A model generated the notes under the pieces. It saw nothing but the letters and a program-made list of their open reading frames with translations. It did not search any database and was not told the DNA's origin. The translations under genes and the position numbers were made by a program. Source: Siphlonurus alternatus (Eukaryota > Arthropoda > Insecta > Ephemeroptera > Siphlonuridae). Taken from it: a DNA stretch of 64,000 nt. How positions within the stretch are numbered: the stretch's first letter is position 1; every line of letters starts with the position of its first letter. The stretch spans positions 19,625,482 to 19,689,481 of the forward strand of contig OX463787.1 in assembly GCA_949825025.1 (NCBI GenBank), read 5' to 3'. This document shows, in pieces, positions 1-64,000 of this stretch.

Positions 1-26
1 CTTGAGGAGGAAGTGAGTGTTAGAAC

Positions 27-390
27 CAAGGATTTTGTATATAACTTCAGGATAGGATATTCTTATACCAAAAGCATTAGAGATACTTGGGCAAATCTCC
101 AACGTAAGATGGTGACCGAGCGCATCCATCTCGAATCACTGTTTACATGACGGTGTTTAATACGCATTCGCTGATGACGGATAATGTTACTCTTAAGAGG
201 TGTCATCAATGAATCCGTAATAAATAGCGTCATGTGAACGTAGTGATTGTAAACTGTATGGATGTTCCCCAACGTAAGATGGCGGACTTATTCCCATTAT
301 TTACTGTTATAGCCACCACTTCCTCCTCACGACCGTGCCTCACTGACGGCAGCAACATCACCTATCCAGAGGTTATATACAAAATCCTTG
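27..390. mobile_element. hAT-like MITE with about 20-bp terminal inverted repeats
   Basis: The left end CAAGGATTTTGTATATAAC is matched in reverse complement at 372-390, and similarity continues a further 10 bp inward. The flanks GTTAGAAC (19-26) and GGTAGAAC (391-398) look like an 8-bp target duplication with one mismatch, which suggests the hAT superfamily. There is no coding capacity. The interior (about 139-245) holds a palindromic cassette that recurs near 25970 and 62370 in unrelated contexts. The superfamily is inferred from the length of the target duplication only. Confidence 0.6.
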
Positions 391-530
391 GGTAGAACAA
401 TAGGATATCCGCCATCTTATCATGGCCTGTAAAGCCAAAAGAATGTTGCGCTCGGCGGCCATGATACCATGTTTTTTTGCAAGTATCTATTATGATATTG
501 TTATAGAGGCCTATCCATACTTAGTACAAT

Positions 531-917
531 AAGATAACACAAAAGATCGTCTGTGGTAGTCCCATTTGATTAACATGTAAACCTTAGCAACCATTGCACA
601 TATAATAATTCTGATTTTTTCTTTAGGAATAGTTCTCAGCACCAAAAAAATTGTAGAAAAAATTTCAAAACAATCGCTTGATCTGATTTCTTAATATTAA
701 TTTATTAGTTTAGGTCTCCATCTATGGGAAAGTCCTATACTGAAAATTTAAAAAATTAATTAAAAAAATCTGATCGAGTGATTGTTTTGAAAATAATTTT
801 TATACATTTTTTTGGTGCTAAGAATGTAACTAAAAAAAATCAGAATCATTATGATGTTGCTAAGGTTTACATGTTAATCAAATGGGACTACCACAATTGA
901 TGTTTCGTGTTATCTTG
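531..917. mobile_element. Foldback element, family alpha (copy 1)
   Basis: The arms at 531-592 and 855-917 are inverted copies that share TAGTCCCATTTGATTAACAT and TGTAAACCTTAGCAAC, and weaker complementarity runs to the centre near 725. The arms are AT-rich and contain no ORF. A diverged second member lies at 30880-31257. The structure is that of a long-inverted-repeat non-autonomous DNA element; no target duplication could be fixed. Confidence 0.6.
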
Positions 918-1423
918 CCCTTAATTCAGCTATAAAAAAAGATATAAATTATTGCATCAAGCATTGAACAAAACCCACATAAATATTATATATTTTTAAA
1001 AGGAGTATCTACCTCAATTTTTTTATTGTAAAAATAGATTGAAGATGCACACTTCTCTTACTCTGCCTTTTTGTCCAGAAATTTTAGCACCCGGGAAATT
1101 TTGGCAACAATTTTGCGGAGGTTGGATTTGAAGCCACGCCCCTTTTAGGTCGTATATAATTTTATTTAGAGAGGTGACAGAAAGTGTCACTTTCTCTGTA
1201 CTTTCAATATTTTTTTAATCAAACCTTAATTGGATTCTTACTAATTACTCACTAAGTTTAAAACCCCGAATCTTCCTCAACCCTAACTTAGCGTTTCGCG
1301 GGCTCTTCCAGAACGGGGGTGGCAACGGCCTTGCAATCCATCCCGACATTTGCCTGCGACTGAGGGAAACGTGGAAACCTCAGCCAGGATAGACGCTACA
1401 GCTTTTGTCAATGAACCAGAAGT
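918..1423. other. Non-coding spacer with a hairpin motif shared with 32755-32845
   Basis: No ORF or element boundary is recognised. Around 1310-1410 a moderately GC-rich stretch includes CTGAGGGAAACGTGGAAACC followed by TCAG (1360-1383), forming CTGAGG/CCTCAG arms. A similar block recurs near 32755-32845. Similarity to segments B and C begins abruptly near 1424. Confidence 0.4.
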
Positions 1424-1689
1424 ATAGAAGAGGTTTTAGTTACGTAACCTTTCACCGCAAGCAAGCAAGCAGACAGGTAAGCGAGCGCGCAACGAGAGAG
1501 TGAGGCAGGAAGCCGACAAGAGCATGCGAGCCAAACTTGTCAACGACCGCTCAGTTCTTGTGTCACAGTGGACGAGAGAGGAGGTCGTGCGGAGGAATGT
1601 CGTAAATCATCGTAAATGTAAGTAATGTTGTGTTAAAACATTATTTTAATTAACATTCTGTGCATAATAACTATATAAACGTACCCTAG

Positions 1690-1935
1690 TTGAAAAATTT
1701 CGTCTTTAACTCATCCTTTACACGTCTAAACCTAATCTTTTTACATCTAAATCACATCTTATTTCCTCTTCGCTCAAAGTGAGGTTGAAATGAAGACCAC
1801 ATATCTAACATTTTATGTTCATTTTATGTTCAAGAAGAGGAAAAAAGACGTAATCTCGTCTTTTTCACCTCTTTTTTCCACTAATATGGTGCAAAAGAAG
1901 AGGAGAAAATGCGAGAGAAGAGCAAGAAAACTTTA
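1690..1935. repeat. Right arm of a long-TIR element, truncated at the segment A boundary
   Basis: This is the same arm as at 49262-49500 and 41218-41455, beginning near CCTAGTTGAAAAATTTCGTC. The partner left arm present in B and C is missing because segment A starts at 1424. Short Lys-rich ORFs in this arm in B and C are shadows: in A the frame is broken by a small duplication. Confidence 0.6.
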
Positions 1936-2546
1936 AATTTATTTCAACTCGGGTACTTTCTGAATTTTAATACTATGATTGTGAATGGAATTTCTTACTA
2001 TTTGTTGTTCTTTTATAACTGTTTAAAAAAGTATTAAGTTCCGTTGAAATATAAAATAAAAATAGCATTATGCATACATTGTATAGCATATTTTTATTAT
2101 TATTATTTTTTGTTGTCTTAATAAATCCGTTTTGTAAATTTATTATGGCCATGCATTCATATATTGCCTTTAATTGCCTTTAATTTAAGTGGATAATTAA
2201 AATTTTCACAATAATCTGATTATTAAATGAAATAAGATTTTGAACGAATTATGGAAAATATTAAATATTAATATTAAAAAAATATTAATGAAATTAAATT
2301 AATTAAATATTATGTTAAAAATAGAAACAATCGATTTAGTTTTCAAGTATATTGTTCGATATTAAAATTTCTATGTTTTTATACCTTTAAACGAAATAGT
2401 AAAGAACATTATAATAATTTAATTTTGTAAACGGGAAACCATATCGTAACTTCCTGGATGTATAAAGCTACTAAATATAAGAAATTATTTTTATATTGTA
2501 AGAGAACTATGCTATTGCTAAATTTGAAATAACGGCACAACAATGT

Positions 2547-3003
2547 GCTTACGAAGTGTCATTTTTTCACTGGCTAAATCAAAAGAGGAGGTCGAAAAAT
2601 ATCCCTTAGATTTTTTTGCGATTTTTTTAAGCACTGCATCATACCTAGAATGGAGATTAAAAATGTCTCTTGACCTGGAGGCTCCATCCGCAATGCCTAT
2701 GACGTCATTACATTCTTTGGTTCAACTATATAACACTTGTAAAAAATTATTGCATTGTTGCTTGTTTATTAAAAATAATCATTTGTTTCCATAACAACGT
2801 GTTTGTTTAGAAACATTATATAGTTGACCCAAAGAATGAAATGACGTCATAGGCACTGCGGATGGAGCCTCCAGGTCAAGCGACATTTTTAATCTCCATT
2901 CTAGGTATGATGCAGTGCTTAAAAAAACTCGCAAAAAAATCTAAGGGTTATTTTTCGATCTCCTCTTTTGATTGAGCCAGTAAAAAAATTACACCCCGTA
3001 AGC
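2547..3003. mobile_element. Foldback element, family beta, in segment A
   Basis: This is a near-perfect palindrome of about 457 bp. The left arm starts GCTTACGAAGTGTCA and the right arm ends with its inverse, GTAAGC. Each arm carries one exact TGACGTCA (2700-2707 and 2842-2849). Copies lie at 50080-50536 and, truncated, at 42032-42397. Related but longer foldbacks lie at 8080-8812 and 33487-33905. An 83-codon ORF in the left arm is preserved only because the copies are near identical. Confidence 0.8.
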
Positions 3004-4320
3004 CTATTATCAATTTAAATTTTTTAATCATCATAAATTTAGGCTCTCATTTCATATATTTTTTTAGCGTGGTTGTACTGAATGTTGCGATGTTATTTCT
3101 TCCTCAGGTGATTGTACGAGACTGCCTGAAGTAGCGACATGTTTGTCCTTGCACTCTTTCCCAACTTTTCGATTGATATTATATTTCAACATGCAAGGTA
3201 TACATGACTTCTTGGATACTTTTTATTTATTATCATCGGAAAAGGAAAAAAAATTATTTAATTATTTATAGTTACAATTGAGATAATTAATGTATTATAA
3301 TAAATTTTAATTTTTTTAAACGGATATTTGTTCGATATTTTACTCCAGTTTTATTTTTAATATTTTTTTCACAATTAATTTTTATTAACATGATCAACTT
3401 GATGTAATATATTATTTGCCGGTATAATTATATAGTTCACTAGTTCAAAAATTGTGACTGCAACTTTTGTGCATTATATTAATTTTATTTTTAAAATTAT
3501 TCACAATCCGTTTCAGCAGTGTTTGAAAATAGAGCTGGCAATTCAGATCATCTTGAAACATTTGCGTTAACCCGTAGTGTACGAAACTCTCTCGTGTAAT
3601 ATTTTACAGCCGGGCAACTTCTGACACATGTGCATGATCACGTGTTTACCATTAGGCCATCGTTCTTTGAAATTATATAATTGCTTTAATTAACATATTT
3701 ATCAATGATATAATCAATAATATTTATAAGAATTCGTAGGGATGATTAGAGGGCATATAAAATGTATCAAAAATATTTCTTCATTTCAAGTTCCGATAAT
3801 TTTATTGTTTACGATAAAATCCGTTTTAATGTTCAAAAGGTAGTTTTCCAGAAACGATATTTTTAAAGTGATACTGGTATAGTTTATTTTTTAATCACCG
3901 GCTATACCATTAGCAGTTTTGATGCATGGTATTGCTGATTTTCAAATGTAATATGGCCTGACTATCTTGTAGCTTAGCTGTAAACGTTGTTATATTTATT
4001 TTATTTTTGTTTTTAGTTTACAACAATCTGTAGATTGTTTTGCTCATAATCAATCTAATATACGCAGGTTTGGATTGATTTAGGTTAGGGTTTGCAGTCC
4101 GTGACTTGTAGTCAAGTCATGTAATGAGATTTAAATCACACCTGGTGTGATGGAGAGACCTTGCGGATAAACCAGACTTTTAATTAATTTAAATATACTT
4201 TGGTAAAAATCGAATTAATATGAAGAGATTAAAAAACAATACTTTTTCTTACATTAAACTTAATATAAATGTAATATCATATTATTGTAATATAATATTA
4301 TTTAATTAAATATAAATTTA
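3004..4320. other. AT-rich duplicated spacer, nothing coding recognised
   Basis: This stretch is shared with segment C (50537-51850) and has few differences. It contains no long ORF, no RNA gene I recognise and no internal repeat. A short TTAGGTTAGGG near 4081-4092 is too short to call telomeric. Confidence 0.5.
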
Positions 4321-4740
4321 AAATACTGAGCTTTCCAGAACCCAAATTTTGTGTTTATGCAGTATCATCCTCAGCAAGGTTGTCATGGACTTGAAGATAT
4401 ATTACCTTCACTTATATATTTAGTTGTTGACTTAGAGTAATTACGAGGATGGTTTTCAATCTCTCGAAAAATGCGGAGGAGAGTAGGTGCAATACCGTGA
4501 GATTTGCTCTTGCTTCCCCCTCCGCTTGTTTTTGGTGTCTAGTGGGAGTGTAGCGGAGGTTCGGTCGTTTCCCTAAGTTACCAGCGAAACCGGCCTCCGC
4601 TGAGCATAGCTTTAAATGGTTAGGATGGCACGGCTACTGCTTCTCCCACCCAGGGTACAAAATCGTCACGATTTACCACTATGTGGTCACCCTGGCTTTG
4701 GATCATTCAATTGACAAAGAATTGTGACGTACCACCCCCT
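4321..4740. other. GC-richer island with several inverted repeats, unknown role
   Basis: In an AT-rich setting this stretch holds CCTCCGCT paired with AGCGGAGG, and CCAGGGT paired with ACCCTGG (about 4650-4700). The copy in segment C (about 51850-52265) is close to identical, but one stem base is changed there (AGTGGAGG). I compared it with the usual snRNAs from general knowledge and did not find a match. It may be a decayed element or an RNA gene. Confidence 0.3.
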
Positions 4741-6365
4741 CCCCTTTAACCATATTAATCCTTATTTTTATTTATGTTTAGTTTTTATTATTATTATTTT
4801 TCGTTTTATTTATTTTTTATTATGATTTTATGATTTTTTATTTTCATCCTTTATCCATCATCCTTCCACCTTAATAGTTTGGTAAACAACCTTTTTTGTA
4901 TGATACTGGGAAGCACGGGAAGTTGTGGTTTTTGGATTTTTTTTTTGACTTTAAAATATCTTACAATAATTGAAAAATAATTAAATTTTATTTAATGTTC
5001 TGTTGCAGGAATAAAAATATTAAATATTTAAAATTGAGAAAATATTAAATTAAGAAAGAAATTATTGTTTATTATTTTAAAATTATCCAATATTAAACAC
5101 ATACAACATACAATTTTGTCTGGTTTTGAAGCAATGCTTTCTCTCACGTAACTTCTAAGTTTGTTGGGTCAGATTGCATAGTCTTAATAATTGAAAACAA
5201 AGCTTTTGTAGTATAATTATATAATATATGCTTAGTTTGGAGCCGTCCACTTTAAAAAATATCGTTTTTACCATTATTTTGAAATGCTATATAAGCACTG
5301 GAACTGTGTAGTCATGGTTTCTTTACTCTCCTATGTTTTTGAAAATTTAAAACATGAATAATTATAAAAATGGATATTATAATTAATGCATAGATCGTAT
5401 TTTGATTATTAATTGATAAGTTATCTAAAATTACGTTGCCGGTGATACATAATATATTAGGCAATATTTATATTTCTCTGAAATACATAGCATAATTAAT
5501 TAATTCTCCTTATATATTAATTAAATATACTTTAAATGGAGTATGTAAATTGCTAAATCCCCAAAAACCACCTCATAAATCTATAAATCCCCTAAATCCC
5601 TAAATCCCCCAACATCGACATGACCTCGAAACGTGACCTCCGCGAGGTCACCGCCCTGAAGACCTCACTTGTCTGGTGAGTTGAGTTCTTTAGTTAAAAA
5701 TAATTTATAATAGACAATAATGGTTGCTTTTTTTATTTCATAAATTAGAAAATATACATAAAATTGTGCTTTTCTGAAAATTTTAAGATTTTTTGGAGTG
5801 CGGAAACTAATTAAAAATAAAATAAAAATATCTGAATCAAGATGGTACACGTGATTGGACAACCATGACATATCAACAGCCAGTCACAACGCAATAAAAT
5901 GAGTAATACTTACATGACGATTGTCCGATAGGTAATACCACCCTATAATTCTTATTATTTTGATATTTATTTAAATTAAGTTCCCGCACTCCAAAAAATA
6001 TGAAAAAATTCAAAAAAACACAACTTTACGTATATTTTTAGTATAAAATTAAAAAATGCAATTATTACCGTCTATTGCATTACAAACAATACGTTTATAA
6101 ATGTCTTTTTGTTCTCTCAATGCAGGGACAACGTTAACTTGTCTGGTTTGTGGCTAAAACCTCGACGTCCTTACTGTTCCTGATGCCACCATGTATCAAC
6201 TGAGATAGTTTGTCTACTTACCTCATTACCTCATTTTTCACCGGTACTGTTCGCTAAACCTTATCATCCGTCTCGTTAATTCAATTTGGTTAGGTGAGTT
6301 GCCTTTTTTTTATATAAATGTTTGATGATCTACATTATTATTAAATTAAACAAAATGTAATAAAG
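4741..6365. other. AT-rich duplicated spacer with a short inverted pair
   Basis: There is no gene. TTTTTTGGAGTGCGGAAACT (about 5790) and TTCCCGCACTCCAAAAAATA (about 5981) are inverted copies of each other and may bound a small foldback. The segment C copy lies at 57657-58745, after the LINE insertion. Confidence 0.4.
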
Positions 6366-6369
6366 TAAT

Positions 6370-6760
6370 AAATGTGATAAAGTATCGACCTTCAAAATTT
6401 TTATGGTAGAAATAGATAAAAGGTTTAAAATTATGCTATTACTGTGATATTTTTTTAGATTTTTAGAGTTCGAGAACTATTTTTAAAAAATTATTGAAAG
6501 TATATAAAAGTGATGTCTCTTGACGTCTCTCCTAATAAAAGGATACGTCCTAAAAGGAGCGTGGGTTCAAAACCAATCTTATATGCAAAAATTTTGAGCA
6601 ATATTTCTCGGACCTTTACAATTCTTCGAAAAACCAGAGTGACCTAACTTTGCACCCTCTATCCATTTCTGCAATAAAAAGTTTGAGGTCGATACTATTG
6701 TGTTCTCCACTGTAGCACCATTGGTCAGCAGTCACGTCTGGACTGGCCGCAACTCTCGGT
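6370..6760. mobile_element. Foldback element, family gamma, in segment A
   Basis: AAGTATCGACC near 6381 and GGTCGATACTAT near 6688 are inverted ends, with partly complementary interiors. A second member at 43437-43757 has the same end and the shared stretch AGAAATGGATAGAG. The segment C copy runs from about 58745 to 59080. It is non-coding. Confidence 0.5.
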
Positions 6761-7107
6761 GTGCTCAAGTCGAGAACCACGTGACGTCATCAACGTGGCA
6801 TTGACGTCACAGCTCGATCGTCGGTCTCGTGGCATCTTCATTGTGCAGGCAATAAAGGTATGATAAAAGTAGCAGTGCCTCCAGTGATTTGCAACTAAAA
6901 TATTAACATTCCGATCTTTTTTTTAATATTATATTATTTTTTATTTTAATCGTATTTTTTTATCAGAAATTTAAAAGAATTATAATATCTTTGGAGGTTC
7001 TTTCCGCTTTTTTTTATAAATATTATAAAAAAATAATATTCGATCATACTTTGCATTGTTACGTTGCATAATAATTTTGATATTATCTTTGTATTATATG
7101 ATGTTAA

Positions 7108-7445
7108 AGGCATACAGGCCTCAAAATACAGATTAGACAGTCACCAAGTGGGTTTAGAGTATATAATCAACATTCGCATCATTTCTTTCCACGCGTGATG
7201 CATCCGTGCGAAGTCGCAGTTCAAAGTAAGAAATTTAGTCCTTGATGACGTCACGAAGTCCTTGATGACGTCACAACTCAATGCTAATCGGTGCTAGCTG
7301 TGAGTTGTGACGTCAGCAAGGACTTTCTTTACAGCGCGACTTCGCACAGACGCACCGCGCGCAGGTAAAAATAATACGAATGTTGATTATAATCTTGAGC
7401 AACACTAAATGTCTGTCTAATTTGTAAGTTGAGGCCTGTATACCT
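7108..7445. mobile_element. piggyBac-type MITE with TTAA target duplication, segment A only
   Basis: The ends are AGGCATACAGGCCTCAA and its inverse ending GTATACCT, flanked by TTAA at 7104-7107 and 7446-7449. The paralogous site in segment C has a single TTAA (59470-59473) and no insert, so the boundaries are exact. TTAA duplication is diagnostic of piggyBac-like elements. The 338-bp interior is non-coding and carries three exact TGACGTCA palindromes. Confidence 0.88.
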
Positions 7446-8079
7446 TTAAAGGAAAATAAGCAAAAGAGTGTGGACCTCAAAATTTTTTATTGCAAAATAG
7501 GATGAGGGTTCAAAAATAAAGCACTCTTAATTTATTTATTTAATTTTTTAGAGCTTGGAAAGTATTGCTAAAATATTTTACCGAGGTCCGAGGTTGGGTT
7601 TGAACCCATGTCCCTTTTAAGTCCTATCCTAAGGCAACAATTTCTTTGTATTTTCAATATTTTTTTTAAAAAAAGTTCCCGCACACTAAAAAATATGAAT
7701 AAAATCAGAGACGCATTATTTTACACCCACTATCCATTTTTGCAATAAAATATTTGAGTTCAATACTCCATTTTAAAACACATCGAATACATATTAAGTT
7801 AACTGTTGTTTTTAGGACTGACTGTGGAGTCCACACACACGCTGTCAGGACGAGGAAACACCCCACGTGACACCACGAGGTGCGCTCCGTGGTCGCTCCA
7901 TGACTCAGCATGTCCTCGTCAGGTAGGGATCATAATGTATAGTCTGTCCAGGATAGGTTGATCTGACGTCACAATCTTTTGTCCTCCAATACAATCTTAA
8001 TGGGAGGGTCAAGTGATTTAAGACCTACTGTATCTTAGATAGACTATACGATTCCAGAGACACTATAGAGATATCCGTG

Positions 8080-8812
8080 TAATATGAGTGGGAATTTGAA
8101 GAACCTTGAAGTTAGTTCCACCGGAATTACGAGTGACCAAACCACTGTCGACCAGTCACCATTGATTTCATCATCAGTGACGTAATCCGAGCTGGCCAAT
8201 CGCCGCGTGATCACAAAATCGCCAATTAGGTTCTTGCATGTCATTTGTTTTTTTAGATCAATCTAAAGAGTGATTTGAAAAATACACGTGTGAATTTTAC
8301 GCCAATTTTTTTAGTACTGCATCATACCTAAAATAAAGATTAAAAGAGATCACGTGATCTGGAGGCGCCTTCCACAACGCTTATGACGTCATTACATTCT
8401 TTGGTTTTACTATACAACACTTGCCTTGTTGCTTGTATATGAAACTGTTTTATTTTTTTCCATAACAACGTGATTTTTTACAAGTGTTAAATAGCTAAAC
8501 CAAAGAATGTAATGACGTCATAGGCGTTGTGAAAGGTGCCTCCAGGTCACGTGACCTCTTTGATTCTCTATTTTAGGTACGATGCATTGCAGTGTTAAAA
8601 CAAGTAGCATAAAGTTCACACGTGTATTTTTTAACATCTCTCGATTCAGCTACTTATAAAAAAATTACATGCAGGAACCTAATTGGCTATCTCGGATGAC
8701 ATCACTGAACTGAAACTAACGGTGATTGGTCGATCGAAGTGTGACCACTCGTAATTCCAGTGGAACTAAATTCAATGTTCTTCAAATTTCTACCCATAAG
8801 ACAAGGATGTCT
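8080..8812. mobile_element. Large foldback element, family beta-prime, segment A
   Basis: The arms of about 350 bp include GGAATTACGAGTG near 8122 and CACTCGTAATTCC near 8748, and CCAATTAGGTTC (8222) against GAACCTAATTGG (about 8682). Both arms contain TGACGTCA next to ACATTCTTTGGTT or its inverse, as in family beta. Segment C holds the same structure at about 60105-60836. The LTR element inserted about 90 bp to the right. Confidence 0.75.
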
Positions 8813-8901
8813 GTAACATATAATTTCTCTGTTATAATTCCTCGTGGACGTGGAGAAATTGATATGGGGATTAATGCAATGCTAGTTAAATAATACAATA
8901 T

Positions 8902-9593
8902 TGTCACGAGGAATTCTTACTTTTAATGGTCTGTCTATCTTTTCCCCTAATTTCTGTCCATCTCCTTAATTATCCCTGTTAATAAGAATCCCTATGACAC
9001 CAGGACCGTAAACCCTACTTACAGGATCATAAGATTGTTTTAAATTATAGACCGTATTCATCCTACAATAGTATATTTTATTATACAAATCTCAGAGACA
9101 CGATACATATGGTTTAGGGAGGCAACTTACATTTCTGACGGTGCTGGCTGGCTCCTAGCGCCGCGGGCAGGCGGATCAGTCAGTATGCGTTTAGGGCAGC
9201 GTGCGTTAACATCACTGTCTGATGATGCAAGAGAGAGGGCGAAGGCCAAGTCTCAACAGTTTTAGTGTGAATGCCTCGAGTGCAGTGACTGCCTGATCCG
9301 CCTGGTGCATCGTCTTATATAGTACACAGCAATACATAAAAATACCCCCGCTCTCGGGTAGACAGCTAATCGGGCAGAGGACCGACAGGGGTAGAGACTG
9401 GTAGGGGTTAATCCAGGATTTTCCTCCCGGGATGGGGTAAGTACACAAAACATCTGTATTTTCTCATATGATTCCTAGTAAACGAGTACTATTGATCCAG
9501 TATCTCCCACATACTAAAAATACTAAGACGCAAGGCGGGTTGTAAAATAGAGGTAGTCTAATTTATATAAATATAAATTAGACTATCGTCACA
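8902..9593 (-). repeat. 3' LTR
   Basis: In element orientation it runs TGTGACG...CGTGACA. It differs from the 5' LTR by one substitution that I can see (9420 against 24353). An AATAAA signal in element orientation is at 9077-9082. The internal ORFs of 63 and 78 codons seen in both LTRs are chance frames. Confidence 0.95.
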
Positions 9594-9600
9594 CTCCCCG
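9594..9600 (-). promoter_or_regulatory. Polypurine tract next to the 3' LTR
   Basis: In element orientation the internal region ends in CGGGGAG directly before TGTGACG of the 3' LTR, the expected place for plus-strand DNA priming. Confidence 0.65.
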
Positions 9601-11782
9601 ATTTAAAGTGGAAGGCTCCTGACTTCCAACAATGTCTTTAGTTCGTTACTCAAAATTTATTCGATTGTTTAAAATTTTAATCGCATCAAAAGAACTCGTT
9701 TCGTATTACATACTGTTTTTTTTTACTCTACATTAAACAACAACAAGTGAAACCAATGATTATTTGATACTTATTAAATACATTTAAAATAATGAAGAAT
9801 TGGTAATTTATTTTTCTCTTCTTTTTAAATTGAAATTTAAACATTTTTTTTCCACCATTTAGTTACCAATTTTTCATAAAATTACACTAAAACTACATAG
9901 TTTTAATTTTTGATAAAATCGTTTCTTGAAATCTTATAATTGAATTGAACAATAATAATACAATAATACATATCTATATCTATTTTACCATTGAACAATT
10001 TTATTTTTCACTACAGACTACTTTATTGCTATACTACAAAAAATCAACATGCATATTAGTTGCATATAATCCCAAGATTTAAAAAAATAAATGCATAAAT
10101 ACTCCTAAATTCATAAATAATTTTAATTTATTTATTTCGTTTTACTATAACTATATAAACATTAACTTTGTTAATTTAGGTAATTAATTAATTAGTTAAT
10201 TAATTAATTAATTAATTTCAACTGCTATAATTTAATTTATGATTATTTATATAAAATTTATAATTTATTTTACTTTATTATATTTATTTTAATACTTTAC
10301 TGCGACTTAATACAAAATTTGTCCTCAAATTTAGCATTTAAATATATTTAAGAAAAACATCTTGGGATGTATATTTCCACTAATTAATAATATTTTGGTT
10401 AATAATACATAGCATTTACTAAAACTACAAAGTTTCATAAAATGTAATATTTTTTTTATCAAGTTGCTAGAATTGTGGACACTGAAAATTTTATTTCCCT
10501 ATAGGAGGGGGAAAAAATATGTTTCCCATTGTATGACATCATAGCTGGCCGTAGAGATGAAGGAAAGCATCTCTAATTTTAACTCAATCTGTGTGAATTG
10601 GGTGTTGACTTTTTATGCATCTCTCAATCTGCGTGAATTGGGCGTTTACTTTAGTTTTTTATACAGACCAGCTATTATTTGAATAAAGGGAGAAAAAATT
10701 TTAACAAGTTTTTTTCTCTGGTTAAAAAGTTATAAAAATTAAAATTTATGGACTATTAATTTCAATATTAAAAACTTCAAAAAAAATTGTTTATCTTAGC
10801 ATTACATTTAAACATATTACATTTAGACATAAATGTTAAAAACATTTTTTTAAAATATGGCATAAGATTATTTTAATATCATTTTTTTTCATGCGTGATC
10901 GTTACATTAAGTTTTATTTTTTTCCTATTAATTTTTTTTATTATTTTAATATTTTAAATATGAAATAAATTTTAAAATAATATTTGAACTACAATATAAT
11001 TGTAATACAACTAGTTACTTGAAGAGAAAAAGCTTGAAAAGTTTTTAAAAATTGATTTTACTTCTCTCGGAACGATACCGGCGAACGCGGCCGGAGTCGC
11101 CGGTCTCGGTGCGCGGTGGCATCGGACTCTAGAGAAGCGCTCAAAAAATGTTTTTCGTGATTTTAATTATATTGTAATTGATTCGAAAGTAATTTATTAT
11201 GACTCTCAGTATTATTAGAGTCATTATAAAAAAGATTCTAGAATTTTTTGATAATAAAAAGTACCGAAAATTAAAAAAATAAAGTTATACGAAAAAGAGA
11301 GAGAATCTTGCGCTATACTTAGCGTATAGACGATTCTCATTCTTTTTTCTCTTGAACAACTTTTGTTACTTTCTCTAACTGTAATATTTTAATTTAAACA
11401 TTACATACTGCAAGTAATATATACAATAAAATTTTTTCGTAAAATTATTTAGAAGAAAATTCAAAAAAAATTTTCCTTTACTAATTACACATGGAAAATA
11501 AAAATCTTGACTATGCATTTTTCTATATAGTTTTTGCAGTATTTTAAATATAAATAATTTTTATTATACGGTATTGAATTATATTGTTTATACACAGTTT
11601 AAACACAATTTTGATTTAATTTGATTTGATAAAATTTCTTGAATCTTCTTGAATTTCTTCAATATTGCTAAATTTTACACATGTTCTATATAAAACTTTT
11701 AAATGACTATTTTTTTTTTTATAATTAATATAATTTCACTGATTTTTTTTTTCTATGAACTTAACACTCACTTTCTCACTTT
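9601..11782 (-). other. Long AT-rich 3' non-coding region of the LTR element
   Basis: There are 2.2 kb between the ORF5 stop and the polypurine tract without a credible ORF. It includes a (TTAA)n run near 10187-10217, two direct copies of a roughly 30-bp block starting near 10584 and 10624 with AATCTG and GTGAATTGGG, and a GC-rich hairpin at 11077-11104 (ACCGGCGA/TCGCCGGT). Confidence 0.6.
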
Positions 11783-13693
11783 TTAAATATTTAATTCATC
11801 CATTCCACTCCACACAATGTTTTCATCCAAATCACTGTCATTAATATTGTGTAGATAATAGTTTAATTCAGATTCGAAGTCTACGAAGTCATTGATACCA
11901 GGAGGGAGACATTCAGCAATTTTATTATTTAAAGGGGTAGCATTTGAATTTGAAAAATCTGGGAATGCTGAGATTATTTCATTGCTTTCAAGATTTATTA
12001 AACAATAATCGTTATTAACTTTTACTGTGTTAGTGTTAACATATGAATTATTATTGTGTAAAAGATTGTGTATGCTAAATGGATTATTATTTGGATTATA
12101 AGTATTTGTCATACTTTGTGGTTGTAAATTTTCAATTGGTTGGTGAAGTGAATTTTTATTTATTTTGAGTGGGCATGGGACACTGGCTGGGTGTGGGAGT
12201 GATGTGACAGCTGGTGTTGCCGCGTGAGCAACAGGCGCCTGGGGTGGCGCTTGTAGTGATGGGGGCGCCGCAACACGGCGAATAGTCGTCGGTAGCCACG
12301 GAGTTGTAGCTACATTAGCCACCATGGGTGGCGCCAAGGGTGGCGCTAGGTGGTCCATTGTGGGTGGCGCCAAGGATGGCGCTAGGTGGTCCATTGTGGG
12401 TGGCGCCAAGGGTGGCGCTAGGTGGTCCATTGTAGATGGCGCCACTGGAAATTCTCGGTGCAACAACGTGTTTGGTGTCAAATTAGGTTCCTGATAAGTT
12501 GTTAATGGGGTATTTGATGATTGTGTAATTAACTTTATACAATTAGCATCTATAGGGTACCATGTATTTAATGATTTAGGGTCCCTCGCCAAGAAAAATG
12601 GTAAATTTGTATTGTTTAAAGCTGGCTTGTCGTTTAGTACTGGATTTAAACTATTTAATGGTGTTTTCTGAGACACATGACTCTGCAGGGGTGTTTGAAC
12701 ACTTGCCTGTGAATGAGGCAGCCATAACAGCGGAGACATCTGGCTGTGCGCTGCAGTTGATGTCGTACTTGGCGCTTGGGGTTGAGGTTGGTCCGGTGGG
12801 TGTTGTGGTACCTGGAGGGTCCCTACTGGCGGCACATCAGCGCGCGGGTGTGAAAGCATGGGCGGTACTGCCCAAACAGGTGCGAGCAATGAAGGTTGCA
12901 CAGATGGCGCTGGGATTGGCGCCGGGGGTGGCGCCTCAGCTGGCACCTGTTGTACATTTCGCTGAACTTGGCTTCCTAACATACCGGACGTTGTCGTATG
13001 TGGAAGACGATTGTTGAAATAAAGTTCATATTTTTGAATAACCTTTTTCTTTGAATCGTGACCTTCATCTTGGATACTCATGGCACTTTTAGGAGAAGTT
13101 TCCACCACATAAAATCCTTCTGAACAACAACTGTAATTTTTAAATAAAGTTGAAGTGGACATTCTTTGTAGCGAAATCGCAGGATTTGTGTCTATTATTT
13201 CCTCTAAAATGATACTAGTTATATAGGCTACATTTTTCTGCACACTTGGTACTCTATGAAGGAGTTCATACATATGAGCTTGTGAACAATGCTCACTGGT
13301 TAGTTGGTGGGTGCTACAACGATTTTCTGGAGTTGAATACTGTCTTGAAAAACCGTAGAATTTACGATTGATAATGTTTACTGGCAAATTTAGTAATGTT
13401 CTTATTAATTCAGCATTACGATATTCAACCAATACTTTTCTTTTTCCTATCGCAATTATTATTTTGTTGAGCTGAAAAGTTTTTGTCCACTTTGGTGGTG
13501 AAATTAAAGGCGTTGTTACAGTATTATGTCTAAAATAAAAAGTCCTAATCTTATTAGTAACATCATAATACAAAGTTAGTTCTTTTAATACAAGGTCTTT
13601 TTTTTTATTATCTCGCACAGATATTGTCATATAAACTGACTCACTATCCATTAATTTTTGTAACTGTATCTGGTCTTGTTTCTTACTCGACAT
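11783..13693 (-). CDS. Retroelement ORF5: Pro-rich protein with acidic C-terminus, candidate transactivator
   Basis: The ORF has 636 codons and is the last ORF before the 3' LTR. Residues 1-230 look folded and basic, with Lys-rich patches and a Cys/His cluster near 127-139 (CSTHQL...EHC). Residues 245-510 are dominated by Pro, Ala, Gln and Ser and contain about three tandem copies of a 14-residue unit around PPTMDHLAPPLA (DNA 12305-12440). Residues 590-636 are acidic with interspersed Phe, Tyr, Leu and Trp, which resembles an acidic activation domain. There is no membrane segment. I do not recognise the family. Domain order plus position suggests a nuclear accessory or transactivator protein; this is inference. 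The antisense ORF at 12598-13017 is a shadow. Confidence 0.75.
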   Translation of the reverse strand: MSSKKQDQIQLQKLMDSESVYMTISVRDNKKKDLVLKELTLYYDVTNKIRTFYFRHNTVTTPLISPPKWTKTFQLNKIIIAIGKRKVLVEYRNAELIRTLLNLPVNIINRKFYGFSRQYSTPENRCSTHQLTSEHCSQAHMYELLHRVPSVQKNVAYITSIILEEIIDTNPAISLQRMSTSTLFKNYSCCSEGFYVVETSPKSAMSIQDEGHDSKKKVIQKYELYFNNRLPHTTTSGMLGSQVQRNVQQVPAEAPPPAPIPAPSVQPSLLAPVWAVPPMLSHPRADVPPVGTLQVPQHPPDQPQPQAPSTTSTAAHSQMSPLLWLPHSQASVQTPLQSHVSQKTPLNSLNPVLNDKPALNNTNLPFFLARDPKSLNTWYPIDANCIKLITQSSNTPLTTYQEPNLTPNTLLHREFPVAPSTMDHLAPPLAPPTMDHLAPSLAPPTMDHLAPPLAPPMVANVATTPWLPTTIRRVAAPPSLQAPPQAPVAHAATPAVTSLPHPASVPCPLKINKNSLHQPIENLQPQSMTNTYNPNNNPFSIHNLLHNNNSYVNTNTVKVNNDYCLINLESNEIISAFPDFSNSNATPLNNKIAECLPPGINDFVDFESELNYYLHNINDSDLDENIVWSGMDELNI

Positions 13694-14134
13694 ATTATAG
13701 GTGTTGTTATCACTTCACTTCACCAAATTTTCACCACATTTTTCTAACAATTTTACAAATATTCGTATGGTATATATATATTTTTATTATACGTAGATGT
13801 TAGCATAGCAGACCACACATCTGTTGATCTTGAAAAATGCCTCGCTACTGAATTCTATTCGCTCTATTATAATCTCAGTGGGACTTTGTTTACTTATATG
13901 GACTAATCAGAAGTCTGCAAAAAATGTTGGGAAATGCTACCACCTTTTAACTACCCTTTTCTTCGTATGTCACTATAATGATGATATGACTACTAGGAAA
14001 TTTCAACCCTTGTATAGAGTGTCATTGTTATCATGCTCCCTCCCACTATTTTCTTTCTCCTTCTTCGTCGACGTCGCTGCATTTTTACTATGCTACATAT
14101 GGCAACACTTAATGAAAAGTATTTCATTATTGAA
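13694..14134 (-). other. Spacer between ORF4 and ORF5
   Basis: This is 441 bp without a minus-strand ORF. A plus-strand 105-codon frame (13824-14141) is Ser/Leu/Phe-rich and looks like chance. No splice or promoter signal could be assigned with confidence. Confidence 0.4.
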
Positions 14135-14641
14135 TTATTGAGGAAGTTCTGCATTTTCGCGCAGCCAAAGTCTTTTAGCGAAAGTTATTGAGCGCGTTAC
14201 GGCACAATTATATTTTCCTGGTGCATCTTTATGATGTGCCGCCAAACATGTAATATTACAATTATACTCTGGTAATTGTGGTTCTATTTTATTGATATTT
14301 AATATTTCTCTTTCCAACATATATGTTAAATAGTTTTGACTATCTGAGCCTGCAGTATATACATGGCTGGCATTTTTAGTATATATTTTAACAGTATCCA
14401 TTGCTGATTGTAATTTAATTTCACCATATTCGTATGGAAGGCCATGCCAACGATGAGATAACCATGATACATGATTTTTAACAAATTTGGGCAACTCTGC
14501 AAATGCAGTTGTTGCTTTTATATGAGCATACCAAGTTACTGGCTGCTCTTCAATGCTTGCTAGTGCTATCTCCGTCGGTTGAACTCCAGCTGGGCCATAC
14601 GAATTTTCGAATGTGACAACATAATTAAATGTGGTTGACAT
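14135..14641 (-). CDS. Retroelement ORF4: small accessory protein, possible degenerate RNase H-fold domain
   Basis: The ORF has 168 codons with a clear ATG and stop. It begins with a strand-like segment ending TFEN, then PTEIALASI, a WLSHRWHGLP block (about 59-68), a predicted strand VYTAGSD (93-99), and a C-terminal C-x3-HH...NCAV cluster (about 131-146). The layout recalls uncharacterised insect proteins that I associate with DEDDh exonuclease-like folds, but the first acidic pair (D-x-E) reads T-x-E, so catalysis is doubtful. The fold is inference from pattern only. It lies between env and ORF5 in the same orientation, so it probably needs a spliced or subgenomic mRNA. There is no signal peptide or membrane segment. 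Confidence 0.7.
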   Translation of the reverse strand: MSTTFNYVVTFENSYGPAGVQPTEIALASIEEQPVTWYAHIKATTAFAELPKFVKNHVSWLSHRWHGLPYEYGEIKLQSAMDTVKIYTKNASHVYTAGSDSQNYLTYMLEREILNINKIEPQLPEYNCNITCLAAHHKDAPGKYNCAVTRSITFAKRLWLRENAELPQ

Positions 14642-15328
14642 TTTTCTGTAACAATCAACAAAGGATTTTCATTACATATTTTACAATAATTATATTTCAT
14701 ACAATTTACACACAATATATATATATTTTAATTTTATACATATCATAATTCACAATGCTTTTTAGTATATTTTATTTATTAATGGTTATGATTGATGAAT
14801 TAAAATTAAATTATTATAATTTCTTTTAATTTTCTTTACACTCATTTATTTTTTTTTTTTTTTTTTTTTTTTAAATATATTTTCATTTTGTTATTTTATT
14901 ATATTAATTCTAATTAAATTATTTTATTTCTAAAAATCAATAACTTTTATGTTGAACAGCATTGTGCTTTATGTATAGTAATATTAGTATAGTATGTAGT
15001 ATAGTAATGAATACATCAATATAGTATTAAATAAATATACAGCACTCATTTTAATAGTATTGGTATAATTCATAATTATAGTTAAAAAAAAAAATTCTTT
15101 TGACAATTTTAACCATTATACATAATTTTAAAATATTTTTAAATTTCAACAACAATTATTTTACATATTTTTTTTTTTAAATGTCTTCACATGATATAAT
15201 GTTTATTATTTTATGATTATTGGTATCTTTAATAACAAAGAATATATACTTTTAAGATAATTTTAATTATTTTAATGCTCAATAAGTACATATTTTTTTT
15301 TTTTTTTTTTTTTTTTTTAATGGTTAAT
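14642..15328 (-). other. Low-complexity spacer between env and ORF4
   Basis: This is AT-rich with T homopolymers at about 14849-14871 and 15293-15318 and no ORF. In element orientation these are A tracts directly after env and before ORF4. Confidence 0.6.
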
Positions 15329-17248
15329 TTACATAGAAGTCTCAGCTTCTTGAATATCATCTTCAATCTTAGTTACAATTCTGTTCAAATTTATTGTTAT
15401 TTGTTTGGCATCAAGTTCCTTTAATTCTATATCGTTTTTGCTGTCATCTTTTATGTTTTTAAATATTTTATTTATTTTTATGAGATAAGGATTTTGCAAA
15501 ATAAGATATATTATTATAATTGTGAGCAATATAATCCAAATATAAAGAAATCCTGTAGACAGCTTGCTTGCTGTACTCCAGTGTTTTCTATATGTTATAA
15601 TAGGAGTTTCTTTATTCATTGAAGTTAATCCCTTTTTAATATTAAAATGTGGGATTTGAAATTTCCAATCTCTATTTAAAACTTGTGAAACATTTGTAAA
15701 TACATAAGATGAAGCCTGTGTTTCCAAGCCAATTTTTAATGAATCAAGCTTGGACCATGCGGTTGGCAACGTATGTTTTACGATTACTTTATCAATTATA
15801 TTTTTATGGCATGGGTAAGCTTTTGGTATTTTAATTTTATCGTTATCAAATAGCTGACAATTACATGGTAATTTAATTTGTAATGCCCCCACTTCTTTTG
15901 AAAATTCAGGTGGGATTCTCTTACTTAAATCTCCGCATTTAATTTGCATATTAGCTGAAGGGTGTGTAATTATATAGGTATCTAAATTTATTTGTGTTAT
16001 TAACAAAGCGCTACCAGATTTACATCTATAAGCGCAATGCTCATTTAATTCTGATATTGGAGCGGACTCGTATAATAATTTAGGGCAAAGTGGCCCTGAT
16101 AAAATATCACTTGAGTATCTTGGTATATAGCAAATATCTGACTCGTACACACGACATTCGCGTAAAAGAGAACCTGTTATAGGCCTTATCATTTTACCAC
16201 TGACTGCAATATATGTCGCGTCATGCTCCAATATACAAGTATTATCTTCCCATTTATATGGCGCAGCTACCATCTCCATTAATCGCCAATTAGACAATTT
16301 TTGAACAATGGGAACTTTAATTCTTACAATTATATTTTCTTCTGAGATGAGACATTCTGAGATTTTAAGCTTATAATAATAAGTTATATCTTGTGTGGGA
16401 ATTGATAAACTATAGCCGTGTTTATCTATTTTATTATTTAGATTATTTAAATCTTCAATTAAAACTTGTACCGGTACTATCAACTGTGGTATTTTCTTAT
16501 TAATACATGTATTTAAAACTTCATTTCTCTTTATATAATTTAACGTTTCAAATATACGTCTCGAATTTCTTTCCACTGCATCCATTGCTGAGAATACAAT
16601 TTTCATCCACGTAAATGAACGTTCGTTCTCCCTGTTCTCAACATTAGTTATAAACGTATTATAATCAGTTTTTAAATTTACTACTGCTTCTTTAACATTA
16701 TTACTGAAATCTGCCATTTTATTTGAAATTTCTAAAATATTTTCATGTTGTTCAATAACGCCTTGTTTAATATTATCTATACGTGCACGCAACTTTTGAT
16801 TATCAGTATACAATTGGCGAAAGTCGGACTCAGTCACGATACTACAGCAAAAATGGAGGAATTTACCAATAAATTCAAAAGCTCTCTTGTCTCTCTTTAT
16901 CTCAGTCATATTTTCTAAAGCTGTATTCGACCTTAAGAGCTCATCGACTATTTTATTATCGATTGAATCGATCCATTTCGATAGCTCACACCATTCTCCT
17001 TTTCCTGAATCTTTACAAGCAATTGAGGATAAATTATATCTTTCAATACCTATGTTATGATTCGGAAAATGGCCTTGAAATACGAGTGGAATACTTCCTT
17101 CGTATAACAATACATGTGGCAGTTTTTTCCAATAGATTCCAGGCGTAATTTTAACTGGCACATCATAGTATTCATTTTTCTCGGTATCCATACAATTTAT
17201 ACTTTTATTTGTGGCCATTATAATTAATATAATTATTTGTAAAATCAT
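15329..17248 (-). CDS. env: Envelope-like fusion glycoprotein of the LTR element
   Basis: The ORF has 639 codons and is intact. An N-terminal hydrophobic stretch (residues 1-11) fits a signal peptide. A furin-type site RDKR lies at 119-122, directly followed by a hydrophobic glycine-containing segment like a fusion peptide. Residues about 145-200 show heptad-like Leu/Ile spacing. A Cys-rich ectodomain follows, then a membrane span at about 563-585 and a 54-residue charged tail. This order matches the F-type envelope family shared by errantiviruses and baculoviruses. In such elements the protein comes from a spliced mRNA and can mediate membrane fusion. It lies downstream of pol, separated by a 636-bp spacer. 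Lineage is by architecture, not alignment. Confidence 0.88.
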   Translation of the reverse strand: MILQIIILIIMATNKSINCMDTEKNEYYDVPVKITPGIYWKKLPHVLLYEGSIPLVFQGHFPNHNIGIERYNLSSIACKDSGKGEWCELSKWIDSIDNKIVDELLRSNTALENMTEIKRDKRAFEFIGKFLHFCCSIVTESDFRQLYTDNQKLRARIDNIKQGVIEQHENILEISNKMADFSNNVKEAVVNLKTDYNTFITNVENRENERSFTWMKIVFSAMDAVERNSRRIFETLNYIKRNEVLNTCINKKIPQLIVPVQVLIEDLNNLNNKIDKHGYSLSIPTQDITYYYKLKISECLISEENIIVRIKVPIVQKLSNWRLMEMVAAPYKWEDNTCILEHDATYIAVSGKMIRPITGSLLRECRVYESDICYIPRYSSDILSGPLCPKLLYESAPISELNEHCAYRCKSGSALLITQINLDTYIITHPSANMQIKCGDLSKRIPPEFSKEVGALQIKLPCNCQLFDNDKIKIPKAYPCHKNIIDKVIVKHTLPTAWSKLDSLKIGLETQASSYVFTNVSQVLNRDWKFQIPHFNIKKGLTSMNKETPIITYRKHWSTASKLSTGFLYIWIILLTIIIIYLILQNPYLIKINKIFKNIKDDSKNDIELKELDAKQITINLNRIVTKIEDDIQEAETSM

Positions 17249-17555
17249 TTTTATTCCTATTTATATAGCGCTTTCAAAATATTTGTCTTCTTATTTATTT
17301 TTCATGCATGTTTTATCTATTTAAATATTATATTGTTTTTTTTTCCGTTTGTTTAGGTATTTTAAAATTTTTATTCGTCAATAAAAATTTATATATATAT
17401 ATGAATTTATTTTTTGTTCTCTATATTTTTTCAAGTTATTGTAATAATTGTGTTCTTCATTTATTTCATATTGTATATCTTACATTTAAATATTTTAATG
17501 AACTCTAATTTTTTTTTTTTTTTTCTCTGAATACAAAATTATTCAAATTTAATTA

Positions 17556-17694
<139 letters not shown>

Positions 17695-17884
17695 GTATTA
17701 TTATTTATTTATTTATTAATATTATTATTATTATTATTTTTTTCTTACCAATATAAATGTACCAAATAAAAATAAATTAAATTAATGAAGTTGTTCTGGT
17801 GTGCTGGATCTTCTCACAAATAGCTGCAGTCAATCTGTAAAAAGATTTAACACATGCCAATTCTGGCATTAGTTCAATAATTTA

Positions 17885-20800
17885 TTATTTATTTAAATTT
17901 TTATACTGCAATGGAAGCCAATCTGTCCTTGAGTAATATGGTTTCATTCTATACACATGTATGGTGTCATCCACTGACCTTCTACCTCTTGTCAATCTAA
18001 CTAAATAAGTAACATCTGAAATCTTTTCTAGCACTTCAAATGGCCCAAGATAATTATTTTGTAGCTTATCTGATTTTTGTATTTGCCTGATGGGGAAGTA
18101 AATTTTAACTTTATCTCCCTTCTTAAATTCCACATGTCGGTGGGTGGCATCATATTGTTGTTTTTGTTTTACTTGTTCATTTGCAATTAATTGTAATGTA
18201 TGTTCCCTCACTGTGAGGTACCTGTCAAACAACTGACCTGCCTCTAGTGTTTCATATGGAGCATCTAAGGTAATATCTGCTGGTAATCTTGCTTCATGTA
18301 AATATAGTGAATAATAAGGTGACATTTTAATAGTCTCTTGTAAACTTATGTTATAACTAAATACTGCTGGGAGTACAAATTCACACCAATCCTTTTGTGT
18401 TGTGGAGCAAAAATGGGAAATAATTTGGGACATTAAGCCATTCTGAGCCTCTGTAAGCCCATTGGCTTTTGGACAGTAACTACAAGTAAAGGAGCTACGT
18501 CCTCCCATTAATCTTACTAATTCAGTAATTACTTTAGAGCGAAATACTTGGCCTCGATCTGAGTGTATAGTAGAAAAGGTACCATATCTGTATATGATGT
18601 TTTCTAATAGGAAGCGAGCAATTTCGTCTACATTAGCAGCGGGGATTGGTTTTGCTTCTACAAATTTACTTGTGTAGCAAATCGCTAAAACAATGTGTTT
18701 GTTGCCACGATTACTTAATGGAAATGGCCCGCAGGTGTCAATTCCCCACATAGTAAATGGGATTGGGGGTGCAGGGATAGGCTGTAAGAGCCCTTGTTGT
18801 GCTTGGGTGGGTCTCTTTTTACTTTGACAATCTTCACACGATTTAACATACGATTTTACATCTGAAAATAAGCCATCCCAATAATATTTCTTATTTATTT
18901 TATTTAAAGTTTTTGTTATGCCAAGATGGCAACCTCCTACAAGTTCATCATGAAAAGAAGTAATTATTTCTTTAATTAAATTTTTGGGAATAACCATTAA
19001 TTTTGTAACGCCATTAGGAGAATAATTTTTCCTATACAGTATACTATTTTCTACTATATAACTTCTAGATTTTCTACGCATGTTTGAAGTGGCTTCGTCT
19101 GGACTTAAAACTGCTGATTTTAGTTCATTTAAATAATCATCATTATCTTGTTCTTGTGCTATATTTATATTGTTTGTAGCCAGAACTGTAATTTCATTTG
19201 CTTCATCAATTTCTTCCTGTGTGGCGTCCCTGGTTGGAAATCTAGATAGAAAATCGCAATCTATATGTAATTTGCCTTTCTTATGGATGACCTTGAACCT
19301 GTATTCTTGTAATTTAATTGACCAGCGGACCAAACGGCTACTTGGGTCGCGTATCGAGTTTAACCATACCAGAGCTGAATTGTCAGTGACCAAAGTAAAT
19401 TCTTTATTATGCAAAAATGGCCTGAAATAATTTGTAGCCCAAACTGCACAAAGAATCTCCTTCTCAGCTGTTGTATATCGTGATTCAGCATCTAAAAGTC
19501 TCCTACTTGCAAAAAATAATGGCCTAATATCTTTACCGTCAATGATATTTAACGTGGAGCCCAAGCCAGTATTTGATGCATCTACGCGCAATTCTAAGGG
19601 TAGGTCATCTCTAAAATGAGCTAATACGGGTGCAGTAATTAATTTTTGTTTCAACTCATCAAAAGCTTTCATTTGTTCGGGTCCAAAATTAAATTTAAAA
19701 TTCTTTTTGAAAAGTTTTGTCAAAGGAGCTGCAAGTTCTGAGAATAAATATATAAATTTTCTAAAAAATGAAAATAATCCATATGCACTCCTTAATTGTT
19801 TAAGAGTTTTGGGGTATGGAATATCCCTAATTGCTGCCAATTTGTCTTCATCCACTGAAATTCCTTGAGCACTAACAATGTGCCCTAATATTTTAATTTT
19901 TGTGTAACCCACTTTAGATTTACTTGCTTTTAATTTAAGCTTAAATTCTCTTAGTCTCTCAAAAACTTTTATTAATTTTTCCCTATGACTGCTATAGTCG
20001 GCAGCACTAATTAACAAATCATCGATGTAACTTAAAACTGTATTATACTTAAGTCCTGCCATGCAGGTATCAATACAACGTTGAAAATAAGCAGGAGATA
20101 TGCTTAGCCCTTGTGGACAAACATTAAATTCAAAAAGTCCCCACTCTGTAACGAATGCAGTCTTGCATTTTGACTCTTCAGCTAGAGGGCCTTGGAAAAA
20201 TCCGCTAAACAGGTCAAAAATAGAGTAAATGCATGTGTTATTAAGGTAAGTGAGCAGGGTATCAATCCTGGGCAATGGATAGCTGTCGAAGCGAACGACG
20301 CCATTTAATTTTCTGAAATCGACCGTTATTCGAGCCTTGTTATCACTTTTACGCACAATTACCACTGGAAAACTGTATGGTGACCTTGAGGGCCTAATAA
20401 TGTCGTTTTGTAACATCTCTTCTAACTGTTCTTTTACCAAATCTTTCTCTTTATGTGACATTCTGTAAGGTGGCAAGTGTATGGGAGTATCTGTTGTTGT
20501 TTCAATCACGAGCTCAGGTAAATTACTTCGTTCTAAATCAGAAAAACTATTAGCAAAACAGTCAGAATATTCTTGTAATAATTTAATTAATTTCTCTTTT
20601 TCTTCCTCTGGTAATTCTGGGTTAACATCTATATTACTTATATCAATACTCTTAATTTTTACTTGGGTGTTTTGTGAAATAGTGCATTGCGTGGTTACCT
20701 CTTTTTCTATACTTGTTGGGGTTGTGCAGTCAGTTCTTAGAAATGGAGACTTTAACGCATGACTATTTTTCTCAGAAGTAGAGAGGGAATCCACTGGATC

Positions 20801-21763
20801 AATACTTTTTAATGCAATAACATTGCCAACAATTGTATCACTATATAAATTTACACCAAAAACTGACATGTTTTCCACCTCTAACTCTTGAAATGAATTC
20901 ATATTAGAGAATACAAATGGTATTATGTAAAGTGAGTATTTCTTACATAAATTTTTATTTGGTTCAAAAAGTAATGATTCATTTTGTAATAAATTGTTCA
21001 CAGAAACTCTAATTTTTTTCTTTTCTCTGGGCAGCAATTTAATTTCGTCTTGTGATTTTACTTTAGTTTTAAATTGTTGTTCAATGTCTAATTTTGGCAT
21101 TGAATTAATATCATATGAACTAATAAAAGGGATAATAAATTTATTTGTCTTTGCTCCCAATTGAACTACTTTGGAATCAAAATCACAAATGACTTTATGA
21201 TGTAATAAAAATTCAGTACCCAATAATAATGGAAAAAGTAATGAATTAACAACAAGTACAGGAACTGCACATTTATATTCTCCAATCTCAATATTTATTA
21301 TTGTATTTCCAATCACTTTTACTTTTTCACTATTTGCACACGACATAAAAATATCGTTTGTATAATTTATTTTAGATTTATCAACAAATTTTGAATCAAT
21401 TGTATTTTTATCAGCTCCAGAATCCAGAATAATCTCTATATTTTTGCCATTTATTTTACCTAAAACTTTAAGAATCGATATGCTTTTATCTTGGATACAC
21501 TTAACAACATGCGGAGTGTCACATTTTCTTTCTATAGAAGATTTGTTACCTTGGAATTTATTTGTTTCAATATTTTTAGTATCTGTGCTCTCTGCATTAT
21601 TTAAATTTTGTGTAATTTTAGTTGGCTTCTTTACTCTTGATTTGTAATTTTTATTTTTAATCTTCTGTTTATTTTTAATATAATTATTACATATATTATT
21701 TGAAGGGCAAGATAATTCTCGATTAATTTGATATTTTTCATTATAAAAATGTTTTGATTTCAT
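17885..21763 (-). CDS. pol: Pol polyprotein: protease, reverse transcriptase, RNase H, integrase
   Basis: The ORF has 1292 codons. The aspartic protease has DSGA at 114-117. RT has FDLFSGFFQ near 516-524 and YIDD at 579-582. RNase H has D728, E769 and D794 in the expected motifs. Integrase has the HHCC zinc finger (H938, H946, C976, C979) and D1009, D1069, E1105. A GPF-containing chromatin-binding-like segment follows near the C-terminus. Order and motifs are those of Ty3/gypsy elements. The first ATG lies 5 nt after the gag stop, but the pol frame is open upstream for at least 80 nt in the -1 frame relative to gag, so a gag-pol fusion by -1 frameshift is likely; reinitiation is the alternative. 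No classical slippery heptamer was obvious next to the stop. Confidence 0.96.
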   Translation of the reverse strand: MKSKHFYNEKYQINRELSCPSNNICNNYIKNKQKIKNKNYKSRVKKPTKITQNLNNAESTDTKNIETNKFQGNKSSIERKCDTPHVVKCIQDKSISILKVLGKINGKNIEIILDSGADKNTIDSKFVDKSKINYTNDIFMSCANSEKVKVIGNTIINIEIGEYKCAVPVLVVNSLLFPLLLGTEFLLHHKVICDFDSKVVQLGAKTNKFIIPFISSYDINSMPKLDIEQQFKTKVKSQDEIKLLPREKKKIRVSVNNLLQNESLLFEPNKNLCKKYSLYIIPFVFSNMNSFQELEVENMSVFGVNLYSDTIVGNVIALKSIDPVDSLSTSEKNSHALKSPFLRTDCTTPTSIEKEVTTQCTISQNTQVKIKSIDISNIDVNPELPEEEKEKLIKLLQEYSDCFANSFSDLERSNLPELVIETTTDTPIHLPPYRMSHKEKDLVKEQLEEMLQNDIIRPSRSPYSFPVVIVRKSDNKARITVDFRKLNGVVRFDSYPLPRIDTLLTYLNNTCIYSIFDLFSGFFQGPLAEESKCKTAFVTEWGLFEFNVCPQGLSISPAYFQRCIDTCMAGLKYNTVLSYIDDLLISAADYSSHREKLIKVFERLREFKLKLKASKSKVGYTKIKILGHIVSAQGISVDEDKLAAIRDIPYPKTLKQLRSAYGLFSFFRKFIYLFSELAAPLTKLFKKNFKFNFGPEQMKAFDELKQKLITAPVLAHFRDDLPLELRVDASNTGLGSTLNIIDGKDIRPLFFASRRLLDAESRYTTAEKEILCAVWATNYFRPFLHNKEFTLVTDNSALVWLNSIRDPSSRLVRWSIKLQEYRFKVIHKKGKLHIDCDFLSRFPTRDATQEEIDEANEITVLATNNINIAQEQDNDDYLNELKSAVLSPDEATSNMRRKSRSYIVENSILYRKNYSPNGVTKLMVIPKNLIKEIITSFHDELVGGCHLGITKTLNKINKKYYWDGLFSDVKSYVKSCEDCQSKKRPTQAQQGLLQPIPAPPIPFTMWGIDTCGPFPLSNRGNKHIVLAICYTSKFVEAKPIPAANVDEIARFLLENIIYRYGTFSTIHSDRGQVFRSKVITELVRLMGGRSSFTCSYCPKANGLTEAQNGLMSQIISHFCSTTQKDWCEFVLPAVFSYNISLQETIKMSPYYSLYLHEARLPADITLDAPYETLEAGQLFDRYLTVREHTLQLIANEQVKQKQQYDATHRHVEFKKGDKVKIYFPIRQIQKSDKLQNNYLGPFEVLEKISDVTYLVRLTRGRRSVDDTIHVYRMKPYYSRTDWLPLQYKNLNK

Positions 21764-21768
21764 GGAAT

Positions 21769-23427
21769 TTACAGCAGCGGTGCCCTGTCGCGCTGCTGTG
21801 GCCTCCCGTTTCCCGACTGAGCTTTATTAACTTTGCATTGGCTTGCGTAATGGCCAACTTTATTGCAGTTAAAACAAATTATTTTACCGTCTGCTGTGCG
21901 TGATGTTCGATCTGGCCTAGGTTCATAACCTGGAAAAAGTGGGCGAGGTTCAGATCTATTATTTTGTCCCTGATTTTGACGCTCATATCTTGGCTGAAAT
22001 GCATTAAATCGAGGACGGCGATCATAATGATTGAATGTATTATTTTCTCTTCTATTACCTAAAAATCTGTTATAATTTTGAGAATTATTGTTTTGATTGC
22101 GCCTATCAAATATTCTCCTATTAAAATTATTAAATTTTGGTCTCTGTGCTGAAAAATCAAATCTTACATTATGTGATTGACCATTATTCTTATTATTTTC
22201 TGAATCATTTTCTTTGATAGTTTGAGTTAAAATTTTAAGCTCATTCATTTGTTCTGCTAATTTTGTCATTGTTTCAGTTGATTGTTTAATAAACTCTGAA
22301 TTTTTATCTCCCTCACCAAAACTATTAGCTAACATAACTTTTCTCGCGTTTTCTAACACCATCTCTGGAGTGTCATTTTTCATTAACATGACTCCTTTTA
22401 TAATTGTTTTTGATAATCCATGTAAAAGATGTCTAGCTTTATCTTCCTGACTCATTGCAGGGTTAACTAATCGACATAATCTAATTATATCTTGGTAAAA
22501 ACTTTCTACCGACTCTCCCTCTTTTTGAGTTCTGTTACGTAGTTTAAATTCCGCACGATCTATTGGTAACTGTGGCTTGAATTCTTTTTGCAGTGTCTCT
22601 TTTAATGAATTATATGTTATCTCCTCCTCTCCCATAGAAGCTTCATAATTTTCTAGCCAGATTGCTGCTGGGCCACTTAAGAAACATGGTAAAAATCTTG
22701 CTTTTTCAGCATCTGTTTTCCATTTATTTACTCTGCACGCTCTCTCAAAGCGAATCAAAAATTCCTCTACGTCATCATCTAAGCTATTTCTAAACTGTCC
22801 GGGCGACATTTTAAAAGTGACATTATCTGGGGATACCGTAGTTACCGGCTCAGTACCCATTGTGGAATTATTCCCTTGTTGTTCCATATCAGGCATGTTT
22901 TGTAAATTATTTAAATTTTCCCCGTTTGGGTGTAAAATATGAGATAAATCAAGATGTTCTAATGTCAATAATGGAGGTGAATTTAAAGGTGTTGAACTTG
23001 TTCTATCATTATTTGGAAGTTCTATAAAAGTTTGAACAAGCTCTGGAGGGGCTAAAAAATTTGAATTTTCTGATGTTTGTGATAAATTATCTAAATTATC
23101 ATTATTTTGTTCGATATTTCTCTCAGAATTGTTATCATTACTTTCTCCCTCTTCTCTCCTCTCTGGATGACCTAAATTATTTTCATGACCTGATTGTACT
23201 CCACTAGCTTCTTCCTGACCACTAGATTCCTCACTTAAACTAGAAAAAGGGTCGGCTGGATGACTCCTTGAACTACGACCTGGGTTCCAGTTTACTTCTA
23301 TTCCCAAATTTTTAGCATTTTCTAATAATTTTTGTGTTTCTTGTGACTGTTGCTCTTTATTAAAAGTCAAATGTTTTAAAAACTTTCTGAAATTATTACC
23401 TTCCTTGTCGTCCGGATTATCCGACAT
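21769..23427 (-). CDS. gag: Gag polyprotein with CCHC zinc knuckle
   Basis: The ORF has 552 codons. An acidic, Asn-rich N-terminal region is followed by a retrotransposon-gag-type capsid region (about 205-365, including the WLENY and ESVESFYQ motifs). An Arg/Asn/Gln-rich nucleocapsid region follows (about 415-510), then one CCHC knuckle, C518-x2-C521-x4-H526-x4-C531. It packages element RNA and forms the particle. It is the first ORF after a roughly 400-nt leader. Several well-studied Drosophila errantiviruses lack a clear CCHC knuckle, so its presence beside an F-type env is a useful lineage marker. Confidence 0.93.
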   Translation of the reverse strand: MSDNPDDKEGNNFRKFLKHLTFNKEQQSQETQKLLENAKNLGIEVNWNPGRSSRSHPADPFSSLSEESSGQEEASGVQSGHENNLGHPERREEGESNDNNSERNIEQNNDNLDNLSQTSENSNFLAPPELVQTFIELPNNDRTSSTPLNSPPLLTLEHLDLSHILHPNGENLNNLQNMPDMEQQGNNSTMGTEPVTTVSPDNVTFKMSPGQFRNSLDDDVEEFLIRFERACRVNKWKTDAEKARFLPCFLSGPAAIWLENYEASMGEEEITYNSLKETLQKEFKPQLPIDRAEFKLRNRTQKEGESVESFYQDIIRLCRLVNPAMSQEDKARHLLHGLSKTIIKGVMLMKNDTPEMVLENARKVMLANSFGEGDKNSEFIKQSTETMTKLAEQMNELKILTQTIKENDSENNKNNGQSHNVRFDFSAQRPKFNNFNRRIFDRRNQNNNSQNYNRFLGNRRENNTFNHYDRRPRFNAFQPRYERQNQGQNNRSEPRPLFPGYEPRPDRTSRTADGKIICFNCNKVGHYASQCKVNKAQSGNGRPQQRDRAPLL

Positions 23428-23814
23428 TACTTATCATTTTTAAAATTTATTTTAATTAATCCTGTGTAACGTGTCGTATGTTCGGTACATCTAATTTATG
23501 TACTATACTAACAGTTTTAATTTTTCTGAGTTTAATTTTAAAAATGTTTCCGGTTTGGACTTGTATGTAAATAGATCTTATTTTGATACCCTCAATTGTG
23601 TGTACTGATATAATGGCTTCAATCATTGTAATTTATTAAAATCTTGTAAATAATAATAAAGACAGAATACTAATGGAATGGCCATTATTAAGCAAAAACA
23701 TGCACAAAACATTTTTCAAATTTAAATGACTTTATTTGGAAATTTTCAAATATAATGTACGTACTCAGAATTTGAAATAAAATTGTAAAATACGGTCAAA
23801 AAAAAATTTTTAAA
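23428..23814 (-). other. Leader between primer site and gag
   Basis: About 390 nt of AT-rich untranslated leader, probably with packaging signals. No competing ORF was noted. Confidence 0.5.
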
Positions 23815-23831
23815 CACGGTCGCCTCCACCA
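23815..23831 (-). promoter_or_regulatory. Primer-binding site candidate
   Basis: In element orientation TGGTGGAGGCGACCGTG starts 3 nt after the 5' LTR end. The leading TGG pairs with a tRNA CCA end. The priming tRNA was not identified. Confidence 0.55.
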
Positions 23832-23834
23832 AAT

Positions 23835-24526
23835 TGTCACGAGGAATTCTTACTTTTAATGGTCTGTCTATCTTTTCCCCTAATTTCTGTCCATCTCCTT
23901 AATTATCCCTGTTAATAAGAATCCCTATGACACCAGGACCGTAAACCCTACTTACAGGATCATAAGATTGTTTTAAATTATAGACCGTATTCATCCTACA
24001 ATAGTATATTTTATTATACAAATCTCAGAGACACGATACATATGGTTTAGGGAGGCAACTTACATTTCTGACGGTGCTGGCTGGCTCCTAGCGCCGCGGG
24101 CAGGCGGATCAGTCAGTATGCGTTTAGGGCAGCGTGCGTTAACATCACTGTCTGATGATGCAAGAGAGAGGGCGAAGGCCAAGTCTCAACAGTTTTAGTG
24201 TGAATGCCTCGAGTGCAGTGACTGCCTGATCCGCCTGGTGCATCGTCTTATATAGTACACAGCAATACATAAAAATACCCCCGCTCTCGGGTAGACAGCT
24301 AATCGGGCAGAGGACCGACAGGGGTAGAGACTGGTAGGGGTTAATCCAGGATCTTCCTCCCGGGATGGGGTAAGTACACAAAACATCTGTATTTTCTCAT
24401 ATGATTCCTAGTAAACGAGTACTATTGATCCAGTATCTCCCACATACTAAAAATACTAAGACGCAAGGCGGGTTGTAAAATAGAGGTAGTCTAATTTATA
24501 TAAATATAAATTAGACTATCGTCACA
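23835..24526 (-). repeat. 5' LTR
   Basis: 692 bp, TG...CA ends. The 5' terminus carries a near-perfect palindrome, AGTCTAATTTATA paired with TATAAATTAGACT (24488-24517). AATAAA in element orientation lies at 24010-24015. The LTR drives transcription of the element toward lower coordinates. Confidence 0.95.
24247..24254 (-). promoter_or_regulatory. TATA box in the 5' LTR
   Basis: In element orientation TATATAAG is followed about 25 nt later by GGATCAGGCAGTCAC, a plausible initiator region, placing U3 before and R/U5 after it. The 3' LTR has the same sequence at about 9314-9321. Confidence 0.55.
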
Positions 24527-24530
24527 ATAT

Positions 24531-25592
24531 GGAAGCTACATTAGCCCCAAATTAAAATCTACAAATTAGGGAGAAACTTTTCTTATTGTTTGTACGGCTT
24601 TGTCATACACTTCGAGCAGGCCTGAGTGTTAGCAATGCTTTAATTGTGCGTCACTTGCATTGTAAATATAATTTTGTAAGAATTTGAATATATTGTATAT
24701 CTGTTAGCGTCATAATTATATTTCATTGTTATGTTTTTTAATTATAATTATTCAATTGGGCTAAATATTATGGTAAATAAACATATAATTCAATAGAATT
24801 AAATTTAGAATTGTCACTTTATGCTACTTATTATTAATTGCATGTTTTTCCCTCCTAGAATTTGTCTACCATGATTGATCGACCGCTTAAGAGGCCGACC
24901 CTCGACTTGCGAGAGAAAGACTCCTCGTCGGTCAGAGACCCCACGTCACCACGTTCCGACCTGCAAGGAACACACGTGTCTTCTCCAGGTGGGAATATTG
25001 TACACTTCTGGGCTGGCTGAATGTTATCTCTGCTCGGGTTATGCATTAAGATGCAATTCAATGGAACGATGTCACGCGAGGTTTGGCGGGGCGAGAAAAG
25101 TGCACTTGTAGTGAATCCGTGTGGCGGCCATATTGGCAAGGATAAATCACAGTGCTATTAAATCGTTGCGGAAAAGCGATTTCTTCTCGTTAATTTCATA
25201 CGATTTTTCTGCAAGTGCGTTTTTCTCGTCCCGCCATGCCTCACGCGCAACATTGCTCTATGGAAGAGCGGTTTTACTCTCACTTTCTCCGCCATCTTAT
25301 AGCCTCTGCATTTTAATGTATTAAGAAGTATTGAGTTTGACAAAATTTCACGATGGCAGGAGACGTTTGAATTATCATAAATATTTTACATCTGCTACAA
25401 CTGTCAGTTTTGAATGCAATTATTAATTTTTTAATTTCTAGCATTTCTCTAAGAAGGAATGAATCAATTGAAAAATACAGATTTTTAATTGGTTTGAATG
25501 AAACTTCGCGTGAGAATGTATCATTTGATTTTTATCCATACTGAGCACCATTAGTTCACAATTCACGAAAACAAATGATAACGAAAATCTTA
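24531..25592. other. Duplicated non-coding block with cassettes b and c
   Basis: Shared with 60926-61983 in segment C. Cassette b (about 24870-25015; contains GACCCCACGTCACCACG and GGTGGGAATATTGTACACTT) recurs at 27515-27680 and 30655-30835. Cassette c is an inverted repeat (25061-25263) whose arms carry TGGCGGGG/CCCGCC and surround GGCGGCCATATTGG; it recurs at 27730-27928 and 61454-61658. Short ORFs in both cassettes are shadows. Confidence 0.6.
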
Positions 25593-25804
25593 GGCCGGTC
25601 GCAGACAGGATCGCATGATTTCGCTATTTCTACGATCGTAAGCTTACGATTGTATATTTCTCATTTAGAACCGGTTCTAAATTTCTTATCATACGACAGC
25701 AGTCGATACGAAGCTGTGTGTGCGCTCACATGCAGCTGATCGCATAGCTTCTTATTTTTTTTATCATTCGCTGTGAAATCATGCGATTTTGTCTGCGATC
25801 TGCC
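25593..25804. mobile_element. PIF/Harbinger-type MITE with TTA target duplication
   Basis: It starts GGCCGGTCGCAGACAGGATC and ends with an imperfect inverse (GTCTGCGATCTGCC). TTA flanks it at 25590-25592 and 25805-25807. The 3-bp TWA duplication suggests PIF/Harbinger. It has 212 bp and no ORF. It is present in both A and C, so it predates the duplication. Confidence 0.78.
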
Positions 25805-25965
25805 TTATAGTCCTGCAACATGCGACACTTTTGTGCTAAAACAGTTGCCTATATACATTACAGTGAAACTTATCTCATGACGTCACATCATACACTTCTC
25901 GACATCTCGAACGTTACGTCTGCTCTCATTCTACCCCGCCATGTTACTTGTAACTTGTCAACACT

Positions 25966-26075
25966 CACTACGTTCACATGACGGTGTTTAATATGGATCC
26001 GTTGACGACGGATAATGTTATTCTTATGGGGCATCGTCAACGAATACGTATTATAAACATCGTCATTTGAAGGAT
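25966..26075. repeat. Palindromic cassette shared with two other sites
   Basis: TTCACATGACGGTGTTTAAT at the left and its diverged inverse at the right enclose GACGACGGATAATGTTATTC. The cassette also occupies the interior of the MITE at 27-390 (about 139-245) and 62366-62474, and half of it occurs at 28797-28855. Confidence 0.6.
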
Positions 26076-26259
26076 GTAGAGGAGTCTTGCAAACAAACAT
26101 TTTTGTATTCAGTTTGCGGATTACGGCCATTAAAGAAAACATTTGTTTGAATTATAAGGGAATGTCAAGCAAAATCTATTTCAATGGAAAAACGTTGTTA
26201 TTTTTTATTGCAAATTTTGATTCAAGATCTCGTGATAAATTTGTTCCAATATTTTAATC

Positions 26260-26480
26260 CCTAGTTGAAAAAATTCGTCTTCAACTCATTCTTTACACGT
26301 CGATAACTAATCTTTTTACTTTTAAAACACGTCTTATTTCCTTTTCGCTTAAAAAGAGGATGAAATGAAGACAATATTTCTAACAATTTTTGCTCAAGGT
26401 AAAAAGACGTAATCTCGTCTTTTCCCCTCTTCATTCCTCTAAAATGGTGCAAACTAGGATTATAACCAAAGACGAGAGGA
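26260..26480. repeat. Dispersed arm repeat of the long-TIR family
   Basis: It matches 29050-29255, 1690-1910, 41218-41420 and 49268-49470, and inverted copies at 39290-39440 and 48660-48880. Landmarks are CAACTCAT...TTTACACGTC and AATGGTGCAAA. The 63-codon minus-strand frame here is poorly conserved between copies and is not a gene. Confidence 0.55.
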
Positions 26481-27157
26481 GAGTTTAATAGCTAATAAAA
26501 GATAAAATTTATTTCAACGCACCACCGGCCCTTTTAATCGAACTGCAAGTCGCTGTTTCTTTTATAATTTTTTTCACTGAATAAAAGGGAAACATTTTAC
26601 AGGACTATGACGTCAGCGCAACTTTAATCTCGATTTTGTGTGTTTCAAAGCTAGTATGAAATATTCACATGCAACGCTCTTAATTACAATAATCGCTATA
26701 TTTGACCACGGATGTATACATGACGTTAAACACATGTTAATTCAAAATTCAAGTGGCGAAAATGTCCCCCCCCCCCTTTTTCAGTAAAAAATTTCAACTT
26801 TCATCCTATTTTCTCTTTGCTGGAACGTTCGGCTTTGTCATACACTTCGAGGCAGCCTGAATGTCACCACTGCTGTCCTTGTGGGTCTCTCACCTTGTCA
26901 ATATAAATATTTAACCGTTTGAACGACAAAATTTAATATAAAAAAATACAACCTCCATAAATATGAATGAATTATGTAACTTTTATTTTGCTTGGAATTT
27001 TTCGTTATTAGTGCATGAAAAATGGCAATCAAAACAAACAAATCGTGCATTTTTAGTTAGGAAACAAATTCGTAATATATAATTTTAATGTATTTACGAA
27101 TATTTGAAGAGAAATTAAATGGGATTCACTCATTTTATACATTAGAATATTAAATTT

Positions 27158-28787
27158 GGATTTTTATGAGCGACAACGGCGATGCGGCGTGATTTTGACG
27201 CAAAAGCTTTGAAATCCAATGAGGCGAGCGAATTCGCCCTATATATTTCCTTAATAGTAAGCATTTTTATTTTAATCGCCAAATATGACCAGCAATGGAT
27301 ACTACAGCAAGTGCGCATTATTCGCGTCACAGGCTGGAAATCACTCATGAAAATCCAACTTAATACTGTATATTTGGTATTGAGATTCCTAATTCATTAA
27401 ATCTAATTTTTCTTTTTAAATTTTGAATTAACTATCCTAAAATATAAATGAAGCATAATGATTCACTACAGCCAAATTAATTTTAATTTCTTCCTCCTAT
27501 AGCACTCGTCTGTCCACCCTCATGATCGCTCGAGAGGTCGCCCCACCAGACGCCTGGTGGACAATTTACGAAGCCCCCAGCAAAGACTCCTCGCCGGTCA
27601 GAGACCCCACGTCACCACGATCTTTCGACCTGCGAGGATCACACGTGTCTTCTCCAGGTGGGAATATTGTACACTTCTGGGCAAGCCGAATAATATCTCT
27701 GCTCGGGTTATGCATTTAGGTGCTTTTTCATGGAGCGATGTCACGCGAGGCTTGGCGGGGCAAGAAAAGCGCACTTGCAGTGAAACCGTATGGCGGCCAT
27801 ATTGGTGAGGAAAAATGGCGGTGCTATTAAATTGCGGCGGGAAAGTGATTTCTCGTCACAAATTTCATACGATTTTACTGTAAGTGCGCTTTTCCTTCCC
27901 CGCCAAGCTTGGCGTAACATCGCTCCATAGAAAAGCGGTTTTACACTCAATCCCCCCGCCATCTTATAGCCTATATACGTGAAATTATTGTGAATTAATG
28001 AGTTTGATGAAATTTCATAACGACAGGATACGTTTAATTATCAAAAATATTTTACATCTGCTACAACTGTCAGTTTTGAACGCCATGTTAAATTTTTGTA
28101 ATTTATAGCATTTCTTTTATATATAAGCAGGAATGAAGTTTGTCAATTAAAAAATACATATTTTTAGTTACTTTCATGCGAATATATCATTTGATTTTTA
28201 TTTTTCTTACTGAAAATTGAGTGATATTCGTTCACAGTTCAGGAAGACAAAATTAGTAAACCAAACATTAAGACCTCAGTTGATTGAGATCTTGGAATAA
28301 GCCCCCTTAAATGCTACAAGATTTGTAGAGAACTTGCCATAATGGGTGGCATGTAAATTTAGAAGTGGAGCAATCTTATCAGTTTTGAGTTAAACTGAAG
28401 GTAGAAATTTAACATGGGCCTTATGAACGGAAACCAGGATTGGTAATGTTGTAAGGAAATTGCCCCTCGGATTTGCTCAAACCATTAGCGAATAAGTTTT
28501 AGAGCACACTCAAATTTTTAAAATTTATTTCATTCGATTCCTTTTCACTGAAGTTTCTTTTCGCTCGCGTTACCGAGTTTAAAGACGCATTTAAATGACG
28601 ATTTTTATCATGCGACGCGACACGAATAATGCGCATTTGCTGTAACATCCATTGGCAGCCATTTTGGGCGATGAAAAGAAAAAGAGCATCTTAATTAACG
28701 CGTTTACCGGCGAATTCGCCACAACATAGGATTTCATAGCTTTTACGTCAAATCGCGCCGCATCGCCGTTGTCGCTCATGAAAATCC
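27158..28787. mobile_element. Element with roughly 190-bp terminal inverted repeats (member 1)
   Basis: The left arm (27158-27345), starting GGATTTTTATGAGCGACAAC, is inverted at 28593-28787. The arms include GCGATGCGGCG and TACAGCAA.TGCGCATTA. The interior carries cassettes b and c and no ORF. A related arm pair bounds 30303-33284, and a further left arm lies at 63559-63746. Probably a non-autonomous DNA transposon. Confidence 0.6.
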
Positions 28788-29049
28788 ACCTTTAGAATAA
28801 CATTATCCGTCGTCAGAACGAATACGTATTATAAACACCGTCATTTGATCGAAGTAGAGGAGTCTTGCAAACAAACATTTTTGTATTCAGTTTGCGGATT
28901 ACGGCCATGTAAGAAAACATTTGTTTGAATTATAAGGGATTAATGTCAAGTATAGAATAATTAATGAATCAAAGGAAAAACATGATTATTTTTTTATTGC
29001 AAATTTTGATATTAATACAAGATCTCGTGATAATTTTGTTCCAACATTT

Positions 29050-29255
29050 TAATCCCTAGTTGAAAAAAATACGTCTTCAACTCATCCTTTACACGTCTAA
29101 ATCTAATCTTTTTACCTCTAAAACAAATCTTATTTCCTCTTCGCTCACAGTGAGGATGAAATTAAGACAAATTTCTAACATTTCATGCTCAGGAAGAGGT
29201 AAAAAGACGTAATCTCGTCTTTTTCCTCTTCTTATCTCTAAAATGGTGCAAAATA
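29050..29255. repeat. Dispersed arm repeat of the long-TIR family
   Basis: Same family as 26260-26480, with landmarks CCTAGTTGAAAAAAATACGT and AAATGGTGCAAAATAGG. Non-coding. Confidence 0.5.
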
Positions 29256-29536
29256 GGATTACCAAAGACGAGAGGAGAGTTTTATAGCGAACAAAAGATG
29301 AAAATTATATCAACGCAACGCTGGCCATTATAATTGAGCTGCAAGTCGCTGTTTCATTTATAATTTTTTTCACTGAATCAAAGAGAGACACGTTACAAGA
29401 CTATGACGTCACAGCATCTTTAATCTCGACGTCGTTTCATAACTATATAGTGTTAAATATTTGCAGACAAAGCTCTTAATTACAATAATCTCTCAAATTA
29501 TATTCGACCGTGGCTGTACCCTCAATAATGCACATG

Positions 29537-29897
29537 TTAAGGTAGAGATAACACACCCAACGTTAATAAAAATCCCATTCATAAAAATTAAGAAAAAAAA
29601 AATAAAATGTTCTCCTTTACATATCTTATCCGTAGGTAAAATATCAGGTGTACAGTAACGAGCTAGTTTTCGAGTTATTAATTATTAAAGTTGACTAATT
29701 TAAATAAACATGGAAGTTCGATTTCTCCATGTTAAATTAGTCAACTTTAAAAATTAATAACTAAAAAACTAGCTCGTTTTTATGTATGCCTGATATTTTA
29801 CCTACTGATAGTGGGATAGAGGAGAACATTTTATTTTTTTTTCATAACTTTTATGAAGGGGATTTTTATTAACATTGGGTGTGTTATCTCTAACTTA
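29537..29897. mobile_element. Foldback element, family delta (member 1)
   Basis: TTAAGGTAGAGATAACACAC at the left is inverted at the right (GTGTGTTATCTCTAACTTAA). The arms extend inward through TTAATAAAAATCCC, GTTCTCCT, AACGAGCTAGTTTT and AAAGTTGACTAATTT. Member 2 lies at 36057-36400. The small ORF within it is a shadow. Confidence 0.75.
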
Positions 29898-30879
29898 ATT
29901 AAAAATTAAACTCCCCCCCCCCTCTTTTTCAATAAAAAATTTCAACTTTCATCCTATTTTCTCTTTGCTGGAACGTACGGCTGTGTCATACACTTCGAGG
30001 CAACCTGAATGTCACCACTGCTGTCATTGTGGGTCTCTCACCTTGTTAATAAAAACGTAACCGTTTGAACGTCAAAATTTATATTAAAAAAAATGTAGCC
30101 TCCATAAAAATGATTGAATTATGTAACTTTTATTTAAGTTGGAATTTTTTGTTTTTAGTGCATGAAAAATGGCAAGCAAAACAATCATATCACGCGTTTT
30201 TAATTAGTAAAAAAAATTGTAATACATGACATTATTTTATTGTATTTAGACTAGTTGAAGAGAAATTAAATGGTATTCACTCGCTTCATACATTAGAACA
30301 TTAAAGGCGGATTTTCATGAGCGACAACGGTGATGCAACGCAATTTTGACTTAAAAGCTGCGAAATCCTCTGCGGCAAGTGATTAAATCACCGAATATCG
30401 CGTTAAGAACGATGATCTTTTTCTTTTAATCGCCAAATAAATCCGACAGTAGATGTTACAGCAAGTGCGCATTATTCGCGTCGCAGGCTGGAAATCAATC
30501 ATGAAACACCACCTTAATTTTGTATATTTGGTATTGAGATTCCCAATTTATTAAATGTAACTTTTTTTTAAATTTTGAATTAACTATCCTAAAATATAAA
30601 TGCCATGAAGTATAATGATTCACCACAGCTAAATTAATTTGTAACCTCCTAGCACTCGTCTGTCCACCCTCACGATTGCTCGAGAGGTCACCCCACCAGC
30701 CATGCGGTGGACAATTTTTACGAACCCTCCCAGCAAAGACTCCTCGCCGGTCAGAGACCCCACGTCACCACGATTGTTCGTCCTGCAAGGATCACACGTG
30801 TCTTCTCCAGGTGGGAATATTGTACACTTCTGGGCAGACCGAATGATAGCTACACTTTTACTTTGCACTAACTTGTAAG

Positions 30880-31257
30880 GGTAAGGTAACATGAAACAGC
30901 TGATCGACGTAGTCCCATTTGATTAACATGTAATCCTTAGCAACCTCATAAAAATTCTGAATTATTTTTTAGATAACCCTCGGCACCAAAAAATTGCAGA
31001 AAAAAATCAAAACAATCGGATGTGACGATTTTTTTTAATTAACTTTTTCAAGTTTTTTTTAAATGGCTCTCCCATGGAGAGCTAAAGTAAAAATTGAAAT
31101 TAAAAAACTCAGCTCGTTCAATTGTTTTGAAAATTTTTCTGCAACTTTTTTTTGCCAAGAACTGTCTCTTAGAAGAAAACAGAATTTTTATGAGGTTGCT
31201 AAGGTTTACATGTTAATCAAATGGAAATATGTCAATCAGCTGTTTCGTCTTACCATA
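30880..31257. mobile_element. Foldback element, family alpha (copy 2)
   Basis: The arms share GTCCCATTTGATTAACATGT and GAAACAGCTGATC with their inverses at 31195-31257. The homologue is at 531-917. The 72-codon ORF within the right arm is a shadow. Confidence 0.65.
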
Positions 31258-33098
31258 CACAAAGGGACAGGGGACCATTAAAATAATTATTTTTTAATCA
31301 AACGTTACCCATCAACTGAGTATGAATACATGCCGCACGGTGGCGAGTGCCCCAGAAAGCGCCTTATGAATAGCGCGACCGGAAGAACGTGACGTCACGT
31401 CCATCGCCTGGCAACACTGCTACCTCTTCTCCATGTAACTCAATCCCCCTTTCTCCCGCCCAGCCGTACTCAGTGCGATGTTGCCTGTGCAATTGACCTG
31501 CGGCTCTCTATATTTAATTAATTATTATATATTTAGGGGATGTTCCGAAAATGAAAATTTTCTCATTTCTTTTTGCATTAAAGTATTTTATAGTAATTTT
31601 TTAAACATTCATGATTGCATTGTCCTACGTCCCTTTAAAGAGCCAAGTAGGTAATACACAAGAACTATTTACTACGAAGACGGCCTGACTTTTTTGCCGC
31701 CATTCGGTTAACATTTCCTTAACCCAGTGACGTCACGACCTTGACTTTTCTAGCGCATTTGATTGGCCTAGAGTCAGCTACAAAGATACCGCGGTCAAAG
31801 ATGCCGCTTTATTAGCCATCTGTCAAATCTGTCAAGCTGTCAAATCTTAGACGTCATCAAAGAAGCCGCCCGAGCACGTGGCTCATTTAGCGGACTTCCC
31901 CGAAGGTTGGCGAGAAATGTTGAGTATCGAGGTTCTTCAATAAGTTGTTCTAGGCCGTCCTCCAGTATATAGTCGTTAGGCAATACACGCAGTTGTGACG
32001 TTAAGCAAGTCATTTGAAACAGCCTATATGTGAAATATTGGTGAATATTTTGACTTAAGTTTGTGAAAGCGTAATATTAGGATCACAGAGGCTTCAAGTC
32101 AGCTGATTTTGCGGTGTTCCATCGTTTTATCCTAACATTTAAAACACATGAAATTGCTTTTTTTGGCTTTAAATATTTTTTTTTGCAAAGAAAATTAAAA
32201 CATAAGTTCTTAATTCATAATTAGATGATCCTAAACCGAAAATAGGGGTGAGGATGGAGAAGTTTCAAATCAACAGCTTTAATAATTATTACTGTGAGAA
32301 AAATTTATATTTCAAATTTTTTAACATGTTCCTTTTGTATGAAAATAATCCGGCAGTGAATAAATGAAAAATCTTCTAAACGTCTAACGAAATAAAGTGA
32401 CGTAATATTGTATTAATAGCATTTTTAAAAAGAGGTTAAACATTGCCAATAAAGGGAATTTCTTGAACATTTTGAATGCAAGTTTGAGTAATATTTATAA
32501 TTTTTATTATATGACACATATTCTTTACACAAATTGTAAATTAAAATTTATTTTTAGGTTTTTAGGTAATTTAAGAATTAAAAAAACAATTTAACTATTG
32601 TGAGCGTCAGCCTAAATCAATAATAATTGTAATATACGTGACTATTGCATTAGAGACCTGGTTCGCGCATTCGTATTTATTTTTTTTTACAAGGATATAC
32701 CCCTAAGAGCTTAAACCTCGCGGTGGGTTAATGGGTATTGATAAGATATGAAAAAATGGTGGCCACGGCCTGTTACATGTCCCAGCATTCGCTGAGGTGA
32801 GACTGAGGGAACCGTGGAAAACCTCAGTTAGGACTGCACCTCTACTTTTTTTCAATGGACCAAAGCTATGTCCAAATCCTGGGGAACCACACACAAGTGC
32901 ATCACTGCACTGGCTGGAAAGCGAGACAAATTTACCCCAGGGAGGGAACAATGTGATTTTTACTTGAAATTGTCACCAATCCAAGTACTAACCAGGTACG
33001 AAATTTCTTGACTTCGGTGATCTAACGAGAACCGGTCAATGCACTGCGACACGCTCGAAATTTTAATTTGTAACTCTTAAGGTTGAATCACATGGTGA
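31258..33098. other. Mostly unique non-coding stretch
   Basis: No gene is recognised. CTGAGGGAACCGTGGAAAAC and the following CTCAG (32803-32827) match the hairpin motif at 1360-1383. TGACGTCA occurs near 31391 and 31729. Confidence 0.35.
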
Positions 33099-33486
33099 TT
33101 TTTATCATGCGACGCGACGCGATTAATGCGCACTAGCTGTAACATTCATTGGCGGCCATATTTGGCGATTAAAAGAAAAAGAGCACCGTAATTAACGCGA
33201 TTTCCAGTGAATTCGCCACCACATGGGATTTCACAGCTTCTAAGTCAAAATCGCGTCGCATCGCCGTTGTCGCCGTCCGCCTTTGGCATGTAATTTGCTC
33301 CTGTGATACTTCAGTGTGTAAATAGCTGCCAACTGTACATTTTTACAGGGCAAATTATCTCTCACTATGGAGATTGAAAGAAAATGATTATTCGAAAAGA
33401 AAAAAAAAGTGGAGGAATTGAATAGCAAATATTAGTACAGGATCTCGTGTGATGATTATGGACAAGTAGCATAACTTTTTTATAGT

Positions 33487-33905
33487 AGTGTAATTGAAAG
33501 AGGAGGTCGAAAATACACCTGTGAATTTTTTTAGATTCTTATCTGTACTGCATCATGCCTAAACTAGAGATGTAAAGAGGTCACGTGACCTGGAGGCGGC
33601 GCCTGTATCGCCCGTGAAGTCATTGAACAAACGATCGACTTTACAACGCTTCTAAACAACCACGTTGCTATGGAAACAAGCAACAATTGATTTATTTTTT
33701 ATACAAACGTTATATAGTCGATCGTTTGCTTGACCGGACAGTTCAATGACGTCACGAGCGCCGCCTCCAGATCACGTTACCTCTTTATATCTCAATTTTA
33801 GGCATGATGCAGTACAGATAAAAATCTTAAAAAATTAATAGGATCTCCTTTTTCGATTGAGCTATTATAAAAAATTGATGCTACTTGTCCATTTCGTTCA
33901 CTTTA
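33487..33905. mobile_element. Foldback element, family beta-double-prime
   Basis: The left arm contains GCATCATGCCTAAACTAGAG and GGTCACGTGACCTGGAGGCG; the right arm contains their inverses (CCTCCAGATCACGTTACC, TTAGGCATGATGC). The order of blocks matches families beta and beta-prime, but the centre differs. Confidence 0.7.
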
Positions 33906-34227
33906 ATCCAATAGCATCTTATTTTATGATCGAGTTGCCTTGACGTTATTGCATTTGCTATATAAAGGAAAAAATTTCACACATTCAGAGAAAAGATACG
34001 TTACATATATTGTCTAAAGAGTGACTTTGGTCTCAAATTAGAGGTTTTTATCGAATTCATAGCACTGTGTATGGGCTATACTCATATTATGTGTTTCTAA
34101 ACCTAATATATTTATAAACAATTGTTATATTTATTTAAATAATTATTATAATGCTATAAAGTTTGAGTTGGTCTGCATTATTTAATCTTTGTAGCCTGTA
34201 CCCCCGAATCCTTAATAAAAAAGATAC

Positions 34228-35279
34228 ACAGAGAAAACAGAAGTGTAAACTTAAACCCGCTTAGTGTAGTAAGAACACCACCCTAGACCCAAATATGACG
34301 GTATCTAACGTGGTGTTCTTATTAACCCAGGAGTAGGGTTCTCGCGGTAGTGTCGGGAGAATCCCTGGTTGCGGGTGAGATGAAACCCAGTACTTGGGCT
34401 GCAGATTAACCCACCGCGAGAATGCGCGCTACACCTATCTGGTGTAGTATTGAGTATTGCTTAGTGTAGCCTGGAGTATTATGCTATACTACGGATGATG
34501 CCACTGGGATTCTATAAACTAACCCATGATTAAACTGGGGCAGAACCACTAAAAAAATTTATTTGTTTAAAAATTATATTTTTGTAATTCTTTTTTCTTT
34601 ATCTGTGATTTATATTTAGCTTGAATATTAAATTGAAATTTGATATTTATTAATCAATTAAAAGTCATTTACAGTACTTACCCCTCCTGGGATTCGATCC
34701 TGGTACCTCTTGCATCGGAAGCGGACGTCATAACCACTACACCTCGATAGGCCGATTACCAGAATGAGTAAACTTGGTATATAAAAACTTCTAAGTTGAT
34801 AATCACTGACTTTGGGGAAAAAAAGATGCTCCCAAAAATAAGAATTACAAAAACATAATTTTCAGATAGAAATTCATAGAAATTACATTAGAAAGTGTAT
34901 TTAATTACTAACATTTCGGAAGCACTCATTAGCTGGTAAAAAGCGAATTTAGCGTGCTCTGGTGGTGGATTGATGAAACTCTCGTGGGTTGCTCTCTACC
35001 CCACCGAGTGTTATTCGAAGTATAAGTTCATGTGACCGGTATCAAAACTCTTCTCCTTCTGTCAACTCTAATGAATAGAAAGAAATAAAACCCACCCAGT
35101 GTCTCGCACAAATCTAGGAAAATATTTTAGTATTCTATGCATCCTAAGGGTTTGCACTAAGTCTGGGGTAACGAGAAGTATAAAATTTTACTTCTTAAAA
35201 CACTATTATATTAATGACAACACTACAAAAAAAACAATATACGGACTAGTGTTATCATCATCCCAGATTTTTCTCTGTG
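34228..35279. mobile_element. Candidate TIR element with TA flanks
   Basis: CACAGAGAAAA at 34228 is inverted as TTTTCTCTGTG ending at about 35279, with TA outside both ends. The outer flanks (34045-34205 and 35515-35660) are weakly similar to each other (GCACTGTGTATGGGCTA-like). The interior is unique apart from the tRNA-like block. The inverted repeat is short, so this is tentative. Confidence 0.4.
34680..34757 (-). tRNA. Decayed tRNA-like block (possible SINE head)
   Basis: On the minus strand GTGTAGTGGTTATGACG resembles an A box and GGATCGAATCCCAGG a B box, spaced as in a tRNA. The loop TTCCGAT would give anticodon CCG. The acceptor ends do not pair and the T stem has a mismatch, so a functional tRNA is unlikely. 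Confidence 0.35.
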
Positions 35280-35281
35280 TA

Positions 35282-36056
35282 GGAACTTGATGCCTATTGA
35301 CGCCTCCAGGGGGCGTGGCATCACTTTCAATAATTAAATAAATATAGTTCTAGGATTCAAAAAAAATCTGAAATAAATCAGAGAAGCATAATTTGGCACC
35401 TTATATTCATTTTTGTAGTAACAAATTTCATGCAGGTTAAACAAATATGTCTATTTATTCTATAATTATATATTTAACATCAAAGACGACTTTGTAGCTA
35501 TTTCTGATATGTTGGTTGATGATCACACTGTGTATGGGCTACCATCATTATGAATTTCATGACTCAATATATAAAAAATTAATATAATTAATTTTTTATT
35601 ATTATTATGTTATTAAGTTTGAGGTGTATTATTTAACCTTTGTTTTCTGTATGTTGCAGGAAGACTGCAGTCGAGATCGAGGGGGACCGTCAACAATATA
35701 ATTTTTTGTTATTTATTTATATTTATTTTATACATTTTATTCAATAATTTTTATATTCTGTATGCATTTTGTAAACATAAAGAAAAAACATTATTGTTTG
35801 GACCATCAGGTCATTCGAGATGCAGCGCCTGCAATAAAATTGTTGTTGTGTTCGTTTTATTGTTTCCCAACTCTCTAAGATCTATGAAATAATAATTATT
35901 ATTTTAATAAGTAACAAGAAAGTACTATAACATGTTAAGAATTGACATAATATTTGAAAAAAGTCGAGTCATTTACTTAGTTAAATTTCATTAAAATACT
36001 TCAAATATATCTTTATAGGGATTTTTCAATTTAATATATATTATATTTTAATTAAG
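35282..36056. other. AT-rich stretch, nothing coding recognised
   Basis: There is no ORF of note. A pyrimidine-rich TTTGTTTTCTGTATGTTGCAG (about 35638-35658) looks like a splice acceptor, but no open frame follows it. Confidence 0.3.
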
Positions 36057-36400
36057 GTTTAAGATAGAGATAACACGCCCCATGTTAATAAAAATCACAT
36101 TCATGAAAATCATGAAAAAAAAAATTAGAATGTTCTCCTCTACATCCCCTATCAGTTGGTATTTAAAATATTAGGTATGAAAAAACGAGCTAGTTTTCGA
36201 GTTGTGAATTTTTAAAGTTCACTACTTTAACATGGAGAAATGGAACTTCCATGTTAAATTGGTAAACTTTAAAAATTATTACATAGAAAACTAGCTCGTT
36301 TTTGTAGACCTGATGTTTTACCAACTGATGGGGGATGTAGAGGAGAACATTTTAATTTTTTTTTTCATAATTTCCATGAATTTGATTTTTATTAACATTG
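36057..36400. mobile_element. Foldback element, family delta (member 2)
   Basis: Same arm blocks as 29537-29897 (GAGATAACAC, GTTCTCCTC, AACGAGCTAGTTTTCGAG). The right terminus has lost the outer GTTATCTC block. Confidence 0.65.
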
Positions 36401-36499
36401 GGCCTTAAGCATCATGCAGTATTAATTTAAATATAATATGAAATCTGATAATTGGAAAATGTTTAGAACAGAAATTGTTATAAATAAAATATATGTTAT

Positions 36500-36625
36500 T
36501 AGGCCTCTTCGTAATCCCTGCTCGGTGTACACCACTTTCTGCACCCAATCGACTTTATGTACATGCGATATAAGGTCGATTGGGTGTAGAAAGTGTACAC
36601 CGGGCAGGGTTTACGAACAGGCCTA
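36500..36625. mobile_element. Small foldback, family epsilon
   Basis: Two arms of about 57 bp are near-perfect inverses, TAGGCCTCTTCGTAA and TTACGAACAGGCCTA at the ends and CACCCAATCGACTTTA near the centre. As RNA it would fold into one long hairpin. Confidence 0.8.
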
Positions 36626-36883
36626 TTGTCACAAATTATTTATAAATAGTGTTAGTTATCTAGTAAGTTGAATTTTATTAAAATACTATAAAGTGTATTA
36701 AAGGTAATTTTTAAATAATATATTTAATTTGAGGTAAGCAGTAAAAATTTCGATACAAATTTATTTTTGGCAATTTAAAATTTTTTGGGGGCAGTAAAAG
36801 TATTAAATTATTACTCGGATTCTTGGGTTTTTCAGTTAAATATATTGCTGTGTGGCGGCGTAGTCTAATCAGTGTCAAGGACA

Positions 36884-37129
36884 CTAGAGGTAAAGAAGAG
36901 TCACAGAGGTGCTGCCACCTACACGGTCAGCGCCGAACTAGTAAAGACAGTTGACGATCGATCTTTTGGAGCAAAAAAGTATGTTCAAAAACCTGCTCGG
37001 AGCTACACTTGTGGTTTATTGACACACTTTTTTTTTTGGCTCAGGGAGCGATCGTCATCTGCATTTACTAGTTCGTTGCTGGCCGTGTAGGTGGCAGCAC
37101 CTACGTGTCTCATCCTTTATACCTCTAGC
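36884..37129. mobile_element. Foldback, family zeta
   Basis: The arms share GGTGCTGCCACCTACACGG and GAACTAGTAAA with inverses ending near CCTCTAG. The loop is about 60 bp. Non-coding. Confidence 0.7.
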
Positions 37130-37239
37130 CTCTAATGCCCTTTATCAGTCAGAACAAATTGTTTAAAGCGAATTAATTTCAATTGAATTAATTAATATTA
37201 AATTCATCATTTAAGTCGTTTAACAGATTTTTGAGAATA

Positions 37240-37461
37240 CAGAGACCTCCGTGTCTTATGGTCAGAAATTTGACCAGCTTGGCAGAGCTTCACTGTAACT
37301 GAGAGAATCGCAGTGGCATGGCCTGGTTCTCGCTGGCTGCGCGGGCAATTTCAGTAAGCAAGAACCAGGCCGTGTCGAACATTTAGCAGCACCGCCATGC
37401 ACTCTGTTATATACAGTGAAACTCTGATCAAACTCCTGGTCATATGTCACGGAGGTCTCTG
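37240..37461. mobile_element. Tc1/mariner-type MITE with TA duplication
   Basis: CAGAGACCTCCGTG is inverted as CACGGAGGTCTCTG, flanked by TA at 37238-37239 and 37462-37463. The interior holds a second inverted pair, CCTGGTTCT/AGAACCAGG. It has 222 bp and no ORF. Confidence 0.7.
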
Positions 37462-37591
37462 TAGGGTCTCTGGTGAAAATACAAATAAATTAATTTAAAA
37501 TTCCCTCCGGATGTAGCCGGAAGTGAAAGGTTTCTGTCTTTCATGTTTTTATTTGTAGTTTGAAATTTTACAGAGAGCTTTGCAATAAGAG

Positions 37592-38091
37592 CAGAGATGC
37601 AAAACTTCGCGCGAAACATGGTGTGCGAAACTTTCGCGCGAATATTCGCGAAACTTCGCGAAAATTTCGCGAAATTTAAAAAATGACTGTCGCAATGCGA
37701 TTTTTCATATATTTATCAAAAAATTAAGAAAACAAGATAAAATGGCCCCTTTCATGACCTGTCTAACCTCGAATGTGTTAAATGATTTTAAAAATAATTA
37801 AAAGTAATTTTTAAAATTAATAAAAATAAATGAATTCTTTTATATCTAATAAATTAAATTGAACTCTTTTTTAATTCATTTATGCAATTAAACCTGTCAT
37901 TAAAGTAAAATTAGGAAGAAAAACGGCGTATTCATTAAATACGATTCGAAAAAGTAGAGCGGGAAATTCAAATATATCAATTTCGCGAAGTTTCGCGCGA
38001 AACTTTCGCGAAACTTGGCTTGCGAAACTTCGCGAATATTCGCGAAACTAGCGAAATTTCGCGCGAAGCTTCGCGAAGCGTTGCATCACTG
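37592..38091. mobile_element. hAT-type MITE packed with CGCGAA palindromes
   Basis: The ends are CAGAGATGCAAAACTTCGCG and its inverse, ending GCGTTGCATCACTG. The 8-bp target duplication AATAAGAG is perfect (37584-37591 and 38092-38099). The unfilled, diverged homologue lies around 47795-47803 in segment C. The outer 100 bp at each end contain many overlapping TTCGCGAA-like units, probably transposase-binding subterminal repeats. 500 bp, no ORF. Confidence 0.88.
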
Positions 38092-38611
38092 AATAAGAGG
38101 ACTGACTTGTTTGTAAAATTACAAAAATCGGACATGAACAGGACGATCAGAAACTACTCATTTCCGGTGGGATTTTCAAGTAAATTTGACTACAAATGAA
38201 CTTTTTTAAAGTTATTATTTTAAAATTCGCCTTCGAACAATCGCAGAAACGGTGGTCTAATTTAAACTTCGCGGGTTTTGAAACAAGTAGAATAAAATGT
38301 TGAAATTAAAACTCTGAATAATTATTTTTTTGAGAAATTTCGAACATAAATTAATATACAGGACGATGGTGGGACATGGGAAAAATTTATAGTTAGGGTT
38401 TAACAATTTGCAATAAAAATAATTGCACTGTATAGGATCTTATAAGTACACCCAATCGTCCATTTTTGAGAGGTTTCAAAAATTCATATAAAATCAGGAA
38501 TTTGTCGTAGAATGCTGTAATAGGGCTTGTTCTTCATGAAATTCTTGTGCCTTTTGAAATATTGACAAAAACTTGAAATTTTTTTTTGGTCAGTACCCAT
38601 TAATTAATCAA

Positions 38612-39241
38612 TGTTTATGAATTCAAATTCAAATATTTATTCATCTCACTTACAAGACAAGTCAACATAGTACACATGAAAAAATAATAATATAATTATA
38701 TTATTCACGTTTGTAAAAATCGTCAATACTGTACACATTCTTATCAAATAAATGTTTTTTCACTCTCTTCTTAAAAACACTTCATATAATCTCACTTTTT
38801 ATGTCACTTGGTAGCCTATTGAACAAAGATTGGGCATGCACTCTACATATAAGACTTTTTTTATATGCTGGCTGCCGTTCTATGTCGATCTAGCATGAAA
38901 TTGTCTTTGTTTCTGGTAATATAATTATGGGTAAATTTACAATTACTGAAGTATTGAGAATTATTCATTGCAAAAATCAGCACTTTTGAGATTTTTAATG
39001 CCGGTAAAGGCAAAATACCGAGTTCTTTAAATAAATTTTGACAAGGTGTCCTTGGCGGCACATTTGCAAGCATTCTTACTGCCGATTTTTGCAATACAAA
39101 AACTCTTATTGTTAAATACTTTGCAGCATTTCCCCAAATTTCTAACCCATATGACAATATGGAGTGAAAATAAGAATAATAAATATGTTTTAACACGAAT
39201 ACATCAAACAAACTTTTAAGGCGTCTCAATGAAAACTGCAA
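38612..39241 (-). pseudogene. LINE 3' fragment (RT C-terminus and tail)
   Basis: The minus-strand frame at 38861-39241 (about 126 codons) matches the C-terminal region that follows the RT fingers and palm in the two longer LINEs here: a YxHSILSYGLEIWG block, then LQKSAVRML and ELGILPLPAL. A roughly 250-bp 3' region ends in TTTGAATTTGAAT (38612-38627), the same tail type as the LINE ending at 47346. It is severely 5'-truncated and not functional. Confidence 0.75.
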
Positions 39242-39426
39242 TTCATTACACCCGAGTCGAAATATATTTCATATTTTCTTCACTCTTAAACTCTCCTCTC
39301 GTATTTTTTTCTCTTCATGAGAATAAAATATTAGAAACGTTATCTTCATTTCATCCTCACTTTGAGCGTAGAGGAAATAAGATGTGTCTTAGAGGTAAAA
39401 AGATTAGGATTAGACGTGTAAAGGAT

Positions 39427-40809
39427 CACTGTAAAAAAATTCTTTGTATTTTTACAAAAAATAATAGGAAATAAAACGCCAAATTAAAAACGTGTATTTA
39501 AACTTAAAATTTTGTAATTGGATATTACAAATTTTAAATGTATAGTTACAAAACGAAAACATTTGTAAATAAACATTTATTTTTGTTTTTAACCAAATAC
39601 AATTTTTTCGTTTTTTTACACGTTTATAATTTGGCGTTTTATTTCCAATTTTTTTATGTAATTTTACATATAAAATGTTGTTTAAAAGCTACATAAATTT
39701 TTGTTTTTTTATAATATTAAAAGTTATGTTACAATTTATTTTATTTATTGCTTTTCAAATGAAGTTAATGAAAACCGTTTATTAATTCTTTCAGGATCTA
39801 CGTATAAAATATTTTTTAAATATTAATACGAGTATTGCTACTTAATAATAATTTTCAGAATCTACCAGGAAAAATAACTCTTACGTCCATCGAACAGTAG
39901 TCTTGAAACAGATTTCTCTTACTAAACGGCTCGCACTCAAATTCTAATGTTAAAGTAAATATTTTGCAATTATTCCCGCTTCAAAAATAGTCAATCGGCT
40001 TGACATTGCACAGACAAAATTAAATATTTTATAACCATATTTAACCAAGCAGCAGTTTTGAATCTCTCCGCGGAGAGGCAACATAATATTGCACTGTAGG
40101 TCATCAAATTAAAAAAATGTATATTTTATAAAACGGATATCATGATTTAAGTCAATTTTCTAAATAAAAAATACCTTAAGATGAGCATAATGGATGCATG
40201 GGCCTATTGCCCTTTTTAAATACTATTGTAAAAAGGATTAAAATTTGCACAAAAACTATCGACTCCCCGGAACAAACAAGCTATCATGATGCTTTCATCA
40301 TTGCTTACAGAAAAACACATAAATCGATACAAGTTACTACTTAAAATATAGAATAACACTTACCGAAGAATTCGAGAACTAAACTTGGCGTCTTATGCTA
40401 ATTATACACACCACAAATCATTAAATTACTAAGCTGTAGAACTACGTGTGTCATGGCGTCTCTTTGTGACGCTTACGACTGTCTAATAACATGTAATAGT
40501 ACATAATATTTTGTAATTATAACAAAAAAAATGTACTTTTACATTTTTTTAAAGTAATATTACATTTATTTAGAGTAATTTTACGTTTTCTTATGTGTTT
40601 TTAAAAACATTTCCCGATGTAAAAATATTAAAGTAAATTTTTGTAACAATACATAAAAATTTGTAAGTTCATTATTTTAACGTTTTGCTCAGTGATTTTA
40701 CGAAAAAATTAATAAATTTGCAATTTTTAATGAAAAAATGACAAAAACAATAAAAAAGGTAAAATTACATGCCAAATTTTACGAAAAATTACAAATATTT
40801 TTTACAGTG
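39427..40809. mobile_element. Non-autonomous DNA element with CACTGTAAAA ends
   Basis: The inverted ends CACTGTAAAAAA and TTTTTTACAGTG are flanked by AT (39425-39426 and 40810-40811). The paralogous site in segment C is uninterrupted (single AT at 48860-48861), so the 1383-bp insert is exact. The interior has many TTTTACA/TGTAAA units near both ends and no ORF. CACTG ends recall CACTA-like (CMC) elements, but a 2-bp duplication does not settle the superfamily. Confidence 0.85.
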
Positions 40810-42031
40810 ATGAGTTGAAGACGTAATTTTTCAAATAGGGAATTTTTAATAAATAACTGAAATAGTTATTATGACACCACGTGATAATATTTAACCAATC
40901 AGAACGTTTGAAAATTTTTCATGTACTTAAATTATTACTACAACTTAAATACTCAATATAGAAGAGGTATTAGTTACGTAACCTTTCACCGCAAGCAAGC
41001 AAGCAGACAGGTAAGCGAGCGCGCAACGAGAGAGTGAGGCAGGAAGCCGACAAGAGCATGCGAGCCAAACTTGTCAACGACCGCTCAGTTCTTGTGTCAC
41101 AGTGGACGAGAGAGGAGGTCGTGCGGAGGAATGTCGTAAATCATCGTAAATGTAAGTTATGTTGTGTTAAACATTATTTTAATTAACATTCTGTGCGTAA
41201 TAACTATATAAACGTACCCTAGTTGAAAAATTTCGTCTTTAACTCATCCTTTACACGTCAAAACCTAGTCTTTTTACATCTAAATCACATCTTATTTCCT
41301 CTTCGCTCAAAGTGAGGATGAAATGAAGATCACATTTCTAACATTTTATGTTCAAGAAGAGGAAAAAAGACGTAATCTCGTCTTTTTCACCTCTTTTTTC
41401 CACTAATATGGTGCAAAAGAAGAGGAGAAAAGGCGAGAGAAGAGCAAGAAAACTAAATTTATTTCAACTCGGGTACTTTCTGAATTTTAATACTATGATT
41501 GTGAATGGAATTTCTTACTATTTGTTGTTCTTTTTATAACTGTTTAAAAAAGTATTAAGTTCCGTTGAAATATAAAATAAAAATAGTATTATGCATACAT
41601 TGTATAGCATATTTTTATTATTATTATTTTTTGTTGTCTTAATAAATCCGTTTTGTAAATTTATTATGGCCATGCATTCATATATAAAATTGCCTTTAAT
41701 TTAAGTGGATAATTAAAATTTTCACAATAATCTAATTATTAAATGAAATAAGATTTTGAACGAATTATGGAAAATATTATTAATTAAATAAATTGTTAAA
41801 AATAGAAACAATCGATTTAGTTTTCAAGTATATTGTTCGATATTAAAATTTCTATGTTTTTATACCTTTAAACGAAATAGTAAAGAACATTATAATAATT
41901 TAATTTTGTAAACGGGAAAACATATCGTAACTTCCTGGATGTATAAAGCTACTAAATATAAGAAATTATTTTTATATTGTAAGAGAACTATGCTATTGTT
42001 AAATTTGAAATAACGGCACAACAATTAATGT

Positions 42032-42397
42032 GCTTACGGAGTGTCATTTTTTTACTGGCTAAATCAAAAGAGGAGGTCGAAAAATATCCCTTAGATTTTT
42101 TTGCGATTTTTTTAAGCACTGCATCATACCTAGAATGGAGATTAAAAATGTCTCTTGACCTGGAGGCTCCATCCACAATGCCTATGACGTCATTACATTC
42201 TTTGGTTCAACTATATAACACTTGTAAAAAATTATTGCATTGTTGCTTGTTTATTAAAAATAATCATTTATTTTGTTTCCATAGCAACGTGTTTGTTTAG
42301 AAACATTATATAGTTGACCCAAAGAATAAAATGACGTCATAGGCACTGCGGATGGAGCCTCCAGGTCAAGCGACATTTTTAATCTCCATTCTAGGTA
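42032..42397. mobile_element. Foldback family beta, truncated copy in segment B
   Basis: It matches 50080-50430 and breaks at 42397 after CTAGGTA. The following bases (42398-42560) resemble 28395-28560 instead. Confidence 0.75.
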
Positions 42398-43436
42398 AAC
42401 TGATTGTGAGATAGAAGTTTAACATTGGCCTTATGGATGGAAACCGGAAATGGAGCTGTTGTAAGAAAACTGCAACACTGAATTTGCTCAAACCATAAGC
42501 GATTATGTTTTAGAACATTTTCGATTTGTTAAAATTTATTTCATTTGATTCGTTTGCAGGGAAATATTCTTTGACTCCACAGCAGTAACTGAGATTAATC
42601 GTCAATAAGAATAATATAACTAAATGTTTTGCAATAAATAACAAAACGTTGATCAAATTTAGATTGTGTACAAAATAAGAAAAAGGATATTATTAACATT
42701 TTATTCTGATTGATTTTATTCTTATTTACATAACTAAATAATAGAAAGTAATTTGAAAAGAAATTAATTAAATTTTAATAAATTTAATTAAGATAAAATG
42801 TAATGATATAGGATCATGGTGACCTCTAGTAGCAAATGTGTAAATTTCTTGAACACATCTTGTTTATTCAAATCAGTTCAAGCATGAATTGTTAGTAAAA
42901 ATTATATTATACAATTAATAGAGTACATAAAGAACCAAGAGATGGCACTGATAGCTGTAATTTTGACTGATTCTGCCGAGGATACGGCAATATCTATAAC
43001 ACTGGGAGAATCACAAAAAACAACCAAATTTATATATGAAATACATCACTTACAAAGTTAAAAAAAAATGTTTTTTTTATATTTGTCTGAAAGTATTTGA
43101 CAACTAATTATGGTGTTGTCATTTCTATAAAGTTATGCTGTGGATGATGACAGAGCATTTACATGATTTTAAAATGTTAAAACAGCCGATCTGTACTCGC
43201 TAGGCGCACGTAGTTCCAGCTGTTACCACCAGGTTCACACTAATTTTATGACGCTAATATGACATTTAAAATTTAAAAAATGTAAGATTACTTGAGGAAA
43301 AAACTGGAAGTGGAAGAATTTTGTCTGAACTATGGACACGGAATATCTGCTGATTCTCACTAATTAAATTAACGTACAGTATATACTCTATCTAAAAAGT
43401 TAAAGCTTTAAAATTGAACTACTCATATCAAATAAA
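42398..43436. other. Spacer with one block shared with 28395-28560
   Basis: No gene. The first about 160 bp (TTAACATTGGCCTTATGGAT, GAATTTGCTCAAACC) are a diverged copy of 28395-28560; the rest is unrecognised AT-rich sequence. Confidence 0.4.
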
Positions 43437-43757
43437 GTATCGGCCTCATTTTTGTTTATTACAGAAATGGATAGAGCGTGCAAAGTTATGCTACCCTGAT
43501 TTTATTCAGATTTTTTAGAGTCCAGGAAGTATTTTTAAAAAATTATTGAAAGTAATTTTTGTGACGTCATGAGGCGCCTCTCTTTAAGAAAAAGATAGGA
43601 CTTTAACGCCGCGTGACATCAATGACTTTTGATAATTTTTTTTAAAAATACTTCCAGGGCTGCAAAAAATATGAAAAAAAAAACAGTACAGCATAACTTT
43701 GCACCCTCTATCCAATTCTTCAATATTAAAAAAAAAAAAAAGGTCGAGACACTCCAT
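43437..43757. mobile_element. Foldback family gamma (second member)
   Basis: AGAAATGGATAGAG...GCAAAGTTATGCT at the left and AGCATAACTTTGCACCCTCT at the right, with TCCAGGAAGTATTTTTAAAA and its inverse inside. Related to 6370-6760. Confidence 0.65.
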
Positions 43758-44024
43758 TATAAGACACTCCATTAATCTTCGTGCTATACTTTTGATGTTG
43801 ATCTACATTGCAGTTAATTTAAAGTGTTTTTTCTTTATAGTAAAATATTCTATAAAATAAATGTTGATCGTTTCTGAACATCATTGAAAAGAATAAAGGA
43901 ACATCGACAAATAATCTCGATAATATTTATTTATGAATTATTTATAAACTATTATTTTTTTTGAATCATAATAATGTAAAATAATGTTATTCTAGTTTTC
44001 TCAGTACAAATAGGTCAATGAACT

Positions 44025-46724
44025 ATGATAAAAGTTTTTGATATCAATATGACATCGTATGATAAGAAATTTATTTACAGCCGTTCAATGAACGTTCGTA
44101 TAAATTTGATATCAAATGAATTTGATACTTTAATTAAATCATTCATGAACAACAACAAAAAAAATGACGTAATATTTATAGGTGGTGATACTAATATTAA
44201 TATTTGCATAAATAATTCCGCAAGCAAATCTTATTCAGATCTTTTAGAAACATACAATTTAAGTGTGCTAAATTCAATTGAAACTCATGATAATAAAAAA
44301 TCGTCTACTCTCATTGACCACTTAATATGTAATAAAACAGAATTATTTTCATTGCCTGAAACGGTAATTACAAATTTATCAGATCACAAATATAATACAA
44401 TTTTTTTAAATGCACCGCCACAAAACAATAACTGCAGTTCTTCAAACAGTAAATGTCGCTATAGAACAACACGTGTGTTTGATAAAGCAAGTAAGGATTT
44501 ATTCATGCAATTATTAATGCGAGAAGATTGGAGTGAACTTCGATCGGCTGATGGAGATTCAGAGAAAAAATGGAAAATATTTTTAGATATTTTTATGTAC
44601 CATTTCAATGAAGCTTTTCCAAAAATCAAGAAAAAAATTTATAATAAAAAAACAACCCCTGCATGGATTAAACACCATCCAGAACTTGTATTAGAAAGTC
44701 AGAATTTAAAAAAAATGTTTATTGAAGCTAAATATCATGATTCCTCAATTATGCCTGAATATAAAAAACTATATAAATTACACAACATTAAGGTAATGAA
44801 TGCAATAAAAAATTTAAATGATAAAAAAATTAAGGATTCTGACAATAAAGTAAAAACTGCTTGGGATGTTGTGAAATCTGAAACAAATTATAATCAAAAA
44901 AATAAAAATTCAATTACTGAACTAAACATAAATAATACTATAATCACTAACCCTAATTTAATTTCTAATGAATGTAATAGTTTATTTGTAAATACTCCAA
45001 AAAATTTAGTTACATCAAAATACGGGGAACATAGTCCATCTCAAGTTAACTTGTCTACCCCTCCTCCTCCCACCAATTCTAAAAATATTCCACCTTTTAA
45101 AATTGAAACCATAAACTATTTTGATGTACTAAAAATTATGAAAAGCCTCCCAAATAAAAATGCAGCTGGTCCAGATGATGTACCTTACACTGTTATAAAA
45201 ATTTGTGCTGAACTTATTGCTGTTCCTCTTTCTTTTGTAATTAATCAATCAATTCTAGAAGGTATATTTCCATCATGTTTAAAAATTTCAAAAGTATACC
45301 CCCTTCATAAAAAAGGATGTAAAAATAATATACAAAATTACAGACCTGTTAGTCTGTCATCTGTATTTGCCAAAATTTTTGAAGCTGTAATGGATATGCA
45401 ATTTGCTATTTACGAACAAAATAATAAAATTATATCCCCCACACAACATGGCTTTCAGATTAAAAAATCAACTGAAACTGCTATATTTGAATTTATTAAT
45501 CCAATTTATGATGATTTAGAAAATAAGAAATACTCAGTTGGACTCTTTTTTGACTTTTCAAAAGCGTTTGATTGCCTCCCTCACGACATTTTTATTACCA
45601 AACTTAATGCCATGGGTTGTGATGAGACCAGTTTAAATTTGTTTAAATCCTATCTTAGTGATAGATATCAATATGTTGAAATAAAATCAGAACTAAATGG
45701 AAATGTCAATCATGAATACAAATCCGACCTTCTACCTGTAACCCTTGGGGTCCCTCAGGGTTCCAAATTGGGCCCCCGTATATACAACTTTACCACAAAT
45801 GATTTGGCATCACACCTCATTGATGCTGATGAGATATCACAATTCGCTGATGATACAAATGCAAAGATCTCAGCAAAAACAGTAAAAGATTTAGAACTGA
45901 GAGCAAATAATACTGTACAACAACTTGTAAATTGGTGTAAATGCAACAGACTACTGTTAAATGTAGATAAAACAGCATTCCTCAGATTTCAATTACCAAC
46001 AAGTAAAGAAACAATAAATATTACAGTTAAACTAGATGGGGATATTATCCAAGAAGCAAGTGATACCAAATTTCTTGGGTTGAATATTAATAATACACTA
46101 AATTGGGATGTACATTTAAAAGAAATTTCAAAAAAAATAAATAGAGGCAATTTTTTGTTGTATTCATTAAAAAGAATTGTGTCAGATCCTACATTACTGT
46201 CTGTATATTATGCAAATATATATTCTCATTTAAGCTACTGTATAATAATGTGGGGTAGTGATAATGTTATGTTAAATAGACTGTTTATTCTTCAAAAAAG
46301 GGCTCTTAAAACAATAAAAGGGTTTAAAAAATATGATTCATGTAGAACATATTTTAGGGAACTGAACATGTTAACTTTACCGTGTATTTATATTTACAAA
46401 TGTGCAATGTATAAAAGACTACATGCTGAGTCATACGATCAAGTTTCCGACATTTCTCCATACAATACAAGAAATAAATCGAAGGTAGTAGTAAAAAAAC
46501 ACCAATCTGCTTTTTATAAAAATAATCCATACTACCAAACGCATAAAATTCACGATTTTATACCACAATCATTGCGAGATGAAAGTAGTGATAATGTATT
46601 CAAAAATAAACTGAAAACTATCTTAATAAAAAAAGAGTATTACAATATTAAAGAATTTTATTCAGAGGACACAAAAATAACAGATGGAGATGTAGCAAAC
46701 TGGAACGTAGCTGGCACAGCATAA
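44025..46724 (+). CDS. LINE ORF2: truncated AP-endonuclease plus reverse transcriptase
   Basis: The frame has 899 codons. The first ~25 residues look like flank or chance; the endonuclease homology begins about residue 18 near IYSRS and lacks the N-terminal catalytic third. Endonuclease landmarks GGDTN (53-57) and LSDH (118-121) remain. The RT has NYRPVSLSS, FDFSKAFD, GVPQGSKLGP and FADDTN, in the usual order, followed by a C-terminal Cys/His-poor region. It makes cDNA by target-primed reverse transcription in autonomous relatives. This copy is 5'-truncated and has no ORF1, so it should be inactive alone, although the RT frame is unbroken. It is related to, but clearly distinct from, the LINE at 52818-57647. 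The Jockey/CR1-group assignment is from motifs. Confidence 0.88.
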   Translation: MIKVFDINMTSYDKKFIYSRSMNVRINLISNEFDTLIKSFMNNNKKNDVIFIGGDTNINICINNSASKSYSDLLETYNLSVLNSIETHDNKKSSTLIDHLICNKTELFSLPETVITNLSDHKYNTIFLNAPPQNNNCSSSNSKCRYRTTRVFDKASKDLFMQLLMREDWSELRSADGDSEKKWKIFLDIFMYHFNEAFPKIKKKIYNKKTTPAWIKHHPELVLESQNLKKMFIEAKYHDSSIMPEYKKLYKLHNIKVMNAIKNLNDKKIKDSDNKVKTAWDVVKSETNYNQKNKNSITELNINNTIITNPNLISNECNSLFVNTPKNLVTSKYGEHSPSQVNLSTPPPPTNSKNIPPFKIETINYFDVLKIMKSLPNKNAAGPDDVPYTVIKICAELIAVPLSFVINQSILEGIFPSCLKISKVYPLHKKGCKNNIQNYRPVSLSSVFAKIFEAVMDMQFAIYEQNNKIISPTQHGFQIKKSTETAIFEFINPIYDDLENKKYSVGLFFDFSKAFDCLPHDIFITKLNAMGCDETSLNLFKSYLSDRYQYVEIKSELNGNVNHEYKSDLLPVTLGVPQGSKLGPRIYNFTTNDLASHLIDADEISQFADDTNAKISAKTVKDLELRANNTVQQLVNWCKCNRLLLNVDKTAFLRFQLPTSKETINITVKLDGDIIQEASDTKFLGLNINNTLNWDVHLKEISKKINRGNFLLYSLKRIVSDPTLLSVYYANIYSHLSYCIIMWGSDNVMLNRLFILQKRALKTIKGFKKYDSCRTYFRELNMLTLPCIYIYKCAMYKRLHAESYDQVSDISPYNTRNKSKVVVKKHQSAFYKNNPYYQTHKIHDFIPQSLRDESSDNVFKNKLKTILIKKEYYNIKEFYSEDTKITDGDVANWNVAGTA

Positions 46725-47346
46725 TAATTACTATAGTGAGAAAACCAATATATTAATGTAAAACTTAATTATCATCCATTAAGATCATCAAGATAATGTG
46801 ATACAGTGAAAAAAAAAAAAAAAAGGGAAAAATAACATCAAACATGTGATTGTGGTTAAATTTTCATATTAAAATCTTATCTTTAACTGATAAAAATATA
46901 ACAATAATTTTCATAATAATTCATACAAGAAGAGTAAGTGCATCAAGAAACTTATTGTACTGTGAAAAGAAGAAATAAATTATGTGAATATATGACAATT
47001 TATGCAAAAGTGCTTTTTAAATAACTAATTTACTACTAGTAAATTGTTAAAATAACTAATTATTTTGTCAAGATGTATAGACTTTTAATTGAATTTAAAA
47101 GTTGTGTGTTAAATATATTATGGTGCTAATGTGATGTTTAAAAGGACACAATTTTAATTATTGTATTAATTTTATAGATCATATATATTTTAAATATTGT
47201 TTGGGTATATGTGTTTAAATTTATTAAATTTAGGCTAATTTTAATTAGAATTAAGTATGTTACATATTTAATGTAATAATTGACGTGATCCATGCTGTAC
47301 AGCCTATGATCGAAATAAAAATTTGAATTTGAATTTGAATTTGAAA
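44040..47346 (+). mobile_element. 5'-truncated LINE with (TTTGAA)n tail
   Basis: It includes the ORF at 44025-46724, a roughly 600-bp AT-rich 3' UTR, AATAAA at 47314-47319, and a tail of about four ATTTGA units (47320-47346). The exact 5' junction and target duplication were not resolved. Confidence 0.8.
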
Positions 47347-47696
47347 TACGAGGCTGTGTGTGTGATCCGCCATTCTGTTTTTTTAAGTTTGAAAATTTGT
47401 CCAAAGGTCACGTGTGATAAGGAAATTTGTTACAAAATTTCACAAACAGAAAGTTAATTGGACCAAAATGTAAAATACTGTACTGACGTACGGGACCAAA
47501 AAAATGTATATTTTCTTACATTGGCAACAATGTGTATTATATAGAAGTGGATTGGTCAAAGGTCGTTCGATATTGCCTACTCTTATCACTCATACCTTGA
47601 TGCCAAACGTCTTTTATGACGTCACTCATAAAGTCTGTGTATATGCATTTTTGTGGTTCTGTCGGAACATGAAACTGTAAATTCTATCAAACAATA
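47347..47696. other. Unique spacer before segment C
   Basis: No gene or repeat recognised. It contains TGACGTCA near 47619. Confidence 0.3.
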
Positions 47697-48654
47697 CACT
47701 CAAATTAATTTAAAATTCCCGCCGAAAGTAGCCGGAAGTGAAAGGTTTCTGCCCTTCCTCTTTTTATTTGTAGTTTGAAATTTTACAGAGAGCTTTGCAA
47801 TATGTGGACTGACTTGTTTGCAAAAGTACAAAAATCGGACATGAACAGGAAGATCAAAAACTACACACTTCCGGCTGTTTCCGGTTGGAATTTCAAGAAA
47901 ATTTGACTATACACAGATAAATTATTGTTTAAATTTTAATGGTAAGTATCCATCAGAAAAATTGTATAGTCTCCATGTTCGTTTGCTGATTTTGAATCCT
48001 ACTACAACCACTGCGCATCAGCGCGCAACCCTTCTGCGCACGTTTTTTCGGCTCGAAGTCAAAACACTACTACCGCGAAATTCTTTAGATGCTCTTTAAT
48101 TAAACTGATCCAAAGCAAATAATAAAATTTTTATAGCAGCAAACGTAAAAGGTTAGTGCCAATATATAATTTTAAATTTGCAAACATTACTTATTTAGAG
48201 GGTTAACAATAAGCGATCAAAAAATTGCTCCGTATAGGATCTTACGTGCGCCCAATCTTTTTTTGTAAGTAAATGGAAGGACAAAGGATTGGTGATGTCA
48301 TCATGGATGCTGACCATTGCTTCATTTTCTTAACTATATTTAAATTTGAGATTCGCTAGCCCCTAGCTGTATAGGCAACTTATTCTGCAAAGCATACGAT
48401 TATCACCTCTCACATAAATTATAATAAAAAATTAAAATAAACAACTGCAATCATGGGATATCCGAAGTCAAGCAAATTCAAGATGGGTGACCACTTGTAG
48501 TAAAAATTACGGTACTACCTTCTTGTCAATTTACCTTTTTTTTATTATTATATTCTTTATATTACAAAAAAGTAAATAATTATTAATTTTATTGCTTAAA
48601 CATGAAAACTGCAATTCATTACACCCGAGTCGAAATATATTACATATTTTCTTC

Positions 48655-49505
48655 ACTCTTAAAAATCTCCTCTCGTATTTTTTTCTCTTTTTTTGCACCA
48701 TTTTAGAGGAAAAAAGAGGGAAAAGACAAAATTACGTATTTTTTTCTCTTCATGAGAATAAAATATTAGAAACGTTATCTTCATTTCATCCTCACTTTGA
48801 GCGTAGAGGAAATAAGATGTGTCTTAGAGGTAAAAAGATTAGGATTAGACGTGTAAAGGATGAGTTGAAGACGTAATTTTTCAAATAGGGAATTTTTAAT
48901 AAATAACTGAAATAGTTATTATGACACCACGTGATAATATTTAACCAATCAGAACGTTTGAAAATTTTTCATGTACTTAAATTATTACTACAACTTAAAT
49001 ACTCAATATAGAAGAGGTTTTAGTTACGTAACCTTTCACCGCAAGCAAGCAAGCAGACAGGTAAGCGAGCGCGCAACGAGAGAGTGAGGCAGGAAGCCGA
49101 CAAGAGCATGCGAGCCAAACTTGTCAACGACCGCTCAGTTCTTGTGTCACAGTGGACGAGAGAGGAGGTCGTGCGGAGGAATGTCGTAAATCATCGTAAA
49201 TGTAAGTTATGTTGTGTTAAACATTATTTTAATTAACATTCTGTGCGTAATAACTATATAAGCGTACCCTAGTTGAAAAATTTCGTCTTTAACTCATCCT
49301 TTACACGTCTAAACCTAATCTTTTTACATCTAAATCACATCTTATTTCCTCTTCGCTCAAAGTGAGGATGAAATGAAGATCACATTTCTAACATTTTATG
49401 TTCAAGAAGAGGAAAAAAGACGTAATCTCGTCTTTTTCACCTCTTTTTTCCACTAATATGGTGCAAAAGAAGAGGAGAAAAGGCGAGAGAAGAGCAAGAA
49501 AACTA
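48655..49505. mobile_element. Long-TIR non-autonomous element, intact copy
   Basis: The left arm (about 48660-48890) and right arm (about 49262-49500) are inverted, with landmarks GTGTAAAGGATGAGTTGAAG and CTTTAACTCATCCTTTACAC. The 370-bp interior includes GCAAGCAAGCAAGCAGACAG (about 49042). Segment B has the same element split by the CACTG insert; A keeps only interior and right arm. The repeated 63-codon ORFs are shadows of the arm. Confidence 0.65.
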
Positions 49506-50079
49506 AATTTATTTCAACTCGGGTACTTTCTGAATTTTAATACTATGATTGTGAATGGAATTTCTTACTATTTGTTGTTCTTTTTATAACTGTTTAAAAA
49601 AGTATTAAGTTCCGTTGAAATATAAAATAAAAATAGTATTATGCATACATTGTATAGCATATTTTTATTATTATTATTTTTTGTAGTCTTAATAAATCCG
49701 TTTTGTAAATTTATTATGGCCATGCATTCATATATAAAATTGCCTTTAATTTAAGTGGATAATTAAAATTTTCACAATAATCTAATTATTAAATGAAATA
49801 AGATTTTGAACGAATTTTGGAAAATATTATTAATTAAATAAATTGTTAAAAATAGAAACAATCGATTTAGTTTTCAAGTATATTGTTCGATATTAAAATT
49901 TCTATGTTTTTATACCTTTAAACGAAATAGTAAAGAACATTATAATAATTTAATTTTGTAAACGGGAAACCATATCGTAACTTCCTGGATGTATAAAGCT
50001 ACTAAGTATAAGAAATTATTTTTATATTGTAAGAGAACTATATGCTATTGTTAAATTTGAAATAACGGCACAACAATGT

Positions 50080-50536
50080 GCTTACGGAGTGTCATTTTTT
50101 CACTGGCTAAATCAAAAGAGGAGGTCGAAAAATATCCCTTAGATTTTTTTGCGATTTTTTTAAGCACTGCATCATACCTAGAATGGAGATTAAAAATGTC
50201 TCTTGACCTGGAGGCTCCATCCGCAATGCCTATGACGTCATTACATTCTTTGGTTCAACTATATAACACTTGTAAAAAATTATTGCATTGTTGCTTGTTT
50301 ATTAAAAATAATCATTTGTTTCCATAGCAACGTGTTTGTTTAGAAACATTGTATAGTTGACCCAAAGAATGAAATGACGTCATAGGCACTGCGGATGGAG
50401 CCTCCAGGTCAAGCGACATTTTTAATCTCCATTCTAGGTATGATGCAGTGCTTAAAAAAACTCGCAAAAAAATCTAAGGGATATTTTTCGATCTCCTCTT
50501 TTGATTGAGCCAGTAAAAAAATTACACCCCGTAAGC
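50080..50536. mobile_element. Foldback family beta in segment C
   Basis: Near-identical to 2547-3003, with both TGACGTCA sites intact. Confidence 0.8.
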
Positions 50537-52812
50537 CTATTATCAATTTAAATTTTTCAATTATCATAAATTTAGGCTCTCATTTGAAGTCATATTTTTT
50601 TAGCGTGGTTGTACTGAATGTTGCGATGTTATTTCTTCCTCAGGTGATTGTACGAGACTGCCTGAAGTAGCGACATGTTTGTCCTTGCACTCTTTCCCAC
50701 CTTTTCGATTGATATTTTATTTCAACATGCAAAGTATACATGACTTCTTGGATACTTTTTATTTATTATCATCGGAAAAGGAAAAAAAAATATTTAAATA
50801 TTTATAGTTACAATCGAACTAATTAATGTATTATAATAAATTTTATTTTTTTTAAACGGATATTTGTTCGATATTTTACTCCAGTTTTATTTTTAATATT
50901 TTTTTCACAATTAATTTTTATTAACATGATCAACTTGATGTAATATATTATTTGCTGGTATAATTATATAGTTCACTAGTTCAAAAATTGTGACTGCAAC
51001 TTTTGTGCATTATATTAATTTTATTTTAAAATTATTCACAATCCGTTTCAGCAGTGTTTGAAAATAGAGCTGGCAATTCAGATCATCTTGAAACATTTGC
51101 GTTAACCCGTAGTGTACGAAACTCTCTCGTGTGATATTTTACAGCCGGGCAACTTCTGACACATGTGCATGATCACGTGTTTACCATTAGGCCATCGTTC
51201 TTTGAAATTATATAATTGCTTTAATTAACATATTTATCAATGATATCAATAATATTTATAAGAATTCGTAGGGATGATTAGAGGGCATATAAAATGTATC
51301 AAAAATATTTCTTCATTTCAAGTTCCGATAATTTTATTGTTTACGATAAAATCCGTTTTAATGTTCAAAAGGTAGTTTTTCAGAAACGATATTTTTAAAG
51401 TGATACTGGTATAGTTTATTTTTTAATCACCGGCTATACCATTAGCAGTTTTGATGCATGGTATTGCTGATTTTCAAATGTAATATGGCCTGACTATCTT
51501 GTAGCTTAGCTGTAAACGTTGTTATATTTATTTTATTTTTGTTTTTAGTTTACAACAATCTGTAGATTGTTTTGCTCATAATCAATCTAATATACGCAGG
51601 TTTGGATTGATTTAGGTTAGGGTTTGCAGTCCGTGACTTGTAGTCAAGTCATGTAATGAGATTTAAATCACACCTGGTGTGATGGAGAGACCTTGCGGAT
51701 AAACCAGACTTTTAATTAATTGAATTATATTTTGGTAAAAATCGAATTAATATGAAGAGATTAAAAAACAATACTTTTTCTTACATTAAACTTAATATAA
51801 ATGTAATATCATATTATTGTAATATAATATTATTTAATTAAATATAAATTTAAAATACTGAGCTTTCCAGAACCCAAATTTTGTGTTTATGCAGTATCAT
51901 CCTCAGCAAGGTTGTCATGGACTTGAAGATATATTACCTTCACTTATATATTTAGTTGTTGACTTACAGTAATTACGAGGATGGTTTTCAATCTCTCGAA
52001 AATTGCGAAGGAGAGTAGGTGCAATACCGTGAGATTTGCTCTTGCTCCCCCCTCCGCTTGTTTTTGGTGTCTTGTGGGAGTGTAGTGGAGGTTCGGTCGT
52101 TTCCCTAAGTTACCAGCGAAACCGGCCTCCGCTGAGCATAGCTTTAAATGGTTAGGATGGCACGGCTACTGCTTCTCCCACCCAGGGTACAAAATCGTCA
52201 CGATTACCACTATGTGGTCACCCTGGCTTTGGATCATTCAATTGACAAAGAATTGTGACGTACCACCCCCTCCCCTTTAACCATACTAATCCTTATTTTT
52301 GTTTATGTTTAGTTTTTATTATTATTATTTTTCGTTTTATTTATTTTTTATTATGATTTTATGATTTGTTATTTTCATCCTTTATCCATCATCCTTCCAC
52401 CTTAATAGTGTTGGTAAACAACCTTGTTTTGTATGATACTGGGAAGCACGGGAAGTTGTGGTTTTTGGATTTCTTTTTTTTACTAAATCATAATTTACCA
52501 TAAGTGAAAAAAAAATTAAATTTTATTTAATGTTCTGTTGCAAGGAAAAAATATTAATTACTTAAAATTAAGAAAATATTCAGTTAAGAATGAAATTATT
52601 GTTTATTATTTTAAAAATTATACAATATTTAACACATACAACTTTGTCTGGTTTTGAAGCAATGCTTTCTCTCACGTAACTTCTAAGATTGTTGGGTCAG
52701 ATTGCATAATCTTGATAATTAAAACAAGGCGTATGTAGTATAATTATAGAATATGTGCTTTGTTTGAAGCCTTTCACTTTAAAGAATATCGTTTTTACCA
52801 CTATTTTGAAAT
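50537..52812. other. Duplicated spacer, counterpart of 3004-5285
   Basis: No gene. It contains the structured island copy at about 51850-52265. Confidence 0.5.
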
Positions 52813-53043
52813 GATATTTATTTATTTATTTATTTATTTTTATTTTGGAACTTCTTTTTGGTTGTACAAGACAAACATATGTTCAAGTCAAAATTGGACA
52901 AAATACAACATAAAAACATCAAACTTAAACACATTTACATAAGTTATTTAACACTATCAAACACAATCACTGACAATAATAATAAAAACAAAATACAAGC
53001 CAAAGTCACCATTAATACTGATAAATTTTAGTTTATGTGGAAC

Positions 53044-53089
53044 ATATATATATATACATATATATATACATATACATACACATATATAT

Positions 53090-53120
<31 letters not shown>

Positions 53121-53213
53121 TATACATATATACACATATATATACATACACATACACATATACACACACATACATATATGCATATATACACATACATACA
53201 TATATATATATCA
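53044..53213. repeat. (TA/CA)n microsatellite in the LINE 3' UTR
   Basis: A mixed ATATATAC/ACATAC/ACACAC tract of about 170 bp. It creates four spurious Tyr/Ile/His/Thr-rich ORFs on both strands. Confidence 0.95.
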
Positions 53214-53253
53214 GTCAATACAATGTATATGTAAATTTATAATTTTGTTTATT

Positions 53254-56157
53254 TTATAATCCTGATAATACTTTTTCAGACATTTTATTACTCTCAAAAG
53301 CTTTAATAGAGTAAAACTCTTTATTGATCAATACATTCTTTAATTTTGTGCGAAAAAGTTTACTGGTTTTTATTTCTTTCAAACATGCTGGTAAAAATTC
53401 ATAAAATTTTGCTGTTTGATACATTGCACAGTTTTTGAAAAATTGTGTGTTATGTCTTTCAGTAACTACATTCGATTTATTCCTAGTATTATAGTCATGA
53501 TAGCCATCATTCTGAACATAAAAATTTGGATGATTTTTTTTGAATGAGGCACAATTTAAAATATAAATGCAAGGGACAGTTAACATTTTATTAGCCTTAA
53601 AATGTGAAACACACGACTGTCCTTTTGGTATTCTTAAAATCGTTCTAAGTGCTCTCTTTTGCAAAACAAAACATCGATTCAATAGTTCCGATTTACATCC
53701 CCAATTTATTATGCCATATGCCAAATGTGGATAAACATACGCATAATATATGGTTAGCAAGGTTTCATGAGATACATGATTCCTGATTGTATATAACATA
53801 AAATTGGCCGAATTTATCTTCTTACAAATCGCATTTACATGTAAAGACCAATCCAAACTTTCATTAATGTGTAGACCAAGAAACTTAACAGACTCTGCTC
53901 TTTTAATTGTTTTCCCGGCTAATTGCAACAAATAACTATTCAAAGGGATTTGTCTAGGGGAATGAAATTGGATGTATTCGGTTTTAGTTGAATTTAATAT
54001 TAGCTTATTATTTGTACACCATGTATGTACCTCTTCAATAGTAAGTTTAATCTTACGAATTAATTCATCTTCGGCTTCTGCTGTGATTATAGCTGTAATA
54101 TCATCAGCATACTTTACTAATACCGCATTCTTGACATGATCTGATAAGTCATTTGTTCCTGTATTAAACAATGTGGCTGACATTTTTCCTCCTTGAGGAA
54201 TTCCAAGTGTAATCGGTAATTTGTCTGATTTATATGTAATATTTTGGCCGTTAGAATTTGAATTTAATTCAACATATTGTTGTCTGTTAGTTAGATATGA
54301 ATCTAATAGATTACGACTCGAAACTCCTATTCCCATGTTATCAAATTTATTCAATAATACATCTTTATTTAGACTATCAAACGCTTTAGATAAATCAAAA
54401 AATATTGCAACGCAAAATAGTTTATTATCTATTGCCATATAAACGTGGCTTAAAAGATCAAATAGTGCTGTATCAGTAGAACGGTCTTTCAAGAATCCAT
54501 GTTGACAGGGAGCAATTAAATGATTTTCTGTTTGATAATCCGTAATTTGATCGTCTAATGTATTCTCAAATAATTTGCCAAAAACAGATGTATTTGATAT
54601 TGGTCTGTAATTATCAATAATGAAAGTTGGGCCTTTTTTATGAGTTGCATAAATCTTAGAATCCTTTAAACAATCAGGAAATATACCATCTGATATTGAA
54701 TGGTTAATTAAATTAGATAAAGGGACAGACAAAACAGAAGCACAATATTTTACAACAGTATATGGTATTTCGTCTGGGCCAGCTGCATACTTATTAGGAA
54801 GGGATTTCATTCGATTTAAAATATAAATCGGGTCTATCGAACTAAAATTTAATTTCGTTTTACTTTTATCAGAATCGACAATAATTAAAGTATTAGAATA
54901 ATTAAAAGGAAATTTTTCTGTTATTATATTTTCAATTGTCTTGACAAAAAAATTATTAAATAAATTGCAAATTAGTTTGGGGTCTGTAATCGTTACACTA
55001 TTTATACATAATTCATAATTATTCTTATTATTAACATTTGTTTTCTTTGTTTTGCATTCTTTATTAATTATATTCCACGTAGCTTTAATTTTATTATTAG
55101 CTCCTTTTATTTCATGGTCATTCTCTTTAAATTTAGCGGTGGCCATATTTTGTTTATAAGATTTCATTTCTTTTTTATAAGTAGACTCTAAATTTGGGTC
55201 AGTAAATTTTACATCATAGTGTAAGCGTTTTAAAGAAATCCCTTGTTCGTAAAGATGGGGGTTATTGAGTATCCAGGAAGGTTTATTTTTGTTACTTGAA
55301 ATTTTTCTTTTAACAACAGGAAAAGCCTCGTTGAAATGATAAATAAAAATTTCAAGAAATTTTGACCATCTCTCATTTGAATTGAGATCAGGATTTAATA
55401 AATCATTCCATTCTTCACGAATTAATAGGAGCAGAAAATTATCTAAATTGCATTTGTCAAATATTCGTTTATAATAAAATTGTTTTTCTTGTATTTTATC
55501 AATGTTCTTCGAGTTATTTAATGTTATTGTGACTATAGTATAGTTATGGTCCGACAGAGTTGTTTTTTCAGTTTTATAATTAGTATTAATAGCAGATGTA
55601 CTTTTAATAATATTATCAATTAAAGTAGCCGTTTTCATTGTTTCTCTAGTAGCGGAACTATTAACAATTTCCAACTTGTATGAGTCCAGTATATCTTTAT
55701 ATAAAATTACATTTGCATCATCAATAAATAAATTAAGATTTACGTCACCCGCAATAATAAAAAAATCATCATTATTTTTACAGTATTTAATTAATTTTTT
55801 GCATAACATTTCAAATTCTTTTAAGAATGGTTTTATATTATTTTCTGTGTTGTCAAAATTCTGAATTTTTTTCATCACTCTAGATATATTAGGTGGGCGA
55901 TATATAGAAGCAAAATAAATGTTTGTTGTATTGTTAATTACTAATTTCGCTATGCAGCATTCAAAAACTGATTCAATGGATTTTATTTTAATATCATTTA
56001 TATTTGAACCTTTACGAGATAGAATTACTACTCCCCCACATTTTTGAATATCTCTACAGTAATATGAAACTATCATAAAATTTTTAAAATTTATTGTTAT
56101 AATTTCAGATTCATTCAGCCCATGTTCACATAATATAATTATATCACAATCAACCAT
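53254..56157 (-). CDS. LINE ORF2: AP-endonuclease and reverse transcriptase
   Basis: There are 967 codons from the first ATG. The frame is open upstream to 56295, and the endonuclease N-terminal motif (ILQLNLPGLKNKL) lies in this upstream part, so the ATG at 56157 is inside the domain. Endonuclease landmarks are CEHGL, IYRPPN, AGDVNLN and LSDH; RT landmarks are NYRPIS, FDLSKAFD, GIPQGGKM and KYADD. All look intact. The frame overlaps ORF1 by 41 nt at a run of ten A and is +1 (equivalently -2) relative to ORF1. No ATG precedes the domain, so expression probably needs ribosomal or transcriptional slippage, or internal initiation. Jockey/CR1-type group by motifs. Confidence 0.93.
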   Translation of the reverse strand: MVDCDIIILCEHGLNESEIITINFKNFMIVSYYCRDIQKCGGVVILSRKGSNINDIKIKSIESVFECCIAKLVINNTTNIYFASIYRPPNISRVMKKIQNFDNTENNIKPFLKEFEMLCKKLIKYCKNNDDFFIIAGDVNLNLFIDDANVILYKDILDSYKLEIVNSSATRETMKTATLIDNIIKSTSAINTNYKTEKTTLSDHNYTIVTITLNNSKNIDKIQEKQFYYKRIFDKCNLDNFLLLLIREEWNDLLNPDLNSNERWSKFLEIFIYHFNEAFPVVKRKISSNKNKPSWILNNPHLYEQGISLKRLHYDVKFTDPNLESTYKKEMKSYKQNMATAKFKENDHEIKGANNKIKATWNIINKECKTKKTNVNNKNNYELCINSVTITDPKLICNLFNNFFVKTIENIITEKFPFNYSNTLIIVDSDKSKTKLNFSSIDPIYILNRMKSLPNKYAAGPDEIPYTVVKYCASVLSVPLSNLINHSISDGIFPDCLKDSKIYATHKKGPTFIIDNYRPISNTSVFGKLFENTLDDQITDYQTENHLIAPCQHGFLKDRSTDTALFDLLSHVYMAIDNKLFCVAIFFDLSKAFDSLNKDVLLNKFDNMGIGVSSRNLLDSYLTNRQQYVELNSNSNGQNITYKSDKLPITLGIPQGGKMSATLFNTGTNDLSDHVKNAVLVKYADDITAIITAEAEDELIRKIKLTIEEVHTWCTNNKLILNSTKTEYIQFHSPRQIPLNSYLLQLAGKTIKRAESVKFLGLHINESLDWSLHVNAICKKINSANFMLYTIRNHVSHETLLTIYYAYVYPHLAYGIINWGCKSELLNRCFVLQKRALRTILRIPKGQSCVSHFKANKMLTVPCIYILNCASFKKNHPNFYVQNDGYHDYNTRNKSNVVTERHNTQFFKNCAMYQTAKFYEFLPACLKEIKTSKLFRTKLKNVLINKEFYSIKAFESNKMSEKVLSGL

Positions 56158-56254
56158 TTCAAGAAAATACTCAAATTTTGGTAATTTATTTTTTAGGCCT
56201 GGTAAGTTAAGCTGAAGAATTTTAATATTACATGGGGCTGAGTGAACCTGAACA

Positions 56255-57646
56255 TTAAGTTTTTTTTTTGTTGGGCAATTTGGTGGAGATACTGTTTAGT
56301 GTACTGGCACGGAGCCGTGATCTCACAGGGGAAGATTGTGTATCTTCCTGAGAATTTTTAATGGGGGATTTCAATTGAGATGCCAGATTAAAATTATCAA
56401 CATTTGAACTCAAAACATTATCATTAATAGTATCATTTTTACTAATAATGGATGGTGAGACAACAGATGAAATTTCATTAATTGATTTTTCTGAATTAAT
56501 TGCACTTTTCTTAGCAGCGGTTTCATCATTTTTTAATAGATCATTTGTAAATTGGAATTTATTATCTAAAATCGTTAGTAAAAAAGCTTTGAGTCTTGGA
56601 TGTAATGAGTTCAGATCTATAATATCTTGATTCAATTCAAGAGAACATACAGGATCTGGTAAGGGTGGTCCTGATTCAGGCAAACTATTGTTTACCAAAA
56701 CAAGACTTGACTCCTCACTCGGGGCAATACCGTCGTTCGCCGGAGCGAGGCCTGACTCCTCGCCCGGGGTGGTACCGTCGTTCACCGAAACGAGGCCTGA
56801 CTCCTCGCCCGGGGTGGTACCGTCGTTCACCGAAGCGAGGCCTGACTCCTCGCCCGGGGTGGTACCGTCGTTCACCGGAGCAAGGCCTGACTCCTCGCCC
56901 GGGGTGGTACCGTCGTTCACCGAAGCGAGGCCTGACTCCTCGCCCGGGGTGGTACCGTCGTTCACCGAAACGAGGCCTGACTCCTCGCCCGGGGTGGTAC
57001 CGTCGTTCACCGAAGCGAGGCCTGACTCCTCGCCCGGGGTGGTACCGTCGTTCACCGAAGCGAGGCCTGACTCCTCGCCCGGGGTGGTACCGTCGTTCAC
57101 CTGAGCGAGGCCTGACTTCTCGCCCCGGGTATTAGACATCTGCTCCTTCGTGGCTGGCACTGGCAGTCCCTCCACCCTCACTATGTCAGGCGTGACAATT
57201 GAGGGGCGGGTACTCTCTCGCAAGGTAGAGGTCTGGCATTGCCCGGAACTTACAAGGACCGCCAGGTTATTAGAAGGAGGGGCCCTAGCGGTAATGACGT
57301 TTGCTAGAGTAGATTGGGCTGATTCCTCAAAGAGTTCTTTAACAGCTGTTTCATCATCATTACTTGCAACTTTCTTTGCTAATGTCTTCCATCCATAATA
57401 AGCAACAATTTCAATGTCAAGATCTTTGAACACTGAAATAATGTCTTGTTTTATAGTAGACCAGTTGAAACCGTCTCTGCCACATGCTAAACGAGGAATT
57501 GCGAGTTTTTTTATACTTAAAATCTCACAGATATTTCTTAAATTTTTTAATGCAAGTAGTATATTTGAGTGGTCAGGATAGCTGTTATGGACAGATTTAG
57601 TAACTAAGTAGAAAATAAAACTGTCATCTGAAGATAAATATATATT
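56255..57646 (-). CDS. LINE ORF1, 5'-partial: TARG1-like macro domain plus repeat linker
   Basis: The frame is open from the truncation point; an internal ATG lies at 57433. Codons 1-88 (57383-57646) resemble the C-terminal half of TARG1/OARD1 macro domains: FYLVTK, then a helix, IPRLACGRDGFNW, and a terminal strand IEIVAYYG. In human TARG1 the catalytic residues are Lys84 and Asp125; the equivalents here are the Lys at codon 17 (57596-57598) and the Asp at codon 58 (57473-57475). This family removes ADP-ribose from glutamate. A roughly 60-residue linker, ten 15-residue GEESGLASVNDGTTP-type repeats, and a Ser/Asn/Lys-rich tail follow. The N-terminal half of the domain is lost by truncation, so this copy cannot be active. 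No RRM, PHD or CCHC is visible. Confidence 0.82.
   Translation of the reverse strand, partial: NIYLSSDDSFIFYLVTKSVHNSYPDHSNILLALKNLRNICEILSIKKLAIPRLACGRDGFNWSTIKQDIISVFKDLDIEIVAYYGWKTLAKKVASNDDETAVKELFEESAQSTLANVITARAPPSNNLAVLVSSGQCQTSTLRESTRPSIVTPDIVRVEGLPVPATKEQMSNTRGEKSGLAQVNDGTTPGEESGLASVNDGTTPGEESGLASVNDGTTPGEESGLVSVNDGTTPGEESGLASVNDGTTPGEESGLAPVNDGTTPGEESGLASVNDGTTPGEESGLVSVNDGTTPGEESGLAPANDGIAPSEESSLVLVNNSLPESGPPLPDPVCSLELNQDIIDLNSLHPRLKAFLLTILDNKFQFTNDLLKNDETAAKKSAINSEKSINEISSVVSPSIISKNDTINDNVLSSNVDNFNLASQLKSPIKNSQEDTQSSPVRSRLRASTLNSISTKLPNKKKT
56260..56269 (-). promoter_or_regulatory. A10 run at the ORF1/ORF2 overlap, candidate slippage site
   Basis: Ten A on the minus strand, immediately before the ORF1 stop (56255-56257) and within the 41-nt overlap with ORF2. 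A net change of one base in this run joins the two frames. Confidence 0.5.
56685..57125. repeat. 45-bp coding minisatellite in LINE ORF1
   Basis: About ten units: nine near-identical and one degenerate at the 3' end. The GC content is far above the surroundings. The 45-bp period keeps frame, and the array is open in antisense frames too, giving spurious 138- and 156-codon ORFs. Confidence 0.95.
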
Positions 57647-58744
57647 AGATATATTAGCACTGGAACTGTGTAGTCATGGATCCTTCACTCTCCTTTGTTT
57701 TTAAATATTATTCAACATGAATAATTATAAAAATTAATATTATTATTAATGCATAGATCATATTTTAATTATTAATTGATAAGTTATCTAAAATCACGTT
57801 GGTGATACATAATTTATTATGCAATATTTATATATTTCTGAAATACATAGCGTAATAAATTAATTCTCCTTATATATTAATTAAATATATTTTAAACGGA
57901 GTCTGTAAATTGCTAAATCACCCAAATCCACCTTCATAAATCCCTAAATCCGCTAAATCTCTAAATCCCCCAACATCAACGTGACCTCGAAACGTTACCT
58001 CCGCGAGGTCATCGCCCTGAAGACCTCACTTGTCCGGTGAGTTGAGTTCTTTAGTTACAAATAATTTATAATAGACAATAATGGTTGCGTTTTTTTATTT
58101 CATATATTAGAAAATATACATAAAATTGTGCTTTTCTGAATATTTTAAGATTTTTTGGAGTGCGGAAACTAATTAAAAACAAAATAAAAATATCTGAATC
58201 AAGATGGTACACGTGATTGGACAACCATGACATCATCAACAGCCAATCACAACGCAATAAAATGAGTAATACTTACATCACGATTGTCCGATAGGTAATA
58301 CCACCCTATAATTCTTATAATTTTGATATTTATTTAAATTAAGTTCCCGCACTCCAAAAAATATTAAAAAATTCAGAAAAACACAACTTTACGTATATTT
58401 TTTAGTATAAAATTAAAAAATGCAATTATCACCGTCTATTGCATTACAAACATAACGTTTATAAATGTCCTTTTGTTCTCTCAATGCAGGGACAACGTTA
58501 ACTTGGCTGGTTTGTGGCTAAAAACTCGACGTCCTTACTGTTCCTGATGCCACCATGTATCAACTGAGATAGTTTGTCTACTTACCTCATTACCTCATTT
58601 TTCACCGGTACTGTTCGCTAAACCTTATCATCCGTCTCGTTAATTCAATTTGGTTAGGTGAGTTGCCTTTTTTTATATAAATGTTTGATGATCTACATTA
58701 TTATTAAATTAAACAAAATGTAATAAAGTAATGAATGTGATAAA

Positions 58745-60104
58745 GTATCGACCTTCAAAATTTTTATGGTAGAAATAGATAAAAGGTTTAAAATTATGCT
58801 ATTACTGTGATATTTTTTTAGATTTGTTAGAGTTCGGGAACTATTTTTAAAAAATTATTGAAAGTATATAAAAGTGATGTCTCTTGACGTCTCTCCTAAT
58901 AAAAGGATGCGTCCTAAAAGGAGCGTGGGTTAAAAACCAACCTTATATGCAAAAATTTTTAACAATATTTCTCGGACCTTTACAATTCTTCGAAAAACCA
59001 GAGTGGCCTAACTTTGCACCCTCTATCCATTTCTGCAATAAAAAGTTTGAGGTCGATACTATTGTGTTCTCCACTGTAGCACCATTGGTCAGCAGTCACG
59101 TCTGGACTGGCCGCAACTCTCGGTGTGCTCAAGTCGAGAACCACGTGACGTCATCAACGTGGCAGTGACATCACAGCTCGATCGTCGGTCTCGTGGCATC
59201 TTCATCGTGCAGGCAATAAAGGTATGATAAAAGTAGCAGTACCTCCAGTGATTTGCAACTAAAATATTAACATACCGATCTTTTTTTTAATATTGTATTA
59301 TTTTTTTATATTAATCGTATTTTTTTTATCAGAAATTTAAAAGAATTATAATATCTTTGGAGGTTCTTTCCGCTTTTTTTTATAAATATTATAAAAAAAT
59401 AATATTCGATCATACTTTGCATTGTTACGTTGCATAATAATTTTGATATTATCTTTGTATTATATGATGTTAAAGGAAAATAAGCAAAAGAGTGTGGACC
59501 TCAAAATTTTTTATTGCAAAATAGGATGAGGGTTCAAAAATAAAGCACTCTTAATTTATTTATTTAATTTTTTAGAGCTTGGAAAGTATTGCTAAAATAT
59601 TTTACCGAGGTCCGAGGTTGGGTTTGAACCCATGTCCCTTTTAGGTCCTATCCTAAGGCAACAATTTCTTTGTATTTTCAATATTTTTGTTAAAAACAGT
59701 TCCTACACACTAAAAAATCTGAATAAAATCATAGACGCATTATTTTAACCCCACTATCCATTTTTGCAATAAAATATTTGAGTTCAATACTCCATTTTAA
59801 AACACATCGAATAAATATTAATTTAACTGTTGTTTTTAGGACTGACTGTGGACTCCACACACAGGCTGTCAGGACGAGGAAACACCCCACGTGACACCAC
59901 GAGGTGCGCTCCGTGGTCGCTACATGACTCAGCATGTCCTCGTCAGGTAGGGATCATAATGTTTAGTCTGTCCAGGATAGGTTGATCTGACGTCACAATC
60001 TTTTGTCCTCCAATACAATCTTAATGGGAGGGTCAAGTGATTTAAGACCTACTGTATCTTAGATAGACTATACGATTCCAGAGACACTATAGAGATCTCC
60101 GTGT
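58745..60104. other. Segment C counterpart of 6366-8079
   Basis: Includes the gamma foldback copy and the empty TTAA site at 59470-59473. No gene; the small ORFs are conserved with A only through duplication. Confidence 0.5.
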
Positions 60105-60836
60105 AATATGAGTGGGAATTTGAAGAACCTTGAAGTTATTTCCACCGGAATTACGAGTGACCAAACCACTGTCGACCAGTCACCATTGATTTCATCATCA
60201 GTGACGTAATCCGAGCTGGCCAATCGCCGCGTGATTACAAAATCGCCAATTAGGTTCTTGCATGTCATTTGTTTTTTTAGATCAATCTAAAGAGTGATTT
60301 GAAAAATACACGTGTGAATTTTAAGCCAATTTTTTTAGTACTTCATCATACCTAAAATAAAGATTAAAAGAGATCACGTGATCTGGAGGCGCCTTCCACA
60401 ACGCTTATGACGTCATTACATTCTTTGGTTCTACTATACAACACTTGCCTTGTTGCTTGTATATGAAACTATTTTATTTTTTTCCATAACAACGTGATTT
60501 TTTACAAGTGTTAAATAGCTAAACCAAAGAATGTAATGACGTCATAGGCGTTGTGAATGGTGCCTCCAGGTCACGTGACCTCTTTGATTCTCTATTTTAG
60601 GTACGATGCATTGCAGTGTTAAAACAAGTAGCATAAAGTTCACACGTGTATTTTTTAACATCTCTCGATTCAGCTACTTATAAAAAAATTACATGCAGGA
60701 ACCTAATTGGCTATCTCGGATGACATCACTGAACTGAAACTAACGGTGATTGGTCGATCGAAGTGTGACCACTCGTAATTCCAGTGGAACTAAATTCAAT
60801 GTTCTTCAAATTTCTACCCATAAGACAAGGATGTCT
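60105..60836. mobile_element. Large foldback family beta-prime, segment C
   Basis: Counterpart of 8080-8812, with the same arms and central loop. Confidence 0.75.
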
Positions 60837-60921
60837 GTAACATATAATTTCTCTGTTATAATTCCTCGTGGACGTGGAGAAATTGATATGGGGATTAATG
60901 CAATGCTAGTTAAATAATACA

Positions 60922-60925
60922 ATAT
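60922..60925. other. Empty target site of the LTR retroelement
   Basis: AATACAATATGGAAGCTAC (60916-60934) joins the sequences that flank the LTR element in segment A, with a single ATAT. Confidence 0.95.
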
Positions 60926-61983
60926 GGAAGCTACATTAGCCCCAAATTAAAATCTACAAATTAGGGAGAAACTTTTCTTATTGTTTGTACGGCTTTGTCA
61001 TACACTTCGAGCAGGCCTGAGTGTTAGCAATGCTTTAATTGTGCGTCACTTGCATTGTAAATATAATTTTGTAAGAATTTGAATATATTGTATATCTGTT
61101 AGCGTCATAATTATATTTCATTGTTATGTTTTTTAATTATAATTATTCAATTGGGCTAAATATTATGGTAAATAAACATATAATTCAATAGAATTAAATT
61201 TAGAATTGTCATTTTATGCTACTTATTATTAATTGCATGTTTTTCCCTCCTAGAATTTGTCTACCATGATTGATCGACCGCTTAAGAGGCCGACCCTCGA
61301 CTTGCGAGAGAAAGACTCCTCATCGGTCAAAGACCCCACGTCACCACGTTCCGACCTGCAAGGAACACACGTGTCTTCTCCAGGTGGGAATATTGTACAC
61401 TTCTGGGCTGGCTGAATGTTATCTCTGCTCGGGTTATGCATTAAGATGCATTTCAATGGAACGATGTCACGCGAGGTTTGGCGGGGCGAGAAAAGTGCAC
61501 TTGTAGTGAATCCGTGTGGCGGCCATATTGGCAAGGATAAATCACAGTGCTATTAAATCGTTGCGGAAAAGCGATTTCTTCTCGTTAATTTCATACGATT
61601 TTTCTGCAAGTGCGTTTTTCTCGTCCCGCCATGCCTCACGCGCAACATTGCTCTATGGAAGAGCGGTTTTACTCTCACTTTCTCCGCCATCTTATAGCCT
61701 CTGCATTTTAATGTATTATGAAGTATTGAGTTTGACGAAATTTCACGATGGCAGGAGACGTTTGAATTATCATAAATTACATCTGCTACAACTGTCAGTT
61801 TTGAACGCAATTATTAATTTTTTAATTTCTAGCATTTCTCTAAGAAGGAATGAATCAATTGAAAAATACAGATTTTTAATTAGTTTGAATGAAACTTCGC
61901 GTGGAAATATATCATTTGATTTTTTTCTGTACTGAATACCATTAGTTCACAATTCACGAAAACAAACGTTAACGAAAATCTTA

Positions 61984-62192
61984 GGCCGGTCGCAGACAGG
62001 ATCACATGATTTCGCTATTTCTACGATCGTAAGCTTACGATTGTACGTTTCTCATTTAGAACCGGTTCTAAATTTCTTATCATACGCCAGCATACGATAC
62101 GAAGCTGTGTGTGCGCTCACAGCTGATCGCATAGCTTCTTATTTTTTTTTATCATTCGCTGTGAAATCATGCGACTCTGTCTGCGACCGGCC
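61984..62192. mobile_element. PIF/Harbinger-type MITE, segment C copy
   Basis: Same as 25593-25804; TTA at 61981-61983 and 62193-62195. The right end (GTCTGCGACCGGCC) is here a better match to the left end than in segment A. Confidence 0.78.
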
Positions 62193-62365
62193 TTATAGTC
62201 CTGCAACATGCGACACTTTTGTGCTAAAACAGTTGCCTATATACATTATACAGTGAAACTTATCTCATGACGACACACGTCCCATCATACACTTCTCGAC
62301 ATCCCGAACGTTACGTCTGCTCTCATTACACCCCGCCATGTTACTTGTAACTTGTCAACACTCAC

Positions 62366-62474
62366 TACGTTCACATGACGGTGTTTAATACGGATCCGTT
62401 GACGACGGATAATGTTATTCTTATGGAGCATCGTCAACGAATACGTATTATAAACATCGTCATTTGAAGGAAGT
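62366..62474. repeat. Palindromic cassette, segment C copy
   Basis: Counterpart of 25966-26075. Confidence 0.6.
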
Positions 62475-63558
62475 AGAGGAGTCTTGCAAACAAACATTTT
62501 TGTATTCAGTTTGCGGACTACGGCCATTAAAGAAAACATTTGTTTGAATTATAAGGGATTAATGTGAAGCAAAATCTATTTCAAAGGAAAAACGTTCTTA
62601 TTTTTTATTGCAAATTTTTATACAAGATCTAGTGATAATTTTTGTTCCAATATTTTAATCCCTAGTTGAAAAATTTCGTCTTCAACTCATCCTTTACACG
62701 TCGATAACTAATCTTTTTACCTTTAAAACACATCTTATTTCCTCTTCGCTCAAAGTGAGGATGAAATGAAGATAATATTTCTAACATTTTATGCTCAAGG
62801 TAAAAAGACGTAATCTCGTCTTTTCCCCTCTTCATTCCTCTAAAATGGTGCAAACTAGGATTATAACCAAAGACGAGACGAGAGTTTAATAGCTAATAAA
62901 AGATAAAATTTATTTCAACGCACCACCGGCCCTTTTAATCGAACTGCAAGTCGCTGATTCTTTTATAATTTTTTTCACTGAATAAAAGGGAAACATTTTA
63001 CAGGACTATGACGTCAGCGCAACTTTAATCTCGATTTTGTGTGTTTCAAAGCTAGTATGAAATATTCACATGCAACGCTCTTAATTACAATAATCGCTAT
63101 ATTTGACCACGGATGTATACATGACGTTAAACACATGTTAATTCAAAATTCAAGTGGCAAAAATGTCCCCCCCCCCCTTTTTCAGTAAAAAATATCAACT
63201 TTCATCCTATTTTCTCTTTGCTGGAACGTTCGGCTTTGTCATACACTTCGAGGCAGCCTGAATGTCACCACTGCTGTCCTTGTGGGTCTCTCACCTTATC
63301 AATATAAATATTTAACCGTTTGAACGACAAAATTTAATATAAAAAAATACAACCTCCATAAATATGAATGAATGATGTAACTTTTATTTTGCTTGGAATT
63401 TTTCGTTATTAGTGCATGAAAAATGGCAATCAAAACAAACAAATCGTGCATTTTTAGTTAGGAAACAAATTCATAATATATAATTTTAATGTATTTACGT
63501 ATAATTGAAGAGAAATTAAATGGGATTCACTCATTTTATACATTAGAATATTAAATTT

Positions 63559-64000
63559 GGATTTTTATGAGCGACAACGGCGATGCGGCGCGATTTTGAC
63601 GCAAAAGCTTTGAAATCCAATGAGGCGAGCGAATTCGCCCTATATATTTCGTTAATAGTAAGCATTTTTATTTTATTCGCCAAATATGACCAGCAATGGA
63701 TACTACAGCAAGTGCGCATTAATCGCGTCACAGGCTGGAAATCACTCATGAAAATCCACCTTAATACTGTATATTTGGTATTGAGATTCCTAATTCATTA
63801 AATCTCATTTTTCTTTTTAAATTTTGAATTAACTATCCTAAAATATAAATGAAGCATAATGATTCACTACAGCCAAATTAATTTTAATTTCTTCCTCCTA
63901 GCACTCGTCTGTCCACCCTCACGATCGCTCGAGAGGTCGCCCCACCAGACACGTGGTGGACAATTTACGAAGCCCCCAGCAAAGACTCCTCGCCGGTCAG
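63559..64000. repeat. Left arm of the long-TIR element, cut by the window end
   Basis: Counterpart of 27158-27598: the arm at 63559-63746, then the start of cassette b. The partner arm lies outside the window. Confidence 0.6.

Follow-up and report, generated by a model that had tools for sequence, protein, structure and literature searches.

A TARG1-type macro domain in ORF1 of LINE retrotransposons of Siphlonurus alternatus and its possible role as an ADP-ribosyl hydrolase

The locus and the LINE copies of families A and B

The window, by which we mean the whole stretch of DNA analysed here, comprises 64,000 nucleotides of the genome of Siphlonurus alternatus (Ephemeroptera; assembly GCA_949825025.1, contig OX463787.1, positions 19,625,482 to 19,689,481 of the forward strand). 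It holds a LINE insertion of a family referred to here as A, whose ORF1 remnant begins within a macro domain resembling that of human TARG1 and is followed by a long ORF2 (Table 1). The limits of the insertion are set by a paralogous empty site. Positions 3465-6636 and 51001-59000 form a segmental duplication of about 95-96% identity, in which 51001-52820 pairs with 3465-5293 (96.2%) and 57650-59000 with 5288-6636 (95.0%), confirming both edges of an insertion that the first-pass annotation had already described as bounded in this way. A full-length copy found elsewhere in the genome (L023) is 99.73% identical to the window LINE over 4826 bp, from window position 57638 down to 52815. Since this alignment begins at 57638, the window copy is truncated at its 5' side inside ORF1, and the first ~12 codons of the ORF1 frame belong to the flank or to the junction. 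Measured against the open frame, the empty site and the L023 alignment, the coordinates first proposed for the domain were right within a few bases. A possible target-site duplication of a few bases is visible by eye at the window copy. The ORF2 of the window copy differs from that of L023 by one residue (H228N). Pfam gives no endonuclease match in the ORF2 frame of the window copy and no macro domain in its truncated ORF1.

Table 1. Features of the two LINE copies in the window (positions are those of the window)
Feature	Position	Strand	Basis or remark
LINE insertion, family A, 5'-truncated	about 52815..57649	minus	Empty-site paralog and L023 alignment; A-rich tail at the low-coordinate end
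ORF1 remnant	56258..57638	minus	The open frame, 56258-57673 (472 aa between stops), continues into flanking DNA
C-terminal half of a TARG1-type macro domain	57386..57638	minus	ORF1 residues 12-92 against human TARG1 (PDB 4j5q), phmmer, gapless, E 8.6e-10
Lys codon equivalent to TARG1 Lys84	57596..57598	minus	Worked out from the TARG1 alignment and the sequence
Asp codon equivalent to TARG1 Asp125	57473..57475	minus	Worked out from the TARG1 alignment and the sequence
In-frame 45-bp minisatellite in ORF1, 9.4 copies, coding for 15-aa repeats	56708..57130	minus	
ORF2, endonuclease and reverse transcriptase, 1013-aa open frame	53257..56295	minus	RVT_1 E 1.9e-30; overlaps the end of ORF1
Second LINE ORF2, truncated, family E	44022..46721	+	98.0% identical over 886 aa to L068

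The second LINE ORF2 in the window is nearly identical to an ORF2 (L068) that lies downstream of a macro-bearing ORF1 (L060), and therefore belongs to a macro-bearing family as well; tblastn with the ORF1s of family A and of a protein relative (P0001, see below) finds no ORF1 next to it within the window. A further LINE ORF2 fragment, 33% identical to the ORF2 of the family A copy, is located at 38864-39268. On the minus strand, positions 11786-23430 contain long open frames like those of an endogenous retrovirus, labelled by eye as gag-like, pol and env-like; env is followed by two more, 177 and 643 aa long.

The genome (455,680,777 bases, 455.7-Mb, in 102 contigs) was searched with ORF1, giving at least 91 matching rows, with 90 of 440 candidates scored. 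Among the matches listed, 81 rows belong to family A (96-100% identity; counted by eye, including the window copy and two rows that are pieces of one copy) and ten to family B (63% identity). Of the listed family A rows, 52 lie within a 789-aa open frame, and an in-frame stop occurs in one of the 91 rows. Seven of the 91 begin past the macro domain, in frames of 302-406 aa, which is consistent with 5' truncation. Many near-identical family A copies in the same genome carry the complete macro domain, positioned at residues 258-399 of an ORF1 of 778 aa counted from the first Met. Because four full elements share 99.6-99.8% identity with L023 over ~6.0 kb, family A is considered recently mobile; in family B, seven loci share 98.9-99.1% identity with the copy L028 over 4.1-5.8 kb. 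No full-length family member devoid of the macro domain, the kind of copy that the first-pass annotation named as evidence against its reading, was seen; this speaks less strongly for the claim than the count suggests, because the query was ORF1 or the domain itself and such searches favour copies having it.

Eleven copies, all from families A and B, were inspected at their ends. The sequence GGTGGCAGCACC is found near the 5' edge in nine of them, and A-rich 3' tails in all. A shared word as target-site duplication is absent in five copies and measures 6-9 bp in the other six, mostly off the junctions, which makes no convincing case for such duplications. In both families an A-run immediately precedes the ORF1 stop, and ORF2 is read in the +1 frame (window positions 56255-56300; L023; L028) with no Met ahead of the endonuclease core motif, an arrangement from which a programmed ORF1/ORF2 frameshift appears possible.

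Macro-bearing ORF1s in ten LINE families

The macro domain extends well beyond families A and B. Searching the genome with the domain of human TARG1 gave at least 150 rows (150 of 311 candidates scored). From the 150 listed rows, 20 loci were read, together with two further ones (family I, L064/L066; family J, L065), A and B being known separately. At 13 of the 20 loci the domain is followed, on its own strand, by the endonuclease part of a LINE ORF2, as detected by tblastn with the ORF2 of A and B. Three more (L045, L046 and L050) are copies of family H, in which the next frame is a LINE endonuclease (L045, E 2.6e-10), followed by a reverse transcriptase (L063, RVT_1 3.3e-36). At least ten LINE families or subfamilies (A to J) thus have an ORF1 with a macro domain and then a LINE endonuclease; all ten were found with the macro domain or ORF1 as query, so that their share among LINEs is not derivable from this number. 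The reverse transcriptase was found in six of them, through Pfam RVT_1 in A, B, E, H and I and through similarity in C, while D, F, G and J are known from the endonuclease side only.

Pairwise identity unites the ORF2s of A, B, C, E and J in one lineage, that of A being 38-44% identical to those of C, E and J, and tblastn adds D, F and G to it. The ORF2s of H and I are only 26% identical to that of A (E 1e-31 and 8e-13), and three ORF2 lineages are therefore counted, a number that rests on pairwise identity within this genome; H against E gives 29% (E 1.6e-45). C and D are the closest pair, their macro domains being 93% identical and the rest of their ORF1s 66-69%.

What else do these ORF1s contain? 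That of family H combines a PHD finger (Pfam E 1e-5; pygopus PHD structures, E 3.4e-7) with the macro domain. Pfam detects no PHD finger in the ORF1 of A, B, C, E, G or I, and neither an RRM nor a CCHC motif in the seven ORF1s scanned (A, B, C, E, G, H and I). The C-terminal 166 aa of the family H ORF1 (L045, C2:9904159 region) look by eye like an SGNH hydrolase. An SGNH esterase at this position, suggested by its motifs, was rejected: the structure search gave no significant match (best E 1.2) and Pfam no esterase.

Identity, selection and origin of the domain

The domain inside the LINE ORF1 is a macro domain of the TARG1 type. Complete domains match human TARG1 with E values of 2.2e-25 (A), 3.6e-25 (B), 5.3e-37 (H) and 7e-27 for P0001, a 710-aa relative with a complete macro domain that was found by protein search. 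The other families are linked to TARG1 by the genome search started from TARG1, which also recovers A and B, and by pairwise phmmer. The general Pfam Macro profile responds weakly to the longer LINE ORF1s scanned, with E from 1.6e-4 to 0.041 (A 3.4e-4, B 1.6e-4, C 0.041); family B reaches the 22-bit cut-off of the profile, whereas P0001, A, C, E, G, H and I fall below it. TARG1 itself is the more sensitive comparison, complete A and B copies reaching ~1e-25. Protein searches gave no relative other than P0001, the search with the macro domain alone gave no match, and the viral contigs searched contained no relative.

An AlphaFold2 model was made for P0001 only, from an alignment of eight rows. 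Confidence is highest around the macro domain (pLDDT 67-96 by 10-residue block over residues 261-400), and the model is of low confidence outside it (protein mean pLDDT 51.8). Foldseek against the PDB places TARG1 at ranks 1 to 8 (E 2.7e-15 to 4.2e-14; TM-score by target 0.83-0.95 over the eight entries), and DarG ranks after. A fold search had been named in the first-pass annotation as a possible source of counter-evidence, and its best PDB match is TARG1. In the viral library (BFVD) the best match is VP8 of Kadipiro virus, followed by several insect virga-like, negev-like and flavi-like virus proteins.

TARG1 hydrolyses ADP-ribosyl-glutamate and uses Lys84 and Asp125 for this reaction. Equivalents of both residues are present in all 11 LINE macro domains, as read by eye from the alignment. 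The surroundings are less constant. In A, B and P0001 the GAGIA loop of TARG1 is replaced by xRGVA, a change that might affect binding. At the Asp of the TARG1 GDLF motif, an adenine contact, families A, B, G and I as well as P0001 have Asn, and C, D and E have another residue. The change at this Asp was considered as a mark of the LINE domains and dropped, the position varying in host candidates too.

Purifying selection acts more strongly on the macro domain than on the remaining ORF1. Between A and B, pN/pS is 0.249 in the macro domain (bootstrap 0.171-0.339), compared to 0.622 in the N-terminal part, 0.690 in the linker and 0.616 in the C-terminal part; the minisatellite (0.518, 0.222-1.059) has an interval overlapping that of the macro domain. 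The NG86 dN/dS of the same pair, for which synonymous sites are near saturation, is 0.092 in the macro domain, 0.36-0.58 in the N-terminal part, linker, minisatellite and C-terminal part, and 0.077 in ORF2. The less diverged pair C and D (pS 0.35 in the macro domain) gives a pN/pS of 0.098 (0.042-0.176) versus 0.495 and 0.479 in the N- and C-terminal parts, and the macro domain is also lowest in C/E (0.345) and D/E (0.301) versus 0.66-0.81. At the catalytic codons of A and B, Asp differs synonymously (GAC, GAT) and Lys is identical (AAA). The proposal of a TARG1-like macro domain in a LINE ORF1, made initially from the window alone, is in this way borne out by sequence, predicted fold, complete copies and selection. 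A separate observation concerns the 45-bp minisatellite (56708-57130; L023; L028), where pS between A and B is 0.114 versus 0.40-0.71 around it, a likeness that points to recent exchange or homogenisation.

Where does the domain come from? Four of the 20 loci (L043, L044, L052 and L055) have no ORF2 behind the macro domain, L044 having an ORF2 fragment on the opposite strand. These four may be TARG1-like genes of the host. L055 (C3:10610753-10611592), a host-gene candidate, encodes two tandem TARG1-like domains in a 568-aa frame with a Ser/Tyr/Gln-rich repeat tail, and its first domain has lost both catalytic residues. In a tree of 22 rows with midpoint root, 11 LINE domains and five host-candidate domains stand apart from human TARG1 and the prokaryotes with a support of 94/95, just under the star threshold of the program; human TARG1 is the sole eukaryotic row besides LINEs and host candidates, and insect virus domains are not among the rows. 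Ten loci were left out of the tree as same-family copies (L046, L048-L051, L054, L057, L058, L061 and L062). Of seven prokaryotic loci, six entered the identity comparison and four the tree, L042 being excluded for a stop in frame, and a Lactobacillus phage row was used in the identity comparison and left out of the tree. On balance the tree suggests that a TARG1 of the host lineage was captured. A topology in which the LINE rows form one group is not rejected by the AU test (p-AU 0.215), and the tree is compatible with a single capture as well as with several. A bacterial or phage origin appears disfavoured. In their identity to A, B and P0001, TARG1-like proteins of prokaryotes and phage (26-37%) overlap human TARG1 (36-37%), family A being 37% identical to human TARG1 and to L040 alike.

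Possible functions and known relatives

In several LINE lineages, then, a TARG1-type macro domain is the main recognisable folded domain of ORF1, evolves under purifying selection and keeps its catalytic dyad. Why would a LINE carry such an enzyme? Viruses are well known to counter host ADP-ribosylation with macro domains. The most probable reading, at about even chances, is that the ORF1 particle carries an ADP-ribosyl hydrolase which removes host ADP-ribosylation during retrotransposition. The ORF1 protein would coat the element RNA through its low-complexity Gln/Arg-rich arms and short helices, and would thereby bring the hydrolase into the particle. There, the enzyme might strip ADP-ribose that host transferases put on RNA 5' ends, on the ORF proteins or on DNA ends, and its removal during reverse transcription would keep the particle competent. 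We infer RNA coating, catalytic activity, substrate and benefit alike. The nearness by fold of viral macro domains, with Kadipiro virus VP8 first, fits a counter-defence role. Host TARG1 could already provide the activity, given that candidate host paralogs exist. According to the available text of PMC8535693, PARP1 and PARP2 are cofactors that act in human LINE-1 insertion, and loss of either lowers LINE-1 retrotransposition, so that erasing ADP-ribose could also do harm at the nick. The wider reading, that host TARG1 was captured once or several times, spread through several LINE lineages and became a recurrent ORF1 module erasing an ADP-ribosylation defence against the RNA, proteins or cDNA of the element, is tentative and falls somewhat short of even chances. 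If true, ADP-ribosylation would be an anti-transposon defence with a matching counter-defence. Whether ADP-ribosylation restricts or licenses retrotransposition becomes a question testable by catalytic mutants.

Alternatively, the hydrolase could act at the integration site, trimming ADP-ribose made by PARPs from DNA ends, or from PARP itself, at the endonuclease nick and so allowing target-primed reverse transcription or second-strand steps. This main rival to a particle-borne hydrolase draws on the reported action of PARP2 at the LINE-1 nick (PMC8535693, available text) and on the modification of DNA ends by PARP1-3, which TARG1 can reverse (PMC9411070, available text). The +1 ORF2 of A and B with no Met of its own might in addition yield an ORF1-macro-endonuclease-reverse transcriptase fusion by frameshifting, which would place the domain at the nick; both the frameshifting and the presence of the ORF1 protein at the nick are hypothetical here, and we regard the integration-site role as unlikely, at roughly one chance in five.

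Some macro domains bind only. A domain of that kind could read ADP-ribose or PAR and guide the particle to chromatin that is damaged or PARylated, with no need for catalysis, and the pairing of macro domain and PHD finger in family H, the latter of a chromatin reader type, would suit it. Both catalytic residues are nevertheless kept in all 11 LINE domains read, a retention that is not automatic, as the first domain of L055 has lost them, and a pure reader is accordingly given low odds. Slightly lower still are those of a macro fold reused for RNA binding or assembly of the ORF1 protein, unrelated to ADP-ribose: another part than an RRM or CCHC motif must bind RNA in the seven ORF1s scanned, but the conserved dyad and the surrounding TARG1 motifs argue against such reuse. 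That the similarity is accidental, or that a piece of a host gene rides along with no function for the element, is very improbable in view of E values of about 1e-25 to 1e-37, the ten families or subfamilies, and a purifying selection stronger than that on the N- and C-terminal parts of ORF1; a chance match to TARG1 is rejected on the E values, the TARG1-first fold ranking and the TARG1 genome search.

The hydrolase favoured here has several known relatives. Human TARG1/OARD1 (C6orf130; PDB 4j5q, 4j5r and 4j5s) shares the fold, aligns without gaps and has the same Lys and Asp. The LINE domains of A, B and P0001 differ from it by their 36-37% identity, by being embedded in a retrotransposon ORF1, and, in some families, by the changed loop and one adenine-side residue. 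Viral macro domains (alphavirus; Kadipiro virus VP8) offer the analogy of a macro fold put to counter-defence in a parasitic element, but those of alphaviruses rank below TARG1 and DarG among the PDB fold matches of P0001, and the catalytic class of viral macro domains differs from that of TARG1. The DarG macro domain of bacterial DarTG (PDB 5m31 and 5m3i) provides the next-best PDB matches of P0001 after TARG1, with 20-24% identity in the fold alignment; DarG is without the Lys/Asp dyad, the Lys alone being kept (PMC9411070, available text).

Among LINEs, the Jockey-superfamily ORF1 types described in the available text of Metcalfe and Casane (2014, PMC4120745) comprise RRM, CCHC, PHD, coiled coil and esterase. 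The elements studied here resemble these in their two ORFs and in the PHD finger of family H, and differ in having the macro domain as the main recognisable domain. The main text of that survey, which covers the ORF1s of 448 elements, contains no occurrence of "macro" or "ADP". The literature on macro domains or OARD1 and retrotransposons, as far as openly available, yielded no published LINE with a macro domain, and none is described in the available text of PMC7016691 (nimavirus), PMC7159879, PMC5434184 or PMC11377751; Repbase, Dfam and subscription papers lie outside this scope and may hold one. The closest precedent, from the available text of PMC5563155, is the virus-derived RNA helicase in ORF1 or ORF2 of insect LINEs, a case of an acquired enzymatic domain in ORF1 of Jockey LINEs. 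It is a different enzyme of viral origin, whereas the LINE macro domain groups with TARG1-like domains of host candidates and not with those of phages or bacteria. The macro domain would add a type to the classification of LINE ORF1s. For genome annotation, OARD1-like open frames may turn out to be transposon genes, at least 150 TARG1-matching rows being present in this genome.
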